Assembly: GCF_000421545.1 (NCBI RefSeq)
Contig: NZ_ATXF01000005.1
Location: forward strand, 186,001-250,000
Origin: Agromyces italicus DSM 16388
GTDB taxonomy: Bacteria > Actinomycetota > Actinomycetes > Actinomycetales > Microbacteriaceae
DNA: 64,000 bases
Reading direction: 5' to 3'
Shown here: positions 1 through 64,000 of the stretch, piece after piece
Position numbering within the stretch: the first letter of the stretch is position 1
Layout: each line of letters starts with the position of its first letter
Notes under the pieces: generated by a model
Databases searched by the model: none
What the model was told of the DNA's origin: nothing
The model's input: the letters and a program-made list of their open reading frames with translations, nothing else
Position numbers and translations under genes: made by a program

Positions 1-1991
1 CGCCGCTCGCGCTTCAGCTGAGGGCGATCGTGCGCGAACGCGACGAACGCGCGGCCACGCACCGGCACCTCGTCGGAGGCTCGCTCCGCGACGCCGATAC
101 CGAGGCCCTCGCCCTCGCCTCCGCGGCGATCGACTACCACGCCCGCGAGGCGAAGAGCTTCTGGTGGTCGCACTACCTCCGCAGCGACCAGCCGCTCGAG
201 AGCTGGGAGGAGCACCGCGACGTCCTCGTCGTCGACCCGGCCCGTTCGCAGGCGGTCGGCAAGTGGTACGAGGAGCCCCGGTGGCAGAGCGCACGGCGCG
301 AACTGCGACTCGACGGCCGCGTCGCCCCCGGCTCACGGTTCAGCGTCGGCGGCGAAGTGTTCCTGCTCTACGACTGGCCGGCGCCGTTCCCCTCGCAGTC
401 GACCCGGCCGGGCCAGCGTGCGTGGTCGAACGCCACCGTCATCGAGATCACCGACGACGGGGTCCGGGTGGAGGAGCGCGGTCAGCCCGGCATCACGTGG
501 ACCGAGCTCCCGCTCGCGATCGCGCCCGGCGCTCCGCCCCGGGCCGACGCGCTGCGCGACGCGATCGCCGAGTGGGCGGCGCCGATCCCCGGGCGCGTGG
601 CCGAGCTGCCGCCCGGCGCGGCGATGGACGTGCTGCGGCGCAGGCCGCCGCGCGCCGCGGGCGGGCTCGTCCCCCTCGGCGACGACCACGACTACGTGCC
701 TGCGGTCGTCGAGTCCGTTCGCCGGCTCGATCGTTCGTACCTCGCGGTGCAGGGGCCTCCCGGCACGGGCAAGACCTACCTCGCCGCGCACGTGATCGCC
801 GCGCTCGTGCGCGACCACGGCTGGCGCATCGGCGTCGTGGCCCAGTCGCACTCGGTCGTCGAGAACGTGCTCGATGCGGTCGTGAACGCCGCCGGGCTCG
901 ATCGCGAACTCGTCGCGAAGCATCTGAAAGACGCAGGCCAGGCCGGCGCTCACGGCTTCACGGCGCTGAGCACCAAAGACGGCGTCGCCGCGTTCACCGG
1001 CGACCGCCCCGGCGGCTACGTCATCGGCGGCACCGCCTGGGACTTCTGCAACGTCCGACGGGTGCCCCGCGGTTCGCTCGACCTGCTCGTCATCGACGAG
1101 GCCGGGCAGTTCTCGCTCGCCTCGACGATCGCGGTCTCCGTCTCGGCCGAGCGGCTGCTGCTGCTCGGCGACCCGCAGCAGCTGCCGCAGGTGAGCCAGG
1201 CCCTGCATCCCGAACCGGTCGACGCCTCGGCACTCGGCTGGGTCGCCGACGGCCACGACGTGCTGCCCGCCGAGTACGGCTACTTCCTCGCCGAGAGCCG
1301 CCGCATGCACCCGGCGGTCGCGGGCCCGGTGTCGCGCCTCTCGTACGAGGGCGAGTTGCGCTCGCACCCGGTCGCCGAGCATCGTTCGCTCGACGGCGTC
1401 GCGCCCGGCGTCACCGCCGTCCCCGTCTTGCACGACGGCAATTCGACGTACTCGCCCGAAGAGGCCGAGTCGGTCGTGCACCTCGTGCGCTCCCTCGTCG
1501 GCCGAACCTGGAGGGACGCCGCGGACTCATCGACCGTGCCGATCGCCGCCGCGCCGCGCCCGCTCGAACAGCGCGACCTGATCGTCGTGACGCCCTACAA
1601 CGCGCAACTCGCCACCGTCCGCGAGGCACTCGACACCGCCGGGTTCACCGAGGTCCCGGTCGGCACGGTCGACAAGTTCCAAGGTCAAGAGGCGGTCGTC
1701 GCGATCGTCTCGCTCGCGGCGTCCTCGGCGCACTCCGCACCACGCGGTCTCGAGTTCCTGCTGCTGAAGAACCGACTGAACGTGGCCATCTCGCGGGCCA
1801 AGTGGGCGGCGTACCTCGTCTACTCGCCGGGGCTCCTCGACGGACTCCCCCACCGCGCCGAGGGGGTCGCGCAACTCAGCGCGTTCATGCGACTCGTCGG
1901 AGCGGCGGCCCCACGACCCACCGGCCCGCGCGAGTCGCGCATCGTCGACTCCGGCGAGTCGCAGCCCGCCGCGGCGAGCGCGGCGAGCTGA
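1..1991 (+). CDS. C-terminal part of a TM0106-family RecB-like nuclease/superfamily I helicase (5' truncated by window edge)
   Basis: The reading frame is already open at the left edge (no stop upstream of the GTG at 30), so this is the C-terminal ~650 residues of a longer protein. Visible helicase motifs: Walker A GPPGTGKT (about nt 750-773), Walker B LLVIDEAGQF (about 1084-1113), motif III GDPQQLPQ, motif V-like TVDKFQGQEA and motif VI LNVAISRAKW near the C-terminus, as in Dna2/NAM7-type SF1 helicases. The YHAREAKSFWW segment before the ATPase resembles the linker of the TM0106 family, in which an N-terminal RecB-like nuclease precedes the helicase. That nuclease half lies outside the window, so the nuclease assignment is inference. 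Likely role: nucleic-acid processing or repair in the cytoplasm. Confidence 0.8.
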   Translation, partial: PLALQLRAIVRERDERAATHRHLVGGSLRDADTEALALASAAIDYHAREAKSFWWSHYLRSDQPLESWEEHRDVLVVDPARSQAVGKWYEEPRWQSARRELRLDGRVAPGSRFSVGGEVFLLYDWPAPFPSQSTRPGQRAWSNATVIEITDDGVRVEERGQPGITWTELPLAIAPGAPPRADALRDAIAEWAAPIPGRVAELPPGAAMDVLRRRPPRAAGGLVPLGDDHDYVPAVVESVRRLDRSYLAVQGPPGTGKTYLAAHVIAALVRDHGWRIGVVAQSHSVVENVLDAVVNAAGLDRELVAKHLKDAGQAGAHGFTALSTKDGVAAFTGDRPGGYVIGGTAWDFCNVRRVPRGSLDLLVIDEAGQFSLASTIAVSVSAERLLLLGDPQQLPQVSQALHPEPVDASALGWVADGHDVLPAEYGYFLAESRRMHPAVAGPVSRLSYEGELRSHPVAEHRSLDGVAPGVTAVPVLHDGNSTYSPEEAESVVHLVRSLVGRTWRDAADSSTVPIAAAPRPLEQRDLIVVTPYNAQLATVREALDTAGFTEVPVGTVDKFQGQEAVVAIVSLAASSAHSAPRGLEFLLLKNRLNVAISRAKWAAYLVYSPGLLDGLPHRAEGVAQLSAFMRLVGAAAPRPTGPRESRIVDSGESQPAAASAAS

Positions 1992-1993
1992 GT

Positions 1994-2019
1994 GGCCTTG
2001 CCCGAGCCAGGGCGAGGCC
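1994..2019. terminator. Bidirectional hairpin between convergent genes
   Basis: GGCCTTGCCC and GGGCGAGGCC form a 10-bp stem with one mismatch and a 6-base loop. It lies between the stops of the helicase (1991) and the leftward PPOX gene (2029), so it can serve both. Confidence 0.5.
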
Positions 2020-2028
2020 GCTGCGCGA

Positions 2029-2487
2029 TCAGTCGCCGAAGTCGAGACGGGTTCCACCGAGCCGCTCCGGACGCAGGCGGATGACGACCCGGCCCTCGGC
2101 CACCGCTTCGGCGAAGAATGCGCTCGGGTCTGCGGGACGCGCGGCCTCCGGCACCATCGACAGCAGCTCGATCCCGATCGCATCGCCCGGCTCGACGGTC
2201 GGGGCAGAGACCTCCGCGCGACCCTCGACCGCGGCGAACGACCAGTGGTCGTCGGCCGAGACGTGCAGGGTCGCCCGCGGATCGCGCTTCAGGTGCGTCG
2301 TCTTCAGACGCGTGCTCGTCGTCGAGAAGCGGGCGATGCGCTCCGACGGGTCCCAGCCGTAGAGCATGGTGGCCAGGTGGGGCTGCCCGTCGCGCTTCAG
2401 CGTGGCGAGCACCCCGAAACTCTGTGCGGCGAGCAGCTCGGAGGCTTCGGTCTCGGTGAGCGGGACGGGCCCGGCGTTCTTCGTCAT
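2029..2487 (-). CDS. Pyridoxamine 5'-phosphate oxidase-fold (PPOX/FDOR) protein
   Basis: 152 residues starting MTKNAGPVPLTETEASELLAAQSFGVLATLKRDGQPHLA in two blocks: the LLA..FGVLATL.RDGQPHL pattern is the N-terminal beta-barrel signature of the split-barrel FMN/F420-binding PPOX superfamily. DPRATLHV and the W.FAAVEGRAEV strand match the rest of the fold. The C-terminus (VVIRLRPERLGGTR) is also typical. Actinobacterial members reduce F420- or flavin-dependent substrates, bind biliverdin, or act on B6 vitamers; the substrate cannot be told from sequence. The start ATG is chosen because conservation begins there. The gene stands alone between a convergent helicase and the divergent redoxin gene. 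Confidence 0.8.
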   Translation of the reverse strand: MTKNAGPVPLTETEASELLAAQSFGVLATLKRDGQPHLATMLYGWDPSERIARFSTTSTRLKTTHLKRDPRATLHVSADDHWSFAAVEGRAEVSAPTVEPGDAIGIELLSMVPEAARPADPSAFFAEAVAEGRVVIRLRPERLGGTRLDFGD

Positions 2488-2589
2488 GTCAGGGCGAACC
2501 CGCTCCGGCGCCCGCGCATTCCTGCGATTTCCTTCGATGTCGCGCACAACGGCGCTCTCCGCTCGGGAATACCCCAGACCGGTAATGCG

Positions 2590-2595
2590 TACAGT
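2590..2595 (+). promoter_or_regulatory. -10 box of a probably leaderless redoxin gene
   Basis: TACAGT fits the actinobacterial TANNNT -10 hexamer and ends 6 bases before the GTG at 2602. That spacing puts the transcription start on the start codon. No Shine-Dalgarno sequence is visible. Confidence 0.45.
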
Positions 2596-2601
2596 ATGTG
2601 T

Positions 2602-2874
2602 GTGACTTCCTCCACTGCAGCGAACCCCGACCGCATCACCATGTACGGCGCCGCTTGGTGCGGCGACTGCCGCCGCTCGAAGCGGCTGCTCGACGGGCGC
2701 GGCGTCGACTACGACTACGTCGACCTCGAGGTGAACGTCGAGGCCGCCGACATCGCCAAGTCGATCTCGGGGCGCACGAACATCCCGGTCGTCGTCTTCC
2801 CCGACGGCACCCACTTCACCGAGCCCACCGACGCCGAACTGGGCGCGAAGCTCGACGAGACGTTCGCCGCGTAG
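2602..2874 (+). CDS. Glutaredoxin-like protein (mycoredoxin family)
   Basis: 90 residues. The beta-strand RITMYGAAWCGDCRRSK carries the redox motif WCGDC, followed by the cis-Pro region NIPVVVFPDG, as in mycoredoxin/glutaredoxin-fold proteins. Mycoredoxins reduce mycothiol mixed disulfides on proteins in the cytosol of actinobacteria. The family usually has CGYC or CPYC; Asp in the third position is a variant. GTG 2602 is preferred because of the TACAGT box 6 bases upstream. An in-frame ATG at 2596 would add two residues (MC) but would lie inside the promoter. A strong hairpin follows at 2889. Confidence 0.85.
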   Translation: MTSSTAANPDRITMYGAAWCGDCRRSKRLLDGRGVDYDYVDLEVNVEAADIAKSISGRTNIPVVVFPDGTHFTEPTDAELGAKLDETFAA

Positions 2875-2888
2875 CCCATTCGCTCCGA

Positions 2889-2912
2889 CCGGGCCGGCGG
2901 ACACCGGCCCGG
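2889..2912 (+). terminator. Hairpin after the redoxin gene
   Basis: CCGGGCCGG-CGGACA-CCGGCCCGG is a perfect 9-bp stem with a 6-base loop, 15 bases past the stop. There is no U tract, which is usual in high-GC actinobacteria. Confidence 0.55.
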
Positions 2913-2991
2913 AGGCGGCCCCTCGATCTGGGGGGTGGTTCCCGCCGCAGCGGCCTCGACGCCCGGAGCGTCGCGTGGAACACTTGGCCGC

Positions 2992-5847
2992 ATGCCACGC
3001 GAGGCACGTCGACTGCACGGGCGCGAGCGCGAGCTGGCGGCGCTCTCGCTCGAGCTCGAGGCCGCATACGACAGTTCGACGCGCATCGTCGTGCTGCACG
3101 GCGACGCGGGGATCGGCAAGACCGCGCTCATGGAGACGGCCGCGCGCTCGGCCCCCGATCGGGCTCGCGTGCTGTCGGTGCGCAATCTTCCACTCACGAC
3201 GCGGATGCCGAATCTCGCCGTGCGCACACTGCTCGCGCAGGCGGAGGGCGGCCGGCCGCTGCGCGAGGAGATCCGCCGACCGCTCCCTCTCCGGCTCGAT
3301 GCGGCGATCGAGCGGCTCACCGAACTCGGGCCCGTCGTCGTCACCGTCGACGACCTCCAGTGGGCCGACTCCCATACACTCGACGCCCTGATGTTCGTCG
3401 TCGGCGGCGCGGACGATCGTCCGCTCGCGATCCTCACGACCGTGCGCTCGGGGACCGGCCGACCCGTCGATCGATGGCGTGCCGACCTGCTCCGCCTCCC
3501 GGGCGCACGGTCGGTGCCGGTTCAGCCGCTCGATCGGCTCGGCATGCACGACCTGATCGCCGCGCAGCTCGGGGCTCCCCCGCACGACGCCCTCGTGCGC
3601 GACGTGCTCGATCGCACCGGCGGCAATCCGTACCACGCGCAGCTCCTGCTCGAGGGCGTCGAGCCGACCGCGCTCGCCGCGCCGCCGGCCGGCACGCCGT
3701 CGGGGGCATCCGGCGATCTCGGAACGGCCCTGCTTCAGACGTGGGCGACGCTGCCCGCCCGCACACGCGAACTCACCGTCCTGCTCGCGATCCACGGCAA
3801 GCCGATCCGCCTGAGCATCCTCGCGGGGCTCGACCCCGCCTGGGGTGAAGCCGCGAACGAACTCCAGCCCGCGCTCGCGACCCACGTGCTCGACCACGAC
3901 GACAGCGGTCGCGTGTGGTTCCACCATCCGCTGATCGCCGAACTCCTCGTGACCTCCGTGCCCGACGACGAGCTGCGCCGACAGCATGCGACGCTCGCGC
4001 ATGGTGTCGAGCGATTGATCGAGGTCGACGGCGCGACGCCCGACCGGATCATCGATCTGGCCGATCACCTCGCCGGGGCCGGCGACGTCGACGGATGCTT
4101 CGCCGCGAGCCGACGGGCGCTCGGCGCGCTGCACGGGTCCGACGAGCCCACGACCGAGCTGCGACTCATTCGCCGCTGCGTCGAACTCGCCCCCGGGCTG
4201 CAGGGAGCCGGCGTCGAACCGAGGGCGCTGCTCGCCGAGTGGGCTGCCGCCGCGGCCGCCGCCGAATCCGACGACGACGAGTACGCCGCGGTCGTCGCGC
4301 TGCTCGACTCGATCGGCCCCGACGATCCGCTCGCCCGTGCCGAGCTGTTGCTGCATCGCCGACGGCTCGAGGTCAGGCTCGGCGGCGACCTCGGTACCGC
4401 GACCACCGCCCGCGAGGCATTCGAGCTCACCGTGCAGGCTCCCGACAGCCGGCAGTACGCTCTGGCTCTCGCCGAACTCGTGCATGCCGAGATCATGGAA
4501 GGCGACCCGAGCAGCGTCGCGCACGCCGAGGAAGCGCTGCGACGCGCCGAGCAACTCGACGATACAGAGGCGCTCTCGTACGCGCTGGCCGCCTCCGCCG
4601 AGCTCGCCGCCGCCACGCGCGACCTCCCGAGAGCCACCCGCCTTGCCGAGGAGACGTTCGCGATCGCCTTGCCGGCGGGTCACTTCGAGCCGGCGAGGCT
4701 CGCCGCGCTGTGGCTGGCGTACTCGATGCCGGGGTACCGAGCGGCGGCCGAGGGACTGCGCGATCTGCGAGGCAGGCTGGCGGAGGCGGGCGCACCTCGG
4801 CTCTCGATCGCCGCGCTCGCGTGCATCGAGGCCGGCAGCTGGATGACCGTCGGTGCGACTCCCGCGGTGCGCGACGCGCTCCGGGTCGTGCGCGCCGAGG
4901 ACACGCCCGACTACATCGAGCTCGCGATTCGGTCGATCTCCGCCCGATTCGCGGCGCTGCGCGGGCGAGTCGACGAGGCCGAGGCACATCTGCAACGCGC
5001 GCATGAGCGGTTTCCCGATCCGCCCGCCTACGCCGCGCTCGAGCGCGCGGTCGCCCAGGCTCTCACGAGCCTCGCCGGAGACGACCCCGACGGAGCGCTC
5101 GACGCCCTCATCCCGATGATCGAGGGGGGTCCCGGCGGTCACGGCTCCGAGTGGCTGATGCCGCTCGCCGCGCGCGCGCTCGCCGACCGGTCGACGGCCG
5201 CCCGCGACGGCGAAGCGGAGCGCCCCGGTACCCCGACCGCGCTCGAGATGCTCGACGAGCTCGAGGCGGAGCATCCGCACGTGATCAGCCGAACGATGGG
5301 CATCTCGTACGCCGACGACCTCGACGCGCTCGACGCGCTGTACGCGGCAGAGCGATCGCGCGCGCGAAATCTCCCCGACGGCTTCGACCGCTGGGTCGAC
5401 ACCGCTGACCGCGCCGCCGCCGCCGACCTTGCCTGGGAGGAGGCGTATGCGTGTCGGCGTGGCGCGGAGCAGGGGCTCATCGACGGCGGCGCGCGGCGGC
5501 GGGTCGGCATCGCCCTCCTCCGGCGTGGTGCCGCGATCGCCCACCGCACCGAGGCCGACGGGCTCGCGGCCGAACTCGAGACCCTCGCGCGGTGGGCGAG
5601 GATCCGCCTGCAGGCCGAGGGAACCGCTCGCGCCGAGGCCGACCGCGTGGCGGGTGTCTCGCTCACCGGGCGCGAGCGAGAACTCCTGCCCTACCTCGTC
5701 GACGGGCGCACGTATGCCGAGATCGCCGAACTGCTGACGATCAGCGAGAAGACGGTGAGCTCGCACGTCTCGAACCTGCTGCGCAAGACCGGTGCCGCCA
5801 ATCGCATCGATCTCGCCCGGATGGTGCGGGAGACGCACGAGATCTGA
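2992..5847 (+). CDS. Large ATP-binding LuxR-family (LAL/MalT-like) transcriptional regulator
   Basis: 951 residues. N-terminal STAND-type AAA ATPase: Walker A GDAGIGKTAL (about residues 37-46) and Walker B VVVTVDDLQWAD. The middle is helical, TPR-like and Ala-rich. The last 60 residues form a LuxR helix-turn-helix: LTGRERELLPYLVDGRTYAEIAELL followed by SEKTVSSHVSNLLRKTG. This is the LAL architecture, in which ligand and ATP binding drive DNA binding by the C-terminal domain. ATG 2992 is chosen because the conserved LHGRERELAAL motif follows at once; an upstream GTG (2935) adds only a low-complexity stretch. The target is unknown. The lipoprotein gene downstream is the nearest candidate, without direct evidence. 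Confidence 0.9.
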   Translation: MPREARRLHGRERELAALSLELEAAYDSSTRIVVLHGDAGIGKTALMETAARSAPDRARVLSVRNLPLTTRMPNLAVRTLLAQAEGGRPLREEIRRPLPLRLDAAIERLTELGPVVVTVDDLQWADSHTLDALMFVVGGADDRPLAILTTVRSGTGRPVDRWRADLLRLPGARSVPVQPLDRLGMHDLIAAQLGAPPHDALVRDVLDRTGGNPYHAQLLLEGVEPTALAAPPAGTPSGASGDLGTALLQTWATLPARTRELTVLLAIHGKPIRLSILAGLDPAWGEAANELQPALATHVLDHDDSGRVWFHHPLIAELLVTSVPDDELRRQHATLAHGVERLIEVDGATPDRIIDLADHLAGAGDVDGCFAASRRALGALHGSDEPTTELRLIRRCVELAPGLQGAGVEPRALLAEWAAAAAAAESDDDEYAAVVALLDSIGPDDPLARAELLLHRRRLEVRLGGDLGTATTAREAFELTVQAPDSRQYALALAELVHAEIMEGDPSSVAHAEEALRRAEQLDDTEALSYALAASAELAAATRDLPRATRLAEETFAIALPAGHFEPARLAALWLAYSMPGYRAAAEGLRDLRGRLAEAGAPRLSIAALACIEAGSWMTVGATPAVRDALRVVRAEDTPDYIELAIRSISARFAALRGRVDEAEAHLQRAHERFPDPPAYAALERAVAQALTSLAGDDPDGALDALIPMIEGGPGGHGSEWLMPLAARALADRSTAARDGEAERPGTPTALEMLDELEAEHPHVISRTMGISYADDLDALDALYAAERSRARNLPDGFDRWVDTADRAAAADLAWEEAYACRRGAEQGLIDGGARRRVGIALLRRGAAIAHRTEADGLAAELETLARWARIRLQAEGTARAEADRVAGVSLTGRERELLPYLVDGRTYAEIAELLTISEKTVSSHVSNLLRKTGAANRIDLARMVRETHEI

Positions 5848-5965
5848 GGGGTTCGCGCGCACATCTGAGGGGTCGCGCCGGATGTCGCGCCCGCGGCCGC
5901 TGCCTAGCGTGAGCCCCGTACGCAGGATTCGGATGCCATCGGCATCGCCCGGAAGGAGCTCCACC

Positions 5966-6286
5966 ATGTCATCAGTCATCAGAGGCGCAGCCGCCGCCGC
6001 AAGCGCGATGCTCCTCGTCGCCCTGGTCGGTTGCGCCGGAAACCCCGGCTCGAGTGAAGCCGAACTGCATCAGGAACGCACCCACAAGCAGTCGGCGGCC
6101 GCTCGTTCCTCGGCCGATCTGCAGGGTGAGCGCCTCGCCGGGCAGGCGGCGGCGCAGGCCGCGGCTCCCGCCAGGGCGGGCACGAACGCCGCCGAGATGC
6201 AGGGCGCGCGCCTGGCCGAGTACGCAGAGACTTACGCCGGAAGCGGCGGCGCGTCATGGGCCGAGCATCGCGGCATCGAGGACTGA
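5966..6286 (+). CDS. Small secreted lipoprotein, function unknown
   Basis: 106 residues. The signal peptide ends in a lipobox (LVALVGC, Cys about residue 23), so the mature protein should be lipid-anchored outside the membrane. The mature part is Ala/Gln/Arg-rich and contains two related segments, ADLQGERLAGQAA and AEMQGARLAEYAETYA, suggesting an internal helical duplication. Start ATG 5966 is supported by a GGAAGGAG Shine-Dalgarno 7 bases upstream. I do not recognise a family. Confidence 0.7.
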   Translation: MSSVIRGAAAAASAMLLVALVGCAGNPGSSEAELHQERTHKQSAAARSSADLQGERLAGQAAAQAAAPARAGTNAAEMQGARLAEYAETYAGSGGASWAEHRGIED

Positions 6287-6317
6287 GTCGGCGCTGAGAC
6301 CATCGGGGTCGTACGCC

Positions 6318-6740
6318 ATGACGAACCCGGGCGGAGCCCACCTCCTGCTCGACGCGAGCGCGGCGGTCGCGCTCGTGCTGCCGTCGCACAGCGCCCACGC
6401 CGCGATCGCGGCCCGAGTCGGCCGGGCGAGGCTGGGTCTCGCCGGTCACGCGGCGATCGAGACCTACTCGGCGCTCACCCGGCTGCCCGCGCAGCACCGC
6501 CTCTCGGCCGCTGAGGCCGCACAGCTCATTGCGGACCGGTTCGCGTCGAGTCATCCCCTCGATGCCGCAGTGGCCGCGACCGCAGTCGGCCGCTTGGCCG
6601 AGGCGGGCGTCACGGGTGGTTCGGCGATCGACGGCCTCGTCGCGCTGGCGGCGATCGACGCCGGCGTCGCGCTCGTCACGTGCGACCGCCGGGCGCTCAC
6701 GACGTACGACGCGCTCGGCACCGTCGTCGAGTACGTGTAG
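6318..6740 (+). CDS. PIN-domain protein (VapC-like putative ribonuclease) without a visible antitoxin
   Basis: 140 residues with a PIN-domain pattern: LLLDASAAVAL near the N-terminus (first catalytic Asp), AIETYSALTR (Glu), GSAIDGLVALAA (Asp) and ALVTCDRRALTTYDALG at the C-terminus (Asp). All the acidic residues expected for a Mg2+-dependent VapC-type RNase are present. VapC toxins normally follow a VapB antitoxin by a few bases. Here only 31 bases separate it from the stop of the lipoprotein gene, and no antitoxin-like ORF is seen on either side. It may be an orphan, be neutralised in trans, or be a non-toxic PIN nuclease. Confidence 0.8.
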   Translation: MTNPGGAHLLLDASAAVALVLPSHSAHAAIAARVGRARLGLAGHAAIETYSALTRLPAQHRLSAAEAAQLIADRFASSHPLDAAVAATAVGRLAEAGVTGGSAIDGLVALAAIDAGVALVTCDRRALTTYDALGTVVEYV

Positions 6741-6754
6741 CGAACCCGGGGCGT

Positions 6755-6775
6755 CGGGTTCGAGTGGCGAACCCG
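6755..6775 (+). terminator. Hairpin after the PIN gene, with a competing upstream arm
   Basis: CGGGTTCG-AGTGG-CGAACCCG is an 8-bp perfect stem. A further CGAACCCG at 6741-6748 can pair with the same central arm, so two alternative hairpins are possible. Confidence 0.5.
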
Positions 6776-6850
6776 TCAGGATCGCCCGCCCCGCCGTTCG
6801 GATCGCGTAACAATCGGGCGCGCGGCCCCGAGTCGGCGTAGAACGGAAGC

Positions 6851-6880
6851 ATGCCTTCGACCGCTCGGCGCCTCGCATGA
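6851..6880 (+). CDS. Nine-codon leader ORF coupled to the next gene
   Basis: ATG at 6851 encodes MPSTARRLA and stops at the TGA of an ATGA overlap with the start of the 6877 gene. A TAGAAC hexamer (weak TANNNT match) ends 6 bases before this ATG, the leaderless spacing, and GGAAG precedes it. Since the 6877 gene has no visible ribosome site, translation of the leader probably feeds ribosomes into it. It is very short, so it is a proposal only. Confidence 0.35.
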   Translation: MPSTARRLA

Positions 6881-7476
6881 CGCTCACCCGTCTGCTCCCG
6901 ACGCTGCGACGCTCGATTCCCGACCCGATCGCGCCCGAGCGCTGGCCGGCGGGCACCCGCGCCACGACGACCGACATCATCGTCGGCGGGCTCTCGATGA
7001 CGCGACTCGCCGAGCGCGACGGCACCCCGCTCACGCACCTCGCCCCGACGCCCGCCGGCGCGCTCGGTGAGCGCGTGCGCCATCGCGGGGTCGCTCTCGC
7101 GACGGTGCGCGACGTCTCGGTCGGCCCCGGCCTTGAGGTCGCGGTCGACGCCGAGCGCGGCCCTCACCGGCCCGACTGGGCGGAGGCCCGCCTGATCGGC
7201 CGCGTCTCGGTCGCGAAGGTCGTTGCGGTGTCGATCCGCTTCGCGGACGGTGGATGTCACGGCCTCGCGCGGCTCGAGCTCCCCGGCGATCTCGCGGTCG
7301 GCGACCTCGTCGCCGTCCCGATCGAGGCGGATCGCGTCATGATCAGCGTCGCACCGCCCTCGCCCCCCGCCCCCGACCCCGACCCCGCCCCCGACCCCGC
7401 GGGTTTACAGGACAACAGCGGGTTTACAGGACGATCCCGCGCACAGGTGTCCTGCGAATCGCCCGTTGTCCTGTAA
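6877..7476 (+). CDS. Conserved hypothetical protein with repeat-derived C-terminal tail
   Basis: 199 residues, no recognised domain. The N-terminal block TRLLPTLRRSIPDPIAPERWP and the TTTDIIVGGLSMTRLAE segment look conserved rather than random. The body is beta-rich up to GDLAVGDLVAVPIEADRV (about residue 149). A Pro/Asp-rich linker (PDPDPAPDP) follows, and the last ~30 residues are encoded inside an inverted-repeat element (7399-7481), so the native C-terminus was probably shorter. No Shine-Dalgarno; the start overlaps the stop of a nine-codon leader ORF by ATGA. Confidence 0.6.
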   Translation: MTLTRLLPTLRRSIPDPIAPERWPAGTRATTTDIIVGGLSMTRLAERDGTPLTHLAPTPAGALGERVRHRGVALATVRDVSVGPGLEVAVDAERGPHRPDWAEARLIGRVSVAKVVAVSIRFADGGCHGLARLELPGDLAVGDLVAVPIEADRVMISVAPPSPPAPDPDPAPDPAGLQDNSGFTGRSRAQVSCESPVVL

Positions 7477-7481
7477 ACCCG
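7399..7481. repeat. REP-like inverted repeat overlapping the 3' end of the hypothetical gene
   Basis: CGGGTTTACAGGACAAC (7400-7416) and its exact 17-bp reverse complement (7465-7481) flank an internal direct repeat of GCGGGTTTACAGGAC (7399-7413 and 7418-7432). The element supplies the last codons of the rightward gene and could also act as a hairpin between convergent genes. Confidence 0.7.
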
Positions 7482-7490
7482 TGGGGGCAG

Positions 7491-7540
7491 GCGTCAGCGC
7501 AGGGGGCAGCGTCAGCGCAGGGGGCAGCGTCAGCGCAGGG
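7491..7540. repeat. 18-bp tandem repeat at the 3' end of the luciferase-like gene
   Basis: Unit GCGTCAGCGCAGGGGGCA occurs about 2.8 times from 7491. On the minus strand each copy carries a TGA in phase (period 18), so the stop at 7530-7532 of the leftward gene is followed by extra in-phase stops. Confidence 0.65.
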
Positions 7541-8534
7541 CCGGAACGACCTCCGCGGCGAACAGCTCGAGCCCCGAGCGGTCGTAGGCCGCCTCCGGTG
7601 GGTAGAGGATCGCGTAGTCGAGCCCCGCCGAGCGGCGCTCCTCGAGCTTCGCGACGATCTCGTCGGGCGTGCCGACGAGCGCGGCCGGCGCCGCGTGGAA
7701 GTAGTTCTCCATGAACGTCGCGGCGCCCTCGGCGCCGAGGTGCGGCGCGACCCGGGCTTCGATGCGCTCGAGGCGCGCTTCGACGTCGGCCGAAGACGTG
7801 CCGATCACGGTGTTGAAGTTCGACGAGCGGGTGATCTCCGAGGCATCCCGGCCGATCGCCTCGCAGTGCCCGCGCAGCACCGAGCTCTTGTGCGCGAACT
7901 CCTCGCTCGTGCCCGTGAAGTTCGTGTAGGCGGCGTACTTCGCGGCGATCCTGAGCGTCACCTGCTCGCCGCCGCCCGCGATCCAGAGGGGGATGCCGCC
8001 CGGCTGCAGGGGCTGCGGCTGCACGATCGCCCCGTCGACCTGGAAGAAGCGTCCGTCGAGCGTCGCCTGCCCGGTCGTCCACGCCTGACGCATGATCTCG
8101 ACGCCCTCGCGCAGCATGCCGAGCCGATCGGGGACCGACGGGAATCCGTAGCCGTACGCCCGCCACTCGTGCTCGTACCAGCCGCCGCCGATGCCCATCT
8201 CGATGCGACCGCCCGAGACGAGGTCGGCGGTCGCCGCGACCTTCGCGAGGTACGCGGGGTTGCGGTAGCCGATGCACGTGCACATCTGGCCGAGCCGCAC
8301 GCGCGTGGTCGACGCGGCGAACGCGGCCATGAGGGTCCACGCCTCGTGCGTCGCCTCGGTCGGCGACGGCACGGGGGTGGTGTGGAAGTGGTCGTAGACC
8401 CAGACCGACTCGAAGGGCGACCCCGCCGCATCGGCGAACTCGGCGAGACCGCGCATGGCGGCCCACTGCTCGGCGGGATCGATGCCGACGAGGTCGTACC
8501 GCCAGCCCTGGGGAACGAACATTCCGAAACGCAT
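7530..8534 (-). CDS. LLM-class F420-dependent oxidoreductase (luciferase-like)
   Basis: 334 residues. The TIM-barrel starts MRFGMFVPQG; VWVYDHFHTTP, TRVRLGQMCTCIGYRNPAYLAK, SGGRIEMGIGGGWYEHEW and IPLWIAGGGEQVTLRIAAKYA are signatures of the bacterial luciferase/F420 reductase superfamily. It should use reduced F420 (or FMN) to reduce or oxygenate an unknown small molecule in the cytosol. ATG 8534 is chosen because conservation begins there and a TAGGCT box ends 7 bases upstream, implying leaderless translation. Its 3' end runs into an 18-bp tandem repeat. Confidence 0.85.
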   Translation of the reverse strand: MRFGMFVPQGWRYDLVGIDPAEQWAAMRGLAEFADAAGSPFESVWVYDHFHTTPVPSPTEATHEAWTLMAAFAASTTRVRLGQMCTCIGYRNPAYLAKVAATADLVSGGRIEMGIGGGWYEHEWRAYGYGFPSVPDRLGMLREGVEIMRQAWTTGQATLDGRFFQVDGAIVQPQPLQPGGIPLWIAGGGEQVTLRIAAKYAAYTNFTGTSEEFAHKSSVLRGHCEAIGRDASEITRSSNFNTVIGTSSADVEARLERIEARVAPHLGAEGAATFMENYFHAAPAALVGTPDEIVAKLEERRSAGLDYAILYPPEAAYDRSGLELFAAEVVPALR

Positions 8535-8541
8535 GGGAAAC

Positions 8542-8547
8542 AGCCTA
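8542..8547 (-). promoter_or_regulatory. -10 box for the leaderless luciferase-like gene
   Basis: On the minus strand TAGGCT, then GTTTCCC (7 bases), then ATG 8534. This is the TANNNT spacing that makes the start codon the 5' end of the mRNA. Confidence 0.55.
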
Positions 8548-8638
8548 GGAGAGCACGGCCGTGGCGTCTGACGGGCATACTCCGTACGGCGCACCTCGTT
8601 TCAGCGTCAGCACTGAGGCCGCGATGAGGGTACAGGCG

Positions 8639-8644
8639 TAGCTT
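8639..8644 (+). promoter_or_regulatory. -10 box for the leaderless 8652 gene
   Basis: TAGCTT, then 7 bases, then ATG 8652; no Shine-Dalgarno. It is divergent from the 8542 promoter within the same 117-bp spacer. Confidence 0.5.
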
Positions 8645-8651
8645 CGGCCCA

Positions 8652-8996
8652 ATGAACGGTCAGCTCCATTGCGAATACGCCGTCGCCGATTTCGACGCGA
8701 CCGTCGTCGAAACCTGCGATGCACGCCTCATCCGCGTCGCCGGTCACGGGCTCGCCCCGTCGACCGGATGGCAGCTCGAGCTCGTCGCCGCCAACCCCGG
8801 CGTCGTGCCGCATCCCGAGAGCCTCTGGCTCGAGATCCGAGAGACCCCGCCCGAGGAGAGCCGCCCGCGCGTGCTCTCCGAAGTTCCCGTCGAAGCCATC
8901 ATCGAGGACATGCAGGCCCGCGAGATCATCGTGCGCTTCCGATGGCGCGAGGGCTTCCGCCTTCCGCTGCGCGAGCGCGTGCCCTCGTTCCGCTGA
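8652..8996 (+). CDS. Hypothetical protein, 114 residues
   Basis: Soluble, acidic and probably beta-rich (alternating pattern MNGQLHCEYAVADFDATVVETCDARLI in two strands). It ends in a basic Arg-rich tail (RFRWREGFRLPLRERVPSFR). No signal peptide, membrane segment or recognised motif. The frame is credible because of the leaderless promoter upstream, its position divergent from the luciferase-like gene, and the strong hairpin 18 bases after its stop. Confidence 0.65.
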   Translation: MNGQLHCEYAVADFDATVVETCDARLIRVAGHGLAPSTGWQLELVAANPGVVPHPESLWLEIRETPPEESRPRVLSEVPVEAIIEDMQAREIIVRFRWREGFRLPLRERVPSFR

Positions 8997-9013
8997 GGGC
9001 GGACATGCATGAA

Positions 9014-9043
9014 GGATGCCACGGGGTCCGCCCCGTGGCATCC
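9014..9043. terminator. Bidirectional terminator hairpin
   Basis: GGATGCCACGGGG-TCCG-CCCCGTGGCATCC: perfect 13-bp stem, 4-base loop, between the convergent stops at 8996 and 9074. Confidence 0.75.
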
Positions 9044-9073
9044 GTCGTGTGTACCGTGCGTTGCGTGCGACCG

Positions 9074-10273
9074 TTACGCGAGCGCGAAGCGCAGCTCGGC
9101 CATCGCCGGGCCCGCCCACACCGTTCCGTCGAGGTCGCCGCTGCGCACCGTGACGACCTTGCCGCCCTTCGAGATGACGAGCAGCGCCAGCTGGGGCAGC
9201 AGGTCGCCGGCTCGGGTTCCGTCGTCGAGGGTCTCGCCCGAACCGTGGTCGCTCGCGAACTCCATGGCGCCCGACTCGTGGTCGAGCGTGCCGTTCACCG
9301 AGGTGGTGAAGTCGAACCAGAGCGTCTCGACGGCACCGTCGGCGGCCTCACGGGCGATCGCCGCGAGATCGCGCTCGACCCGGCCGGCCGTGCCCTCGGT
9401 GAGCTCGCGCAGGGCCTGCTCGGCCTCGTGCACGTTCAGCTTCGCGAGCTGCTGACGCAGTGACTCGTCGACCTCGGCCGGCCCGAGCCGGTCTGGCGAG
9501 CCCGGCACCGCGATGACCCGGCGCGAGTTGCGGGTGTTCGCGAGGAAGAGGCTGAGCAGGGGCTCTGCGGCGAACACGAACACCGGCACGCGCTCGTCGG
9601 GGTCGCGGGCGAGGAGTTCGCGACGGGCGATCTCGATGACCCGCTTCGAGTACTGGTCGAGCAGGGTCTTGCGACCCTCGTCGCCCATCAGACGGCTTGC
9701 GCCCCCCTGACTGGAGATGCCGCGGTTCGCACCGCGCGGCCGGTCCTCATTGGGCTCGCGGTTCGTCGCCTCATCGAGGTTCGCCGCACCCGACTGATCG
9801 ATCTCGAGCTTCGCCGCCCGGTCGGTCGGCGTCGCGTGCCAGAGCGACCACTCGTGCGCCGAGAGGGTGAGCGCGAACGCCTCCTGGTCTTGGCTGGGCG
9901 CCCGAAGCAGCTGCCCGAGCGTGAAGTGCGAGCCGACGTGCCAGGCGTCGTCGAGCCGATTCGGCAGCACGAACACCTCGCTGAAGCCCGGTGCGACGAA
10001 GATCGCCATCGAGCGGGCGAGCCCGCCCCAGAGGCGCTGGTCGCCGACGATCCGGTCGCGCTCGGCTCGGAACGCCGCCACCTCGGCCGAGGAGGCGCCG
10101 CCGGAGCGCACCTGCTCGATGGCCTCGTCGAAGGCGCTGCGCGCAGCGACCTCGGACCGCTCGCGCTCGCTGACGACGGGCGAGGTCGACAGGTAGATCG
10201 TGATAGCGGGGTGATGCGCGCCCGCGAGCGCCGCGAAATCGGCCGTGGTGGGCAATTGGTAGTGGACGGTCAT
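9074..10273 (-). CDS. baeRF-family (bacterial archaeo-eukaryotic release factor-like) protein
   Basis: 399 residues. The N-terminal ITIYLSTSP strand, the central VPVFVFAAEPLLSLFLANT and the C-terminal NVHEAEQALRELTEGTAGRVERDLAAIAREAADGAVETLWFD helix-strand unit fit baeRF proteins, a family predicted by comparative genomics to be related to eRF1/Pelota domains and to act at ribosomes or on translation stress. No experimental role is known to me. Start ATG 10273 has a GGGGAGG Shine-Dalgarno about 6 bases upstream. Residues ~165-200 form a polar, low-complexity insertion (ANLDEATNREPNEDRPRG). It is transcribed alone, divergent from the next luciferase-like gene. Confidence 0.6.
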   Translation of the reverse strand: MTVHYQLPTTADFAALAGAHHPAITIYLSTSPVVSERERSEVAARSAFDEAIEQVRSGGASSAEVAAFRAERDRIVGDQRLWGGLARSMAIFVAPGFSEVFVLPNRLDDAWHVGSHFTLGQLLRAPSQDQEAFALTLSAHEWSLWHATPTDRAAKLEIDQSGAANLDEATNREPNEDRPRGANRGISSQGGASRLMGDEGRKTLLDQYSKRVIEIARRELLARDPDERVPVFVFAAEPLLSLFLANTRNSRRVIAVPGSPDRLGPAEVDESLRQQLAKLNVHEAEQALRELTEGTAGRVERDLAAIAREAADGAVETLWFDFTTSVNGTLDHESGAMEFASDHGSGETLDDGTRAGDLLPQLALLVISKGGKVVTVRSGDLDGTVWAGPAMAELRFALA

Positions 10274-10433
10274 TCGTATCCTCCCCCGAGATCGGGCGAC
10301 GACGATGTCGCTCCCTCCCAGCCTATGAAGACCGGGGCGCGAGCGACACCCCATCTGCGAGATCCGTCGGCGAGACCCGATGATCACGCCCCGAACCGGA
10401 ATACCGGATGCGGCGCAGCGGTTGCCGAAAGCG

Positions 10434-11483
10434 ATGAACATCTCGCCGCGCCTGTCCGTACTCGACCTCGTTCCGGTTCGGAGCGACCAGACGAGCCGAG
10501 ATGCCGTCGCGGCATCCGTTCGCCTGGCGCAGCTCGCCGATCGGCTGGGCTTCACCCGCTACTGGTTCGCCGAGCACCACAACATGCCCGCGGTCGCGTC
10601 GACGACGCCGCCCGTGCTGATCGCGTCGATCGCGGCGCAGACCGAACGCATCCGGGTGGGATCGGGCGGCGTGATGCTGCCGAACCATGCGCCGCTCGTC
10701 GTCGCCGAGCAGTTCGCGGCGCTCGAGGCCCTGGCTCCCGGCCGCATCGACCTCGGCATCGGGCGTGCGCCGGGCAGCGACCCGGTGATCACGCAGCTGC
10801 TCCGCGTGAGCGGCCCGACCGCCGACGTCGATCGCTTCCCCGACCACCTCGCCGACATCCTGTCGCTGCTCTCGCCCGACGGCGCGACGCTGCGCCTCAC
10901 GAGCGGACGCGAGTACCCGATCACCGCGACCCCCGCAGCCGCCGCGGTGCCGCCGCTCTGGCTCCTCGGCTCCAGCGACTACTCGGCGAAACTCGCCGCC
11001 GAACTCGGACTGCCCTATGTCTTCGCGAACCACTTCTCGGGCCAGGGGCTCGAGCGCGCGCTCGAGCTCTACCGCACCGGCTACCGCCCGAGCGAGGCGC
11101 ACCCCGAGCCCGAGACCTTCCTCACGGTGAACGCCTCGGTCGCGCTGACGCTCGACGAGGCCCGCGCTCGGGCGCTGCCGCAGCTGCGCTCGATGGCCCG
11201 GCTCCAGCTCGGCCGGCCGATGCGCCCGCTCGAGACGATCGACGAGGCGCAGGCGGCGCCCGCCGATTCGCAGGCGGCGGAACCGATCGCCGCGATGGAA
11301 CGCCGTTGGGTGATCGGGGATGCCGCGGGCGCGGCCTCGGAGCTGCAGAAGCTCGCCGCCCGCCACGGCATCGACGAGATCATGGTGGCGCCGATCGCCG
11401 GGTCGTACACGTCGGAGCCGCAGGACCGCACGCCGGGTCGCGAGCAGACGCTCGAACTGCTGGCGGGGGCCCTCGCCGGGTAG
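10434..11483 (+). CDS. LLM-class flavin-dependent oxidoreductase
   Basis: 349 residues. LSVLDLVPVRSDQTSRDAVAAS, GFTRYWFAEHHNMPAVASTTPPV, IRVGSGGVMLPNHAPLVVAEQFAAL and GRIDLGIGRAPGSDP are hallmarks of the YhbW/MsnO8-like group of luciferase-like monooxygenases. Such enzymes use reduced FMN and O2 on unknown small molecules. ATG 10434 is preferred over ATG 10380 because conserved sequence begins with MNISPRLSVLD. It sits between the baeRF gene (divergent) and the sulfatase, apparently its own unit. Confidence 0.85.
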   Translation: MNISPRLSVLDLVPVRSDQTSRDAVAASVRLAQLADRLGFTRYWFAEHHNMPAVASTTPPVLIASIAAQTERIRVGSGGVMLPNHAPLVVAEQFAALEALAPGRIDLGIGRAPGSDPVITQLLRVSGPTADVDRFPDHLADILSLLSPDGATLRLTSGREYPITATPAAAAVPPLWLLGSSDYSAKLAAELGLPYVFANHFSGQGLERALELYRTGYRPSEAHPEPETFLTVNASVALTLDEARARALPQLRSMARLQLGRPMRPLETIDEAQAAPADSQAAEPIAAMERRWVIGDAAGAASELQKLAARHGIDEIMVAPIAGSYTSEPQDRTPGREQTLELLAGALAG

Positions 11484-11614
11484 GGCATCGTCCGTATGCC
11501 CCGATCTGGGTGGTTCGGCGGAACGAGGACTTCGGTACCGTGACCTGAGACGGCACCGTGTCGACGGCGACGAGGTGCCGGTTGATCACTCGACCATCGA
11601 CATGGGGGAATGTC

Positions 11615-13981
11615 ATGAAGCCTGATCGTCACGCACGCACGATGCTGCCGATTCCCGACCGTCCTGCACCCGGATTCACGAGCTACGACGCGAAGGACCC
11701 GGAGACCTCGTATCCGCCGATCGAGCCGCTGAGACCGCCCGAAGGTGCGCCGAACGTGCTCATCGTGCTCATCGACGACACGGGCTTCGGGGCATCGAGC
11801 GCCTTCGGAGGCCCCTGTCGCACACCGAACGCCGAGAAACTCGCCGCCCGGGGCCTCCGCTACAACCGCTTCCACACGACAGCACTGTGCGCGCCCACCC
11901 GAGCGGCGATGCTCAGCGGTCGCAACCACCACTCGGTCGGTATGGGCAGCATCACCGAGACGGCGACCTCGGCCCCGGGCAACAGCTCGCTGAAGCCGAA
12001 CACCAAGGCGCCCGTCGCGATGACGCTGAAGCTGAACGGCTATTCGACCGCGCAGTTCGGCAAGTGCCACGAGGTGCCCGTCTGGCAGTCGTCGCCGATG
12101 GGGCCGTTCGACGCCTGGCCGACGGGGGGCGGTGGGTTCGAGACCTTCTACGGCTTCATCGGGGGTGAGAACAATCAGTGGGATCCGGCGCTCTACGACG
12201 GCACCACCCCGATCGAACCGCCGGCGACCCCCGAGGAGGGCTACCACCTGACCGAGGACCTCGCCGACCATGCGGTCAGCTGGATCCGCACGCAGAAGGC
12301 GCTGATGCCCGAGAAGCCGTTCTTCGTCTACTTCGCGCCGGGCGCCACCCATGCGCCGCACCATGTGCCGAAGGAATGGGCCGACAAGTACGCAGGGGCG
12401 TTCGCCGACGGCTGGGACGCGCAGCGCGAGAAGACCTTCGCGAAGCAGAAGGAGCTCGGCATCATCCCGGCGGACGCCGAGCTCACCCCTCGCCACGCCG
12501 AGATCCCGGCGTGGGACGACATGCCCGCCGAGCTCAGGCCCGTGCTCGAACGGGAGATGGAGGTCTACGCGGGCTTCCTCGAGCACACCGATCACCACGT
12601 CGGCCGCGTCATCGACGCGATCGAAGACCTCGGCGTGCTCGAGAACACGCTGATCTACTACATCATCGGCGACAACGGCGCCTCAGCCGAGGGCACGGTC
12701 AACGGCGCCTTCAACGAGATGGCGAACTTCAACGGCATGGCCGCGCTCGAGACGCCCGAGTTCATGCGCTCGAAGATGGACGAGTTCGGGTCGCCGACGT
12801 CGTACAACCACTACGCGGTCGGCTGGGCCTGGGCCATGGACGCCCCGTTCCAGTGGACGAAGCAGGTCGCGTCGCACTGGGGCGGCACGCGCAACGGCAC
12901 CATCGTCTCGTGGCCGAAGGGCATCGCCGAGCAGGGAGGCCTGCGCAGCCAGTTCAGCCACGTCATCGACGTCGCGCCCACCATCCTCGAGGCGGCCGGC
13001 CTGCCCGAGCCGACGATGGTGAACGGCGTACAGCAGTCGCCCATGGAGGGCACGAGCATGCTCTACTCCTTCAGCGATGCGGATGCCCCGGAGCGGCACG
13101 ATCTCCAGTACTTCGAGATGTTCGGCAACCGAGGCGTCTACCACAAGGGGTGGAGCGCCGTCACGAAGCACCGCACGCCGTGGGACATGGTCGGTGGCGG
13201 GGTCGTCGCCTTCGACGACGACCTCTGGGAGCTCTACGACGGCGGCACCGACTACAGCCAGTCGCACGACCTCTCCGCGCAGAACCCCGAAAAGCTGCAC
13301 CAGTTGCAGCGGCTCTGGCTCATCGAGGCGGTGAAGTACAACGTGTTGCCGCTCGACGATCGCACCGCAGACCGGGCGAACGCCGATATCGCCGGCCGGC
13401 CGACACTCATCCACGGGAACAGCCAACTGTTGTTCTCGGGAATGGGCCGGCTCTCGGAGAACAGCGTGGTCAGCATCAAGAACAAGTCGTTCTCCGTCAC
13501 CGCTGAGCTCGAGATCCCCGAGAACGGTGCGAACGGCGTGATCATCGCGCAGGGCGGCCGATTCGGCGGGTGGAGCGTCTTCGTCGCCGACGGGAAGGTC
13601 AAGTTCGTCTACAACGTGCTCGGGATCCAGTCGTTCGCGACGGAGGCCGACCGAGCCGTTCCTGCGGGGACGCATCAGGTGCGCATGGAGTTCGCCTACG
13701 ACGGCGGCGGTCTCGGCAAGGGCGGCGATGTCACCCTGTACCACGACGGTGAGCAGGTCGGTACGGGCCGGGTCGGCGCCACCCAGGCGCTGATCTTCTC
13801 GGCCGATGAGACGACCGATGTCGGCTACGAATCCGGCACGGCGGTGAGTTCCGACTACACCCCGCAGTCGAGCCGCTTCACCGGCAGGATCAACTGGGTG
13901 CAGATCGACCTCGGCGATGACGACCACGACCACCTGATCGATCCCGAGGAGCGCATGCGCATCGCCATGGCTCGCCAGTGA
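11615..13981 (+). CDS. Type I (formylglycine) arylsulfatase
   Basis: 788 residues. The alkaline-phosphatase-fold sulfatase core begins NVLIVLIDDTGFGASSAFGG (metal-binding Asp pair). The active-site motif is LCAPTRAAML, with Cys92 in C-x-P-x-R, the site that a formylglycine-generating enzyme oxidises. Further signatures: YSTAQFGKCHE, VIDAIEDLG then NTLIYYIIGDNG, and KQVASHWGGTRNGTIVSWPKG. The C-terminal ~170 residues form a beta-sandwich extension typical of large bacterial arylsulfatases. It hydrolyses sulfate esters and would supply sulfate or remove sulfated compounds. No signal peptide is evident, and no formylglycine-generating enzyme lies in the window. ATG 11615 has a GGGGGAA ribosome site 6-7 bases upstream. 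Confidence 0.9.
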   Translation: MKPDRHARTMLPIPDRPAPGFTSYDAKDPETSYPPIEPLRPPEGAPNVLIVLIDDTGFGASSAFGGPCRTPNAEKLAARGLRYNRFHTTALCAPTRAAMLSGRNHHSVGMGSITETATSAPGNSSLKPNTKAPVAMTLKLNGYSTAQFGKCHEVPVWQSSPMGPFDAWPTGGGGFETFYGFIGGENNQWDPALYDGTTPIEPPATPEEGYHLTEDLADHAVSWIRTQKALMPEKPFFVYFAPGATHAPHHVPKEWADKYAGAFADGWDAQREKTFAKQKELGIIPADAELTPRHAEIPAWDDMPAELRPVLEREMEVYAGFLEHTDHHVGRVIDAIEDLGVLENTLIYYIIGDNGASAEGTVNGAFNEMANFNGMAALETPEFMRSKMDEFGSPTSYNHYAVGWAWAMDAPFQWTKQVASHWGGTRNGTIVSWPKGIAEQGGLRSQFSHVIDVAPTILEAAGLPEPTMVNGVQQSPMEGTSMLYSFSDADAPERHDLQYFEMFGNRGVYHKGWSAVTKHRTPWDMVGGGVVAFDDDLWELYDGGTDYSQSHDLSAQNPEKLHQLQRLWLIEAVKYNVLPLDDRTADRANADIAGRPTLIHGNSQLLFSGMGRLSENSVVSIKNKSFSVTAELEIPENGANGVIIAQGGRFGGWSVFVADGKVKFVYNVLGIQSFATEADRAVPAGTHQVRMEFAYDGGGLGKGGDVTLYHDGEQVGTGRVGATQALIFSADETTDVGYESGTAVSSDYTPQSSRFTGRINWVQIDLGDDDHDHLIDPEERMRIAMARQ

Positions 13982-13996
13982 TCGCGACTCTTGGGC

Positions 13997-14026
13997 GGCC
14001 TCGCGGCCGGCTCAGGCCGCGAGGCC
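13997..14026. terminator. Hairpin between convergent genes, stop codon in the loop
   Basis: GGCCTCGCGGCC-GGCTCA-GGCCGCGAGGCC: perfect 12-bp stem. The stop codon of the leftward 14012 gene lies in the loop, so one hairpin can terminate both convergent genes. Confidence 0.6.
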
Positions 14027-14428
14027 GAGCCGGCGCAGGTCCTCCGTCGAGGCGCGGTACTCGTCGCCGTCGGCGATCGTCGTCTCGCGGGGCACGCGTG
14101 CCCCGTTCTGCACCTTCGCGCCGGTGCCGACATTGGCGTACGGCCCGATGACGGCGTTGCGGCCGACGACGGCGCGCCGCCCGATGTGGGCGTTCACGCC
14201 GATCACGGCGCGTTCGGCGACGATCGCGTCGCCCTCGATCCAGCCGCCCGGGCCGATCTGCGCGCCGCGTTGCACCTCCGCGCCGGGATCGACATAGGCC
14301 GTCGGGTCGACGAACGCGCTCGGGTCGACCTTGGCGGTGGTGGCGACGAGGCCACGCCCGTTCGCGTGCTTGCGATAGCGACGCAGGATCCCGGCTTCGT
14401 CCTCGAACTCGACATAGCTGATGCCCAC
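14012..14428 (-). CDS. Left-handed beta-helix (hexapeptide-repeat) protein
   Basis: 138 residues. After an N-terminal strand-rich segment (GISYVEFEDEAGILRRY) come imperfect hexapeptide repeats with small or hydrophobic residues every sixth position (AFVDPTAYVDPGAEV, RAVIGVNAHIGRRAVVG, NVGTGAKVQNGA), the pattern of left-handed beta-helix acyltransferases and gamma-carbonic-anhydrase-like proteins. The helix is short and no catalytic His motif is obvious, so an enzymatic role is unproven. GTG 14428 is chosen because GGGAGG lies 5 bases before it. Confidence 0.7.
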   Translation of the reverse strand: MGISYVEFEDEAGILRRYRKHANGRGLVATTAKVDPSAFVDPTAYVDPGAEVQRGAQIGPGGWIEGDAIVAERAVIGVNAHIGRRAVVGRNAVIGPYANVGTGAKVQNGARVPRETTIADGDEYRASTEDLRRLGLAA

Positions 14429-14539
14429 GGCGTCCTCCCTTCGGCGTGGTGACTCCACACCCGAACATAGAGACAACATCGCGACTGACCGGGGTATTCC
14501 CGCAGGCCGGCGGGCGACGGGGCGATGAACGGCCGCTCG

Positions 14540-14558
14540 CGAGGTTAGGCTGTCCTAA
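14540..14558 (+). promoter_or_regulatory. DtxR/IdeR-like iron box before the ECF importer genes
   Basis: The 19 bases at 14540-14558 (core AGGTTAGGCTGTCCTAA) match 15 of 19 positions of the palindromic iron-box consensus, which runs TTAGGTTAGG then CTAACCTAA. The match overlaps a TAGGCT hexamer (14546-14551) that could be the -10, so a bound repressor would block it. Confidence 0.6.
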
Positions 14559-14615
14559 GCCCCACGGATGCCGCGCTGCGAGCCGCCGTCCGACCGCCCC
14601 GACCCAGGCCCCAGC

Positions 14616-16406
14616 ATGAGCACTCCGCCCATCATCGAACTCGACCGCGTGAGCATCCGCCACGAGGGTGCGGCTCGGCCGACCCCGGCCGGGGTGTCGT
14701 TCGAGGTGGCGCCGGGCGAAGTCGTGCTCATCCTCGGGCCGAGCGGGTGCGGCAAGTCGACGCTGGCGCTCGCGCTCGACGGCCTCGTGCCGCACGCCGT
14801 GCCGGCCGAGCTCGAGGGCACGGTGCGGGTGGCGGGTCTCGACAGCCGCGAGCACCCCGTCGGCGTATTGAGCGAACACGTGGCGATGGTCTTCCAGGAT
14901 CCCGACGCGCAGATCGTCACGGGAACGGTGCTCGACGAGGTGTGCTTCGCGCCCGAGAACCAGCTCGTCGAGGCATCCGAGGTGCTCGCGCGCGCCGAGC
15001 GAGCGCTGAAGCTCGTCGGCCTCTGGGATCGCCGTGCCGAGAACCCCGACACCCTCTCGGGCGGCGGCAGGCAGCGGCTCGCGATCGCGTGCGCGCTCGC
15101 GATGGCGGCCCCCGTGCTCGTGCTCGACGAGCCGACCGCGAACCTCGATCCGGCGGGCATCGACGAGGTGTACGCCGTGCTCCGCGAGCTCGCCGACGAC
15201 GACGATCACGCGATCGTGCTCGTCGAGCACAACCTCGATGCGGCCGTCGACCTCGTCGACCGGGTGATCGTGCTCGACGCCGCGGGCCGGCTCGTGATCG
15301 ACGGCCCCGCGCGGCAGACGCTGCAAGCGCGCGCCGACGAACTGGCGGCACTCGGCGTCTGGCTGCCGGTCTCGACGCTCGCGGCGATGCGCCTGCGCGA
15401 CGCCGGCGTGCCGATCGGGCCGCTGCCGCTCACCCCGGCCGACCTCGCGGCGGCGCTCGACGCCCTGCCGAGCCTCCCTGCGCCGCTCAGCGCCTCCTCC
15501 CCCGTGCGTTCGACGGCGCTCACGCCGGCCCCGTCGCTCACACCGGCTCCCTCCCTCGCGCCGCCGTCCGCGATTCAGGAGCGGAGCGGCACCGTGATCG
15601 TGGCGCACGGGCTCTCGGTCAGGCGCGGCGGGCGGCGCGGACCGGTGGTGGTGCACGACGTCGACCTCGAAGTCGCGGCGGGCGAGTTCCTCGCGATCGT
15701 CGGCACCAACGGCGCGGGCAAGACCTCGCTGCTGCAAGCGCTCGCCGGCGTCGTCCAAGCCCCGCGCGGCACGGTCGACGTGCTCGGCGTCGACCCGGCC
15801 CGCGCCGATGTGCGCGAGCGTGCGCGTCGGATCGGCTTCGTCTTCCAGAACCCCGAGCACCAGTTCATCGCGGGATCGGTGCGCGACGAGCTCGAGCAGG
15901 GGCTCAGGCTGCAGGGGCTCGACGACGCCGAGGTCACCGCGTCCGCCGACCGCATGCTCCGCCGGTTCGGCCTCGACGAGCTCGCCGAGCAGCACCCCTT
16001 CCTGCTCTCGGGCGGGCAGAAACGCCGGCTCTCGGTTGGCACCGCGCTCGTGGCCGGCGCTCCGGTGCTCGCGCTCGACGAGCCGACCTTCGGTCAGGAT
16101 CGCGCCCGCGCGGCCGAACTGCTCGACATGCTCCGTTCGCTCAACGATGAGGGCACCACCGTGCTCGTGGTGACCCACGACCTGCAGCTCGTCGCCGACT
16201 ACGCCACCCGGCTCGCGGTCATGCGGGGCGGACGCCTCCTCGGCGTCGGCCCGACCGCCGAGCTGCTCGCGGGTCCGTTGATCGAGCAGGCGGGGCTCCG
16301 GCACCCGCCGCTCGCGCGCGCGACGCGCGGCCTCGAGCACCACCCCGAGTGGCACACCGTGACCCGGATGTCGCAACTGCCGGTCGCCGCGGGAGGGGCG
16401 CGATGA
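14616..16406 (+). CDS. ECF-type importer energy-coupling protein with two fused ATPase domains (EcfA-EcfA')
   Basis: 596 residues. First nucleotide-binding domain: Walker A GPSGCGKST (residues 41-49), Q-loop MVFQDPDAQIV, signature LSGGGRQRL, Walker B VLVLDEPTANLDP. After a Pro/Ser/Ala-rich linker (about residues 290-325) comes the second: Walker A GTNGAGKTS, VFQNPEHQFI, signature LSGGQKRRLSVG, Walker B VLALDEPTFGQD. The Q-loop patterns are typical of CbiO/EcfA proteins powering ECF vitamin or metal importers. It overlaps ecfT by ATGA. An in-frame ATG at 14568 would add 16 residues. The iron box upstream hints at a metal, heme or siderophore-related substrate; no substrate-binding S subunit is adjacent. 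Confidence 0.85.
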   Translation: MSTPPIIELDRVSIRHEGAARPTPAGVSFEVAPGEVVLILGPSGCGKSTLALALDGLVPHAVPAELEGTVRVAGLDSREHPVGVLSEHVAMVFQDPDAQIVTGTVLDEVCFAPENQLVEASEVLARAERALKLVGLWDRRAENPDTLSGGGRQRLAIACALAMAAPVLVLDEPTANLDPAGIDEVYAVLRELADDDDHAIVLVEHNLDAAVDLVDRVIVLDAAGRLVIDGPARQTLQARADELAALGVWLPVSTLAAMRLRDAGVPIGPLPLTPADLAAALDALPSLPAPLSASSPVRSTALTPAPSLTPAPSLAPPSAIQERSGTVIVAHGLSVRRGGRRGPVVVHDVDLEVAAGEFLAIVGTNGAGKTSLLQALAGVVQAPRGTVDVLGVDPARADVRERARRIGFVFQNPEHQFIAGSVRDELEQGLRLQGLDDAEVTASADRMLRRFGLDELAEQHPFLLSGGQKRRLSVGTALVAGAPVLALDEPTFGQDRARAAELLDMLRSLNDEGTTVLVVTHDLQLVADYATRLAVMRGGRLLGVGPTAELLAGPLIEQAGLRHPPLARATRGLEHHPEWHTVTRMSQLPVAAGGAR

Positions 16407-17257
16407 GCGGCACCGCAGGCGCGCACCCCGCGACCGGCGCACGCCTCACGACCGGCACGGCCCCCGCGACCGGCACCAACGGGCCCCGGCGCGGCCCGCT
16501 CGCGACCCTGAACCCCCTCGCCAAGCTCGCCGCTCCGCTGCCCGCGATGCTCGTCGTCGTGTTCAGCCGCGACATGCTGCTGCCGCTCGCGTTCATCGTG
16601 CTCCCGCTCCTCGTGCTGCTCCTCGGCGCCCGGCTCCCGGGCCGGGTCGTCGCGGCGCTGCTCGTCGGCACCCCGCTCGCGGCGGCGGTGCTGGGCGTCA
16701 GCTTCGGGGTGTGGGTCGACCCGGCCGGGCTCTCGGGCCCGGCGACCGCCACCGTGCTCTTCTCGATCGGCGGGTGGAGCTTCACGCTCGCCGCCTACCT
16801 CGTCGGGTTCACGACGGGTCTGCGCATCCTCGCCATCCTGATGCTGTCGCTCATGGCCGGCATGACCTCGGCAGGTCCCGAGTTCGTGCGCGCGATGGTG
16901 CAGAACCTCCGGGTGCCGTACCGCATCGGCTACACGGCGCTCGCGGCGCTGCGCTTCGTGCCGCGCTTCGGGCACGAGCTCGAGATCATCCGGGCGGCGC
17001 ACCGGGTGCGCGGCACCGTACGCGGCCGCGGCCCGATCGCGGCGACCCGCCGCGCGCTCGGCACGGCGGTGCCGCTGCTCGCCTCGGCGATCCGGCACGC
17101 CGAGCGCGTGGCCCTCGCGATGGATGCCCGCGCCTTCGGCGCCCACGCCACCCGCACGGAGCGGGTCCAGAGCCCGTGGCGGCGGCGCGACACCCTCTTC
17201 GTCGCCGGCTTCGTCTCGGTGAGCGCCGTCATCGCGTGGCTCACCTGGGGCCGCTGA
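16403..17257 (+). CDS. ECF importer transmembrane scaffold, EcfT
   Basis: 284 residues. A Thr/Ala-rich N-terminal tail is followed by hydrophobic segments (about residues 45-100, 110-165, 260-280). The cytoplasmic coupling helices carry the two Ala-Arg-Gly-type motifs expected for EcfT (around VRGTVRGRG and ALAMDARAFG). EcfT couples ATP hydrolysis by EcfA/A' to toppling of a substrate-specific S protein in the membrane. Start ATG 16403 overlaps the stop of the ATPase gene. A strong hairpin follows, so the operon is two genes and the S component must be encoded elsewhere. Confidence 0.85.
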   Translation: MSGTAGAHPATGARLTTGTAPATGTNGPRRGPLATLNPLAKLAAPLPAMLVVVFSRDMLLPLAFIVLPLLVLLLGARLPGRVVAALLVGTPLAAAVLGVSFGVWVDPAGLSGPATATVLFSIGGWSFTLAAYLVGFTTGLRILAILMLSLMAGMTSAGPEFVRAMVQNLRVPYRIGYTALAALRFVPRFGHELEIIRAAHRVRGTVRGRGPIAATRRALGTAVPLLASAIRHAERVALAMDARAFGAHATRTERVQSPWRRRDTLFVAGFVSVSAVIAWLTWGR

Positions 17258-17311
17258 CGCGCAACGCGCCCCGGCGGGGCCCCGCGCCCCCCGTGCCGCG
17301 GCGCGAAACGA

Positions 17312-17342
17312 AGAAGGGTCGGATGCGGCATCCGACCCTTCT
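17312..17342. terminator. Strong bidirectional terminator
   Basis: AGAAGGGTCGGATGC-G-GCATCCGACCCTTCT: 15-bp perfect inverted repeat between the convergent ecfT and FKBP genes. Confidence 0.8.
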
Positions 17343-17355
17343 CACCCTCGGTCGA

Positions 17356-18321
17356 CTACGCCGCGGGCGCGGTGTCCTGGATCTCGACGAGGAACACGAG
17401 CGTCTGCCCGCCGAGGTCGTGCGCGGCGGGGTCGGTGCCGTAGGCGTACTCGGGCGGGATCACGACGATGAGCTTCGTTCCGACCTTCTGGCCGACGAGC
17501 GCAGCGCCGAAGCCCTGGATGACGCCGTCGGTCGTGAACGTCGAGGCCTCTCCGCGGGTGTAGCTCTGGTCGAAGACCTCACCCGAGTCCCAGCTGATGC
17601 CCTGGTAGTGCACCGTGACGCTGTCGCCCTCGCCGACGGTGTCGCCGTCGCCCTCTTCGAGCACCTTCATCTGAAGTTCGGTCGGCGCGTCGACCTTCGG
17701 CAGGGTGACGGTGGGGGCCTCGCCCTCGGCGCCGAACTCCACCTCCGGCACGTTCTCGGTCCACTCGCCGGGCTTCAGCGGCTCCTGCACCTCGACGACG
17801 TCGACGACGATGACGACGTCCTCGTCGGCCGCGAGGCCGATCTGCTCGTTGCCCTGGCCGTCGTAGAGCGCCGAGGCGGGCGCGACCGTCACGGTGCGCG
17901 AGCCCAGCGGAACGCAGTCGACACCCGCGCGGAACGCGTCGAACACGCTCTCGTCGCCCACCGTGAGCTGGGCGGGCTGCGAGAGGAGCTGCTCGCCCGA
18001 GGCGCCCGAGAACAGCGTCACGACGGCGTTGATCTTCTGGCCGGCTTCGGTCGCGTCGCCGTCGCCCTCGATGGCGACCGTGCGTTGGAGCTCCTCTGCC
18101 TCGAGCGGAGTCGTGAAGGTCGCGGTGGGCGATTCCGAGAACTCGCCCTCGACCGTCACCCCGTCGCTGAGGGCCCCGGCTTCGACCTCCATGCAGGCGG
18201 CGGCGGTGGCGTCGGGGGTCTCGGATGCCTCGGTGCTGCCGCCGCTCGCGCAACCGGCGAGGAGCAGGGCGGCCGCGGTGGCGAGCGCGAAGGGCGCGCC
18301 ACGGCGCAGGGCACGATTCAT
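17356..18321 (-). CDS. FKBP-type peptidyl-prolyl cis-trans isomerase, lipoprotein
   Basis: 321 residues. The signal peptide ends in lipobox LLLAGC (Cys about 24), so the enzyme is anchored outside the membrane. The C-terminal FKBP domain shows GDSVTVHYQGISWDSGEVFDQSY, IQGFGAALVGQKVGTKLIVVIPPEYAYG and LVFLVEI. The preceding ~140 residues look like a second, degenerate FKBP unit, a common actinobacterial arrangement. It speeds proline isomerisation in exported proteins. ATG 18321 begins directly before the basic n-region (MNRALRRG). Confidence 0.9.
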   Translation of the reverse strand: MNRALRRGAPFALATAAALLLAGCASGGSTEASETPDATAAACMEVEAGALSDGVTVEGEFSESPTATFTTPLEAEELQRTVAIEGDGDATEAGQKINAVVTLFSGASGEQLLSQPAQLTVGDESVFDAFRAGVDCVPLGSRTVTVAPASALYDGQGNEQIGLAADEDVVIVVDVVEVQEPLKPGEWTENVPEVEFGAEGEAPTVTLPKVDAPTELQMKVLEEGDGDTVGEGDSVTVHYQGISWDSGEVFDQSYTRGEASTFTTDGVIQGFGAALVGQKVGTKLIVVIPPEYAYGTDPAAHDLGGQTLVFLVEIQDTAPAA

Positions 18322-18433
18322 GGAGTGACTCGATTCGATCGGAGGACGTGATGCAAGTGCATCCAGTCTGCACCGTTCGCCTTTCGATTGCCTGAATCCC
18401 ACGAATCGGGCCGATCAGGGCCAGAATGGGCGC

Positions 18434-19276
18434 ATGGGGGAGACGACGAGCGAGCCTGATTTCGTCGGGGGGTTCACGGCTGTCACCGGTTCCCACGCCG
18501 CACTCGACGAGGCGGTCTGGAATCCGATCTCGATGGCGACGGTGGCCAGGTCGAGACCGCGTTTCGACGAGTCGGTGCTCGACGCGTGCGCGGGCGACGG
18601 CGCCTCGGCGCTGCCGACGGCCGAGCTCGTGGGGCCGGGCGGCGTCGTCGACGCGGTCGACCTGTCCGCCGAGCTCGTCGAGATCGCCCGTGAGCGTGCC
18701 GGCGAACGCCTGCCGCAGCTGCGGCTCCACGTCGCCGACGTCACCGAGTGGGAGCCGACGGGCTACGACCTCGTGCAGTGCGTGCTCGGGGTGCTCGACT
18801 TCGACGACCTCGACGACGGCGCCCGTCACCTGATCGAACGCGCACGGCCGGGCGGGCGGGCCGCGATCACGGTGTGGGCGCGCGGCGCGTTCGATCCACT
18901 GCCCGAGCTGCTCGCCGAGGCGCTCCCCGACGGCGGCGCCTCGCTCGATGCCGCCGCACCGCCGGCCGCGGGCCGCGCATCGATCGACACGGCCGGCAGC
19001 CTCGCGCAGTGGCTCACGAGGCTCGGCCTCGCCGGGGTGCGGGCGCACACGGTGCAGCGGCATCTCGAGCTGACGCCGGAGCTCTCGTGGACGCTCGTCG
19101 ACGGCACCGCGCTGCGCTTCATGCTCGGCGGCCTCGGCGCGCCGGCGGTCGAGAAGGTGCGGCGGCGCTTCCTCGCGGCGATCGAGGAGCGCGGTATCGC
19201 GTCCATCGACGTGACGACGCTCATCGCGATCGGGCAGCGTCCGGCAGCGACGAAGGGTCGAGGTCGAACCCGTTGA
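18434..19276 (+). CDS. Class I SAM-dependent methyltransferase
   Basis: 280 residues. Motif I is VLDACAGDGASALPTAELVG (a DxCAGDGxSA variant of DxGxGxG), followed by the acidic motif II DAVDLSAELVEIARERAG and motif III-like LHVADVTEWEP. The product PGGRAAITVWARG strand fits the Methyltransf_25/11 group. The substrate is unknown. It starts with ATG 18434, which a weak CAGAAT box precedes by 6 bases; no ribosome site is seen. It is divergent from the FKBP gene and separated by a MerR-type promoter from the hydrolase. Confidence 0.8.
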   Translation: MGETTSEPDFVGGFTAVTGSHAALDEAVWNPISMATVARSRPRFDESVLDACAGDGASALPTAELVGPGGVVDAVDLSAELVEIARERAGERLPQLRLHVADVTEWEPTGYDLVQCVLGVLDFDDLDDGARHLIERARPGGRAAITVWARGAFDPLPELLAEALPDGGASLDAAAPPAAGRASIDTAGSLAQWLTRLGLAGVRAHTVQRHLELTPELSWTLVDGTALRFMLGGLGAPAVEKVRRRFLAAIEERGIASIDVTTLIAIGQRPAATKGRGRTR

Positions 19277-19285
19277 AGTCGCGGC

Positions 19286-19316
19286 TTGACCTTGACCTAA
19301 GGTCACGGTGCAGGCT
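19286..19316 (+). promoter_or_regulatory. MerR-type promoter with 19-bp spacer and operator dyad
   Basis: -35 TTGACC (19286-19291), 19-base spacer, -10 CAGGCT (19311-19316), then 6 bases to ATG 19323. The spacer contains the perfect dyad TGACCT-A-AGGTCA (19293-19305). An over-long spacer with a central dyad is diagnostic of MerR-activated promoters; a merR gene is second in this operon. Confidence 0.75.
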
Positions 19317-19322
19317 GACGAC

Positions 19323-20141
19323 ATGATCACGACGAAGGCAACGACAGCAACCGAATCCGACACGACCTGGACCGGCATGGTGCCGGTCGACGACACCGCC
19401 CTGGCGGTCACCGACACCGGTGGCCCCGGCATCCCCGTGCTCTACCTGAACGGCGCGTACGCCTCGAAGCGGCACTGGCGACGCGTCATCGCCGACCTCG
19501 GGCCGGGTTATCGTCACCTCAGCTTCGACGAGCGCGCTCGCGGCACGTCGAAGCTCGCGGCCGACTACTCGTTCGAGGCCTGCATCCGCGACATCGACGC
19601 CGTTCTCGAGGCGAGGGGCGTCGACCGGGCGCTGCTGGTGGGATGGTCGTACGGAGCCCTGCTCGGCGTGCACTGGGCCAGCAGGAACCCGGGCCGCACG
19701 CTGGGCGTGGTGGGGGTCGACGGCCCGTACCCGGTCGGCTGGACCGACGAGGCCGGCCACGACGAGATCAGGAAGGTCTTCGCTCGGATGAAGCCGATGA
19801 TGCCACTGATTCGCCCCATGGGCCTCGCGGCGCGGTTCTCCGCCGAGACGCATGCGGATCTCGCCATCGAGTCCCACCTGCTGCACGCCGCCCTCGAACC
19901 GACCCTCGACAGCCTGACCGTGCCCGTCCGCTACGTCGTCGCCTCCGGCGAGGCGGTCGGCAGCCGCGACGACCTGCAGGAGCAGATGCGCAAGGCCCTC
20001 GACCCGATACTGGTTCGCAACCCGAACCTGAAGGTGGGCGCGAAGGTCGCGAGCAACCACGGGAGCATCCTTCGAAAGGACTCGCCCGCGGTGGCGGCGG
20101 TCGTGCGCGAGGTCGCAGCCCTCGATCGCCCGGTACGTTGA
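19323..20141 (+). CDS. Alpha/beta hydrolase under MerR control
   Basis: 272 residues. PVLYLNGAYASKRHW is the oxyanion strand, and LLVGWSYGALLG is the nucleophile elbow (G-W-S-Y-G, Ser about residue 109). RYVVASGEAVGSRDD places the acid, and the late NHGSILRKD gives the His. Typical single-domain hydrolase size. Substrate unknown; co-transcription with a MerR regulator suggests a response to a small toxic compound, possibly its own substrate. The ATG lies 6 bases after the -10, so translation is probably leaderless. Confidence 0.85.
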   Translation: MITTKATTATESDTTWTGMVPVDDTALAVTDTGGPGIPVLYLNGAYASKRHWRRVIADLGPGYRHLSFDERARGTSKLAADYSFEACIRDIDAVLEARGVDRALLVGWSYGALLGVHWASRNPGRTLGVVGVDGPYPVGWTDEAGHDEIRKVFARMKPMMPLIRPMGLAARFSAETHADLAIESHLLHAALEPTLDSLTVPVRYVVASGEAVGSRDDLQEQMRKALDPILVRNPNLKVGAKVASNHGSILRKDSPAVAAVVREVAALDRPVR

Positions 20142-20145
20142 CGGA

Positions 20146-20922
20146 ATGATGGGCGGACTCACGATCGGGCAGGCGGCGGCATACGCGGGCGTCACGGTGA
20201 GGACCGTGCGGCACTACCACCGGCTCGGACTGGTCGATGAACCCCGGCGCGACAGCTCCGGGTATCGCCGATACGGGTCGGACGCGCTGCTGCGGCTGGT
20301 GCAGGTTCGGACGATGGCGACCGCGGGGGTGCCGCTCGCCGAGATCGGGGAGCTGCTCGACGCCGACGCCGAGCGGTTCACGGCCGCCATCGTCGACGTC
20401 GAGCGACGGCTGAACGATCGGATCGCCGACCTGGTCGGCCGCCGCGACACGCTGCACCGGCTCGCCGACGGCGACCGGGCCCTGCTGCCCGACCGCGCGT
20501 GCGCGGTGCTCGACACGATGCGCGATCTCGGGTTCGACTCCGAGTACGTCGCCGGCCAGCGCGAGGCGCTCGTGCTGGCCCTCGCGCTGTTGCCGGGCGG
20601 CTTCGACGGGTTCCTGACCCAGCTCGAGCTCCGGCTGGGCGACGCCGGGTACGTCGAGCTGACCAAGCGCGGCTGGGAGGCCGAGGGGTGGGACGAGCAC
20701 GACCCGCGCATCGAGGAGCTCGCGATCGCCACGGCCGACCACTACCTCGCAAACCCGTCCCTGATGGGCGATCCCGACGTCCTGCGCTCCTGGATCCAGG
20801 CATCGACCAAGTACGCGCTGATCAACACCCACGGCGAGGGCCAGGCGCCGATCTCGTCCAGGCTGACCGCCCTCACGGAGGCCAGGCTCCGGGCCGCGGG
20901 CGTGCCCGTGCCGCGCGAGTGA
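20146..20922 (+). CDS. MerR-family transcriptional regulator
   Basis: 258 residues. LTIGQAAAYAGVTVRTVRHYHRLGLV followed by DSSGYRRYGSDALLRLVQVRTM is the MerR winged-helix DNA-binding domain. A coiled-coil dimerisation helix (about residues 75-110) and an uncharacterised C-terminal domain of ~140 residues follow. Only 4 bases separate it from the hydrolase stop. It should bind the dyad at 19293-19305 and twist the 19-bp-spacer promoter, so it probably controls its own operon. Two tandem ATGs (20146/20149) are possible starts. Confidence 0.9.
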   Translation: MMGGLTIGQAAAYAGVTVRTVRHYHRLGLVDEPRRDSSGYRRYGSDALLRLVQVRTMATAGVPLAEIGELLDADAERFTAAIVDVERRLNDRIADLVGRRDTLHRLADGDRALLPDRACAVLDTMRDLGFDSEYVAGQREALVLALALLPGGFDGFLTQLELRLGDAGYVELTKRGWEAEGWDEHDPRIEELAIATADHYLANPSLMGDPDVLRSWIQASTKYALINTHGEGQAPISSRLTALTEARLRAAGVPVPRE

Positions 20923-20926
20923 TCGC

Positions 20927-21769
20927 CTACTCGGCCGGCGCGGCGCCCGTGGCGACCGCGCGGGTCTCGTCGTTCGACCATTGGCTCCAGGAGCCGGGGT
21001 AGAGCGCGGCGTCGACCCCTGCCAGTGCGAGCGCCGCGACGGCGTGCGCGGCGGTGACGCCCGATCCGCAGTACGCGCCGACGGTGACGCCCGGCCGGGC
21101 GCCGAGCACGGCGAAGCGCTCCCGCAGCTCGTCGGCGGGCAGGAATCGTCCGCTCGCGTCGAGGCTGCCGGCGCTCGGCGCGGAGCGCGCGCCTGGGATA
21201 TGGCCGGCACGGGGGTCGATCGGCTCGACCTCGCCGCGGTAGCGCTCGCCGGCCCGCGCGTCGAGCAGCACTCCCCCGGCCGGAAGCGCGGCGGCCGCAT
21301 CGGCGTCGATGACCGGCATACCGCCGAAGCGCGCGGTCGCGTCACCGGGTTCGGGCGCGACCCGGCCCGTTTCGAGCGGATGCCCCGCCGCCCGCCATAC
21401 GGCGAGCGCGCCGTCGAGCATCCGCACGTCGGCGACGCCGGCGTGGCGCAACAGCCACCAGGCCCGCGCGGCCGACTGGTTGCCGAGGTCGTCGGTCACG
21501 ACGACGGTGTCGCCGTCGCGAAGGCCCCAGCGGCGCATCGCCTCGGTGAGTGCCTGCTCGCTCGGCAGCGGGTGCCGGCCCTCGCCCACGACGTCGTGAT
21601 CGGCGAGCTCGCGGTCGAGGTCGACGTACACGGCACCCGGGATGTGCCCGGCGAGGTGCGCCTCGGTGCCGTCGGGCGCGGCGAGCGACCAGCGCACGTC
21701 GAGCACGACCGTGCGCTGGCCCGTGGCGAGGCGTTCTGCGAGCTCGGCGGCGTCGATGAGGATCGGCAT
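20927..21769 (-). CDS. Two-domain rhodanese sulfurtransferase
   Basis: 280 residues: N-terminal rhodanese domain (VVLDVRWSL, HIPGAVYVDLD, VVVTDDLGNQSAARAWWLLRHAGV) without Cys, and C-terminal catalytic domain (LLDARAGERYRGE, AGHIPGARSAPSA) with the active-site loop AYCGSGVTA. CGSGVT is the loop typical of thiosulfate/3-mercaptopyruvate sulfurtransferases (SseA/SseB-like). It moves sulfane sulfur to cyanide or thiols in the cytosol. It converges on the merR gene with only 4 bases between stops, so no separate terminator fits there. Confidence 0.9.
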   Translation of the reverse strand: MPILIDAAELAERLATGQRTVVLDVRWSLAAPDGTEAHLAGHIPGAVYVDLDRELADHDVVGEGRHPLPSEQALTEAMRRWGLRDGDTVVVTDDLGNQSAARAWWLLRHAGVADVRMLDGALAVWRAAGHPLETGRVAPEPGDATARFGGMPVIDADAAAALPAGGVLLDARAGERYRGEVEPIDPRAGHIPGARSAPSAGSLDASGRFLPADELRERFAVLGARPGVTVGAYCGSGVTAAHAVAALALAGVDAALYPGSWSQWSNDETRAVATGAAPAE

Positions 21770-21925
21770 GCTCCCATCCTGCCGCCTGCACCTGCGGAAA
21801 TGCTCGCTGCACCCCGGACGGACGCAGCGCGAGCGAGCGTTCTGCACGCAGCATCCGCGTCTCTGTTGCATAACGGCGGCTTGCGGATGCCTCGTCGCGC
21901 ACCGTATCGTCGACAGCGTCGATTT

Positions 21926-21947
21926 AGTGACCGAATGGTCGGTCATG
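21926..21947. promoter_or_regulatory. PaaR-like operator before the ABC importer
   Basis: A 22-bp imperfect palindrome with inner halves GACCGA and TCGGTC, 58 bp before the substrate-binding-protein start. It matches the PaaR pattern seen at the paaA/paaI and paaJ promoters (ACCG followed at the right spacing by CGGT) but deviates in the outer bases. Confidence 0.5.
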
Positions 21948-22005
21948 AATCCGTCCCCCACCTCAACGACGAGAACCCCCTGCGGGCTCAAAGGAGAGTT
22001 CACCC

Positions 22006-23199
22006 ATGCACCGTGCGCAGCGCCGCCTGCTCATCCCCGCCGCCGTCGCGGCATCCATCGCACTCGCCCTCACCGGTTGCGGCGCCTCCAACTTCGGCGG
22101 CGACTCCGGCGGCGACGGCGCCTCGGAGGAGGGCCCCATCAAGATCGGTGCCGTGCTCGACATCACCGGCGTCGGCGCGAACCTCGGCGTGCCCGAGCAG
22201 AACACCCTCAACATGCTCGCCGAACAGCTCAACGAGGCCGGCGGCATCGACGGCCGCGAGGTCGAGCTGATCATCAAGGACAACCAGTCCACCGAGGACG
22301 GCGCCGCGAAGGCGACCACCCAGCTGATCGAGAACGACGACGTCGACCTCATCATCGGCTCCTCGCGTACGGGCCCCTCGCTCGCGATGCGCCCCCTCGT
22401 CGAGGCCGCACAAGTGCCGACCATCTCGGTCGCCGCGAACGCCGCGATCGTCGACGGCTCCGAGTGGGTCTTCAAGACCGCGCAGAACGACCTCGTCGTG
22501 CTCGAGCGCATCCTCGACGACGCCGAGGCGAAGGGCTACACGAAGCTCGCCCTCGTACGCGACGCCACCGGCTTCGGCGAGGGCATCGCCGACATCATCA
22601 CCGAGCTCGGTTCCGAGCGCGGCATCACGCTCACCGCGACCGAGTCGTTCGAGCCGAGCGCGACCGACTTCACCGCGCAGATGACGAACATCCGCGCGGC
22701 CGACGCCGACGCCGTCATCATCTGGGGCATCACCCCGTCGGCCGGCCTCGCGCAGGCCGCCTACGTGCAGCTCGGCGTCGACAAGCCGGTCTACCAGTCG
22801 CACGGCGTCGCCAACGACGCCTTCTTCGAGGCCGCCGGCCCCGCCGCCGACGGCGTCATCGCCCCGATGGGCCGCCTGCTGGTCGCCGACCAGCTGAGCG
22901 ACGACGACCCCCAGAAGGCCGTCATCGACCAGTTCATCGCCGACTACACCGAGTCGTTCGACTCGGCGCCCTCGAGCTTCGCGGGGCACGCCTACGACGC
23001 GTGGCTCGTCGGCACGAAGGCCATCGAAGAGGCCGGCACCGACCCCGAGGCGCTCCGCGACGCGATCGAGGCGACGACCGACGTCGTCGGCATCTCGGGC
23101 ATCTTCACGATGACCCCCGAGAACCACTCGGGCCTCACGGCCGACGCCCTCATCATGGCGCTCGCCGAGGGCGGCCGCTGGACGCTCTACGAAGAGTGA
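22006..23199 (+). CDS. ABC importer substrate-binding lipoprotein, branched-chain amino acid (LivK) type
   Basis: 397 residues. Lipoprotein signal with lipobox ALTGC (Cys25). The mature protein is a type I periplasmic-binding fold: IKIGAVLDITGVGANLG, NMLAEQLNEAGGIDGREVELIIKDNQS and VAANAAIVDG. In the HAAT family these bind branched-chain amino acids, amides, urea or aromatic acids. An AGGAG ribosome site lies 9 bases before ATG 22006. It is first in a four-gene operon with permease and ATPase genes. The PaaR-like operator upstream raises the possibility of an aromatic-acid ligand such as phenylacetate; this is inference. Confidence 0.88.
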   Translation: MHRAQRRLLIPAAVAASIALALTGCGASNFGGDSGGDGASEEGPIKIGAVLDITGVGANLGVPEQNTLNMLAEQLNEAGGIDGREVELIIKDNQSTEDGAAKATTQLIENDDVDLIIGSSRTGPSLAMRPLVEAAQVPTISVAANAAIVDGSEWVFKTAQNDLVVLERILDDAEAKGYTKLALVRDATGFGEGIADIITELGSERGITLTATESFEPSATDFTAQMTNIRAADADAVIIWGITPSAGLAQAAYVQLGVDKPVYQSHGVANDAFFEAAGPAADGVIAPMGRLLVADQLSDDDPQKAVIDQFIADYTESFDSAPSSFAGHAYDAWLVGTKAIEEAGTDPEALRDAIEATTDVVGISGIFTMTPENHSGLTADALIMALAEGGRWTLYEE

Positions 23200-23203
23200 T
23201 CCG

Positions 23204-24073
23204 TTGACCGACTTCCTCCAGCTGACGGTGGCAGGGCTCTCGCAGGGCTCGGTGTACGCCCTGCTCGCCGTCGGCCTCATCGCCACCTACACGGTGCGGC
23301 ACGTCGTGAACATCGCCCAGGGCGACTACGCGACGCTGGCCGGCCTGGGGAGCATCTCGCTCGTCACGGCCGGCCTGCCGCTGCCCGTCGCGATCCTCAT
23401 CGCGCTCGTCTCGGTCACCCTCGCCTCGGTGCTCATCGAACGCCTCGTGATCTCGCGCGTGAAGAACCTCACGACGCTCGTCTCGATCATCCTCACGCTC
23501 GGCGTCTCGACGCTGCTCCAGGCGATCATGCTGCTCATCTGGGGCGCCGAGGGCAAGCGCCTCCCCGCGTTCCCCGGCAGCGACCTGAACCTCGGCGGCG
23601 TCAGCATCCGCTCGCAGGAGCTCTGGATGCTCGGCGCCCTGGTCGTGGTGGGCGGCGGCGTGCTGCTCTTCTACGAGAAGACCCGCTGGGGCAAGGCGCT
23701 CCGCGCGAGCGCCGAGCAGCCGGTCGCCGCCCGCATCGTCGGCATCTCGCCGGCCGTGGCCTCGGTCATCGCCTTCGCGATCGCCGGCTTCGTCGGCGCC
23801 GCGGCGGGCGTGGTCTCCTCGCCGATCTACCTCTCGATCTGGTCGGGCGGTCTGCTGCTCGGGCTCAAGGGCTTCGTCGCGGCGGTGCTCGGCGGGCTCG
23901 TCTCGTTCCGGGCCGCGATCGTCGGGGCACTGCTGCTCGGCATCATCGAGTCGTACGTGGCCGGCTACGTGGCATCGGGCTGGAAGGATGCGGTCGCGTT
24001 CTTCATCCTCATCATCGTGCTGATCATCCGGCCGGCCGGCCTCGTGCTGCGCCCGAACGCGGTAAGGGTCTGA
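23204..24073 (+). CDS. Branched-chain-type ABC importer permease (LivH-like)
   Basis: 289 residues, about eight hydrophobic segments. LQLTVAGLSQGSVYALLAVGLIATY and VVNIAQGDYATLAGL at the N-terminus and EKTRWGKALRASAEQP VAARIVGI in the coupling loop are typical LivH features. It forms the membrane channel with LivM. TTG at 23204 is the only start that keeps the conserved N-terminus; it lies 4 bases after the preceding stop, so coupling to the upstream gene is likely. Confidence 0.88.
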   Translation: MTDFLQLTVAGLSQGSVYALLAVGLIATYTVRHVVNIAQGDYATLAGLGSISLVTAGLPLPVAILIALVSVTLASVLIERLVISRVKNLTTLVSIILTLGVSTLLQAIMLLIWGAEGKRLPAFPGSDLNLGGVSIRSQELWMLGALVVVGGGVLLFYEKTRWGKALRASAEQPVAARIVGISPAVASVIAFAIAGFVGAAAGVVSSPIYLSIWSGGLLLGLKGFVAAVLGGLVSFRAAIVGALLLGIIESYVAGYVASGWKDAVAFFILIIVLIIRPAGLVLRPNAVRV

Positions 24074-24074
24074 G

Positions 24075-26114
24075 ATGTCGTACCTGAACAAGGCCGCCCT
24101 CCGGTCGAAGACCGGCTTCTGGCCCAACAACCGCGGCACGATCATCGGGGTGGCCCTCCTCGCGGTCGTCATCCTGATCGTGCCGTTCACGGCGAGCTCG
24201 TCGATGATGAACATCGCCGTCTTCTCGATGATCTTCGCGCTTCCCGCGATCGGCCTGTCGCTGCTCATGGGCCTCGCAGGCCAGGTGTCGCTGGGGCAGG
24301 CGGCGTTCTTCGCGATCGGCGCCTACACGCACGCGATCCTGCTGCAGAAGTTCGAGATGCCGGGGCTCGTCGCCGCCGTCGGCGGGGTCGTCGCGGCGAT
24401 GCTCGCGGCGCTCCTCGTCGGCCTGCCGATGCTGCGCCTGCGCGGGCACTATCTCGCGCTCGCGACGCTCGGCCTCGGCTTCATCGTCATGATCGCGGTG
24501 CGCGAGTGGGAGTTCACCGGACGCACGACGGGCATCTACGGCTACGGCCGACCCGAAGTCTTCGGCATCCCGATCGACAACAACGGGCTGTTCTTCTGGT
24601 TCGTCGCGCCGTTCGTGCTGCTCGGCCTCGTGCTCGCGCTGAACCTCACCCGCTCGCGTGCGGGCCGGGCGCTCTCGGCGGTCAACGACTCCGAGCTCGC
24701 GGCCGAGTCGCTCGGTGTGAACACCTACGCGCTGCGCGTCAAGGTGTTCACCCTGTCGGCGGGCTTCGCGGGCCTCGGCGGCGTGTTCTACGCGTACCAG
24801 GTGCAGATCGTCTCGCCGCAGGTCGCGGAGTTCCACGTCTCGGTCGAGCTGCTGCTCATGGTCGTCATCGGCGGGCTCGGCTCGGTGTGGGGCGCCATCG
24901 CGGGCGCCTTCATCGTCGAGCTCCTCTCCGAGGGCCTGCGTGACCTGATCCCCGCGATCATCCCCGGTGCGACGGGCGAGGTGCAGCTCATCGGCTACGG
25001 CCTCGTGCTGATCCTCGTGATCATCCTGCTGCCGGGCGGCCTCTACCAGGTCGTCAAGACGGCCTGGGCGGCGATCACCTCGCGCATCGGCGCGAGGCGG
25101 GCGGATGCCGCGGCGCCGGCCGGTGCGGCCGCGCTCCCCGGCGGCGGGGCCGACGACGGCACGGCCGAAGCGCCGACGCGCGCGTTCGGCGGGCTGCCGG
25201 GCGAAGGCGCCGCGAGCGCTCCGGTCGACGGAACGGCCGACGGCGACGCCGTGGGCGACGGCGGGCACGAGGCATCCGCGCCGGTGCCGACCGTCTCGGT
25301 GCCGGTACCCGCGGGCGCCCCGATCCTCGAGGTGCGCGGACTCACGAAGCGCTACGGCGGCGTCGTCGCCGTCGACGAAGTGACCCTCACCGTGCCGGCC
25401 GGGCAGATCATGGGCCTGATCGGGCCGAACGGCGCGGGCAAGACGACGTGCTTCAACATGATCACCGGCGCCATCGCGCCGACCTCGGGCACGGTGTCCT
25501 TCCTCGGCTCCGAGATCCAGGGGCGCAAGCCCCACGTGGGCGCCGAGGCGGGGCTCACCCGCACGTTCCAGAACCTCCAGGTGTTCTCGTCGACCGACGT
25601 CGTCGGCAACGTCTACATGGGTCGCTACCGCAAGGGTCGCGCGGGCATCCTCCGCGGCATGCTCGGGCTGCAGGGCCGGGAGCAGTACCGCCACGAGGAG
25701 ATCGCCCGCGAGATCCTCGAGACGATGCAGCTCGGGGACGTCTCGGGCCTCGCCGCGGGCGACCTGCCGTTCGGCCGCCAGCGCATGATGGAGGTGTGCC
25801 GCGCGCTCGCCTCCGAGCCCGCGCTGCTGCTGCTCGACGAACCGATGGCGGGGCTCTCGGGCCGCGAGCGCGAGATGCTCGCGACGCTGCTCCGGCGCCT
25901 CCGCGACGCCGGCCTCACGATCGTGCTCGTCGAGCACGACGTGGCGCAGGTGATGGCGCTCGCCGACACGGTCGCGGTGCTCGACGACGGCGTGCTCATC
26001 GCGCACGGCGACCCCGAATCGGTGCGCAACGACCCCGCGGTCATCGTCGCCTACCTCGGCACCGACGCCGAGGAGGCCGAGGCCGAGCTCAAGGAACTGG
26101 AGGAGCACGCATGA
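24075..26114 (+). CDS. Fused branched-chain-type permease and ATPase (LivM-LivG)
   Basis: 679 residues. Residues 1-330 are a LivM permease (LLMGLAGQVSLGQAAFFAIGAY, LRLRGHYLALATLGLGF, SRAGRALSAVNDSELAAESLGV). A ~80-residue Ala/Gly/Asp linker (about 335-410) leads to a LivG ATPase: Walker A GLIGPNGAGKTT, signature-like LPFGRQRMMEVCRAL, Walker B LLLLDEPMAGLSGRE, and VLVEHDVAQVMALADTV. Most bacteria encode the two separately; fusion is known in actinobacteria and proteobacteria. The signature lacks the usual SGG, as in many LivG proteins. It overlaps livF by ATGA. Confidence 0.9.
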   Translation: MSYLNKAALRSKTGFWPNNRGTIIGVALLAVVILIVPFTASSSMMNIAVFSMIFALPAIGLSLLMGLAGQVSLGQAAFFAIGAYTHAILLQKFEMPGLVAAVGGVVAAMLAALLVGLPMLRLRGHYLALATLGLGFIVMIAVREWEFTGRTTGIYGYGRPEVFGIPIDNNGLFFWFVAPFVLLGLVLALNLTRSRAGRALSAVNDSELAAESLGVNTYALRVKVFTLSAGFAGLGGVFYAYQVQIVSPQVAEFHVSVELLLMVVIGGLGSVWGAIAGAFIVELLSEGLRDLIPAIIPGATGEVQLIGYGLVLILVIILLPGGLYQVVKTAWAAITSRIGARRADAAAPAGAAALPGGGADDGTAEAPTRAFGGLPGEGAASAPVDGTADGDAVGDGGHEASAPVPTVSVPVPAGAPILEVRGLTKRYGGVVAVDEVTLTVPAGQIMGLIGPNGAGKTTCFNMITGAIAPTSGTVSFLGSEIQGRKPHVGAEAGLTRTFQNLQVFSSTDVVGNVYMGRYRKGRAGILRGMLGLQGREQYRHEEIAREILETMQLGDVSGLAAGDLPFGRQRMMEVCRALASEPALLLLDEPMAGLSGREREMLATLLRRLRDAGLTIVLVEHDVAQVMALADTVAVLDDGVLIAHGDPESVRNDPAVIVAYLGTDAEEAEAELKELEEHA

Positions 26115-26815
26115 CGCTCTCGGTGAAGTCGCTCGACGCGGGCTACGGCAAGCTCGCCATCCTGCACGAGGTGAGCCTCGAGGTCGCCGCAGGCGAGATC
26201 GTGACCGTCGTCGGCTCGAACGGTGCGGGCAAGACGACGCTGCTGCGCGCGGTCAACGGCCTCATCCGTCCGACCGGGGGCACGGTCGCGCTCGACGGCA
26301 CCGAGATCACGGGCCGCCCGACCGAGAAGATGGCGTCGCTCGGGCTCACCCACGTGCCCGAGAACCGCCTCTGCTTCCCGACTCTTTCGGTGCGCGACAA
26401 CCTGATGCTCGGCGCGTGGAGCAAGGGCGGCAGGGGCGACCTCGATGCCGTGCTCGAACTGTTCCCGCGGCTGAAGCCCCGGCTCGGGCAGGCGGCGGGC
26501 ACGCTCTCGGGCGGCGAGCAGCAGATGGTCGCCATCGGCCGCGGCATGATGGCCGCGCCGAAGGCGATCATGCTCGACGAGCCCTCCATCGGGCTCGCCC
26601 CGAAGGTCGTCGCCGAGATCATGAAGGTGCTCACCGAGCTGCGTTCGCGCGGCCTCGCGGTGCTGCTCGTCGAGCAGAACGTGCGCGCCTCGTTCGGCAT
26701 CGCCGACCGGGCGGTCGTCATGCAGCGCGGACGCGTGGTGCTCGAGGGCACGCCGGCCGAGCTCGTCGAACTGCCCGAGGTGCGCAACGCCTACCTCGGC
26801 GGTGCGGCGGCGTAG
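26111..26815 (+). CDS. Branched-chain-type ABC importer second ATPase (LivF-like)
   Basis: 234 residues. Walker A VGSNGAGKTTLL, conserved LTHVPENRLCFPTLSVRDNLMLG, signature TLSGGEQQMVAIGRGMM, Walker B AIMLDEPSIGLAPK, and LLVEQNVRASFGIADRAVVMQRG: a canonical LivF. It dimerises with the LivG domain of the upstream fusion to drive import. It is the last gene of the operon and is followed by a strong hairpin. Confidence 0.92.
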   Translation: MTLSVKSLDAGYGKLAILHEVSLEVAAGEIVTVVGSNGAGKTTLLRAVNGLIRPTGGTVALDGTEITGRPTEKMASLGLTHVPENRLCFPTLSVRDNLMLGAWSKGGRGDLDAVLELFPRLKPRLGQAAGTLSGGEQQMVAIGRGMMAAPKAIMLDEPSIGLAPKVVAEIMKVLTELRSRGLAVLLVEQNVRASFGIADRAVVMQRGRVVLEGTPAELVELPEVRNAYLGGAAA

Positions 26816-26831
26816 CGCCCTCACGCCGCCA

Positions 26832-26875
26832 CGGCGGCGGATGCCTCGCGAGTCCCGGCGAGGCATCCGCCGCCG
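26832..26875. terminator. Terminator after the ABC importer operon
   Basis: CGGCGGCGGATGCCTCGC (26832-26849) pairs perfectly with GCGAGGCATCCGCCGCCG (26858-26875): 18-bp stem, 8-base loop. It lies between convergent genes. Confidence 0.8.
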
Positions 26876-26883
26876 TTCGCGTC

Positions 26884-27657
26884 TCAGACGAGCAGGGCGA
26901 CGATCGCGTCGTCGCCGCTCGCGCGGGCGTGCTCGAGGGCGGTGACGCCGTTGCGGTCGGCGATCGACCGGTCGGCGCCGCCCTCGAGCAGCACCCGCAC
27001 CGTCTCCTGATGGCGCGGGCCCCCGTCGCCGAGGATGACGGCCTCGAGCAGCGCCGTCCAGCCGAGGTCGTTGACGTGGTCGACGTCGATGTCGGTCTGC
27101 AGCACCCGCTCGAGGTACTCCACGTGGCCGCGCTCGCCCGCGGGGATGATCGAGATGCCGCCGTAGCGGTTCACGATCGTGAGGTCGGGTTCGGCGGCGA
27201 GGAGCACCTCGGCCATCGCGACGCTTCCGGTGACCCCGGTGACGAGCCACGGGGTGTCGCGCCGGTCGTCGAGCGCGTCGGGGTCGGCGCCCGCCGCGAC
27301 GAGCACGCTCGCGGCCTCGACATGATCGGCCGCGGAGGCCAGCAGCAGTGCGGTGCGCCCGCGACCGTCGCGCGCCTCGAGCTCGGCACCGGCCCGGATG
27401 GCGAGGGAGACGGTCGCGGCGTCGCCGGCGGCCGCAGCGCTGAGCAGGGTGCCTTCGGGGTCGGTGAGCACAGGGGCGGGGGCCTCGGTCATGGTGACAT
27501 CCTCTCGCGGCGGGGCGGACGGCGCGGCGGACGCGGACCGCGAGGCATCGGGGACGGGGGACGCGCCCGGCGCGCTGCCTGCCGCGCAGCCCGTGAGCAG
27601 CAGCGCCGCCGCGACGATCGCGACGACGCTGCGGCGAGCGCTGCGGGTCAGCCCCAC
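26884..27657 (-). CDS. Ankyrin-repeat lipoprotein
   Basis: 257 residues. The signal sequence VVAIVAAALLLTGC gives a lipobox (Cys24). A Ser/Ala/Pro linker is followed by 4-5 ankyrin repeats (GTLLSAAAAGDAATVSLAIRAGAE, GRTALLLASAADHVEAASVLVAAGADP, GWTALLEAVILGD and GVTALEHARASGDDAIVALL). Secreted ankyrin proteins of this kind occur next to catalase or other secreted enzymes in bacteria and are thought to bind partner proteins. GTG 27657 gives the complete signal peptide. The start overlaps the stop of the SMP-30-like gene by 10 bases, indicating translational coupling and a joint role. Confidence 0.8.
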   Translation of the reverse strand: MGLTRSARRSVVAIVAAALLLTGCAAGSAPGASPVPDASRSASAAPSAPPREDVTMTEAPAPVLTDPEGTLLSAAAAGDAATVSLAIRAGAELEARDGRGRTALLLASAADHVEAASVLVAAGADPDALDDRRDTPWLVTGVTGSVAMAEVLLAAEPDLTIVNRYGGISIIPAGERGHVEYLERVLQTDIDVDHVNDLGWTALLEAVILGDGGPRHQETVRVLLEGGADRSIADRNGVTALEHARASGDDAIVALLV

Positions 27658-28637
27658 GGCGATCCGACGACGTCGTACGGGCCGGAGGCCGCGGGCTGCT
27701 CGTCGAACTTGCTGTCGACGGCGAGCAGGCGCCCGTTCAGCATCTTGGCGGTCGTGTACACGCGGTCGGGGTCGCTCGCCCGCTGTTCGATGCGGTGCAC
27801 CGCGTCGCCGTCGGCCGAGACGCGCATGGTCGCCACCGTCTTCGAGAAGTTGCGGATGACGGTGAGGCGATTGCCCTGGCGCACGAGTCCGTCGGCGTTC
27901 ACGAGGTCGGCCCCGTGCGTGTCGATCTCGGAGACCGCGCCGTCGGCGGTGGCGAAGCGCCAGAGCCGCCCGGTGTTGCCCTGCGCCACGACGAACGCGC
28001 TGCGGTCGGACGAGAGCACGATGCCGCCGAGGTTGAACCCGGCCGCCCGCTCGACGGTGCCGGTGGCATCGGCCCAGAGCTCGGCCCGCCAGGTACCGCC
28101 GTCCTCGGCGACCCGGAAGATCTGCGGGTCGTTCGAGTTCGTGAAGTAGGCGGCCCCGTCTGCGCCGATCGCGACGTCGTTGAGGAACGCGTCGGAGGTG
28201 CCGGGCACCCGGAGCGCGGCGAGCAGCTCGCCGTCCTCGTCGTAGACCCACAGCTCGGGGCGGTCGGGGTTGCCGAGGCCGTTCGGGCCGCCGGCGACGT
28301 AGACGTTGCCGGCGCGATCGACGGTGACGCCGCGGGCGGTGTAGCGCCCGTCGGTGCCGTCGCCCGCGAGCCACTCCATGGCCTGCGGCTCGCTCGCGTC
28401 ACCACGGTGGATCTCGCCGCCCGTGACCTCGCTGACGTAGAACAGCCCGCGTCGCTCGTCGACGCCGATGCCCTCGAACCGCGAGCCGGCGGCGTCGCCG
28501 GGCACCGTGTAGCGGTCCGGGCGGCCGTGGTCCTGCGGTTGCGCGCGGGCCGCCTCGGGTGCGGCCGTGAGGCCCGCGCCGGCGATGCCTGCGGTGAGGC
28601 TCGCCGTGGCGAGTGCGATGGCGATGGTGCGCTTCAT
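27648..28637 (-). CDS. Secreted SMP-30/gluconolactonase-like beta-propeller protein
   Basis: 329 residues. A Sec signal peptide (MKRTIAIALATASLTAGIAG, probable cleavage near AARAQP) is followed by propeller blades of the SGL/NHL type: RFEGIGVDERRGLFYVSEV, GVTVDRAGNVYVAGG, FLNDVAIGADGAAYFTNS, FNLGGIVLSSDRSAFVVAQ and NADGLVRQGNRLTVI. Relatives are lactonases or extracellular sensor-like propellers; the conserved Asn-Asp metal positions (LNDVAI, VNADGL) are kept. Substrate unknown. It forms an operon with the ankyrin lipoprotein and is divergent from a two-component system that may regulate it. Confidence 0.82.
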   Translation of the reverse strand: MKRTIAIALATASLTAGIAGAGLTAAPEAARAQPQDHGRPDRYTVPGDAAGSRFEGIGVDERRGLFYVSEVTGGEIHRGDASEPQAMEWLAGDGTDGRYTARGVTVDRAGNVYVAGGPNGLGNPDRPELWVYDEDGELLAALRVPGTSDAFLNDVAIGADGAAYFTNSNDPQIFRVAEDGGTWRAELWADATGTVERAAGFNLGGIVLSSDRSAFVVAQGNTGRLWRFATADGAVSEIDTHGADLVNADGLVRQGNRLTVIRNFSKTVATMRVSADGDAVHRIEQRASDPDRVYTTAKMLNGRLLAVDSKFDEQPAASGPYDVVGSPWG

Positions 28638-28713
28638 GGTTTCCCTCGTCTCTGTCACGCCGGTCTCGACGTGTGCTTCCAGCCTCGATGCGGGCCCGGG
28701 CACCGGCGTCGGG

Positions 28714-28741
28714 CGATCGGCTACACGTGCATAGCCGATCG
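28714..28741. promoter_or_regulatory. Operator-like inverted repeat between the secreted-protein operon and the two-component genes
   Basis: CGATCGGCTA-CACGTGCA-TAGCCGATCG: perfect 10-bp arms, 8-base spacer whose first seven bases contain CACGTG. It lies in the middle of the 146-bp divergent spacer, upstream of the -10 of the kinase gene, a fitting place for a LuxR-type response regulator. Confidence 0.5.
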
Positions 28742-28769
28742 GATGATGCCCGCGTGGAGCGCCCGTGCC

Positions 28770-28775
28770 TAGGCT
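28770..28775 (+). promoter_or_regulatory. -10 box for the histidine kinase gene
   Basis: TAGGCT ending 8 bases before ATG 28784, with no Shine-Dalgarno between: a probable leaderless or near-leaderless start. Confidence 0.45.
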
Positions 28776-28783
28776 TGGCGATC

Positions 28784-30052
28784 ATGTCCGTCTCCGACCG
28801 CACCGGCATCCGTGGCATCCTCGCGCCAGTCGCCAGCCTCGACCGCTGGCTGCAGATCGTGTTCCTCGCCCTGCTCGCGACCTCGGCCGTGCGGTACCTC
28901 GAGCGTCACGGACTCGGCGCCGACGGCGTGCTCGTACTCGCCGGCGCCGCCCTGCTGGCGGTCGCGTACTCGGTGCGGCCCCTGCTGCCGACCCGCTCAT
29001 GGTGGCCGACCGCGTGGGTGGTGACGGTCACGGTGCTGTGGGCGCTGCTCACCCTCGCGGCGCCCTCGTTCGCGTGGTGCGCCGTGCCGCTCGGCTTCGC
29101 CGTGCTCCAGGTGCTGCCGTTCCGCGGCGCGGTGATCGTCGTCGTGCTCATGACCGGTCTCGTCACGGCCGCCGAGCTCCGCATCGCCGACGGCCTCGAC
29201 CCGACCGTCATCGCCGGCCCGATCGGCATCGCGGTCGTCACCGTGCTCGTCTACCGGGCGCTCCAGCGCGAGTCTGCGGCCCGACAGCTCCTCCTCGACG
29301 AGCTCACCGACGCGCAGGAGGAGCTGCTGCACGCGCAGCACCGCTCCGGAGCACTCGCGGAGCGCGAACGGCTCTCGCGCGAGATCCACGACTCGGTCGG
29401 CCAGCAGCTCTCGAGCATCAACCTCCTGCTCCAGGCCGCCGAGCAGGACTGGTCGGCACGCCCCGAGGCCGCGCGCTCGCACGTGCGCACGGCCGCCGCG
29501 ACCGCCCGCGATGGCCTCGACGAGGTGCGCCGGGTCGTGCGCGACCTCGCACCCGCCTCGCTCGAGAGCGGCAGCGCGGAGTCGCTGCCCGAGGCGCTCG
29601 AGCGGCTGGTCGCGGATGCCACCGCCACGGGCGCGGGCGCCGCACTCGAGTTCCACCGCCACGGCGACGCCCGGGCGGTGCCCGCGGTCGTCGCCGGTGC
29701 GTTGCTGCGCAGCGCGAGGGGCGCGCTCGCCAACGCGCTCGAGCACGCGCAGGCGCGTCGCATCGTGGTGAGCCTGACGTTCCAGCCCGACGAGGTGCGC
29801 CTCGACGTGCGCGACGACGGCGTCGGCTTCGATGCCGCTGGGGCAGGCCGACGAGGCTCGTCCGAGCGCGGCACCGGCGAGCGCGCGGCCGACGGGCACG
29901 GCACCGGCGAGCGCGGCCACGGTCTGCGCGGCCTTCGCGAACGTGCCCAGGAACTCGGCGGCCGAGCCGAGATCGAGAGCTCCCCGGGCGACGGCACGAC
30001 GGTGTCGGTCTCGTTCCCGTTGACGAGCGGCGCTGAAGGGGATGCATCGTGA
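28784..30052 (+). CDS. NarL-type sensor histidine kinase
   Basis: 422 residues. Five or six N-terminal hydrophobic segments (about residues 20-150) with no large external domain suggest membrane sensing. The HisKA_3 dimerisation domain has the phospho-acceptor in RLSREIHDSVGQQLSSINLLLQ. The HATPase part has ANALEHAQARRIVV (N box), DVRDDGVGFDAAG (G1) and GHGLRGLRERAQELGG (G2). A Gly/Glu/Arg repeat (SSERGTGERAADGHGTGERG) is inserted in the ATP lid. It phosphorylates the response regulator encoded next, with which it overlaps by GTGA. Confidence 0.88.
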   Translation: MSVSDRTGIRGILAPVASLDRWLQIVFLALLATSAVRYLERHGLGADGVLVLAGAALLAVAYSVRPLLPTRSWWPTAWVVTVTVLWALLTLAAPSFAWCAVPLGFAVLQVLPFRGAVIVVVLMTGLVTAAELRIADGLDPTVIAGPIGIAVVTVLVYRALQRESAARQLLLDELTDAQEELLHAQHRSGALAERERLSREIHDSVGQQLSSINLLLQAAEQDWSARPEAARSHVRTAAATARDGLDEVRRVVRDLAPASLESGSAESLPEALERLVADATATGAGAALEFHRHGDARAVPAVVAGALLRSARGALANALEHAQARRIVVSLTFQPDEVRLDVRDDGVGFDAAGAGRRGSSERGTGERAADGHGTGERGHGLRGLRERAQELGGRAEIESSPGDGTTVSVSFPLTSGAEGDAS

Positions 30053-30714
30053 CCGGGGCATCCGGGGCGCCGGAGGCGAGCGAGGCGGCCGACGTGCGCG
30101 TCGTCCTCGTCGACGACCACCCGGTGGTCCGAGCGGGGCTCGCGGCCCTGCTCGGCGGCCGAGCGGGATTCGAGGTCGTCGCAGAAGCGGGCGACGCCGA
30201 CGAGGCCGTCTCGAAGGCGCGCGCCTACCGACCCGATGTCGTGCTCATGGACCTCAACCTCGGCGCCGGGCCCGGCGGCATCGAGGCCACCTCGCGGCTG
30301 CGGGCGCTCGACGAGCCGCCCGCCGTCCTCGTGCTGACGACCTACGACACCGAGGCCGACATCCTCCGCGCCCTGGAGTCCGGCGCGGGCGGCTATCTCC
30401 TGAAGGACGCCCCGCCCGCGGAGCTGTTCGCCGGCATCCGCGCCGTCGCCCGCGGCGAGACGGTGCTCGCCCCCTCGGTCGCTGCGACGCTCGTACGCCG
30501 CGCCGCCGCGCCCGGCCCCGTGGTCACCGAGCGGGAGGTCGAGGTGCTCGAACTGCTCGCCGAGGGCCTCGGCAACCGGGAGCTGGCGCGGGAGCTGCTC
30601 GTCTCGGAGGCGACCGTGAAGTCGCACCTCTCGCACATCTACGCGAAGCTCGGCGTCGACACCCGCGCGGGCGCCGTCGCCGCCGCGATCGAGCGACGCA
30701 TCATCCGGCGTTAG
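30049..30714 (+). CDS. NarL/LuxR-family response regulator
   Basis: 221 residues. The receiver domain has acidic VDDHP, phospho-acceptor VLMDLNLG and VLTTYD with YLLKDAPPAELF. The C-terminal LuxR helix-turn-helix is VTEREVEVLELLAEGLGNRELARELLVSEATVKSHL in two blocks. It is co-translated with its kinase (GTG 30049 overlaps the kinase stop). The palindrome at 28714-28741 is a candidate target, which would make the pair autoregulated and regulators of the secreted propeller/ankyrin operon; this is inference from position. Confidence 0.9.
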   Translation: MTGASGAPEASEAADVRVVLVDDHPVVRAGLAALLGGRAGFEVVAEAGDADEAVSKARAYRPDVVLMDLNLGAGPGGIEATSRLRALDEPPAVLVLTTYDTEADILRALESGAGGYLLKDAPPAELFAGIRAVARGETVLAPSVAATLVRRAAAPGPVVTEREVEVLELLAEGLGNRELARELLVSEATVKSHLSHIYAKLGVDTRAGAVAAAIERRIIRR

Positions 30715-30891
30715 GGCGCACAGACGTTCGAAACCTCGTGTCGACATCACGGTGAGTTCCGGCCGACCATGCCACGACGTCAACGTCGAGCAGGCTCGGC
30801 CCCTTGTGGATGACGCCGACGTCACCGGGATTGCGCGGCGCTCACAGCGCGCTGCAATCTTCGTCGCCAAGGCCGAGAGACGAGATGCGAG

Positions 30892-32112
30892 TCATTCGTC
30901 CTTGCGCTTGCGGCGCTGCACCTCGGGCACGATCAGTTCAGGCGCCGCGCGGCGCATGAACCGGTCGAAGTCGGGAACGGTGAACGCCGCATACCCGTGC
31001 TCGGGCGTGTAGAGCAGGCCCATGTCGATGAGCTCGGCGCGCGTCGGGCCGACCTGGGTCGACTCGCGGCCCATCACCCGCGCGACGTCGGCGGCCTTCT
31101 GGGGCTCGGGCCCGAGTTCGGCCATCGCCCGCATGTAGGCGGTCTGCAGGGGGGTCGCCCGGTCGAGCCGCACGCGGAAGAACGAGCCGTCGAGCTTCGA
31201 CTCGTATGCCTCCTTCGCGATCTCGACGTCCTCGCGGTGCACTCGCCCGCTGCTGGCGACGCCCCACACCTGGTACCCCAGCTCCTGCAGGAAGTACGGG
31301 TAGCCCTGGGTGATCTCGATCGCGAGCTCGACGGCGTCGTCGTCGAAGACGACGCCCTCCACGAGCGCGGGCTCGACGAGCGCCTTGCGCGCATCCTCAT
31401 CGCTCAGCGAGCCGATCCTCGGGAACTTGAACAGGCGCTCGGCATACGACTTCGCGTCGCCCGCGAGCTCGGCGATCTGCGGCAGCCCAGCCCCGACGAA
31501 GGTGATCGGGAGCCGGCGCTGTACGGTCTTGTGCACCGCCTGGATGAGCGCCTCGAGCTGGGCGCGCCCCAGGAACTGCACCTCGTCGACGAGCAGGGCC
31601 ACGCCGCGCTCCTGCTCGGCGGCCGCTTCGCCGAGGGCGACGAACACGTCGGTCAGGTCCATGCCGAGATCGCCGTGATCCCCGAGCCCTTCGGCCGGCG
31701 GCACGTCCCACGAGACGCTGAACGTGCCCTGCAGGTCGACCGACACGGCGAAGGCGCTCAGGACCTCGGCGGCCCGGCGGCTCCGCTCGCTCCATCGCGC
31801 ACGCGGCGAGAGGCGCAGCAGCGCCGCCTTGAGCTGTGAGAACATCGCCTGGCGGAACCGGACGTCGTCGTGCTTGCTCGCCTCGATCTCGACGACCTCC
31901 CAGCGGGCGGCGTTCGCGATGTCCAGGAACTGCCCGAGCAGCACGGTCTTGCCGACGCCTCGGAGCCCGGTGATGATCATCGACTGCTCGGTCCGTCCGC
32001 GTTCGAGCCGGCTGAGCAGCACCCGGAACGCATCGAGCTGATCGTCCCTGCCGACGACGATCTCCGGTGCAGCGCCGGCGTTCGGCGTGTACGGGTTGCT
32101 GATGCTGTCCAT
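30892..32112 (-). CDS. AAA ATPase of the Orc1/Cdc6-like/archaeal-ATPase group
   Basis: 406 residues. An N-terminal VVGRDDQLDAFRVLLSRLERGR box precedes Walker A IITGLRGVGKTVLL. Walker B is GVALLVDEVQFL, sensor 1 LPITFVGAGLPQI, followed by a lid helix region (FKFPRIGSLSDEDARKAL) and GYPYFLQELGYQVW. The C-terminus resembles a winged helix (AADVARVMGRESTQVGPTRAELIDMGLLY). Such proteins are widespread in actinobacteria, with no settled function; DNA or partner binding is likely. TAAGAT lies 7 bases before ATG 32112, so it is probably leaderless. It stands alone, divergent from the Mrp operon. Confidence 0.8.
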   Translation of the reverse strand: MDSISNPYTPNAGAAPEIVVGRDDQLDAFRVLLSRLERGRTEQSMIITGLRGVGKTVLLGQFLDIANAARWEVVEIEASKHDDVRFRQAMFSQLKAALLRLSPRARWSERSRRAAEVLSAFAVSVDLQGTFSVSWDVPPAEGLGDHGDLGMDLTDVFVALGEAAAEQERGVALLVDEVQFLGRAQLEALIQAVHKTVQRRLPITFVGAGLPQIAELAGDAKSYAERLFKFPRIGSLSDEDARKALVEPALVEGVVFDDDAVELAIEITQGYPYFLQELGYQVWGVASSGRVHREDVEIAKEAYESKLDGSFFRVRLDRATPLQTAYMRAMAELGPEPQKAADVARVMGRESTQVGPTRAELIDMGLLYTPEHGYAAFTVPDFDRFMRRAAPELIVPEVQRRKRKDE

Positions 32113-32119
32113 GGTCGAG

Positions 32120-32125
32120 ATCTTA
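32120..32125 (-). promoter_or_regulatory. -10 box of the leaderless AAA ATPase gene
   Basis: TAAGAT on the minus strand followed by 7 bases and ATG. The surrounding 32120-32167 stretch is unusually A/T-rich for this genome. Confidence 0.55.
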
Positions 32126-32186
32126 GAACCTTTACCGAACTTTATCGAGGAATCATAAAATCGGCTAAAGACCCTGGGGCCTCCCG

Positions 32187-32192
32187 TAGACT
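32187..32192 (+). promoter_or_regulatory. Probable -10 of the Mrp operon
   Basis: TAGACT about 31 bases before ATG 32223, with an AGGAGGG ribosome site (about 32213-32219) in between, so this operon has a leader unlike its neighbours. No clear -35 was found. Confidence 0.4.
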
Positions 32193-32222
32193 GGAGTCTC
32201 GGTGCGAGCGCGAGGAGGGTGG

Positions 32223-35186
32223 ATGATCTTCTGCCTCGCCCTCTTCGGCGCCCTCGCCATCGTCACCCCCCTGCTCACGCGCGTCCTCGGTCGACGCGTC
32301 TTCGCCGTCATCGCCCTGCTCCCGGCCGCGGTGTTCGTGCTGCTGCTCACCTGGCTCCCCGGCGTCCTCGCCGGCACCCCGCTCGTCGAGACCGTCGAGT
32401 GGATCCCGACGCTCGGCATCGCGCTGACCTTCCGGCTCGACGCGCTCGCCCTCCTCCTCGCGCTGATCGTCACGGGCGTCGGCGCCCTCGTGCTGCTCTA
32501 CTGCATGAACTACTTCACCGACGACGAGCCGGCGCTCGGCCGTTTCGCCGCGCTCCTGCTCGCCTTCGCAGGCGTGATGTTCGGCCTCGTCACCGCCGAC
32601 GACGTCTTCGTGATGTTCACCTTCTGGGAGGCGACGAGCGTGCTCTCGTACCTCCTCATCGGCCACTACACCGGTCGCAAGGAGAGCCGCGGTGCGGCAC
32701 TTCAGGCGCTCACCGTGACGACCTTCGGCGGGCTCGCGATGCTGGTCGGTCTCGTCATCCTCGCCGTCGAGGGCGGCACGACGAGTCTCGCCGAACTCGT
32801 CGCGAACCCCGTGACCGGCGCGGCCGGCGAGTGGGCCATCGCGCTGGTGCTCCTCGGCGCGATCTCCAAGAGCGCGTTGGTGCCGTTCCACTTCTGGTTG
32901 CCCGCCGCGATGGCCGCACCGACGCCGGTCAGCGCCTACCTGCACGCCGCGGCGATGGTGAAGGCCGGCGTGTACCTCGTCGCGCGCCTTGCCCCCGGCT
33001 ACGCCGAGCTCGAGGTGTGGCATCCCATCGTCATCGGCCTCGGCGCGCTCACCATGCTCGTCGGCGGCTGGCGAGCACTGCGCCAGTACGACCTCAAGCT
33101 CCTACTCGCCTACGGCACGGTCAGCCAGCTGGGGTTCCTCGTGATGGTCACGGGCTTCGGCACCCGCGACGCCGCACTCGCCGGTGTCGCGCTGCTGCTC
33201 GCGCACGCCCTGTTCAAGGCCACCCTGTTCCTCGTCGTCGGCATCGTCGACCACGCCGCCGGCACGCGCGACTGGCGCAAGCTCTCGGGCCTGGGCCGCC
33301 GGATGCCGGTCATCGCCACGATCGCGTTCGTCGCGGCCGCCTCGATGGCGGGCCTGCCGCCGCTGCTGGGCTTCGTCGCGAAGGAGGCCGTCTTCACCGC
33401 CGAACTCGAGTCGGCGCTCGCCGGCGACACCTGGGGCTGGGTCGCCCTCGCGGCGGCGTTCCTCGGCTCGGTGCTCACGGTCGCGTACACGGTGCGGTTC
33501 GTCTGGGGTGCGTTCTTCACCAAGGCGGATGTCGCGCCCACCCCGCTGCACCGCGAAGGCGCCGCGATCGGCGTCGCGCCCGCACTCCTCGCCGGGGCAT
33601 CCGTCGTCTTCGCCTTCGCCGTGCCGCTCATCGAGCCCCTGCTCGCCGCCTACGCCGACGAGCTGCCGGGCGGCCACGAGTACCACCTCGCGCTCTGGCA
33701 CGGCCTCGAGCCCGCGCTCGCGCTGTCGGCCGCCGTGTTCGCCCTGGCCGCACTGCTCGTCTGGGGCCGGCAACGGGTCGCCCGCATGCAGGCGGCCGTG
33801 CCGCCCGCGCTCGACTCGGCGCGCGGCTACCTCGGCATCGTGTCGTTCGTCGACCGCCTCGCCGCCCGGGTGACCACCGCGTTCCAGGTGCGCGGGCTCG
33901 CCGGCTACCTCGCGATCATCATGGTGGTCTTCATCGGCGGGCTCGGCACCGCGGCGATCCTCAACGACTCCTGGCCCGACGGCGTGCGGCTCTGGGACTA
34001 CCCCGCGCAGCCGTTCATCGCGTTCATCATGGCGATCGCCGCCGTCGCCGCCGCGATCGTGCGCCGCCGCGTGACCTCGGTGCTGCTCGTCGGCGCCACG
34101 GGGTACGGGCTCGTGCTGCTCTTCGGCATGTCGGGGGCGCCCGACCTCGCGCTCACCCAGGCGCTTGTCGAGACCATCACGATCGTCGTGTTCGTGCTCG
34201 TGCTGCGACGCCTGCCGAAGCAGAGCGCCGTGCACCCGTCCGCGGTCGGCCGCGCGACGCGCACCATGATCGGCGTGCTCGCCGGCCTCGTGATGGGCGT
34301 CATCGGCCTGGTCGCGCTCGGCGCGCGCATCGAGCCGACGATCTCCGAGGGGCTCCCTGCACTCAGCCTCGAGGCGCACGGCAAGAACATCGTGAACGTC
34401 ATGCTCGTCGACATCCGCGCGTGGGACACGCTCGGCGAGATCTCGGTGCTCGTCGCCGTCGCGACGGGCGTGGCGAGCCTCATCTTCGTCTCGGGCCGCA
34501 CCGGTGGCGCCCCACGCCTCGACGAGCAGCCCGACCGCCGCAACCGGCTGCAGCCCGTGCTCGAGCCGGCCTCGTCGATCCGCGCGGCCAAGCCCCGCCT
34601 CGCCGAGGTCGACGACGAGACGGATGCCGCGGCCGAGGCCCACGGCAGTCGCCAGACCTGGCTGCTGGCGGGCCGCACGCTCTCGCCCCGCAACCGCTCG
34701 ATTCTCATCGAGGTGCTCGTTCGGCTCCTCTTCCACCCGGCGATCATCGTGTCGGTGTACCTGCTGTTCGTCGGCCACAACGCGCCGGGCGGCGGCTTCG
34801 CAGGGGGCCTGCTCGCGGGGCTCGCCCTGGTGGCCCGCTATCTCGCCGGCGGCCGGTACGAGCTCGGCGAGGCCGCGCCGGTCGACGCAGGTCGCCTGCT
34901 CGGCACGGGGCTCCTGCTCGCCGCGGGCACCGCAGCATCGTCGCTGCTGTTCGGGCTCACCGCCTTCGAGTCGACCTGGTTCGAGGCCGAGGTGCCCGTG
35001 CTCGGGCTCCTCTCGATCGGCACCTCGACGCTGTTCGACATCGGCGTCTACCTCGTCGTCGTCGGGCTCGTGCTCGACATCCTGCGTTCGCTCGGCGCGG
35101 AGGTCGACCGCCACCAGGAGGAGACCGAGGGCGACCCCGAGGCATCCGACCCCACCGCCGCCGACCGCGAGGGAGCCCCGGCATGA
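32223..35186 (+). CDS. mrpA: Mrp Na+/H+ antiporter subunit A with fused subunit B domain
   Basis: 987 residues. Proton-pumping NADH dehydrogenase-like core: ILYCMNYFTDDE-like VLLYCMNYFTDDEPALGRF, FWEATSVLSYLLIGHY, KSALVPFHFWLPAAMAAPTPVSAYLHAA and LLAYGTVSQLGFLVMVTG. MbhD/MbhE-like segments follow (SGAPDLALTQALVETITIVVFVLVLRR... in two strands). The last ~150 residues are an MnhB domain (VSVYLLFVGHNAPGGGFAGG). This A-B fusion is the usual actinobacterial form. The seven-part Mrp complex exports Na+ in exchange for H+ in the cytoplasmic membrane and supports salt and alkali tolerance. ATG 32223 has AGGAGGG upstream; the gene ends in an ATGA overlap with mrpC. Confidence 0.93.
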   Translation: MIFCLALFGALAIVTPLLTRVLGRRVFAVIALLPAAVFVLLLTWLPGVLAGTPLVETVEWIPTLGIALTFRLDALALLLALIVTGVGALVLLYCMNYFTDDEPALGRFAALLLAFAGVMFGLVTADDVFVMFTFWEATSVLSYLLIGHYTGRKESRGAALQALTVTTFGGLAMLVGLVILAVEGGTTSLAELVANPVTGAAGEWAIALVLLGAISKSALVPFHFWLPAAMAAPTPVSAYLHAAAMVKAGVYLVARLAPGYAELEVWHPIVIGLGALTMLVGGWRALRQYDLKLLLAYGTVSQLGFLVMVTGFGTRDAALAGVALLLAHALFKATLFLVVGIVDHAAGTRDWRKLSGLGRRMPVIATIAFVAAASMAGLPPLLGFVAKEAVFTAELESALAGDTWGWVALAAAFLGSVLTVAYTVRFVWGAFFTKADVAPTPLHREGAAIGVAPALLAGASVVFAFAVPLIEPLLAAYADELPGGHEYHLALWHGLEPALALSAAVFALAALLVWGRQRVARMQAAVPPALDSARGYLGIVSFVDRLAARVTTAFQVRGLAGYLAIIMVVFIGGLGTAAILNDSWPDGVRLWDYPAQPFIAFIMAIAAVAAAIVRRRVTSVLLVGATGYGLVLLFGMSGAPDLALTQALVETITIVVFVLVLRRLPKQSAVHPSAVGRATRTMIGVLAGLVMGVIGLVALGARIEPTISEGLPALSLEAHGKNIVNVMLVDIRAWDTLGEISVLVAVATGVASLIFVSGRTGGAPRLDEQPDRRNRLQPVLEPASSIRAAKPRLAEVDDETDAAAEAHGSRQTWLLAGRTLSPRNRSILIEVLVRLLFHPAIIVSVYLLFVGHNAPGGGFAGGLLAGLALVARYLAGGRYELGEAAPVDAGRLLGTGLLLAAGTAASSLLFGLTAFESTWFEAEVPVLGLLSIGTSTLFDIGVYLVVVGLVLDILRSLGAEVDRHQEETEGDPEASDPTAADREGAPA

Positions 35187-35737
35187 CCGCATCGCTCACC
35201 CTCGTCATCCTCATGGCCGTGCTCTTCGGCGCCGGCATCTCAGTGATGCTCGAGCGCAGCCTCACCCGCGTGCTCATCGGGTTCCTGCTCGTCGGCAACG
35301 CGGTGAACATCCTCATGTACCTGATGAGCGGCACCCCCGGACTCGCGCCGATCCTCGGCGCGGGCGTCGACGAGGGCGAGATCTCCGATCCGCTCCCCCA
35401 GGCGTTCGTGCTCACCGCGATCGTCATCAACCTCGGCATCACGGCGTTCATGCTCGCGCTGATCTACCGCTCCTGGTGGCTCGCGAAGCTCGGGGCGAAG
35501 GGCGACCTCGTCGACGACGAGGCGGAGCTCGCCGAGGACGCGGAGGAGACCGCCGACCTCATCCGCTCCTCCGCCGCCGACGACGAGGCGATCCAGTCGC
35601 TCATCGAGGCCAGCGACGAGGACCCTTCGACGGGCTCAGGACAGCGGCTCGACGAGGTCGACGCCGGCATCGACGAAGAAGAACTCGAGCGCGAGGCATC
35701 CGCGCGCGACCGCGACGACGAGGGGAGCCGCCCGTGA
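35183..35737 (+). CDS. mrpC: Mrp Na+/H+ antiporter subunit C (NuoK-like) with acidic C-terminal extension
   Basis: 184 residues; family members are usually ~110-125. Three membrane helices (LVILMAVLFGAGISVMLE, VLIGFLLVGNAVNILMYLMS, FVLTAIVINLGITAFMLALIY) match NuoK/MnhC. The remaining ~70 residues are a strongly acidic cytoplasmic tail (DDEAELAEDAEETADL...). Codons for DPSTGSGQR in this tail read through a CCTTCGACGGGCTCAGG palindromic repeat, suggesting the tail absorbed a REP element. It overlaps mrpA and mrpD by 4 bases each. Confidence 0.92.
   Translation: MTASLTLVILMAVLFGAGISVMLERSLTRVLIGFLLVGNAVNILMYLMSGTPGLAPILGAGVDEGEISDPLPQAFVLTAIVINLGITAFMLALIYRSWWLAKLGAKGDLVDDEAELAEDAEETADLIRSSAADDEAIQSLIEASDEDPSTGSGQRLDEVDAGIDEEELEREASARDRDDEGSRP
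35623..35639. repeat. REP-like motif inside mrpC
   Basis: CCCTTCGACGGGCTCAG resembles a short palindromic repeat (CCTTCGACNNGCTCAGG) that is scattered in many bacterial genomes, usually between genes. Here it lies in frame within the acidic tail of MrpC. Confidence 0.45.
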
Positions 35738-37341
35738 CCGCCGTGCTCGTCCCCCTCGTGGTGCTCCTGCCGATGCTCGGCGCAGCGACCGCGCTCATCC
35801 TCGGTCGCCACCGACGTGCGCAGATGGCCGTCGGCATCTCAGTGCTCGCCGCCGTCACGGGCATCGCGGCGGTGCTGCTGGTGGCGGTCGACACGAGCGG
35901 GCCCGCCGTCGTCTACCTCGGCGCCTGGGATGCCCCGTGGGGCATCACGCTCGTCGTCGACCGGCTGTCGGCGATCATGCTCGTGATCTCGGCCATCATG
36001 CTGCTCGTCGTGCTCGTGTACTCGGTCGGTCAGGGCATCGCCGACCGGCATCGCGAGACGCCGGTCTCGATCTTCCACCCGAGCTACCTGATCCTGTCGG
36101 CGGGCGTGTTCAACGCCTTCATCGCGGGCGACCTGTTCAATCTCTACGTCGGCTTCGAGATCCTGCTGGCCGCGAGCTACGTGCTGCTGACCCTCGGCGG
36201 CACGGGCGAGCGCATCCGCTCGGGCGTCACGTACATCATCACGAGCCTCGTGTCGTCGCTCTTCTTCCTCAGCGCGATCGCGCTCATCTACGGTGCGACG
36301 GGCACGGCCAACATCGCCCAGCTCTCGGTGCGGCTCGCCGAGCTGCCGCAGGACGTGCAGCTCATCCTGCACCTGCTGCTGCTCGTCGCGTTCGGCATCA
36401 AGGCGGCGGTGTTCCCGCTGTCGTTCTGGCTGCCCGACTCGTACCCGACGGCGCCCGCACCGGTCACGGCAGTGTTCGCGGGCTTGCTGACGAAGGTCGG
36501 GGTGTACGCGATCATCCGCACCGAGACCGTGCTGTTCACCGAGAGCGACTTGTCGACGCTGCTCATCGTGATCGGCGGGCTGACCATGCTCATCGGCATC
36601 CTCGGTGCGCTCACGCAGGCCGACATCAAGCGCCTGCTCTCGTTCACCCTCGTGAGTCACATCGGGTACATGATCTTCGGCATCGGCCTGTCGAGCGTGA
36701 TCGGCCTGACCGCCACGATCTACTACGTCGTGCACCACATCACAGTGCAGACCGCGCTGTTCCTCACCACCGGACTCATCGAGCGCTTCGGCGGGGCGAC
36801 GTCGATCACCCGCCTCGCGGGCCTCGCCAAGGCTTCGCCGCTGCTCGCGGTGCTCTTCTTCATCCCGGCGATGAACCTCGGCGGCATTCCGCCGTTCTCA
36901 GGGTTCCTCGGCAAGGCCGGCCTCTTCATCGCGGGTGCGCAGGGCACGACGGCGGATGCCTCGGGGCCCGCCGGCGGCGGGGCGCCCGGGCCCGTCTGGC
37001 TCATCTGGGTCGTCATCGCTGCGGGCGCGGCGACCTCGCTCATCACCCTCTACGCGCTCACCCGCTTCTGGAACATGGCATTCTGGCGCGGTCGCGAGGA
37101 ACTCGAGGGCTACGAGTCGGTGCTGCTCGGCTCGGTGCTCGAGGCACCAGAGGGCGCGACCGTCACCGCGACCCGCACGACGCCCGTGCTGATGGTCGTC
37201 GCGACCGCCTCGCTCGTCGCGGTCACCGTGTGCCTCACCGTCTTCGCCGGCCCGCTGTACGACCTCGCCGGACGTGCAGCCGAGGGGCTCAGCGACCCGT
37301 CGGTGTACGTCTCGATCGTCTTCCCCGAGGGGGTGCGATGA
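35734..37341 (+). CDS. mrpD: Mrp Na+/H+ antiporter subunit D
   Basis: 535 residues, about 14 membrane helices. Signature segments: VYSVGQGIADRHRETP, FNAFIAGDLFNLYVGFEILLAASY, LHLLLLVAFGIKAAVFPLSFWLPDSYPTAPAPVTAVFAGLLTKVGVYAI in blocks, and QADIKRLLSFTLVSHIGYM. Conserved Glu in the FEILL helix and Lys in GIKAAVFP are proton-path residues shared with NuoN/NuoM. Start is GTG 35734 in a GTGA overlap with mrpC. Confidence 0.93.
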   Translation: MTAVLVPLVVLLPMLGAATALILGRHRRAQMAVGISVLAAVTGIAAVLLVAVDTSGPAVVYLGAWDAPWGITLVVDRLSAIMLVISAIMLLVVLVYSVGQGIADRHRETPVSIFHPSYLILSAGVFNAFIAGDLFNLYVGFEILLAASYVLLTLGGTGERIRSGVTYIITSLVSSLFFLSAIALIYGATGTANIAQLSVRLAELPQDVQLILHLLLLVAFGIKAAVFPLSFWLPDSYPTAPAPVTAVFAGLLTKVGVYAIIRTETVLFTESDLSTLLIVIGGLTMLIGILGALTQADIKRLLSFTLVSHIGYMIFGIGLSSVIGLTATIYYVVHHITVQTALFLTTGLIERFGGATSITRLAGLAKASPLLAVLFFIPAMNLGGIPPFSGFLGKAGLFIAGAQGTTADASGPAGGGAPGPVWLIWVVIAAGAATSLITLYALTRFWNMAFWRGREELEGYESVLLGSVLEAPEGATVTATRTTPVLMVVATASLVAVTVCLTVFAGPLYDLAGRAAEGLSDPSVYVSIVFPEGVR

Positions 37342-37976
37342 CCCACACGAACGAACCGATCTCGCGCTGGCGCTCGGTCTGGCGGCAGTTGCCGCTGCTG
37401 GTCGCGCTACTGGTGCTCTGGCTGCTGCTCTGGGACCACATCGACGCGCTCAGCATCGTCACCGGGCTGCTGCTCGCGATCGCGGTGACCCGCGCGCTGT
37501 ACCTGCCGCCCGTGCTGCTCAGCGGGCGATTCAACCCGTGGCGGGGGTTGCTGCTCGGGCTGCGCATGATGGTCGACGTGGTCTTCGCCTCGCTCCAGGT
37601 GGCGGCGTTCTCGATCTGGCCGTGGTGGAAGCCGATGAACTCGATCATCGTCGTGCAGCTGCACACTCGCTCCGACCTCGTGACGACCCTCACGGCCGAG
37701 GCGATCTCGGTCGTGCCGGGCACCGTCGTCGTCGACATCGACCGCGAGCGCGGCCTGCTCTACCTGCACGCGCTCGGCACGCGCACGCAGGCCGACATCG
37801 ACCGCACCCACCGCCAGGTGCTCGGCACCGAGGAGCGCATCGTGCTCGCGATCGGCACGCACGAGCAGGCCGAGGTGGTGCGGGCCGAGCGTCGGGCGCG
37901 TCGCGCGGGCGAGCGCACCGCGAGCCACTCCGACATGCACCACGGGCCATCCGACCAGAACGGAGGCACCCCGTGA
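37338..37976 (+). CDS. mrpE: Mrp Na+/H+ antiporter subunit E
   Basis: 212 residues. MnhE pattern: LLLGLRMMVDVVFASLQVAAF, WWKPMNSIIVVQLHTRSDLVTTLTAEAISVVPGTVVVDIDRERGLLYLHAL in blocks. Two to three N-terminal helices, then a soluble domain; a His/Arg-rich C-terminal tail follows. Starts in an ATGA overlap with mrpD and ends in a GTGA overlap with mrpF. Confidence 0.92.
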   Translation: MTHTNEPISRWRSVWRQLPLLVALLVLWLLLWDHIDALSIVTGLLLAIAVTRALYLPPVLLSGRFNPWRGLLLGLRMMVDVVFASLQVAAFSIWPWWKPMNSIIVVQLHTRSDLVTTLTAEAISVVPGTVVVDIDRERGLLYLHALGTRTQADIDRTHRQVLGTEERIVLAIGTHEQAEVVRAERRARRAGERTASHSDMHHGPSDQNGGTP

Positions 37977-38245
37977 CCTTCCTCACTCTCGTCTCGATCC
38001 TCGCCGGCCTCATGTTCGGCATCGGCGCGATCGCCGCGGTCGTGCGCATCATCAAGGGGCCGTCGATCCTCGACCGAGCCCTCGCGACCGACGTGCTGCT
38101 CGCGATCGCGATGTGCGCGCTCGGCGCCGAGATGGCGATCAACCGGCACACCGACACGCTCGTCGTGCTGCTCGTGCTCGCGATGTTCGCGGTCGTCGGC
38201 TCGATCTCGATCGCACGCTTCATGGCGAAGCAGGATGCCTCGTGA
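37973..38245 (+). CDS. mrpF: Mrp Na+/H+ antiporter subunit F
   Basis: 90 residues, three helices; AAVVRIIKGPSILDRALATDVLL is the MnhF signature. GTG 37973 overlaps mrpE by 4 bases; the stop overlaps mrpG by 4. Confidence 0.92.
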   Translation: MTFLTLVSILAGLMFGIGAIAAVVRIIKGPSILDRALATDVLLAIAMCALGAEMAINRHTDTLVVLLVLAMFAVVGSISIARFMAKQDAS

Positions 38246-38598
38246 ACGCCACCGAGATCGTCGTCGGACTGCTCATCCTCGTGAGCGCGTTCCTGTCGAT
38301 GGCGGCGGGCGTCGGCATCGTGCGGTTCCCCGATGTGCTGACCCGCCTGCACGCCGCGACGAAGCCGCAGGTGCTGGGCCTCGCGACCGTGCTGCTCGCG
38401 ATCGCGCTGCGCGCGCCGACGTGGGGCGTGATCTCGACCGTCATCGTGATCATGACGTTCCAGCTGCTCACCCAGCCGATGACCGCCCACATGCTCGGCC
38501 GCTCGGCCTACCGCACAGACCACGTGCGTCGCGACCTGCTCATCGAGGACGACCTCGGGCGCGACATCGCCGCGCACGACGAGCACCCCGCGAGCTGA
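38242..38598 (+). CDS. mrpG: Mrp Na+/H+ antiporter subunit G
   Basis: 118 residues, three helices. SAFLSMAAGVGIVRFPDVLTRLHAATKPQVLGLATVLLA in two blocks is the MnhG hallmark (RFPDVLTRLHAATK), and QLLTQPMTAHMLGRSAYRT closes the domain. Last gene of mrpACDEFG; the operon has every required subunit, with B fused to A. Confidence 0.92.
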   Translation: MNATEIVVGLLILVSAFLSMAAGVGIVRFPDVLTRLHAATKPQVLGLATVLLAIALRAPTWGVISTVIVIMTFQLLTQPMTAHMLGRSAYRTDHVRRDLLIEDDLGRDIAAHDEHPAS

Positions 38599-38616
38599 GG
38601 GCGCCGCGCCGCCCAC

Positions 38617-38787
38617 CCGGCCCCGGCCCCGGCCCCGGCCCCGGCCCGATGTCGCGCAAACCGTCGTTATTGCGCTCCCGTGGCGACTGTTCGCGCGACA
38701 CCACGATGCGAAATCGCGCGAATCGTCGTTGGCGCCCGCCCGTGGCGACCGTTTGCGCGACACCACGATGCGAAATCGCGCGAACGG
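38617..38787. repeat. GC-rich hexamer tandem followed by 62-bp tandem REP-like repeats
   Basis: CCCCGG is repeated about five times (38617-38647). Then a 62-bp unit beginning CCCGTGGCGAC occurs at 38677 and 38739, with a partial copy from 38648 aligning to the unit's last third (GATGTCGCGCAAACCGTCG against GAAATCGCGCGAATCGTCG). It separates the convergent mrp and paa operons. Confidence 0.65.
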
Positions 38788-38829
38788 AGGGTGCGGCGGG
38801 CGGCAACCAGCGGCGGTGGTCGAATGGCG

Positions 38830-39621
38830 TCACCCGCGCCCGGTGAACTCCGGCGTGCGCTTCTCCTGGAAGGCGGCGAAGCCCTCGCGGTAGTCGGCGG
38901 TGTCGCAGAGCGCGGCCTGCGCCCGGTTCTCCTCGGCCATCGAGGCCCAGAGCCCGAGGCGCTCGTCGCGGAGCGCCGCGACGAGGCGCTTCGAGGCGAC
39001 GAACGCCTGCGTGGCGCCCTTCGCCGCACGGCCGGCTGCCGCGCGGGTCGCGTCAAGCACCTCGTCGGCGGCGAACACCTGCGAGAACAGGCCCGCCGAG
39101 ACCGCCTCCGCGCCCGACATGAGCCGGCCCGAGACGATGAGGTCCATCGTGCGGTGCGCCCCGAGGCGCTCGACGAAGAGGGCGTGCCCGCCCGAGTCGA
39201 GGGTCGCGCCGAGGTTCGCGAACGGCGAGCCGATCTTCGCGGTGTCGGCGACGTAGACGATGTCGCTCGCGATGAGCAGGCCCAGCCCGACACCGAGGCA
39301 GGCGCCGTGCGCGACCGCGAACGTCGGCACCGGGATCGCGGCCATTCGCTTGAGCAGCGGCTCGACGATGCCGCCGAGGTAGCCCTGCACGTCGTCCTCG
39401 CGCGGGTCGACGCCCGAGATGTCGCGGCCCGCGCAGAACGCGCGACCCTCGCCGCGCAGCACGAGGGCGCGCAGCTCTCCCGCCTGCGCGTGGCGCAGCG
39501 CCTCGTCGTACGCCGCGGCGAGTTCGCCGATCGCGTGCTCGTCGAGTGCGTTGAGCTTGTCGGGCGCGTTCAGCACGACCTCGCCGACCCGCGTCGCCTC
39601 GTCCACCGTGAACTCGATCAC
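38830..39621 (-). CDS. paaG: 1,2-epoxyphenylacetyl-CoA isomerase-type enoyl-CoA hydratase
   Basis: 263 residues of the crotonase fold: APDKLNALDEHAIGEL, GEGRAFCAGRDISGVDP (oxyanion region), GACLGVGLGLLIASDIVY. The catalytic-loop NLGATLDSGG keeps an Asp where PaaG proteins have one, and the C-terminus YREGFAAFQEKRTPEFTG is PaaG-like. PaaG converts the ring epoxide of phenylacetyl-CoA to oxepin-CoA. GTG 39621 has GAGAGGAG about 8 bases upstream; an in-frame ATG (39645) lies before that ribosome site. It is the last gene of the paaABCDE unit, separated from paaE by a long hairpin. Confidence 0.78.
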   Translation of the reverse strand: MIEFTVDEATRVGEVVLNAPDKLNALDEHAIGELAAAYDEALRHAQAGELRALVLRGEGRAFCAGRDISGVDPREDDVQGYLGGIVEPLLKRMAAIPVPTFAVAHGACLGVGLGLLIASDIVYVADTAKIGSPFANLGATLDSGGHALFVERLGAHRTMDLIVSGRLMSGAEAVSAGLFSQVFAADEVLDATRAAAGRAAKGATQAFVASKRLVAALRDERLGLWASMAEENRAQAALCDTADYREGFAAFQEKRTPEFTGRG

Positions 39622-39654
39622 TGGGTTGCTCCTCTCGATGCGCACTCCCCCGCA

Positions 39655-39730
39655 CCGTTGCGGGGGTGCTTTACCGCAATGTTCCGCTCGCGACCGCGTG
39701 AGATCTTGCGGAAAAGCACCCCCGCAACGG
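39655..39730. repeat. Long inverted repeat between paaE and paaG
   Basis: 25-bp arms at 39655-39679 (starting CCGTTGCGGGGGTGCTT) and 39706-39730 are reverse complements with one mismatch, separated by 26 bases. It starts 3 bases after paaE, so it could cap and stabilise the upstream mRNA or attenuate paaG. Confidence 0.7.
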
Positions 39731-39732
39731 GC

Positions 39733-41016
39733 TCACACGTCATAATCGACCACGACGCGCTCGGACTTCGGGTGCGACTGGCACGTGAGCACGTAACCGC
39801 GCTCGAGCTCGTCGGGCTCGAGGGCGTAGTTCTCGGTCATGTTGACCGAGCCCGACACGACCCGCGCACGGCAAGTGCCGCACACCCCGCCCGCGCACGC
39901 GAACGGCACGTCGGGACGGACCCGAAGCGCCGCGTTCAAGATCGACTCGTTCGCCGACACCGGGCTCTCGACCGTCGACGACTGCCCGTCGAGGGTGAAC
40001 TCGATCGCAACCGTTTCCTCGCCCTGCTTCACCTCGACCGGGCGACCGTGGCGCGGCTCGACCCGATCGGCGTCGGTCGTGAAGAGCTCGTAACGTACGT
40101 GCGCCGCGGGCACGCCCCGCGCCTCGAGGGTGTCTCGCGCGAGCTGCACGAGCTCGAACGGCCCGCACAGGAACCACTCGTCGACCGTCTCGGGCCGGAT
40201 GAGCACGTCGAGCATCGTCTCCAGCTTCGACGCGTCGATACGCCCCGAGAGGATCGGCGCCGTGCGCTGCTCGCGCGAGAGCACGTGGTGCAGCGCGAGC
40301 CGCGAGGGGTACCGGTCCTTCAGCTCGGCGAGCTCCTCGAGGAACATCACGTCGAGCGTCGAGCGGTTCGTGTAGACGAGTTCGAATTCGGATGTCTCGG
40401 AGCGTGCGAGCACCGTCTGGGCGAGCGCCATGAGCGGCGTGATGCCCGATCCCGCCGCGATCGCGACGATGTGTTTGCCGTCGAGGGCGTCGAGCGTCGA
40501 GGTGAAGGTGCCCTGCGGGCTCATCACGTCGAGGGTGTCACCCGGCTGCAGCTCGCTGTTCGCCCAGCTCGAGAAGATTCCGCCGAGGTCGCGCTTGATG
40601 CCGACCGAGATGCGGCCGGTGCCGTCGTCGGCCGTCTGCGGCGGGCGGCAGATCGAGTAGCTTCGCCGGCGCTCGTGCCCGTCGAGCTCCTTGCGGAGGG
40701 CGACGTACTGCCCGGGCAGGTAGCTGTACTCCTCGGCGAGCTCGACCGGAACGGTGAAGGTCACCTCGACGGCATCGCTCGTGAGCGGGCGCACCTCGGC
40801 GACCTCGAGCGAGTGGAATCGTGCGCGCCGGCGCTTCGGAAGATGTTCGCCGCCCACGGTCGAGGTGAGGAACGCCTCGGCGATGGCAGCGTCGGCTGGT
40901 TGAGGAGCGAGCGAAGGGAGCGTCTCGAAACCGGATCGCCCGGTTGGGTTTCGAGACGGCTCCTTCGTCGCCTCCTCAACCTGCTCGGAGGACGAGCCCA
41001 GGTTTCTCGCCGCCAT
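39733..41016 (-). CDS. paaE: Phenylacetyl-CoA 1,2-epoxidase reductase subunit, with repeat-derived N-terminal extension
   Basis: 427 residues; the family is usually ~350-390. Ferredoxin-NADP reductase part: LPGQYVALR, RRSYSIC (FAD), AIAAGSGITPLMALAQTV (NADPH), WFLCGPFELVQ. The C-terminal plant-type [2Fe-2S] ferredoxin has CAGGVCGTCRARV and a distal Cys in VLTCQSHPKS. It passes electrons from NADPH to PaaA. Residues ~12-41 (EQVEEATKEPSRNPTG then RSGFETLPSLAPQP) are translated from a head-to-head pair of 35-bp repeats and are not part of the family. Conserved sequence begins near RRRARFHSLEVAEVRPL. The start overlaps the paaD stop (TGATG). Confidence 0.92.
   Translation of the reverse strand: MAARNLGSSSEQVEEATKEPSRNPTGRSGFETLPSLAPQPADAAIAEAFLTSTVGGEHLPKRRRARFHSLEVAEVRPLTSDAVEVTFTVPVELAEEYSYLPGQYVALRKELDGHERRRSYSICRPPQTADDGTGRISVGIKRDLGGIFSSWANSELQPGDTLDVMSPQGTFTSTLDALDGKHIVAIAAGSGITPLMALAQTVLARSETSEFELVYTNRSTLDVMFLEELAELKDRYPSRLALHHVLSREQRTAPILSGRIDASKLETMLDVLIRPETVDEWFLCGPFELVQLARDTLEARGVPAAHVRYELFTTDADRVEPRHGRPVEVKQGEETVAIEFTLDGQSSTVESPVSANESILNAALRVRPDVPFACAGGVCGTCRARVVSGSVNMTENYALEPDELERGYVLTCQSHPKSERVVVDYDV
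40898..40981. repeat. Inverted pair of 35-bp repeats within the paaE coding start
   Basis: Arms at 40898-40932 (starting GGTTGAGGAGCGAGCGAAGG) and 40947-40981 (starting GGTTTCGAGACGG) are imperfect reverse complements with a 14-base spacer. Both belong to the family also found at 42351, 42726 and 42786. Confidence 0.8.
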
Positions 41017-41516
41017 CAGATCACCTTGAAGTAGTCGAAGGGCTCGAGGCAAGCGCGGCACTCGTAGAGCGCCTTGCACGAGGTCGAGCCGAAGCGGGCG
41101 ATCTCGCGGGTGTCGAGCGAGTCGCAGCGGGGGCACTTCACGGCGAGCTGCACGCGCACGGGGCCCGCGCCGCGCGCGGCGGCGAGGCCCGTGGGCGCCT
41201 GGATGCCGTAGCGGCGCAGCTTCTGCTTGCCGATGTCGGTCATCCAGTCGGTGGTCCACGCGGGGGCGAGCACGAGGTCGACCCGCACCTCGTCGTAGCC
41301 CGCGTGCGTGAGCGCGAGCACGACGTCGTCGCGCATGGCGTCCATCGCGGGGCATCCGCTGTAGGTGGGGGTGAGCTCGACGTGCACCGCGCCGTCGTCG
41401 GCGACCTCGACCGTGCGCAGCACACCCAGGTCTTCGATGGTCAGCACGGGGATCTCGGGGTCGGTCACCGTCGCCGCGACCTGCCAGGCGGTGCGCTCGG
41501 CGGTCGCGGTCACCAT
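41016..41516 (-). CDS. paaD: Phenylacetyl-CoA epoxidase accessory subunit (MIP18/DUF59 type)
   Basis: 166 residues. N-terminal DUF59 fold: TVTDPEIPVLTIEDLGVLRTVEV and TPTYSGCPAMDAMRDDVVLAL. The C-terminal metal-ribbon cysteines are CPRCDS and CKALYECRACLEPF. PaaD is thought to assist assembly of the di-iron or iron-sulfur centres of the epoxidase. Start ATG 41516 overlaps the paaC stop; the end overlaps the paaE start by one base. Confidence 0.9.
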   Translation of the reverse strand: MVTATAERTAWQVAATVTDPEIPVLTIEDLGVLRTVEVADDGAVHVELTPTYSGCPAMDAMRDDVVLALTHAGYDEVRVDLVLAPAWTTDWMTDIGKQKLRRYGIQAPTGLAAARGAGPVRVQLAVKCPRCDSLDTREIARFGSTSCKALYECRACLEPFDYFKVI

Positions 41517-42409
41517 GATGCCCCCGGGTGCTGTCGGGCGAGCACCTGCATCTCGGCGAGGAGCGGCCCGAGGTGCTCGGTGTGCGAGCCCCGTCGTCCC
41601 CCGCCCGAGGCGGTGACCGCGGTTCGGCCGGACGGCCGTTCGAGCGAGGCCTCGGCGAACACCGCGTCGACGGCCGACTCGAACGCCGGTCGCAGCGTCG
41701 AGGGCAGCACGGCGACGCCGTCGGCGGCGAGCCGCTCGGTGAGCTCGTCGTCGGCGAACAGCTCGTCGACGTACGGCCAGGTGACCTCGACGCCGCGGAT
41801 CATGCGCCGGCGCGACTCCTCGGTGCCGCCCGCGAGCCGCAGCACCCACTGGGTCGCGTGGTCGCGGTGGTAGTCGACCTCCTTCACCGACTTCGCTGCG
41901 ATCGCCGCAAGGGTCGGGTCGGTCGAGTCGGCGAGCGCGCCGTACAGCTCGAAGAGGTAGAGGGATGCCACGAGCTGACGCGCGATCGTGCATGCGAAGT
42001 CGCCGTTCGGCTGCTCGAAGAGCCAGGCGTTGCGCCACTCGGGCTCGTCGCGCCAGTAGGCGAGCTCGTCTTCGCTGCGACCCGTGGCGGTGCCGGCGTA
42101 ATGGAGCAGCGAGCGGGCGTGGCCGATGAGGTCGAGGCCGATGTTGCCGAGGGCGATGTCCTCCTCGAGCTCGGGTGCACGGGTGATCCACATGCCGAGC
42201 TGCTGGGCGAGCACGAGCGCGTCGTCGCCGAGCCGCAGCGCGTACTCCGCGGCATCCGCGGAGGCGACGCGACCGGCACCCTCGGCCGAGCCCGCGAGTT
42301 CGTCGGCGAGCGCGAGGCGGTCGACCGAGACGTCGCCGTGGGTGGACTCCGGGTTTCGAGACGCGTCCTCCTTCGTCGGGCGCTCCTCAACCGGCGAGTT
42401 CTCGCTCAC
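41510..42409 (-). CDS. paaC: Phenylacetyl-CoA epoxidase structural subunit, with repeat-derived N-terminus
   Basis: 299 residues. ALRLGDDALVLAQQLGMWITRAPELEEDIALGNIGLDLIGHARSLLHYAG in blocks is the PaaC ferritin-like fold that pairs with PaaA without a complete metal site. Residues ~5-22 (SPVEERPTKEDASRNPE) are read from a 42-bp member of the TTTCGAGACG repeat family (42351-42392) and precede the conserved region (from about DRLALADELAG). GTG 42409 overlaps the paaB stop (GTGA). Confidence 0.92.
   Translation of the reverse strand: MSENSPVEERPTKEDASRNPESTHGDVSVDRLALADELAGSAEGAGRVASADAAEYALRLGDDALVLAQQLGMWITRAPELEEDIALGNIGLDLIGHARSLLHYAGTATGRSEDELAYWRDEPEWRNAWLFEQPNGDFACTIARQLVASLYLFELYGALADSTDPTLAAIAAKSVKEVDYHRDHATQWVLRLAGGTEESRRRMIRGVEVTWPYVDELFADDELTERLAADGVAVLPSTLRPAFESAVDAVFAEASLERPSGRTAVTASGGGRRGSHTEHLGPLLAEMQVLARQHPGASW
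42351..42392. repeat. Repeat-family copy inside the paaC coding start
   Basis: From GGGTTTCGAGACGCG (42351) to CGCTCCTCAACC (42392); ends match the 35-bp family while the centre carries an insertion of 7 bases, keeping the reading frame of PaaC open. Confidence 0.75.
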
Positions 42410-42711
42410 AGGTGCTTCACCCCTTCGCTCTTCGTGTAGTACACCGCGTGCCGGTAGTTCTTGCCGGCCGGGCTCTCGAAGAAGGCGCCCTTCGCGTCGG
42501 GGTCGCTCGTCGTGACGGCGTCGGCCGGCACGACCCAGATCGAGATGCCCTCGTTGCGGCGGGTGTAGAGGTCGCGGGCGTTGCGCACGGCCATGTCGGC
42601 GTCGGGCGCGTGCAGCGAGCCGACGTGCACGTGGCTCAGGCCGCGGTTGGCGCGCACGAAGACCTCCCACAGGGGCCAGGGCTCGGTTCCGAGCTCACCG
42701 GGGGTGCTCAT
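42406..42711 (-). CDS. paaB: Phenylacetyl-CoA epoxidase subunit B
   Basis: 101 residues. WPLWEVFVRANRGLSHVHVGSLHAPDADMAVRNARDLYTRRNEGISIWVVP in blocks is the PaaB signature; PaaB bridges PaaAC heterodimers in the epoxidase. The MSTPGELG start lies just before the conserved part. It is separated from paaA by 112 bases holding two repeats, and coupled to paaC by a GTGA overlap. Confidence 0.93.
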   Translation of the reverse strand: MSTPGELGTEPWPLWEVFVRANRGLSHVHVGSLHAPDADMAVRNARDLYTRRNEGISIWVVPADAVTTSDPDAKGAFFESPAGKNYRHAVYYTKSEGVKHL

Positions 42712-42725
42712 TTCGTCTCCTTCTG

Positions 42726-42820
42726 GGTTTCGAGACGCTCGCTGCGCTCGCTCCTCAACCCGCTCGAACCCCGACGCCACCTCGCGATTTCGAGACGCTC
42801 GCTGCGCTCGCTCCTCGACC
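42726..42820. repeat. Two direct copies of the 35-bp repeat between paaA and paaB
   Basis: Copies at 42726-42760 (GGTTTCGAGACGCTCGCTGC...) and 42786-42820 (GATTTCGAGACGCTCGCTGC...) are in the same orientation, 60 bp apart, and differ at two positions. The inner part is itself palindromic around GCTGCGCTCGC. Confidence 0.85.
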
Positions 42821-42823
42821 CGC

Positions 42824-43804
42824 TCATGCTGCCGCGGCCTTCAGCGACTGCTTGCGGGCGTACTCGGCGGCGGCTTCGCGCACCCAGGCGCCCTCGTCGT
42901 GCGCTTCGCGGCGACGGCGGAGACGCTCGGCGTTGGCGGGGCCGCGACCGGCGAGCACCTCGTTGAACTCGGTCCAGTCGATCTCGCTCATGTCGTACTC
43001 GCCGGTTTCGTCGTTGAAGCGCAGCGCCGGGTCGGGCAGGGTCACGCCGAGCACCTCGGCCTGCGGCACGAGCATGCCGACGAAGCGCTGGCGCAGCTCG
43101 TCGTTCGAGAAGCGCTTGATGTTCCACGCCATCGACTGCGCCGAGTTCGGCGACTCGTCGTCGGGCGGGCCGAACATCTGCAGGCTCGGCCAGTACCAGC
43201 GGTTCACCGCGTCCTGCGCCATCTCGCGCTGCGCCTCGGTGCCCTGCATGAGTTCGAGCAGGATCTCGAACCCCTGCCGCTGGTGGAACGACTCCTCCTT
43301 GCAGATGCGCACCATCGCGCGGCCGTACGGGCCGTACGACGCGCGGCACAGCGGCACCTGGTTGCAGATCGCGGCGCCGTCGACCAGCCAGCCGATCGCA
43401 CCCATGTCGGCCCACGTCGGGGTGGTGTAATTGAAGATCGACGAGTAACGGGCGCGGCCCTCGATGAGCTGGCTCATCATCTCGTCGCGGCCGATGCCGA
43501 GCGTCTGCGCCGCAGAGTAGAGGTAGAGGCCGTGCCCGGCTTCGTCTTGCACCTTGGCCATGAGGATGGCCTTGCGCTTGAGGCTCGGTGCTCGTGTGAT
43601 CCAGTTCGACTCGGGCTGCATGCCGATGATCTCGGAGTGCGCGTGCTGGCTGATCTGGCGGATGAGCGTCTTGCGGTACGCCTCGGGCATCCAATCGCGG
43701 GGCTCGATGCGCGAGTCCTTCGCGATGAGCTCGTCGAAGAGGGCCCGGCCCTCGTCGTCCTGGGGCTCGGCGCCGGCGAGGCTGAGCTCGGCAGCTGCGG
43801 TCAT
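42824..43804 (-). CDS. paaA: Phenylacetyl-CoA 1,2-epoxidase catalytic subunit
   Basis: 326 residues. Di-iron ferritin-like enzyme: [44 protein letters not shown] in blocks (EDEAGH-type ligands) and the second ligand set in [20 protein letters not shown]. It inserts oxygen across C1-C2 of the aromatic ring of phenylacetyl-CoA, using electrons from PaaE. ATG 43804 is favoured over the adjacent ATG 43807 because AGGAG lies about 7 bases upstream. First gene of paaABCDE-G; a PaaR-type operator lies 69-90 bases upstream. Confidence 0.94.
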
Positions 43805-43872
43805 CATCGACTCCTGTGTCTTCGTGGGGTTCGGGCGCTTCGCGAACGGAGCGCCACGTGGCATCCAACATT

Positions 43873-43894
43873 ACTAACCGATCGTTCAGTTAGT
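43873..43894. promoter_or_regulatory. PaaR operator in the paaA/paaI divergent promoter
   Basis: 22-bp palindrome with halves ACTAACCG and CAGTTAGT. It agrees with the actinobacterial PaaR pattern as I recall it (ACTNACCG...CGGTNAGT) at all defined positions but one. It abuts TATAGT (43896-43901), a possible -10 for paaI, so binding would block both divergent promoters. Confidence 0.75.
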
Positions 43895-43950
43895 ATATAG
43901 TCATCGTCAGCGTCGCAGCAACGACGCGCGAACTCGATGAGGAGTCGAAC

Positions 43951-44361
43951 ATGACGGATGCCGCGACCGCCCCGAACCGTGCCATGATGCAGCGCGACCT
44001 CGCCTCCGCGGCGCTCGGCCTCGTCGTCGAACGCGACGACCCCGGCCACGCCGTGGTCTCGATGCGCGTGCGCGACGACATGACCAACGGCTTCGGCATC
44101 ACCCACGGCGGCCTCGTCTTCACCCTGGCCGACACCGCCTTCGCGATCGCCTGCAACGAGGACGAGACGGTCACCGTCGCCGCGGGCGCCGACATCACCT
44201 TCCTGAAGTCCACCGTCTCGGGGCAGACCCTCACCGCGACCGCCGTCCGCCGTACCCGGTCGGGCCGCACCGGACTCTACGACGTCTCGGTCGTCGACGA
44301 GCACGGCGACGCGGTCGCCGAGTTCCGCGGCCGTTCCATCTCCACCAACCGCACCCTCTGA
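43951..44361 (+). CDS. paaI: Phenylacetyl-CoA thioesterase (hotdog fold)
   Basis: 136 residues. VSMRVRDDMTNGFGITHGGLVFTLADTAFAIACN in blocks gives the hotdog fold with the PaaI catalytic stretch THGGLVFTLADTAF (Asp in the central helix) and GADITFLKSTVSGQTL. PaaI hydrolyses phenylacetyl-CoA and dead-end CoA esters to free CoA when the pathway stalls. A GAGGAG ribosome site precedes ATG 43951. First gene of the rightward paaI-paaK-paaR unit. Confidence 0.92.
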   Translation: MTDAATAPNRAMMQRDLASAALGLVVERDDPGHAVVSMRVRDDMTNGFGITHGGLVFTLADTAFAIACNEDETVTVAAGADITFLKSTVSGQTLTATAVRRTRSGRTGLYDVSVVDEHGDAVAEFRGRSISTNRTL

Positions 44362-44378
44362 CCAGCACGGAGCCCCAC

Positions 44379-45716
44379 GTGTCGACGACGACCACCTCCC
44401 CCAGCGTCTCGGGCCTCGTGCCCCCGCGCCCCGACGAGCTCGACCCCGAAGAGCGGATGACCCGCGCAGAACTCGAGGCGCTGCAGCTCGAGCGGCTGCG
44501 CCAGACCGTCGCGCACGCGTACGAGCACGTGCCCCTCTACACCGCGAAGTTCGACGCGGCGGGGGTGCACCCCCGTGACATCCAGAGCCTCGCCGATGTC
44601 GCGAAGCTGCCGTTCACCACCAAGGAGGACCTGCGGCAGACCTACCCCTTCGGCATGTTCGCCGTGCCGATGGCCGAGGTCGCGCGCATCCACGCCTCGA
44701 GCGGTACCACCGGCCGGCCCACCGTCGTCGGCTACACGAAGGGCGACCTCGACCGCTGGGCGACCCTCGTGGCCCGCTCGCTCCGCGCGAGCGGCGTGCG
44801 CCCCGGCATGAAGGTGCACAACGCCTACGGCTACGGCCTGTTCACCGGCGGGCTCGGCGCCCACGCCGGCATCGAGAAGCTCGGCGCCACCGTCATCCCG
44901 ATATCGGGCGGCCAGACGGCCCGCCAGGTGCAGCTCATCGTCGACTTCGAGCCCGACGCGATCCTCTGCACGCCGAGCTACCTGCTCACCATCGCCGACG
45001 CGATGGTCGCGGCCGGCATCGACCCGCGCTCGACCTCGCTCAAGACGGCGGTGCTCGGCGCCGAGCCGTGGACGAACGAGATGCGCCACGAGCTCGAGCA
45101 GCGCCTCGGCATCGACGCGCTCGACATCTACGGGCTCAGCGAGGTCATGGGGCCGGGCGTCGGCAACGAGTGCATCGAGACGAAGGACGGCCCCCACATC
45201 TGGGAGGACCACTTCCTGCCCGAGATCATCGACGGCGACTCGGGCGCGGTGCTGGCCGACGGCGAGATGGGCGAGCTCGTCTTCACCTCGCTCACGAAGG
45301 AGGCGTTCCCGGTCATCCGCTACCGCACGCGCGACCTCACGCGCCTGCTGCCGGGCACCGCGCGCCCCGCGATGCGCCGCATCGAGAAGATCACCGGCCG
45401 CAACGACGACATGATCATCCTGCGCGGGGTGAATCTCTTCCCGACGCAGATCGAGGAGATCGTGCTCGGCATCGAGCAGCTCACGCCGCACTTCATCCTC
45501 GAACTCACCCGCGAAGGCCGCATGGACGCGATGACGGTGCGCATCGAGCGGCACCCCGACCTCTCGCGCGAGGTGTGCGAGGCGGCTTCGGTCGTACTGG
45601 CGAAGAAGATCAAGGTACTCATCGGCTCGACCGTCGAGGTGAGGCTCGAGGAGCCGGGCGCGCTGCCGCGCAGCGAGGGCAAGTACAAGCGGGTCTACGA
45701 CCTGCGGGGCGAATGA
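44379..45716 (+). CDS. paaK: Phenylacetate-CoA ligase
   Basis: 445 residues, the usual length. LPFTTKEDLRQTYPFGMFAVP, the ATP-binding ASSGTTGRPTVVGYT, MKVHNAYGYGLFTGGLGAHAG, LDIYGLSEVMGPGVGNEC and the C-terminal RTRDLTRLLPGTARPAMRRI with KITGRNDDMIILRGVNLFPTQIE identify PaaK. It activates phenylacetate with ATP and CoA, the entry step. GTG 44379 is 17 bases after paaI. Confidence 0.94.
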   Translation: MSTTTTSPSVSGLVPPRPDELDPEERMTRAELEALQLERLRQTVAHAYEHVPLYTAKFDAAGVHPRDIQSLADVAKLPFTTKEDLRQTYPFGMFAVPMAEVARIHASSGTTGRPTVVGYTKGDLDRWATLVARSLRASGVRPGMKVHNAYGYGLFTGGLGAHAGIEKLGATVIPISGGQTARQVQLIVDFEPDAILCTPSYLLTIADAMVAAGIDPRSTSLKTAVLGAEPWTNEMRHELEQRLGIDALDIYGLSEVMGPGVGNECIETKDGPHIWEDHFLPEIIDGDSGAVLADGEMGELVFTSLTKEAFPVIRYRTRDLTRLLPGTARPAMRRIEKITGRNDDMIILRGVNLFPTQIEEIVLGIEQLTPHFILELTREGRMDAMTVRIERHPDLSREVCEAASVVLAKKIKVLIGSTVEVRLEEPGALPRSEGKYKRVYDLRGE

Positions 45717-45741
45717 GCGCCCCGGTGAGAGACTTGGGGCG

Positions 45742-46371
45742 ATGAGCGAGAACGGATCACTTCGACGAGGCCGCCCGGGCTACGACCAGCAGGGCATCCT
45801 CGACGTCGCCGTCGCCGCCTTCAACCAGTACGGCTACGACGCGACCTCGATGGGCGTGCTCGCCGACCGGCTCGGGCTCTCGAAGTCGGCCATCTACCAT
45901 CACTTCGCTTCGAAAGACGAGATCCTCGAGCGAGCCCTCGACGACGCCTTGAGCGCACTCGAGGGGGTGCTCCACGACGCGGATGCCTCGGGCGGTCGTG
46001 CGGCCGATCGCCTCGATCTCGCCCTCCGCGGCGCGGTGCACGTTCTCGTCGCCAGGCTGCCGAGCGTCACGCTGCTGCTGCGCGTGCGCGGCAACACCGA
46101 GGTCGAGCGCCGCGCACTCGCCCGCCGCCGCGCCTTCGACCGCGCCATCACCGCGCTCGTCGAAGAGGCGCAGCGCGAGGGAACGCTGCGCAGCGACCTC
46201 GACGCGAGCGTCGTCGCGCGGCTCGTCTTCGGCATGATCAACTCGATCGTCGAGTGGTACCGCCCCGGCGGCCGCGAAGACGCCGACAAGCTGGCCGACG
46301 ACGTCATCGCGGTCGCGCTCGACGGGCTGCGCATGCCGACCTCGAACCGGGTGCAGGAGCTGCTGGGCTGA
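45742..46371 (+). CDS. paaR: TetR-family regulator of phenylacetate catabolism
   Basis: 209 residues. The N-terminal TetR helix-turn-helix is ILDVAVAAFNQYGYDATSMGVLADRLGLSKSAIYHHFASKDEIL in blocks. The C-terminal ligand domain (about residues 75-205) fits TetR_C proteins. Position behind paaI-paaK, and 22-bp TetR-type palindromes at the paa promoters, point to PaaR, a repressor released by phenylacetyl-CoA in actinobacteria. It is co-transcribed with paaK (25-base gap), so it represses its own unit. Confidence 0.85.
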   Translation: MSENGSLRRGRPGYDQQGILDVAVAAFNQYGYDATSMGVLADRLGLSKSAIYHHFASKDEILERALDDALSALEGVLHDADASGGRAADRLDLALRGAVHVLVARLPSVTLLLRVRGNTEVERRALARRRAFDRAITALVEEAQREGTLRSDLDASVVARLVFGMINSIVEWYRPGGREDADKLADDVIAVALDGLRMPTSNRVQELLG

Positions 46372-46408
46372 GCCGGGCGCGCCGGTCTGCGGCGGCTCAC
46401 GCGGTGGC

Positions 46409-46609
46409 TCACGCGGTGGCGCAGTCTCCCGCGACGGTGCGGTCGGCGGTCCGACGGATGCTGCGGCGCGAGGCCGCACGCCGAGTACGCGCCGGCGTCG
46501 CGAGCTCCGCGCGCCGCTCGTCGGCCACGCGGCGACGTTCGAGTTCACGCGCCCGGCGCTCGTCGCCCGCGGCGATCAGATGCGGAAAGCTGTACTCCGA
46601 GACCAACAT
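46409..46609 (-). CDS. Small Arg-rich hypothetical protein
   Basis: 66 residues. It begins MLVSEYSFPHLIAAGDERRARELERRR and becomes highly basic (about one residue in four is Arg). An ideal ribosome site (AGGAGGAG, 5 bases before ATG) makes it a credible gene despite its size. No signal or membrane segment; the polar helix AGDERRARELERRRVADERRAE looks amphipathic. A 12-bp direct repeat (GGCTCACGCGGT, 46394-46417) spans its stop codon. Function unknown; nucleic-acid binding is a guess. Confidence 0.6.
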   Translation of the reverse strand: MLVSEYSFPHLIAAGDERRARELERRRVADERRAELATPARTRRAASRRSIRRTADRTVAGDCATA

Positions 46610-46751
46610 GTCGACTCCTCCTGCTCGTCGACTTCGAGCCTGCGCTCTGAGGTGGCGGCGTGGCATCCGGCGATCGCCCTACTTTCTCCGGGCCACCGCG
46701 TTCCCGTCCTTCCCGCGCACGGATGTCCGAGGCATGCGCGAAGCTGGAGCG

Positions 46752-48890
46752 ATGACGCCGGAGACGACCGACACCCGATCCGCCGCGCTCGCGGCGCTCC
46801 GCGAGCTCGTGGGGCGGGGCGACGCCGACTTCCACGACGGGCAGTTCGAGGCGATCGAGGCACTCGTCGAGGGTCGTCGCCGGGCGCTCGTCGTGCAACG
46901 CACCGGCTGGGGCAAGTCGGCCGTCTACTTCGTCGCGACCCTGCTGCTGCGCCGACGTGGCGGCGGTCCCACCGTGCTCGTCTCGCCGCTGCTCGCGCTC
47001 ATGCGCGACCAGATCGCCGCGGCCGAACGGGCCGGCGTCAGGGCGGTCGCCATCAACTCGACCAACCCGCACGAATGGGGCGAGGTGCTCGCCCGGCTCG
47101 ACCGCGACGAGGTCGACGTGCTGCTCGTCTCGCCCGAGCGGCTGAACAACCCCTCGTTCCGCGACGAGCAGTTGCCGGCACTCGTTCGCCGCATCGGCAT
47201 GCTCGTCGTCGACGAAGCGCATTGCATCAGCGACTGGGGGCACGACTTCCGCCCCGACTACCGGCGCCTTCGCGAGCTGATCGCGCAGATGCCGGCCGAG
47301 GTGCCCGTGCTCGCCACGACCGCGACGGCCAACAGCCGGGTCGTGGCCGATGTCGCCGAGCAACTCGGGGGTGAGGCATCCGGCTCGCTCGAGCGCCACG
47401 GCGGAGGAGACGCCGAAGGCGGCGTCGTCACCATTCGCGGCCCCCTCGCACGCACCTCGCTGCGCCTCGGCGTGCTGCGGCTGCCCGACTCGGCGAGTCG
47501 GCTGGCCTGGCTCGTCGGGCATCTCGGCGAGATGCCCGGCTCGGGCATCATCTATACGCTGACGGTGGCGGCGGCGAACGACACCGCCCGGCTGCTGCGC
47601 GAGCGCGGGCACGAGGTGCGGGCGTACACCGGGCAGACCGACCCAGACGAGCGGGCCGAGTCGGAGGGAATGCTGAAGCGCAACGAGGTCAAGGCGCTCG
47701 TCGCGACGAGCGCGCTCGGCATGGGCTTCGACAAGCCCGACCTCGGTTTCGTACTGCACCTCGGGGCGCCGTCGTCGCCGGTCGCCTACTACCAGCAGGT
47801 CGGCCGCGCGGGCCGTGCGACCGAGTCGGCCGACGTGCTGCTGCTGCCGGGCGTCGAAGACCGCGAGATCTGGCACTACTTCGCGACCGCCTCGATGCCC
47901 GACCGCGAGCGGGCCGAACGCGTGATCGCCGCGCTCTCCGACACGCCGGTGTCGACCCCCGCGCTCGAGGCGAGGGTCGACCTCCGGCGCACGCCGCTCG
48001 AGCTGCTGCTGAAGGTGCTCGATGTCGACGGCGCCGTGCGGCGCGAGAAGGGCGGCTGGGTCGCGACCGGCGCGCCGTGGGCCTACGACGAGGAGCGCTA
48101 CCGCCGCATCGCCGCCGAGCGGCTCGCCGAGCAGCAGCACATGATCGAGTACGAGACGACCGGGGGCTGCCGCATGGAGTTCCTGCAGCGCTCGCTCGAC
48201 GATGCGACGGCGGCCCCTTGCGGGCGGTGCGACAACTGCGCAGGTGTCTGGTACCCCACCGCGATCGGCGCCGAGGCATCGGCGACCGCGGCGAAGGCCC
48301 TCGACCGGGTCGGTGTGCCGATCGAGCCGCGTCGCGCCTGGCCCACCGGCGCCGACCGGCTCGGGGTGCCGGTGAAGGGCCGCATCTCCCCCGCCGAACA
48401 GGCGAGCGAGGGGCGGGCGCTCGCCCGCCTGACCGATCTCGGCTGGGGCGGCACCCTTCGTGAGGTCTTCGCCGCGGGGGCGCCCGATGCACCGGTGTCG
48501 CCGCAACTGCTCGCCGCCTGCGTCCGAGTGCTCGCCGACTGGGGCTGGGCCGACCGCCCCGTTGCCGTCGTGGCGATGCCGTCGCGCTCGAAGCCGCTGC
48601 TCGTCGATTCGCTGGCGCGCGGCCTCGCAGAGGTCGGCCGCCTCCCCTACCTCGGCGCGCTCGACCCGGTCGACGGTGGCCCGAGCGGGCAGCCCGGCGG
48701 CAACAGCGCGTTCCGGCTCGCGGGCGTGTGGGGTCGGTTCTCCGCGGCGGGGCTCGACGTGCCGGCCGGGCCGGTGCTGCTCGTCGACGACCTCGCCGAC
48801 AGCCGGTGGACGCTCACGGTCGCCGCCCGCGAGCTGCGCCTCGCCGGGGCGGGCGGAGTGCTGCCATTCGCCCTCGCGCTGCGCGGGTGA
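46752..48890 (+). CDS. recQ: RecQ-family DNA helicase with C-terminal phosphoribosyltransferase-like domain
   Basis: 712 residues. RecQ core: motif 0 DFHDGQFEAIEALVEGRR, motif I VVQRTGWGKSAVYF, motif II LVVDEAHCISDWGHDFRPDYRRL, motif III LATTATAN, motif V VATSALGMGFDKPDLGFVLHLG and motif VI YYQQVGRAGR. The RecQ zinc cysteines are CRMEF and CGRCDNC. The C-terminal ~200 residues lack HRDC and instead contain GPVLLVDDLADSRWTLTVAARELR, the PRPP loop of type I phosphoribosyltransferases. Such RecQ-PRTase fusions occur in actinobacteria; whether the domain is active is unknown. ATG 46752 is chosen at the start of the conserved region. It separates the two halves of the paa island. Confidence 0.88.
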   Translation: MTPETTDTRSAALAALRELVGRGDADFHDGQFEAIEALVEGRRRALVVQRTGWGKSAVYFVATLLLRRRGGGPTVLVSPLLALMRDQIAAAERAGVRAVAINSTNPHEWGEVLARLDRDEVDVLLVSPERLNNPSFRDEQLPALVRRIGMLVVDEAHCISDWGHDFRPDYRRLRELIAQMPAEVPVLATTATANSRVVADVAEQLGGEASGSLERHGGGDAEGGVVTIRGPLARTSLRLGVLRLPDSASRLAWLVGHLGEMPGSGIIYTLTVAAANDTARLLRERGHEVRAYTGQTDPDERAESEGMLKRNEVKALVATSALGMGFDKPDLGFVLHLGAPSSPVAYYQQVGRAGRATESADVLLLPGVEDREIWHYFATASMPDRERAERVIAALSDTPVSTPALEARVDLRRTPLELLLKVLDVDGAVRREKGGWVATGAPWAYDEERYRRIAAERLAEQQHMIEYETTGGCRMEFLQRSLDDATAAPCGRCDNCAGVWYPTAIGAEASATAAKALDRVGVPIEPRRAWPTGADRLGVPVKGRISPAEQASEGRALARLTDLGWGGTLREVFAAGAPDAPVSPQLLAACVRVLADWGWADRPVAVVAMPSRSKPLLVDSLARGLAEVGRLPYLGALDPVDGGPSGQPGGNSAFRLAGVWGRFSAAGLDVPAGPVLLVDDLADSRWTLTVAARELRLAGAGGVLPFALALRG

Positions 48891-49204
48891 CACCGCAGCG
48901 GCGCCGACGGCGGCGGGCCACCTGCCGCCAGTCGCCTGCCACCTGCCACCCGCCGCCAGTCGCCTGCCACCAGATCTGGCTCAACTTGTAACGCTCGGGC
49001 GAGCCGATCAGCGCAACCTGCGATTTCGCGACCGTCGCCCGGACGGTTCCGCCGCGCATGGCCCCGGTACTTCGGTACTTCGGTACTTCGGTACGGCTGC
49101 TCCGAACCGAAACCCACTCGAGCGCACACGGCGACGGCGACGGCGCATCGGGCCCGCCTGGTCGACGCTTGATCCGGAGTGACTTCTCCGCAATCATCGA
49201 GCAC
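48891..49204. repeat. 314-bp spacer with two families of short direct repeats
   Basis: GCCGCCAGTCGCCTGCCACC occurs exactly twice (48924-48943 and 48952-48971). Further on, CGGTACTT is repeated three times plus CGGTAC (49065-49094). No credible gene is visible. The second array lies 110-140 bases before the lipoprotein start and may be part of its promoter region. Confidence 0.6.
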
Positions 49205-49969
49205 ATGACCCGGCTTCTCGCTCGGCGACCCTTGCCGGCCGCGGGCTGGTGCCTCGCTCTTCCCGTGGCATCCCTGCTCCTGCTGACCGCATGCGCTGCG
49301 CTGTCGCCCGCCGATGCCGCCGCAGGTCCGACCGAAGCGGCCTCAGCGGTCGTGGGCATCGAGATGCCCGACCTGGCTCCCTATCCCGAGCCCGATCCGC
49401 CGCTCTCCGAGGCGGAGTCGGAGACGAAGCGACTCGAGAACGCCGACGCCCGCTGGCAGAGGGTGCTCGCCAGTTTCCCTGATGCGGTGCGACCAGCGGA
49501 CCCATTCGAAGCGTACGTCACCGATGAGAACCGCAACGACGTGCTGCGCGCGTGCTATGAAGCGGCCGGACTGCAGATCGAAAAGGTCCACGCAGCGGAC
49601 AACGCCGACGGTTCACCCGACTCCATCGGCTGGACGGGCAGCGGCAGCGAGGCGGAGCTGATCGCGGCATACGCCTGCGATACTGCGTACCCGACGAAGA
49701 CCACCCGCCCGGCTCCCAACGACACCGAACTCGGCTGGATCTACGACTACCTGACCGACTTCTACGCGCCGTGCCTCGCCGCGAACGGAATCGAAGTGCC
49801 CGAGCCACCCGAACGCGAGGTCTGGGTCGAGAGCTATCCCGGGTTCGCCTGGTTCCCTTCAGTCGGGGACGACCCCCGATTCATGGACCGGGACATCGAC
49901 GCGGCGCTGCAGAACGCCTGCCCTGACCCGGATGGCTATCTGCTGACCGTCGCACGGTCGACCGAATAG
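49205..49969 (+). CDS. Hypothetical lipoprotein
   Basis: 254 residues. Signal peptide with lipobox LLLTAC (Cys about 30). The mature domain has Trp/Tyr-rich segments and four regularly placed cysteines (RACYEAAG, AYACDTAYP, APCLAANG, NACPDPDGY), suggesting two disulfides in an exported fold. The DLAPYPEPDPPLSEAESETKRLE stretch is an extended linker to the membrane anchor. This composition matches uncharacterised lipoproteins of Microbacteriaceae; function unknown. ATG 49205 is the start that leaves a normal signal peptide. Confidence 0.7.
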   Translation: MTRLLARRPLPAAGWCLALPVASLLLLTACAALSPADAAAGPTEAASAVVGIEMPDLAPYPEPDPPLSEAESETKRLENADARWQRVLASFPDAVRPADPFEAYVTDENRNDVLRACYEAAGLQIEKVHAADNADGSPDSIGWTGSGSEAELIAAYACDTAYPTKTTRPAPNDTELGWIYDYLTDFYAPCLAANGIEVPEPPEREVWVESYPGFAWFPSVGDDPRFMDRDIDAALQNACPDPDGYLLTVARSTE

Positions 49970-50332
49970 CCGGCACGCCGGCAGGCGGCGATTTCGCCCT
50001 GGACGGGCGATCGCCGCCATCCGATGACAGGGCGGAGAGCATTCGGGCCTCCACCCGAATCGGATCGGACGTTCCCTCCGCGCCATGTCGGTTCCCCCTC
50101 ATCGGCACCGCACGATGAGGGGGAACTGGCACAGCTCTGATGGATGATCCGACCGGGCCGAAGGCGTTCACAAGACCGCGGCGACGCGCGATCAGTGCGG
50201 CGCGGGGGCACCTGCACAGCGGTGCCGGCGCGGTCGGGGCACCTGCACAGCCGGGACGACGCGCGATCGGTAGGCGCCGGGGCACCCGCACAGCAGTGAC
50301 GGCGCGACCCCGCGGCGTCCGCACGCCGGTGA
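49970..50332. repeat. 363-bp spacer with an imperfect ~37-bp direct repeat
   Basis: A unit starting ACGCGCGATC and ending GCACCTGCACAGC occurs at 50184-50220 and, with changes, at 50259-50294; a third partial copy (GGGGCACCTGCACAGC) lies between them near 50236-50251. No gene is visible in the spacer. Confidence 0.45.
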
Positions 50333-50348
50333 CTACCCGACCGGCGTG
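50322..50348 (-). terminator. Hairpin at the 3' end of paaZ with the stop codon in the loop
   Basis: CACGCCGGT (50322-50330) pairs with ACCGGCGTG (50340-50348). The paaZ stop lies in the 9-base loop, the same arrangement as at 13997-14026. Confidence 0.5.
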
Positions 50349-52420
50349 GCCTCGCCGGCCTGCTCCTTCGCGACGAGCGTCAGCACGTCGTACGACGCCA
50401 CGAGCTCGTCGTTCTGGTTGCGGAGCACCGCGTCCCACCGCACCTCGCCGTACTCGTCGGTCTCACGCGGAGTGATCTGCTTGGCCGTGAGCTCGACTCG
50501 GATCGCGTCGCCGGGCGAGACCGGCGTCACGAAGCGCAGGTTCTCGAGGCCGGAGTTCGCGAGCACCGGGCCCGGTGCCGCGTCGACGAAGAGCCCCGCC
50601 GCCCACGAGACGAGCAGGTACCCGTGCGCGACCCGGCCCGGGAAGAACGGGTTCGCTGCCGCGGCCTCCTCGTCCATGTGGGCGTAGAAGGTGTCGCCCG
50701 TGAAGTTCGCGAAGGTCTCGATGTCGTCGAGCGTCACCGTGCGCGAGCCGCTGACGACCTGGTCGCCGAGCCGCAGTTCGGCGAGCGACTTGCGGAACGG
50801 GTGCACCCCACCGGCCCGCGCGCTCGCGCCCGCGTGCCACACCCCGGTGAGCGTCGTGAGCATCTCGGGCGAGCCCTGCACCGCGGTGCGCTGCATGTGG
50901 TGCAGCACCGCGCGGATGCCGCCGAGCTCCTCCCCGCCGCCCGCGCGGCCGGGGCCGCCGTGCACGAGGTTCGGCAGCGGCGAGCCGTGACCGGTCGAGG
51001 TGCGGGCGTCGTCGCGGTCGAGGAAGAGCACGCGACCGTTGTACGCTGCGATGCCCGAGGCGAGTTCGACGGCGACCGCGGGGTCATGGGTCGCGACGCT
51101 CGTGACGAGTGAGCCGCCGCCGCGCGCGACGAGCGCCGAGGCCTCGGCGAGCGAGCCGTAACCGACGATCGACGAGACCGGGCCGAAGGCCTCGACCTCG
51201 TGCAGGGCCGGGCTCGCGGCATCCGCGAATCGCAGCAGCATCGGCGCGACGAAGGCGCCGTCGGGCGCCGAGCCGGTCGAGCCGTCCGCGAGTGCGACCG
51301 TCGGGGCATCCGTCGAACCGATCACGAGCTCGCCACCCGCGGCGGTGAGCCGGCCGACCTGACGCAGCACCTCGTCGCGCTGGGCGGTCGAGGCGAGCGG
51401 GCCCATCGTGACGCCCTCGGCGCGCGGGTCGCCGACGACGACGCGCTCGGCGATGCGTGCGCGCACCGCGTCGATGACGGCGTCGACGGAGGCCTCGGGC
51501 ACGATCGCCCGGCGGATCGCGGTGCACTTCTGCCCCGCCTTCGTCGTCATCTCGACGACGAGCTGCTTGACGTACGCATCGAACTCGGGGGTGCCGGCCA
51601 CCGCGTCGGTGCCGAGCACGCTCGCATTGATCGAGTCGGTCTCGCTCGTGAAACGCACCCCGCCGGTCTGCACGGCGTCATGCGCGCGCAGCCTCTCGGC
51701 CGTCGAGGCCGAGCCGGTGAACCCGACGAGGTCGCCGAGCCGCAGGTGATCGAAGAGCGTCGGCACGCTGCCCGAGACCAGCTGCAGCGACCCGTCGGGG
51801 AGCAGCCCCGACTCGACGAGGATGCGCACGAACGCCTCGGCGAGATAGCCGGTCGGCGTCGCAGGCTTCACGACGGTGGGCATTCCGGCGAGGAAGGCGG
51901 GCGCGAACTTCTCGAGCGAACCCCACACCGGGAAGTTGAAAGCGTTGATCTGCACGGCCGCACCGGGCAGGCGGGTATAGATATGCCGCCCCAGGAATGA
52001 ACCGTCCTTCGAGAGGTTCTCGACGGCTCCGTCGAGGTAGACCTTCGAATTCGGCATCTCACGACGGCCCTTGCCCGAGAAGGTGAACAACACGCCGATG
52101 CCGCCGTCGATGTCGACCCACGAGTCCTGCTTGGTGGCGCCGGTGCGGCTCGACAGCGCATACAGCTCGGCTTTGCGCTCGGTCAACGCGAGGGCCATCT
52201 GCTTCAGCAGCACCGCACGCTGGTGGAAGGTGAGTTCACCGAGCGAGGCCTGGCCGACGGTGCGCGCGTACTCGAGCGCGGCGCCGAGGTCGAGCCCCTC
52301 GGTCGACACCCGGGTCACGACCTCCCCCGTGGAGGCGTCGCGCACCTCGGTCGCCGGCGCGGACGGGGAGGGCGTCCACCACCCGCCGTTGACGTAGCTC
52401 GGCAGGATCTCGGTCATCAT
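50333..52420 (-). CDS. paaZ: Bifunctional oxepin-CoA hydrolase / 3-oxo-5,6-dehydrosuberyl-CoA semialdehyde dehydrogenase
   Basis: 695 residues. N-terminal aldehyde dehydrogenase (about 1-520): PGAAVQINAFNFPVWGSLEKFAPAFLAGMPTVVKPA in blocks, GFTGSASTAERL, SETDSINASV and the catalytic Cys in TTKAGQKCTAIRRAIVP. The C-terminal (R)-specific hydratase/MaoC hotdog (about 550-690) has FANFTGDTFYAHMDEEAAAANPFFPGRVAHGYLL. The full-length fusion indicates both ring opening and aldehyde oxidation in one protein. Last gene of paaJ-F-H-Z; 46 bases holding a degenerate repeat separate it from paaH. Two ATGs in tandem (52420/52417) are possible starts. Confidence 0.94.
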   Translation of the reverse strand: MMTEILPSYVNGGWWTPSPSAPATEVRDASTGEVVTRVSTEGLDLGAALEYARTVGQASLGELTFHQRAVLLKQMALALTERKAELYALSSRTGATKQDSWVDIDGGIGVLFTFSGKGRREMPNSKVYLDGAVENLSKDGSFLGRHIYTRLPGAAVQINAFNFPVWGSLEKFAPAFLAGMPTVVKPATPTGYLAEAFVRILVESGLLPDGSLQLVSGSVPTLFDHLRLGDLVGFTGSASTAERLRAHDAVQTGGVRFTSETDSINASVLGTDAVAGTPEFDAYVKQLVVEMTTKAGQKCTAIRRAIVPEASVDAVIDAVRARIAERVVVGDPRAEGVTMGPLASTAQRDEVLRQVGRLTAAGGELVIGSTDAPTVALADGSTGSAPDGAFVAPMLLRFADAASPALHEVEAFGPVSSIVGYGSLAEASALVARGGGSLVTSVATHDPAVAVELASGIAAYNGRVLFLDRDDARTSTGHGSPLPNLVHGGPGRAGGGEELGGIRAVLHHMQRTAVQGSPEMLTTLTGVWHAGASARAGGVHPFRKSLAELRLGDQVVSGSRTVTLDDIETFANFTGDTFYAHMDEEAAAANPFFPGRVAHGYLLVSWAAGLFVDAAPGPVLANSGLENLRFVTPVSPGDAIRVELTAKQITPRETDEYGEVRWDAVLRNQNDELVASYDVLTLVAKEQAGEATPVG

Positions 52421-52434
52421 CTGATGGTCCTCTC

Positions 52435-52466
52435 GGTGGTCGAGTAGCGCGGCGAATCGAGACCCC
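52435..52466. repeat. Degenerate palindromic repeat between paaH and paaZ
   Basis: GGTGGTCGAGTAGCG...GAATCGAGACCCC, related in ends and order to the copy in the paaH start (53325-53354). Confidence 0.55.
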
Positions 52467-53369
52467 TCACGAGGCATCCCACTGGTAGAAGCCCTCGCCG
52501 CTCTTGCGGCCGAGCCTGCCCTCGGCGACCATGCGCCTCAGCAGGGCGGGCGGAGCGAATCGTTCGCCGAGCGTCTGCGCGAGGTACTCGGCGATGCCGA
52601 GCCGCACGTCGAGTCCGACGAGGTCGGTCAGCTTGAGCGGCCCGACGGGGTGCTTGTACCCGAGCGTCATCGCCGCGTCGATGTCCTCGGCCGAGGCGAC
52701 GCCCTCCTCGAGCATGCGGATGGCCTCGAGCCCGAGCATGACGCCGAGGCGCGACGAGGCGAAGCCCGGGGCGTCCGCGACGACGATGGGCGTCTTGCCG
52801 ATCGCGCGCACCCAGCCGCGCGCCTCGTCGACGAGCTTCGGGTCGGATGCCTCGCCGCGCACGACCTCGACGAGAGTCGACGCCGGCACGGGGTTGAAGA
52901 AGTGCATGCCGACGAAGCGCGAGGGCCGGTCGAGCAGGGTCGCGAGCTGGTCGATCGAGATCGACGAGGTGTTCGAGGCGAGCGCCGCGGCCGGGGCGAG
53001 CACCCGCTCGACGCGGGTGAGGGCGTCGATCTTCAGCTCGAGGTCCTCGGGCACGGCCTCGACGACGAGCTCGCAGTTCGCGAAGTCGGCGACGTCGGTG
53101 CTCGTGGCGAAGCGGGCGGCGTAGGCCGCGGCGTCCTCGTCGGCGGTGCCGCGGACGACCGAGGCCTCGACCGAGGCGAGCACCCGCTGCGCGGCCGCCG
53201 CGGCGGCGTCGGCGTCGCGCTCGACGATCGTGACCCTCGAGCCCGCGAGCAGGAACGCGTGCGCGATGCCCGCGCCCATCCGCCCGCCGCCGAGCACGCC
53301 GACGGCGGCGGGAGCGCCGCTTCCGGTGGGCGAGTCGCGAAGCGTATCGAGACCTTGAGACCCGCTCAT
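52467..53369 (-). CDS. paaH: 3-hydroxyadipyl-CoA dehydrogenase, with repeat-derived N-terminus
   Basis: 300 residues. NAD-binding VGVLGGGRMGAGIAHAFLLAG; catalytic SNTSSISIDQLA, FVGMHFFNPVPASTLVEVV and DAPGFASSRLGVMLGLEAIRML are 3-hydroxyacyl-CoA dehydrogenase signatures. In the paa pathway it oxidises 3-hydroxyadipyl-CoA. Residues 3-17 (GSQGLDTLRDSPTGS) are read from a palindromic repeat (53325-53354) and lie before the conserved Rossmann strand. The start overlaps the paaF stop by ATGA. Confidence 0.9.
   Translation of the reverse strand: MSGSQGLDTLRDSPTGSGAPAAVGVLGGGRMGAGIAHAFLLAGSRVTIVERDADAAAAAAQRVLASVEASVVRGTADEDAAAYAARFATSTDVADFANCELVVEAVPEDLELKIDALTRVERVLAPAAALASNTSSISIDQLATLLDRPSRFVGMHFFNPVPASTLVEVVRGEASDPKLVDEARGWVRAIGKTPIVVADAPGFASSRLGVMLGLEAIRMLEEGVASAEDIDAAMTLGYKHPVGPLKLTDLVGLDVRLGIAEYLAQTLGERFAPPALLRRMVAEGRLGRKSGEGFYQWDAS
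53325..53354. repeat. Palindromic repeat inside the paaH coding start
   Basis: GGTGGGCGAGTCGCGAAGCG...TATCGAGACC: the pattern GGT.G.CGAG...TCGAGACC is shared with 52435-52466 and 54107-54140. Confidence 0.65.
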
Positions 53370-54148
53370 TTCTGCTTCCTCTCGAGGAACTCGGTCATCC
53401 GCCGCGTCTTCTCGGGACTCTCGAAGAGCACGGCCTGCTCCTCGAGGTCGACGGCCGGGTGCTCTTCGCGCGGCGCCCGGAAGACGCGCTTCGTCGCCAT
53501 CGTCGCCGCGCGATCGTTGCGGGCGATCCGATCGGCGATCGCGTGCGCGGCGGGCAGCAGCTCGTCGGCCGGGTGCACCTCCCCGACGAGTCCGATCTCG
53601 CGCGCCTCCTCGGCGCCGATCGTGCGGCCGGTGAGCAGCAGTTCGATCGCCCGCGCGTCGCCCACGATCTCCTTCAAGCGCCAGCTCGCGCCCGCCGCGG
53701 CGATGATGCCGAGCCCCGTCTCGGGATTGCCGATCTTCAGCGAGGGCGTCGCGATGCGGATGTCGGCGGCGTACGCGAGCTCGGCGCCGCCCCCGAGCGC
53801 GTACCCGTCGAGCGCGGCGATCACGGGCATCGGCAGCAGCGCGATGCGCACGAAGGCGTTCGCGTTGATGCCGGCGCGGGCGTCGGCGGCGCGGCGGTCG
53901 CGGAGCTGGGAGATGTCGGCGCCCGAGGCGAACACGCCCCCGGAGCCCGTGAGGATGAGCGTGCGCGGGATCGCCTCGAGCTCGGCGCAGAGCAGATGGA
54001 GGGCGTCGATCGTCGACTGGTCGATCGCGTTGCGCTTGTCGGGGCGGTTGAGGGCGGCGACCACGCGATCGTCGTGCCGTTCGACGAGCAGCGGCCCGCC
54101 ATCATCGGTCGAGGAGGAGCGAAGCGACGTCTCGAGACCCGCCATCAT
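53366..54148 (-). CDS. paaF: 2,3-dehydroadipyl-CoA hydratase (enoyl-CoA hydratase)
   Basis: 260 residues, crotonase fold: LNRPDKRNAIDQSTIDAL, TGSGGVFASGADISQL, DGYALGGGAELAYAADIRIA and GNPETGLGIIAAAGASWRL. This second crotonase lies with paaJ and paaH, so it most likely hydrates dehydroadipyl-CoA, while the 38830 gene is the isomerase PaaG. The split is inference from context and loop residues. Residues 4-15 (GLETSLRSSSTD) derive from a palindromic repeat (54107-54140). ATG 54148 overlaps the paaJ stop by one base (TGATG). Confidence 0.82.
   Translation of the reverse strand: MMAGLETSLRSSSTDDGGPLLVERHDDRVVAALNRPDKRNAIDQSTIDALHLLCAELEAIPRTLILTGSGGVFASGADISQLRDRRAADARAGINANAFVRIALLPMPVIAALDGYALGGGAELAYAADIRIATPSLKIGNPETGLGIIAAAGASWRLKEIVGDARAIELLLTGRTIGAEEAREIGLVGEVHPADELLPAAHAIADRIARNDRAATMATKRVFRAPREEHPAVDLEEQAVLFESPEKTRRMTEFLERKQK
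54107..54140. repeat. Palindromic repeat inside the paaF coding start
   Basis: GGTCGAGGAGGAGCGAAGCG...TCTCGAGACCC, ends as in the 35-bp family, read in frame as GLETSLRSSSTD on the minus strand. Confidence 0.65.
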
Positions 54149-55344
54149 CACACCCGCTCCACGATGAGGGCGCTGCCCTGGCCCACGCCGACGCACATGG
54201 TGGCGAGGCCGTAGCGCGAGCCCTCGCGCTCCATGCGGCCGAGCAGGGTCACGACGAGGCGCGAGCCCGACGAGCCGAGCGGATGCCCCAGGGCTATCGC
54301 ACCGCCGTCGGCGTTCACCCGCTCGGGGTCGAGCCCGAGGCGGCGCATCGAGGCGAGCGACTGCGTCGCGAACGCCTCGTTGAGCTCGACCGAGCCGATG
54401 TCGTCGAGGTCGATCCCGGCGCGTTCGAGCGCCTTCTCGGTCGCGGGCACGGGGCCGAGGCCCATGATCTCAGGGGCGAGTCCGGCCGAGGCGCCGACGA
54501 CGATGCGCGCCCGGGGCGTGAGCCCGTAGCGTTCGACGGCCGCACCGCTCGCGACGAAGATCGCGCTCGCGCCGTCGTTCAGCGCGCTCGAGTTGCCGGC
54601 GGTCACGACCGAGCCGCCCGGCACGACGGGCCGGAGGCCGGCGAGCACCTCGAGCGTGGTCTCGGGGCGAGGGCCCTCGTCGACGAGCACCTCGCCGTGG
54701 TGCGTCGGCACGCCGACGATCTCGGACTCGAAGCGGCCAGCGGCGATCGCGGCGACGGCGCGCTGCTGCGAGCGCAGGGCGAAGGCGTCGGCGTCGTCAC
54801 GGGTGATGCCGTCGACCCGAGCGACCTCCTCGGCCGTCTCGGGCATCGAGAAGGTGGCCTTGTCGCGCGCGAGCAGCTTCGGGTTCGGGAACCGCCAGCC
54901 GATCGAGGTGTCGTATTGCGCACCCGGCTTGGCGAACGCCCGCTCGGGCTTCTGCTGCACCCAGGGCGCACGGGTCATCGACTCGACGCCGCCCGCGAGC
55001 ACGAGGTCGGCGTCGCCCGCACGCACGGCCTGCGCCGCCATCGTGATGGCCGACATGCCCGAGGCGCAGAGGCGGTTCACCGTGACGCCCGGCACCTCGT
55101 CGGGCAGCCCCGCGAGCAGCACCGCCATGCGTGCGACGTTGCGGTTGTCCTCCCCGGCCTGATTCGCTGCGCCGAGGATGACCTCGTCGATCGCCCCGAG
55201 CTCCCCGACGACGTCGAGCCCTGCGCGCCGCACGGCCTCGCCCACGACGAGCGCCGCGAGGTCATCGGGTCGCACGCCCGCGAGCACGCCGCCGTAACGG
55301 CCGACCGGGGTGCGCACCCCGCCGACGAGGTAGGCCTCTGCCAT
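54148..55344 (-). CDS. paaJ: 3-oxoadipyl-CoA / 3-oxo-5,6-dehydrosuberyl-CoA thiolase
   Basis: 398 residues. Thiolase signatures: catalytic Cys in TVNRLCASGMSAITMA, AGGVESMTRAPWV, NEAFATQSLA, NADGGAIALGHPLGSSGSR (His) and the C-terminal Cys in GLATMCVGVGQGSAL. In the paa pathway it performs both thiolytic steps, releasing acetyl-CoA and finally succinyl-CoA. ATG 55344 has AGGAG 6 bases upstream. First gene of the second leftward paa unit; a PaaR-like operator lies 81-102 bases upstream. Confidence 0.92.
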   Translation of the reverse strand: MAEAYLVGGVRTPVGRYGGVLAGVRPDDLAALVVGEAVRRAGLDVVGELGAIDEVILGAANQAGEDNRNVARMAVLLAGLPDEVPGVTVNRLCASGMSAITMAAQAVRAGDADLVLAGGVESMTRAPWVQQKPERAFAKPGAQYDTSIGWRFPNPKLLARDKATFSMPETAEEVARVDGITRDDADAFALRSQQRAVAAIAAGRFESEIVGVPTHHGEVLVDEGPRPETTLEVLAGLRPVVPGGSVVTAGNSSALNDGASAIFVASGAAVERYGLTPRARIVVGASAGLAPEIMGLGPVPATEKALERAGIDLDDIGSVELNEAFATQSLASMRRLGLDPERVNADGGAIALGHPLGSSGSRLVVTLLGRMEREGSRYGLATMCVGVGQGSALIVERV

Positions 55345-55424
55345 GTTCACTCCTGACCGCACTGTCTTCGAGAACGCTGCTCCCAGCGTAGGCAGGGGTC
55401 CGCGGCATCCGCACGGCCGGAATT

Positions 55425-55446
55425 CCTGACCGACCGTTCAGGTAGT
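55425..55446. promoter_or_regulatory. PaaR operator before paaJ
   Basis: 22-bp palindrome CCTGACCG...CAGGTAGT. It shares ACCG, CGTTCAG and TAGTA with the paaA/paaI operator at identical spacing; three defined positions differ from the consensus. It is flanked by A/T-rich bases (TAATTATGG) that could hold the promoter. Confidence 0.65.
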
Positions 55447-55490
55447 AATTATGGCAAACGGATGCCCCGCGCGCCACTCGGCGCGATCCC

Positions 55491-56282
<792 letters not shown>

Positions 56283-56416
56283 GCTCGACCTCCAAGTCTC
56301 ACGCCGGAACCCGGTCGCCGAGACGACGACCCCGCGCGTCGCGCTCATCGTATCGACACGGCCCGCCGCGCGGCAGACGACCCGCCCTGCTCGCGGCGCC
56401 GACGTGCCGGAACGAC

Positions 56417-56447
56417 GAGGGCCCGCATCCCTCGGATGCGGGCCCTC
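56417..56447 (-). terminator. Terminator of the DEAD-box helicase gene
   Basis: GAGGGCCCGCATCC-CTC-GGATGCGGGCCCTC: perfect 14-bp stem, 3-base loop, 18 bases past the stop. Confidence 0.8.
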
Positions 56448-56465
56448 GACTCGGTCGGTCGCGAC

Positions 56466-58637
56466 TCAGACGGCCGTCTGCTCCGCGGCGTGGTCGGTCT
56501 CGACGACCTCCACCACGTCGGTCTCGGCGACCGAGACCACCTCGACGGCCTCCACGAACGCTTCGCGCGCGAGTTCGCCGTGCAGGTCGTCGCCGAGCCG
56601 CACATCGACGAAGTCGATATCGATCTCGGCGCGGTCGAGCAGCTCGGTCATGCGACGCTGGCGGTTGCGCGGGATGAGCGTGACGACACGACCCTGCTTG
56701 CCGGCACGGCCGGTGCGGCCCGAGCGGTGCAGGTAGGTCTTGTACTCGTCGGGTGCGTCGGCCTGGATCACGAGATCGATGTCGTCGACGTGGATGCCGC
56801 GCGCTGCGACATCCGTGGCCACCAGCACGTTGACCCGACCTGAGGTCAGCTGCTGGAGGTTGCGCGTGCGGCGCGACTGATTGAGATCGCCGTGCAATGC
56901 GACGGCACGGATGCCGTAGTTCTCGAGGTGATCGGTGAGGTCTTCGGCGAACGCGCGGGTGCGGCTGAACACGAGCGTCTTGCCGTCGCGGTTCGCGAGT
57001 TCGGCGACGATGTCGCGCTTGTCGCGGTTCTCGATGACGAAGACGCGGTGGTCGATCGTCGACGACGCCTGGTCTTCACCGGCGACCTCGTGCACGGCCG
57101 GGTCGACGAGGAACTCGTCGACGAGCGTCGCGACGCCCTGGTCGAGGGTCGCCGAGAAGAGCAGCTTCTGGCCGCCCTCCGCGGTGCGGCGGATGATGCG
57201 CTGGACCGGCTCGAGGAAGCCGAGGTCGCACATGTGGTCGGCCTCGTCGAGCACCGTGATGACGACCTCGGAGAGGTCGAGACGACCCTGCTCGATGAGG
57301 TCTTCGATGCGGCCCGGGGTGCCGATCACGATGTCGACGCCGCGCTGCAGCGCGCCGACCTGACGGCCCTGGGGAACGCCCCCGTAGATCTGCGTCGTGA
57401 AGAGGCCGACGCTCTGCGCGATCGGCTGCACGGTGCGGTCGATCTGCAGTGCGAGCTCGCGGGTCGGCGCGAGGATGAGCGCGCGGGGCTTGCGGCCCAT
57501 CTGGCGGCGGCCGCCGGCCTTGCCCGAAGCGCTCCAGAGCTGCATGAGCCGCTCGACGGCGGGAGCGCCGAAGGCGATCGTCTTGCCCGAGCCGGTCTTT
57601 CCGCGGCCGAGCACGTCGCGACCCTCGAGCACGACGGGGATCGTCGCGGCCTGGATCGGGAAGGGCGACACGGCGCCGAGCTGCGCAAGCGCGGCGACGA
57701 CGTTGCTGCCGAGGCCGAGGTCGCCGAAGCTCACACCGTCGACTGCGTCGGCCTGGATGGCCTGGGCCTCGAGGCGCTCGAGGACGACGTCGTCGTTCGG
57801 CGAGAAGCGGGGGTTCTCGTCGCGCGACGGGTAGAAGTTCGAGGGGCGACGGCCCGAGTCCTGGAAGCCGGGGCGGTCGAACTCGCGGCGCGGGCCGCGG
57901 TCGTTCCGGTCGAAGGAGCGCGCCGGACGGTCGTTGCGGTCGTTGCGGTCGAAGGAGCGCGCCGGACGGTCGTTGCGGTCGTTGCGGTCGAACGAACGCG
58001 CCGGACGGTCGTTGCGGTCGTTCCGATCGAACGAACGCGCCGGGCGGTCATTGCGGTCGTTCCGATCGAACGAACGCGCCGGGCGGTCACTGCGGTCGTA
58101 CGAGCGGGGGGCGCGATCGTCGCGGTCGTACGAGCGCGCGGGACGGTCGTCGCGGTCGTTCCGGTCGAAGGGACGCGCAGGACGCTCGTCGCGGTCGAAC
58201 CGACGAGGCGCACGATCGTCACGGTCGAACGAACGCGCCGGGCGGTCGTTCCGGTCGTACGAGCGGGGGGCGCGGTCGTCACGGTTGTACGAACGGGCCG
58301 GACGGTCCTCGCGGTAGTGCGGGCGGGCAGGGCGGTCGTTCCGGTCGTTCCGGTCGTACGAACGAGGGGCGCGGTCGTCGCGGCCGGACGAGCGGTGCGC
58401 CCGGTCGTCGCGGTCGTTCGCGGCACGGCCCTCACGGTCGGCACGGTGAGGGGTGCGGCCGGTAGCGACGCGCTCGTCGCGCGACCAGCGCTCCTTGCGG
58501 GGCGCCTCCTCCTCGGGGCGGTAGCCGCGGTGGCCGGGGCTGCGCGAGCCCGACTTCTGGGCGCGGCCCTTGCCGGCGTACGAGGGGTCGAAATTGGCGG
58601 CGGGTCGGCCGCCCTTGGGCTTCTTGTTCTTGGGCAT
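56466..58637 (-). CDS. DEAD-box RNA helicase with long Arg/Asp repeat N-terminus
   Basis: 723 residues. After a basic start (MPKNKKPKGGRPA), residues ~75-255 are low-complexity Asp-Arg-Asn-Pro repeats, including 4-5 copies of a 13-residue SFDRNDRNDRPAR unit. The helicase core follows: Q motif FGDLGLGSNVVAALAQLGAVSPFPIQAATIP, AT-GKTGSGKTIAFG, PTRELALQI, VLDEADHM, LLFSATL, VFSRTRAF, ATDVAARGIHVD and HRSGRTGRAGK. It remodels structured RNA, typically ribosomal RNA or cold-induced mRNA. The charged repeats resemble disordered RNA-binding tails, with unusual placement at the N-terminus. The preceding 313 bases hold no gene and may be a regulatory leader. Confidence 0.9.
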   Translation of the reverse strand: MPKNKKPKGGRPAANFDPSYAGKGRAQKSGSRSPGHRGYRPEEEAPRKERWSRDERVATGRTPHRADREGRAANDRDDRAHRSSGRDDRAPRSYDRNDRNDRPARPHYREDRPARSYNRDDRAPRSYDRNDRPARSFDRDDRAPRRFDRDERPARPFDRNDRDDRPARSYDRDDRAPRSYDRSDRPARSFDRNDRNDRPARSFDRNDRNDRPARSFDRNDRNDRPARSFDRNDRNDRPARSFDRNDRGPRREFDRPGFQDSGRRPSNFYPSRDENPRFSPNDDVVLERLEAQAIQADAVDGVSFGDLGLGSNVVAALAQLGAVSPFPIQAATIPVVLEGRDVLGRGKTGSGKTIAFGAPAVERLMQLWSASGKAGGRRQMGRKPRALILAPTRELALQIDRTVQPIAQSVGLFTTQIYGGVPQGRQVGALQRGVDIVIGTPGRIEDLIEQGRLDLSEVVITVLDEADHMCDLGFLEPVQRIIRRTAEGGQKLLFSATLDQGVATLVDEFLVDPAVHEVAGEDQASSTIDHRVFVIENRDKRDIVAELANRDGKTLVFSRTRAFAEDLTDHLENYGIRAVALHGDLNQSRRTRNLQQLTSGRVNVLVATDVAARGIHVDDIDLVIQADAPDEYKTYLHRSGRTGRAGKQGRVVTLIPRNRQRRMTELLDRAEIDIDFVDVRLGDDLHGELAREAFVEAVEVVSVAETDVVEVVETDHAAEQTAV
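57906..58090. repeat. 39-bp tandem repeats in the DEAD-box helicase gene
   Basis: A unit starting GCGCGCCGG recurs every 39 bases from 57918 (57957 and onward, four to five copies) and codes for SFDRNDRNDRPAR. Looser copies of the same motif extend to about 58430. Confidence 0.8.
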
Positions 58638-58950
58638 GGTGGTGACTTCCTGGGTTGTACTCGATGTACATGGCAGCGCCACTGCGAGCGCAGCACACTG
58701 AGAACCCGGAACTTCGTCGACCGGGGCCGTTCACATACGGTGACTATCCGAGACCGAACGTCTCGAAACCGGCCCTACAGACTCACAAACCCATCCGTGC
58801 GACGCACGGTGTCCAGAACCGACTCCACCACGATAGCGGAATCCGGCTGGGAAACCCCCGTGCCCTCGACCGGCAGGCCAGCGGATGCGATCGATTCCGG
58901 TGGGCAACAACCGCCGAGGCGATGCGATCCCTTGCACCTATGGGCGCGAG
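58638..58950. other. 313-bp gene-free region upstream of the DEAD-box gene
   Basis: No convincing coding sequence on either strand. It must hold the promoter and leader of the leftward helicase gene and the 3' end of the leftward MerR unit. No clear terminator or -10 box was identified. A long structured leader would fit cold-shock control known for DEAD-box mRNAs, but I see no decisive motif. Confidence 0.4.
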
Positions 58951-59763
58951 TTACTCCCAGATCGCGGTATCCGGATCGATGCCGTGGTGACGCGCGGATT
59001 CGTCGACGCTCTGACGGAACCACGTGGCGAGGCCGTCTCCGATCCCGTTGTAGTACGACGAGAATCCTGGGTCGGCCTCGAACATCCGAGCCAGGCACAC
59101 CTGCATCCGTCGGGTCAATGGGAAGAAGTTCGAGAACAGCTGCCGGTGGCGTTCGGCGAGTTCATCCGCCTCCTCGCTCCCGGGTTCGACGCCTCGGCTC
59201 ACCGCGTCGGCGAGGTCGCGCTGGAGGGCGGACATGGCCTCGGAGAGTGCCCGCCATTGACTTTGCGATCGGGATGCGGAGCGTTCCGCGAACTGCGCCC
59301 ACTGCCTCGAACCTCCCCATTCGAAGCGGGCCGCGCGCGATTGCTGCGGGTCCCAACCTTCGCCGAAGACCTCACGCTGCTCGGCGTCGCTCATCAGGAT
59401 GCCACGCTCGTGCGCGTCGGTCATGCGCTCGAGTCGTTCGTCGAGCTGCTGGAGATCGTGGATCCGTCGGGCCAGCTGCGCCCGCTGCTCGCGCAGCGTA
59501 TCTCCGATCTTCGCGGTCGCATCATCGAGCACATCACGAATCGCGTCGAGCGTCAGGCCGGCCTCGCGGTACGCCACGACTCGGCTGAGGTGCTCGAGGT
59601 CATCCCAGGTGTAGAGGCGGTAGCCGGCAGGTGTGCGGCGGGATGCCGATGCGAGACCGATCTCGTCCCAGTGGTGGAGCGTGCGAACGGTCAGTCCGAG
59701 GAGGTCGGCGGCGACGCCGACCGTCGCGTCCTCGTCGGTCTCGTTGTCAACCATTGAGGTCAT
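58951..59763 (-). CDS. MerR-family regulator with TipAS-like ligand domain
   Basis: 270 residues. The MerR domain is VGVAADLLGLTVRTLHHWDEIGLA with RRTPAGYRLYTWDDLEHLSRVVAYREAGLTLDAI. A coiled coil (about residues 85-120) follows. The C-terminal half (GILMSDAEQREVFGEGWDP, EWGGSRQWAQFAERSASRSQSQWRALSEAM) looks like the TipA antibiotic-recognition domain. TipA-type activators bind diverse hydrophobic antibiotics and switch on MerR promoters. ATG 59763 has GGAGGAGGA just upstream and overlaps the VOC stop (ATGA), so both genes are made from one mRNA. Confidence 0.85.
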   Translation of the reverse strand: MTSMVDNETDEDATVGVAADLLGLTVRTLHHWDEIGLASASRRTPAGYRLYTWDDLEHLSRVVAYREAGLTLDAIRDVLDDATAKIGDTLREQRAQLARRIHDLQQLDERLERMTDAHERGILMSDAEQREVFGEGWDPQQSRAARFEWGGSRQWAQFAERSASRSQSQWRALSEAMSALQRDLADAVSRGVEPGSEEADELAERHRQLFSNFFPLTRRMQVCLARMFEADPGFSSYYNGIGDGLATWFRQSVDESARHHGIDPDTAIWE

Positions 59764-60290
59764 TGTCCTCCTCCTTCGGAGCCTCCCGGCGCGAAGATCC
59801 CGACCGACGCGAAATCGCGGCCCACGTCGCTGTCGGGAGTGAACGGCGTCGCCGCCGTGAACGTGACGTGTGCCCCCTCGGGAGTGGTGACAGCGATGTC
59901 GCGAGTTCTCCACGCCGTGTCGTACGGCCCATTCACCGAATCTGGTGACAGTTCTCGACATGCGTCGGCGACGGACTCGAGCTGGCTGAGCACGCAGGAG
60001 ACGAACACCTGAACCGTGGATGCCGCTGACGGGGCCGCATCGTCGTCCGCGGGAACGAGCAGGACGTCCTGGAACGCCCACCGTCGCAGATGGACGATCT
60101 GGCCGGGAACGCTGAAGAAGTCGACGAAGCCGAGTCCGCGGACCCAGAAATCTGTCGACGCGCGAAGGTCCCTCGTTGGGATCTTCACGAACATCGGCAT
60201 CGCGTAGATGCCGAGGAACGGGTCCGGCGCGACGGCGTCCGGACCGTCGGGAACGGGGCTCATCTCGAATGCATTGAAGTACTCAGTCAT
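59760..60290 (-). CDS. VOC-superfamily (glyoxalase/bleomycin-resistance fold) protein
   Basis: 176 residues. FVKIPTRDLRASTDFWVRGLGFVDFFSVPGQIVHLRRWAFQDVLLVPAD in blocks is the first beta-alpha-beta-beta-beta module; VTTPEGAHVTFTAATPF ends the second. Relatives sequester or modify antibiotics or act as isomerases or dioxygenases; metal ligands are not obvious. First gene of a MerR-controlled pair; ATG 60290 lies 7 bases after the -10, so translation is probably leaderless. Confidence 0.8.
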   Translation of the reverse strand: MTEYFNAFEMSPVPDGPDAVAPDPFLGIYAMPMFVKIPTRDLRASTDFWVRGLGFVDFFSVPGQIVHLRRWAFQDVLLVPADDDAAPSAASTVQVFVSCVLSQLESVADACRELSPDSVNGPYDTAWRTRDIAVTTPEGAHVTFTAATPFTPDSDVGRDFASVGIFAPGGSEGGGQ

Positions 60291-60297
60291 GTGAGAA

Positions 60298-60328
60298 AGC
60301 TTGAATCCTCACGTCGCGTGAGGGTCAA
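60298..60328 (-). promoter_or_regulatory. MerR-type promoter with 19-bp spacer and operator dyad
   Basis: On the minus strand: -35 TTGACC (60323-60328), 19-bp spacer containing the dyad CCTCACG-CGA-CGTGAGG, -10 CAAGCT (60298-60303), then 7 bases to ATG 60290. The geometry is the same as at 19286-19316. Confidence 0.8.
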
Positions 60329-60446
60329 ACATCGCCATCGCCACCAGAGCCGCCATGCGCGACCTCGAGATCGCCCGACACCTCGCAGGGCCCTGAGAAG
60401 ACCATCCCCGTGCACCGGGCGAAACCTGGGCGTAACGCGGCCCGCC

Positions 60447-60452
60447 TACGCT
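60447..60452 (+). promoter_or_regulatory. -10 box of the leaderless GNAT gene
   Basis: TACGCT followed by 6 bases and ATG 60459; no Shine-Dalgarno. Confidence 0.55.
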
Positions 60453-60458
60453 CGACGC

Positions 60459-60986
60459 ATGCACGCCGAACGACTCAGCTCCGACGCATCCATCGCGATC
60501 GAGCCGCCCCGCCAACCCGAGGTGGAGCGTCTGCTCGAGGGCAGCACCGAGTACTCGCGCGGCCTCTACCCGCCCGAGGCGTGCTTCCTGCTCGATGTCG
60601 GGCAACTCGAACGATCCGACGTGCGGCTGTACGTCGCGCGCGACGCGCACGGCACCGCCCTCGGCATCGCGGCGCTCGTCGCGGGAGCGACGGGTGCGGA
60701 GGCCACGGCCGGAACGCCGACCGCCGGGCCCGTCCGCGGCGAGCTCAAGCGCATGTTCGTCGACCCCGCGGGCCGCGGGCTCGGCATCGCCGGCGCCCTG
60801 CTCGCCCGTATCGAGGCCGACGCCGCCGCGCTCGGCCTCGACGAGATCGTGCTCGAGACGGGGCCGCGCCACCTCGCCGCGCTCGCGCTGTACGAGAAGC
60901 ACGGCTACCGGCACATCGAACAGTTCGGGCCGTACGTCGGCGAGGAGTTCAGCGTCTGCATGGCGAAGTCGCTGCGCGTGGGTTAG
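60459..60986 (+). CDS. GNAT-family N-acetyltransferase
   Basis: 175 residues. Motif A GELKRMFVDPAGRGLGIAGALLARIEADAAALGL holds the acetyl-CoA pyrophosphate loop (R-G-L-G-I-A/G). Motif B is ETGPRHLAALALYEKHGYRHIEQFGPY. A short Ala/Gly/Thr-rich loop (GATGAEATAGTPTAG) interrupts the N-terminal half. It transfers an acetyl group from acetyl-CoA to an unknown amine in the cytosol. ATG 60459 is supported by the leaderless promoter. Confidence 0.9.
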   Translation: MHAERLSSDASIAIEPPRQPEVERLLEGSTEYSRGLYPPEACFLLDVGQLERSDVRLYVARDAHGTALGIAALVAGATGAEATAGTPTAGPVRGELKRMFVDPAGRGLGIAGALLARIEADAAALGLDEIVLETGPRHLAALALYEKHGYRHIEQFGPYVGEEFSVCMAKSLRVG

Positions 60987-61017
60987 CATCGCTCCACCCC
61001 TGAACCCGGAGCCCGGT

Positions 61018-62127
61018 GTGAACTCGACCCGACGCACAGGCGGCTCCGGCGCCCGCCGCAGGCGGGTCGCGGTGGCCGCGACGGCCGTGACGGCCGCCCT
61101 CGTGGGCATCGTCGCGCTCTCGGGCTTCCACCAGCAGTTGCGCGAGATCGACCCTCCGGGCCCCGACTCGGCGAGCGAGGTCGCCGGCACCGACCGCATC
61201 GGGATCCGCACGTTCACGCCGCCCGAGGGGATCGTCGTCGATGCCGACCTCGAGTACGGCGTCCGCGAAGACGGCACACTCCTGACGCTCGACGTCTGCC
61301 ATCCGGTCGCGCAGACGACCGCGGCCGGCGCCACGGCGGTCGGCACGGAGGCGGGCGTCACCGCCAGTGCCGACTCGGGCGCCGTGCCCGCCGAGGCCGG
61401 CGCCGCCGTCGACCTCGCGCCGAGCCTGCCCGCCGTCGTCTCGATCCACGGCGGCAGCTGGCAGCGCGGCGACAAGGCCAACACCGACTGGCGCAACGTC
61501 TGCCGCTGGCTCGCGAGCGAGGGGTTCGTCGCCGTGTCGGTCGACTACCGGCTCGTTCCCGACGCGATCTTCCCTTCTGCGATCGACGACGTCGCCCTCG
61601 CCGTCGAGTGGCTGCGCCGGCCCGCGCAGTTCGAGCGGTTCGGCATCGACCCCGGGCGCATCGGTGCCTTCGGCGGCTCCGCGGGCGGCAACCTCGCCGC
61701 CCTCCTCGGCACCTCGGGCGAGGGAGCCGTCGACGAGGGATCGCGGGTCGCCGCCGTCGTCGAACTCTCGGGCCCCGTCGGGCTCCGAACCGACGAACTG
61801 GTCGCCGACGAGGCATCCCTCTGGCTGCGCAGCATCGTCGCCGCGTACCTCGGCTGCGAACCGGGCGACGATGACGACGACTGCCCCCAGGCGGCGGATG
61901 CCTCGCCGGCGACCCATGCCGACGAAAGCGACCCGCCCGTCTTCATCGGGCACGCCGAAGACGAGATCGTGCCGCTCGGCCAGTCGCAGCGCCTCGCCGA
62001 GGAGCTCGCGAACGCGGGCGTCCCCGTCGAGTTGGCGATCGTGACGGGCGGCGAGCACTCGATCGGCATCCTCGACGAGGCGCTGCGCGCGCGCGTCGCG
62101 GCGTTCCTCCACGAGCACCTCGGCTGA
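61018..62127 (+). CDS. Membrane-anchored alpha/beta hydrolase (HSL/BD-FAE-like esterase)
   Basis: 369 residues. N-terminal Arg-rich tail and one membrane helix (VAVAATAVTAALVGIVALSGF, about residues 17-37), so the enzyme is outside or shed. Oxyanion motif PAVVSIHGGSWQRGDK, then VSVDYRLVPDAIFPSAIDDV, nucleophile elbow FGGSAGGNLAALLG (Ser in G-x-S-x-G), Asp in HAEDEIVPL and His in TGGEHSIGIL. A Thr/Ala/Gly loop (QTTAAGATAVGTEAGVTA) is inserted early. Likely an esterase or acetyl esterase. GTG 61018 has CGGAG upstream; the gap to the GNAT stop is 31 bases, so co-transcription is possible. Confidence 0.8.
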   Translation: MNSTRRTGGSGARRRRVAVAATAVTAALVGIVALSGFHQQLREIDPPGPDSASEVAGTDRIGIRTFTPPEGIVVDADLEYGVREDGTLLTLDVCHPVAQTTAAGATAVGTEAGVTASADSGAVPAEAGAAVDLAPSLPAVVSIHGGSWQRGDKANTDWRNVCRWLASEGFVAVSVDYRLVPDAIFPSAIDDVALAVEWLRRPAQFERFGIDPGRIGAFGGSAGGNLAALLGTSGEGAVDEGSRVAAVVELSGPVGLRTDELVADEASLWLRSIVAAYLGCEPGDDDDDCPQAADASPATHADESDPPVFIGHAEDEIVPLGQSQRLAEELANAGVPVELAIVTGGEHSIGILDEALRARVAAFLHEHLG

Positions 62128-62207
62128 CCCCTACCGGGGTACGCCCCAGCGGATCGTTCCCCGGAGGGATGTGGGCGGCGGCCCGTCGTGACAGGCTGAC
62201 TCGCATC

Positions 62208-63581
62208 ATGGACACCACCCAGCCAGAGCCGACGAGCGGTCCGCCCGCGGCTCCACCGCGGGCACCCGAGCCGCCCGCACCCCCGCCGACGCAGTCGGCG
62301 CCGACCGCTCGCCCTGCGCCGCGCACCCGGCCCGCCGCACGGCAGTGGCCGAAGCTGACGCTCGCGCGCGCGAAGTCGACGCCGCGCGATCCCGAGCGCC
62401 TGTTCATCGCGTGGCTCTGGGTGGCGACGTCCCTGCTCGCGCTCGTGCTGTTCGTCGTCTCGGTGCCGCTCGCCGCGACGATCTACGGGGTGCACCTCCT
62501 CGCCGCGTTCGGCACGGGCCTCGCGCTCGCGATCCCGCTGCCGCTCGCGATGCGATTCCCGAAGACGGCCGTCGTGATCGCGACGACCGGCATCCTCGTG
62601 TTCGCGCTGCTCTCCGCGGGCTCCGAGGGAGCACCGTGGCCGTGGCCCGTGACGACGATCATCGGCCAGACCGCGCTGCTGTTCGTGCTCGGCCTGCTGG
62701 GCATGAGCTGGCGGGGCATGTGCATCGCCTGGTTCGCGGGCGTCGCCGTGACGCTGCCGTTCGCGTTCGCCGACGCCGGTGCGACGGCGAACGAGATCGC
62801 GGCCGCCTCGCTCACCGCGATCGCACTGCCGGTCGCCCTGCTCGTCGCGCAGTGGCGGGTGATCGCCGGAGAGCTGTTCCGCGAGCGCGCCGTCTCGGCC
62901 GCCGAGCAGGAGCGCCGGGTGCTCGTCGAGGAGCGCAACCGCATCGCCCGCGAACTCCACGACGTCGTCGCGCACGGCCTCTCGATCATCCATGTGCAGG
63001 CGACGAGCGCGCCGTACCGGGTGGAAGGGCTGAGCGACGCGGCGCGGACCGAGTTCGCCGAGATCGCCGACTCGGCGCGCAACGCGATGACCGAGATGCG
63101 GCAGCTGCTGAGCGTCCTCCGCAGCGCGGAGGCCGAGGCCGAGACCGCGCCCCAGCCGGGTCTCGGCGAGCTGCCGGCCCTCGTCGGCTCGGTCGAGCGC
63201 GCGGGGGTTCCGGTGACCCTCGACCTCGATGCCGCCCTCCCTTCCGGCGGTCTCGCCGGCACCGCCGCCTACCGGATCGTGCAGGAGGCGCTGAGCAACG
63301 TCGTGCGGCATGCGCCCGGCGCTGCGACGCACGTGTCGGTCGAACTGCTCGGCGACGACCTCGTCGTCGCCGTCGAGAACGAACCGCCGCCGGCTCCGGC
63401 CGAGGGCGAGCCGGCAGGGGGCGCGGAGCCGGCCGAGCGCACGGGCGGCGGGCACGGTCTCGTCGGCATCGACGAGCGCGCCGCCCTCCTGGGCGGGCGT
63501 GCCGAACACGGCCCCCGGCCCGGCGGCGGATACCGTGTACTCGCGACCCTTCCACTCGGGTCGGACGGAGGCGAATGGTGA
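62208..63581 (+). CDS. NarL-type sensor histidine kinase (DesK-like)
   Basis: 457 residues. A Pro-rich cytoplasmic N-tail (about 1-45) and about five membrane helices (60-215) precede the HisKA_3 domain: RVLVEERNRIARELHDVVAHGLSIIHVQA with phospho-acceptor His in ELHDVVAHG. The ATPase has AYRIVQEALSNVVRHAPGA (N box) and GHGLVGIDERAALLGG (G box); the loop between is expanded with Ala/Glu/Gly. It acts on the response regulator encoded next, sharing a GTGA overlap. The signal is unknown. Confidence 0.9.
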   Translation: MDTTQPEPTSGPPAAPPRAPEPPAPPPTQSAPTARPAPRTRPAARQWPKLTLARAKSTPRDPERLFIAWLWVATSLLALVLFVVSVPLAATIYGVHLLAAFGTGLALAIPLPLAMRFPKTAVVIATTGILVFALLSAGSEGAPWPWPVTTIIGQTALLFVLGLLGMSWRGMCIAWFAGVAVTLPFAFADAGATANEIAAASLTAIALPVALLVAQWRVIAGELFRERAVSAAEQERRVLVEERNRIARELHDVVAHGLSIIHVQATSAPYRVEGLSDAARTEFAEIADSARNAMTEMRQLLSVLRSAEAEAETAPQPGLGELPALVGSVERAGVPVTLDLDAALPSGGLAGTAAYRIVQEALSNVVRHAPGAATHVSVELLGDDLVVAVENEPPPAPAEGEPAGGAEPAERTGGGHGLVGIDERAALLGGRAEHGPRPGGGYRVLATLPLGSDGGEW

Positions 63582-64000
63582 CGATCTCAGTGCTCATCGC
63601 CGACGACCAGGCGATGGTCCGTGCCGGTTTCGCGGCCGTGCTCGGCGCGCAGCCCGGCATCGAGGTCGTGGGCCAGGCGGCCGACGGGGTCGAGGCCGTG
63701 TCGCTCGCGCACGAGCTGCGCCCCGACGTCGTGCTGATGGACGTGCGCATGCCGCAGCAGAACGGCATCGAGGCGACCCGTGCCCTGCAGACCCCGCCCC
63801 GCAGCTCCGACTACGTGCCGCGGGTGCTCATGCTCACGACCTTCGACATCGACGAGTACGTCTACGACGCACTGCGGGCGGGTGCGAGCGGCTTTCTGCT
63901 GAAGGATGCCACGCCCGACGAACTCGTGCACGCCGTCCGCGTCGTCGCGGGCGGCGACGCCCTGCTGGCACCGAGCGTGACCCGCCGGCTGATCGAGGAC
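63578..64000 (+). CDS. NarL/LuxR-family response regulator (3' truncated by window edge)
   Basis: About 141 residues visible. Receiver domain: ISVLIADDQAMVRAGF (acidic pair), LRPDVVLMDVRMPQQNGIEATRAL (phospho-acceptor Asp), VLMLTTFDIDEYVYDALRAGASGFLLKD (Thr and Lys switch residues). The expected LuxR helix-turn-helix lies beyond the right edge. GTG 63578 overlaps the kinase stop. Confidence 0.9.
   Translation, partial: MTISVLIADDQAMVRAGFAAVLGAQPGIEVVGQAADGVEAVSLAHELRPDVVLMDVRMPQQNGIEATRALQTPPRSSDYVPRVLMLTTFDIDEYVYDALRAGASGFLLKDATPDELVHAVRVVAGGDALLAPSVTRRLIED

Follow-up and report, generated by a model that had tools for sequence, protein, structure and literature searches.

We found that a 22-bp palindrome ahead of a livK-like gene is conserved before the orthologs of that gene throughout Agromyces, and we consider it quite likely that the operon behind it (22006 to 26815) encodes a PaaR-repressed, ATP-driven importer that takes up phenylacetate or a near relative and feeds it into the paa pathway. 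All positions refer to the window, the 64-kb stretch of DNA analysed here (C5:186001-250000 of the 3.73-Mb Agromyces genome G000).

The importer genes all lie on the plus strand. The livK-like gene (22006 to 23199) encodes a lipoprotein substrate-binding protein (Pfam PF13458, 186.9 bits) with an LTGC lipobox in its sequence, and is followed by a livH-like permease gene (23204 to 24073; best NCBIfam match NF008011), a livM-livG fusion of permease and ATPase (24075 to 26114; NF008449 over residues 415-663 and NF008450 from residue 26, both matches under the cut-off) and a livF-like ATPase gene (26111 to 26815; NCBIfam and Pfam matches). The paa genes span about 38.8 to 55.4 kb of the window. 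They include paaA, for a phenylacetyl-CoA epoxidase subunit (42824 to 43864, minus strand; TIGR02156, 499.9 bits against a cut-off of 280), a gene that we take to be paaI-like from its position (43951 to 44361, plus strand) and paaK, for phenylacetate-CoA ligase (44379 to 45716, plus strand; TIGR02155, 669.2 bits against a cut-off of 646.3). The TetR-family regulator gene that follows (45742 to 46371, plus strand; PF00440 and PF17932) is named paaR because of its place beside paaK and paaA; its product matched no PaaR-named model in the NCBIfam scan. On the minus strand, 50333 to 55347 holds genes whose translations we presume to be those of paaZ, paaH and a paaG-like gene, together with the thiolase gene paaJ, which is supported by TIGR01930.

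A conserved operator ahead of livK

The original prediction placed three palindromes in the window, at 21926 to 21947 before livK (AGTGACCGAATGGTCGGTCATG), at 43873 to 43894 between paaA and paaI (ACTAACCGATCGTTCAGTTAGT) and at 55425 to 55446 before paaJ (CCTGACCGACCGTTCAGGTAGT), and all three are present there. A matching site was found ahead of paaA in all 30 loci fetched, and the paaJ operator is recognised by the matrix of paa sites described below. A collagen-like repeat protein gene (PF01391; 55491 to 56348, minus strand) with a long GAT-GAT-type protein repeat adjoins the paaJ operator. The livK site was described as keeping the inner inverted repeat GACCGA-N4-TCGGTC without the outer C2 and G21, and the letters bear this out; the central C of the paa sites is absent as well. 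It ends 58 bp before the livK ATG.

Within a single genome, the strength of this site depends on the model applied. The loose skeleton ACCGNNCGNNCGGT, with up to two mismatches allowed, occurs 149 times in the window against 139.3 expected, and therefore the skeleton by itself proves nothing. We then built a symmetric 22-bp matrix from paaA and paaJ sites (12 distinct ones), leaving transporter sites out of it. This matrix gave 34.0 and 27.6 for the two paa sites and 19.0 for the livK site, which thus ranks third; the next-best place in the window scores 10.1 with this paa-only matrix once register-shifted copies of the paa sites are set aside, and over about 6 Mb under a Markov-1 model of the window no place scored 19 or above. 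In window searches with profile models, the livK site ranked fourth with the one-orientation profile R1 and third, behind the two paa sites, with the two-orientation profile R2; its score is about 8 bits, with E 0.34 in both. Genome-wide at E ≤ 10, where the best 150 of 3647 and 2335 candidates were scored with R1 and R2, respectively, both paa sites are listed and the livK site is not. The site carries a PaaR-type core, ACCGA-N4-TCGGT, in a promoter region, and not the extended paa operator with outer ACT/AGT and central CG at genome-wide profile significance. Because the profile models score it weakly, it is no more than a candidate when judged from one genome.

Conservation, and not the single-genome scores, settles the matter and confirms the livK site. 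Among 60 Agromyces genomes surveyed, 16 carry a livK ortholog, and the site stands 72-81 bp before the start in each of the 16. A gapless alignment of these sequences on the site shows no variation in 20 of 21 core columns, compared with 4 of 60 columns in the preceding 60 bp. Absence of the palindrome before orthologous importers, named in the original prediction as grounds for abandoning it, was not what we saw among orthologs of 70% identity or more. Variants of the site also precede livK in all five Cryobacterium and all three Agrococcus loci. The Cryobacterium arms can be longer (AATTAGTGACCGA-CTGT-TCGGTCACTAATT in one locus, L175), and the Agrococcus site, TCTGACCGATCGTTCGGTCAGA or ACTGACCGATCGTTCGGTCATC, is nearer the paa consensus than that of Agromyces. 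A further genome of the same family, G177, has a liv site close to the paa consensus (AACGACCGAACGTTCAGTCAGT, score 27.5); in another, G369, the liv site scores 17.3 in a best register shifted by 4, a shift also seen in the Cryobacterium locus L171.

The site does not extend to the whole protein family. We scanned the 300 bp before the match in 20 homologs that are less closely related (L179-L198, with identities of 34-69% and some of them truncated) and met the site in none. Paa-like genes turned up near just four of the 20, and the protein family as a whole is therefore not tied to paa. One of these homologs, L182 from Pseudonocardia, does have a place scoring 14.8, some 240 bp ahead of its called start and beyond the stretch scanned; we left it uncounted because about 2-3 such places per Mb arise by chance. 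In a sample of 398 genomes spread evenly across the family, with up to four candidates scored per genome, at least four carry a livK ortholog, two of them being Agromyces, and the system is therefore rare.

A putative promoter, TTGCGG-N18-TATCGT (21881 to 21910, plus strand), precedes the operator, which begins 16 bp past its last base. Letters resembling its elements, CTTGC and GTATC-like, are among the few conserved upstream of the site in the 16 Agromyces sequences, and a consensus scan of 21760 to 22010 gave no sigma-70 match. We regard this promoter as plausible, and an operator just downstream of it fits repression.

Linkage to the paa genes and exchange with an MHS-type transporter

Next to its conservation, the company that livK keeps is what we would expect of a member of the PaaR regulon. 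Of the 60 Agromyces genomes, 52 have paaR, including 15 of the 16 with livK; the exception (G467) is a 77%-complete assembly. In 14 of these 15 genomes, livK and paaR share a contig and are 12-43 kb apart; the remaining assembly (G468) is fragmented and has them on separate contigs. All five Cryobacterium loci have the paaA operator 9.4-9.9 kb from livK. As a side observation, two livK genomes have paa genes that appear split across frames, through either assembly error or decay, namely paaR of G017 (C1:1288151-1288858) and paaA of G020 (C1:3233002-3234016).

The four distant loci with paa-like genes nearby are a Microlunatus assembly (L181), where paaI (51% identity) adjoins livK, a Micromonosporaceae assembly (L191), where paaK (68%) does so, and L197 and L198, in which a paaJ- or paaK-like gene lies farther from livK. 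In the Microlunatus locus, the paaI-like stretch is just before livK and a sodium:solute symporter gene (PF00474; L181:5744-7315) comes after the liv operon, so that two uptake systems are close together. Separately, an FMN-dependent dehydrogenase gene (PF01070; L183:13895-15091) follows the distant liv operon of Modestobacter. This enzyme family includes mandelate and lactate dehydrogenases, and such a neighbour is a hint that this branch may handle mandelate-like substrates.

That a TetR-family regulator other than PaaR binds the livK palindrome is the main rival to our reading, and we judge it rather unlikely. TetR proteins with GACCGA/TCGGTC half-sites are common in actinobacteria, the livK site is without the outer bases seen in the paa sites, and similar half-sites occur at least once more in the same genome, in the tandem palindromes TTGACCGATCGGTCAG and ACGATCGGTCAG before a gene for a 231-aa TetR protein (C10:35930-35963; L247, L248). 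It is because this operator has the same half-sites that we keep the alternative; however, its half-sites adjoin with no spacer, whereas 4 bp separate those of the liv and paa sites. Moreover, the genome holds seven other copies within three mismatches of the 18-mer of the livK site; every one of the seven overlaps a reading frame, in one case right where the frame begins, and we found none ahead of a TetR gene. The alternative would also have to accommodate the company of livK and paaR in 15 of 16 genomes, the place of the liv operon, which in A. agglutinans is within the paa row and in Cryobacterium close to paaA, and the liv sites of Agrococcus and G177 that approach the paa consensus. As for the C10 gene itself, it is followed by a large membrane-protein gene, presumably of the MMPL type, and the two are likely an autoregulated TetR-transporter pair.

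In the paa genomes without livK, an extra site stands ahead of a transporter gene beside paaJ. The best NCBIfam match of this transporter is TIGR00883 (metabolite/H+ symporter; 406.7 bits, under the cut-off of 443.5), and we call it MHS-type. Orthologs with 83-100% identity occur in 31 of the 60 Agromyces genomes, all 31 of which have paaR and none livK. The site lies 73-146 bp before the MHS start in 19/19 loci, with scores of at least 15.7 under the paa-only matrix, and was present again in 11/11 further loci with scores of at least 18.0, giving 30/30 loci examined of the 31. In 9 of the first 19, the MHS gene is on a different contig from paaA or more than 100 kb away (two of the nine, G014 and G027, are fragmented assemblies), and the site therefore goes with the MHS gene. 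Two homologs of 70-71% identity in one other genus have the site, and seven paralogs of 54-59% do not. Six paaR genomes have neither livK nor MHS; there we looked for a third transporter with a paa site, and rejected this idea after finding no site above 15 beyond those of paaA and paaJ in roughly 20 kb per genome.

The two transporters can occupy the same place. The gene row of A. agglutinans (G451) reads recQ-[site]-livKHMGF-[site]-paaJGHZ; that of G466 and of G003 reads recQ-[site]-MHS-[site]-paaJGHZ. The liv operon of A. agglutinans thus stands between recQ and paaJ, in the slot where the other two have MHS. G466 pairs with A. agglutinans on the PaaR tree (SH-aLRT 85). In the genome studied here, a gene that we take to encode a recQ-like helicase (46710 to 48890, plus strand) lies between paaR and paaZ, while in G451, G466 and G003 it borders the transporter slot, and the paa locus has therefore been rearranged around recQ. 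Counted by genome, the exclusion between livK and MHS (15 and 31 of the 52 paaR genomes) has a P value of 1.2e-8, and the association of either transporter with paaR a Fisher P value of 3e-5. On the PaaR tree, which covers 42 of the 52 paaR genomes, only two changes between the livK and MHS states are needed; the genomes are therefore not independent events and the P values overstate the exclusion.

Beyond the single operon, we lean, with more reserve, towards a general arrangement in which a PaaR-type operator defines an uptake slot at the paa locus, into which an MHS symporter or a Liv-type importer may be swapped between recQ and paaJ, each with its own operator, and in which this LivK would represent a phenylacetate-specific class.

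What LivK may bind

In a sequence search of solved structures, LivK was nearest to 3sg0 and 4dqd (E about 6e-35), followed by 7ylt, other R. palustris proteins and Streptococcus LivJ 4gnr (E 3e-28), with E. coli LivJ at 1.5e-7. The AlphaFold model of LivK (pLDDT 88.1) has as its best structural match 4dqd (Z 46.9), whose title describes it as complexed with phenylpyruvic acid. The next nine matches bear titles of R. palustris, Rp1789 or R. palustris RPD proteins, three of them with p-coumarate or caffeate. An aromatic acid ligand is thus given in four titles among the ten best matches (4dqd, 4f8j, 4eyq, 4eyo), and a branched-chain amino acid in none of the ten; the first match with a branched-chain title is 4gnr, at Z 42.8. 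LivK is thus nearest to aromatic-acid-binding proteins, as would be expected of a HAAT-type aromatic-acid importer, with 4gnr not far behind.

The usual label of such operons suggests another reading, in which the operon is under PaaR control but takes up an amino acid, branched-chain or aromatic. The general Liv-type fold and operon layout agree with it, E. coli LivJ and LivK are annotated for phenylalanine as well, and the S. pneumoniae LivJ structure 4gnr is a fair match by both sequence and structure. Against this, all four subunits fall under the curated cut-offs of the E. coli-type branched-chain models: LivK scores 67 against 477, LivH 98 against 379, LivM 153 against 366, LivG 228 against 362 and LivF 214 against 441. 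In addition, Glu226 and Tyr202 of E. coli LivJ, which we take to be the residues holding the substrate amine, correspond to His266 and Ile242 in LivK, with identical letters in 32/32 aligned homologs, and 3sg0 too has His at the Glu226 position. Together with the ligands named for the closest structures, these differences lead us to consider an amino acid substrate improbable, somewhat more so than a different TetR regulator. What the operon imports is probably phenylacetate, or else a closely related compound such as phenylpyruvate.

Finally, the notion that the palindrome serves the divergent sulfurtransferase gene (20927 to 21763), with which it shares an intergenic region about 160 bp from the assumed start of that gene, is rejected as highly improbable, since the site stays with livK where the neighbour differs, namely in A. 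agglutinans, where the divergent neighbour is recQ, and in the Cryobacterium and Agrococcus loci, which gave no sulfurtransferase match.

Proposed regulation and comparison with known systems

We propose that PaaR binds the livK palindrome and responds to phenylacetyl-CoA. Without inducer, transcription would be blocked by a PaaR dimer bound to GACCGA-N4-TCGGTC, right behind the promoter. PaaK would make phenylacetyl-CoA from the imported substrate, this compound would free the operator of PaaR, and uptake and breakdown would be induced together. In sister species, the same job would be done by the MHS-type transporter, by metabolite:H+ symport, under the same kind of operator.

The PaaR consensus of C. 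glutamicum is ACCGA-N4-TCGGT-like. The PaaR site of B. cenocepacia, ACCGACCGGTCGGTT, has the same core layout as the livK site (PMC9493321), as does the putative PaaR site AACGA-N4-TCGGT of S. pristinaespiralis (PMC10933834). In the review that gives the B. cenocepacia site, the ligand that makes PaaR let go of DNA, in that species and in T. thermophilus, is compound II; for T. thermophilus this would be phenylacetyl-CoA, going by the title of a paper cited there (PMC9493321). The regulons of these four organisms resemble the present one in having a TetR-type regulator of paa genes; however, the PaaR targets named in the published accounts cited here are paa catabolic promoters, whereas in Agromyces a LivKHMGF importer or an MHS-type transporter also carries the site.

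Liv-type operons with a LivK-like protein are likewise found in the HAAT importers of R. palustris (RPA1789-RPA1793 for p-coumarate, and HbaEFGHI; structures 3sg0, 4dqd and 4f8j), whose binding proteins are 24-30% identical to LivK here. In the p-coumarate system, permease and ATPase are fused as in livM-livG, and the R. palustris importers differ from ours in having other substrates and a MarR-type neighbour (PMC3223731). They are not known to be tied to paa. Since HAAT importers of aromatic acids are known in R. palustris (PMC3223731), the role that the original prediction called unusual for a LivK-type system is less so than it held. Its central proposal, a PaaR-controlled uptake system for phenylacetate or a precursor, gains support from co-occurrence with paaR, exclusion with MHS, the in-place exchange and the aromatic type of LivK, all read from sequence and predicted structure. 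The Agromyces operon shares its gene set and fold with E. coli LivKHMGF, but differs from it in the M-G fusion, the replaced amine-binding positions and the four subunits under curated cut-offs. Other uptake systems that go with paa genes are PaaL of P. putida and the putative phenylacetate transporter CgR_0643 of C. glutamicum R (PMC2653477, PMC8796525).

By mode of transport, the operon described here would be an ABC importer, in contrast to PaaL, a solute:sodium-type symporter. Liv-type aromatic importers and PaaR regulons are each already known, but neither a combination of the two nor an exchange with a symporter was met in our literature search, which recognised no LivK-type or PaaR-controlled phenylacetate importer and had most subscription journals outside its reach.

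Taken together, the operator, the genomic exchange partner and the type of binding protein give a liv-type operon a testable substrate. They also predict that the MHS-type gene of sister species is a second importer for the same substrate. Agromyces may therefore offer a natural experiment on what is gained by spending ATP on an acid that close relatives seem to import by a symporter.
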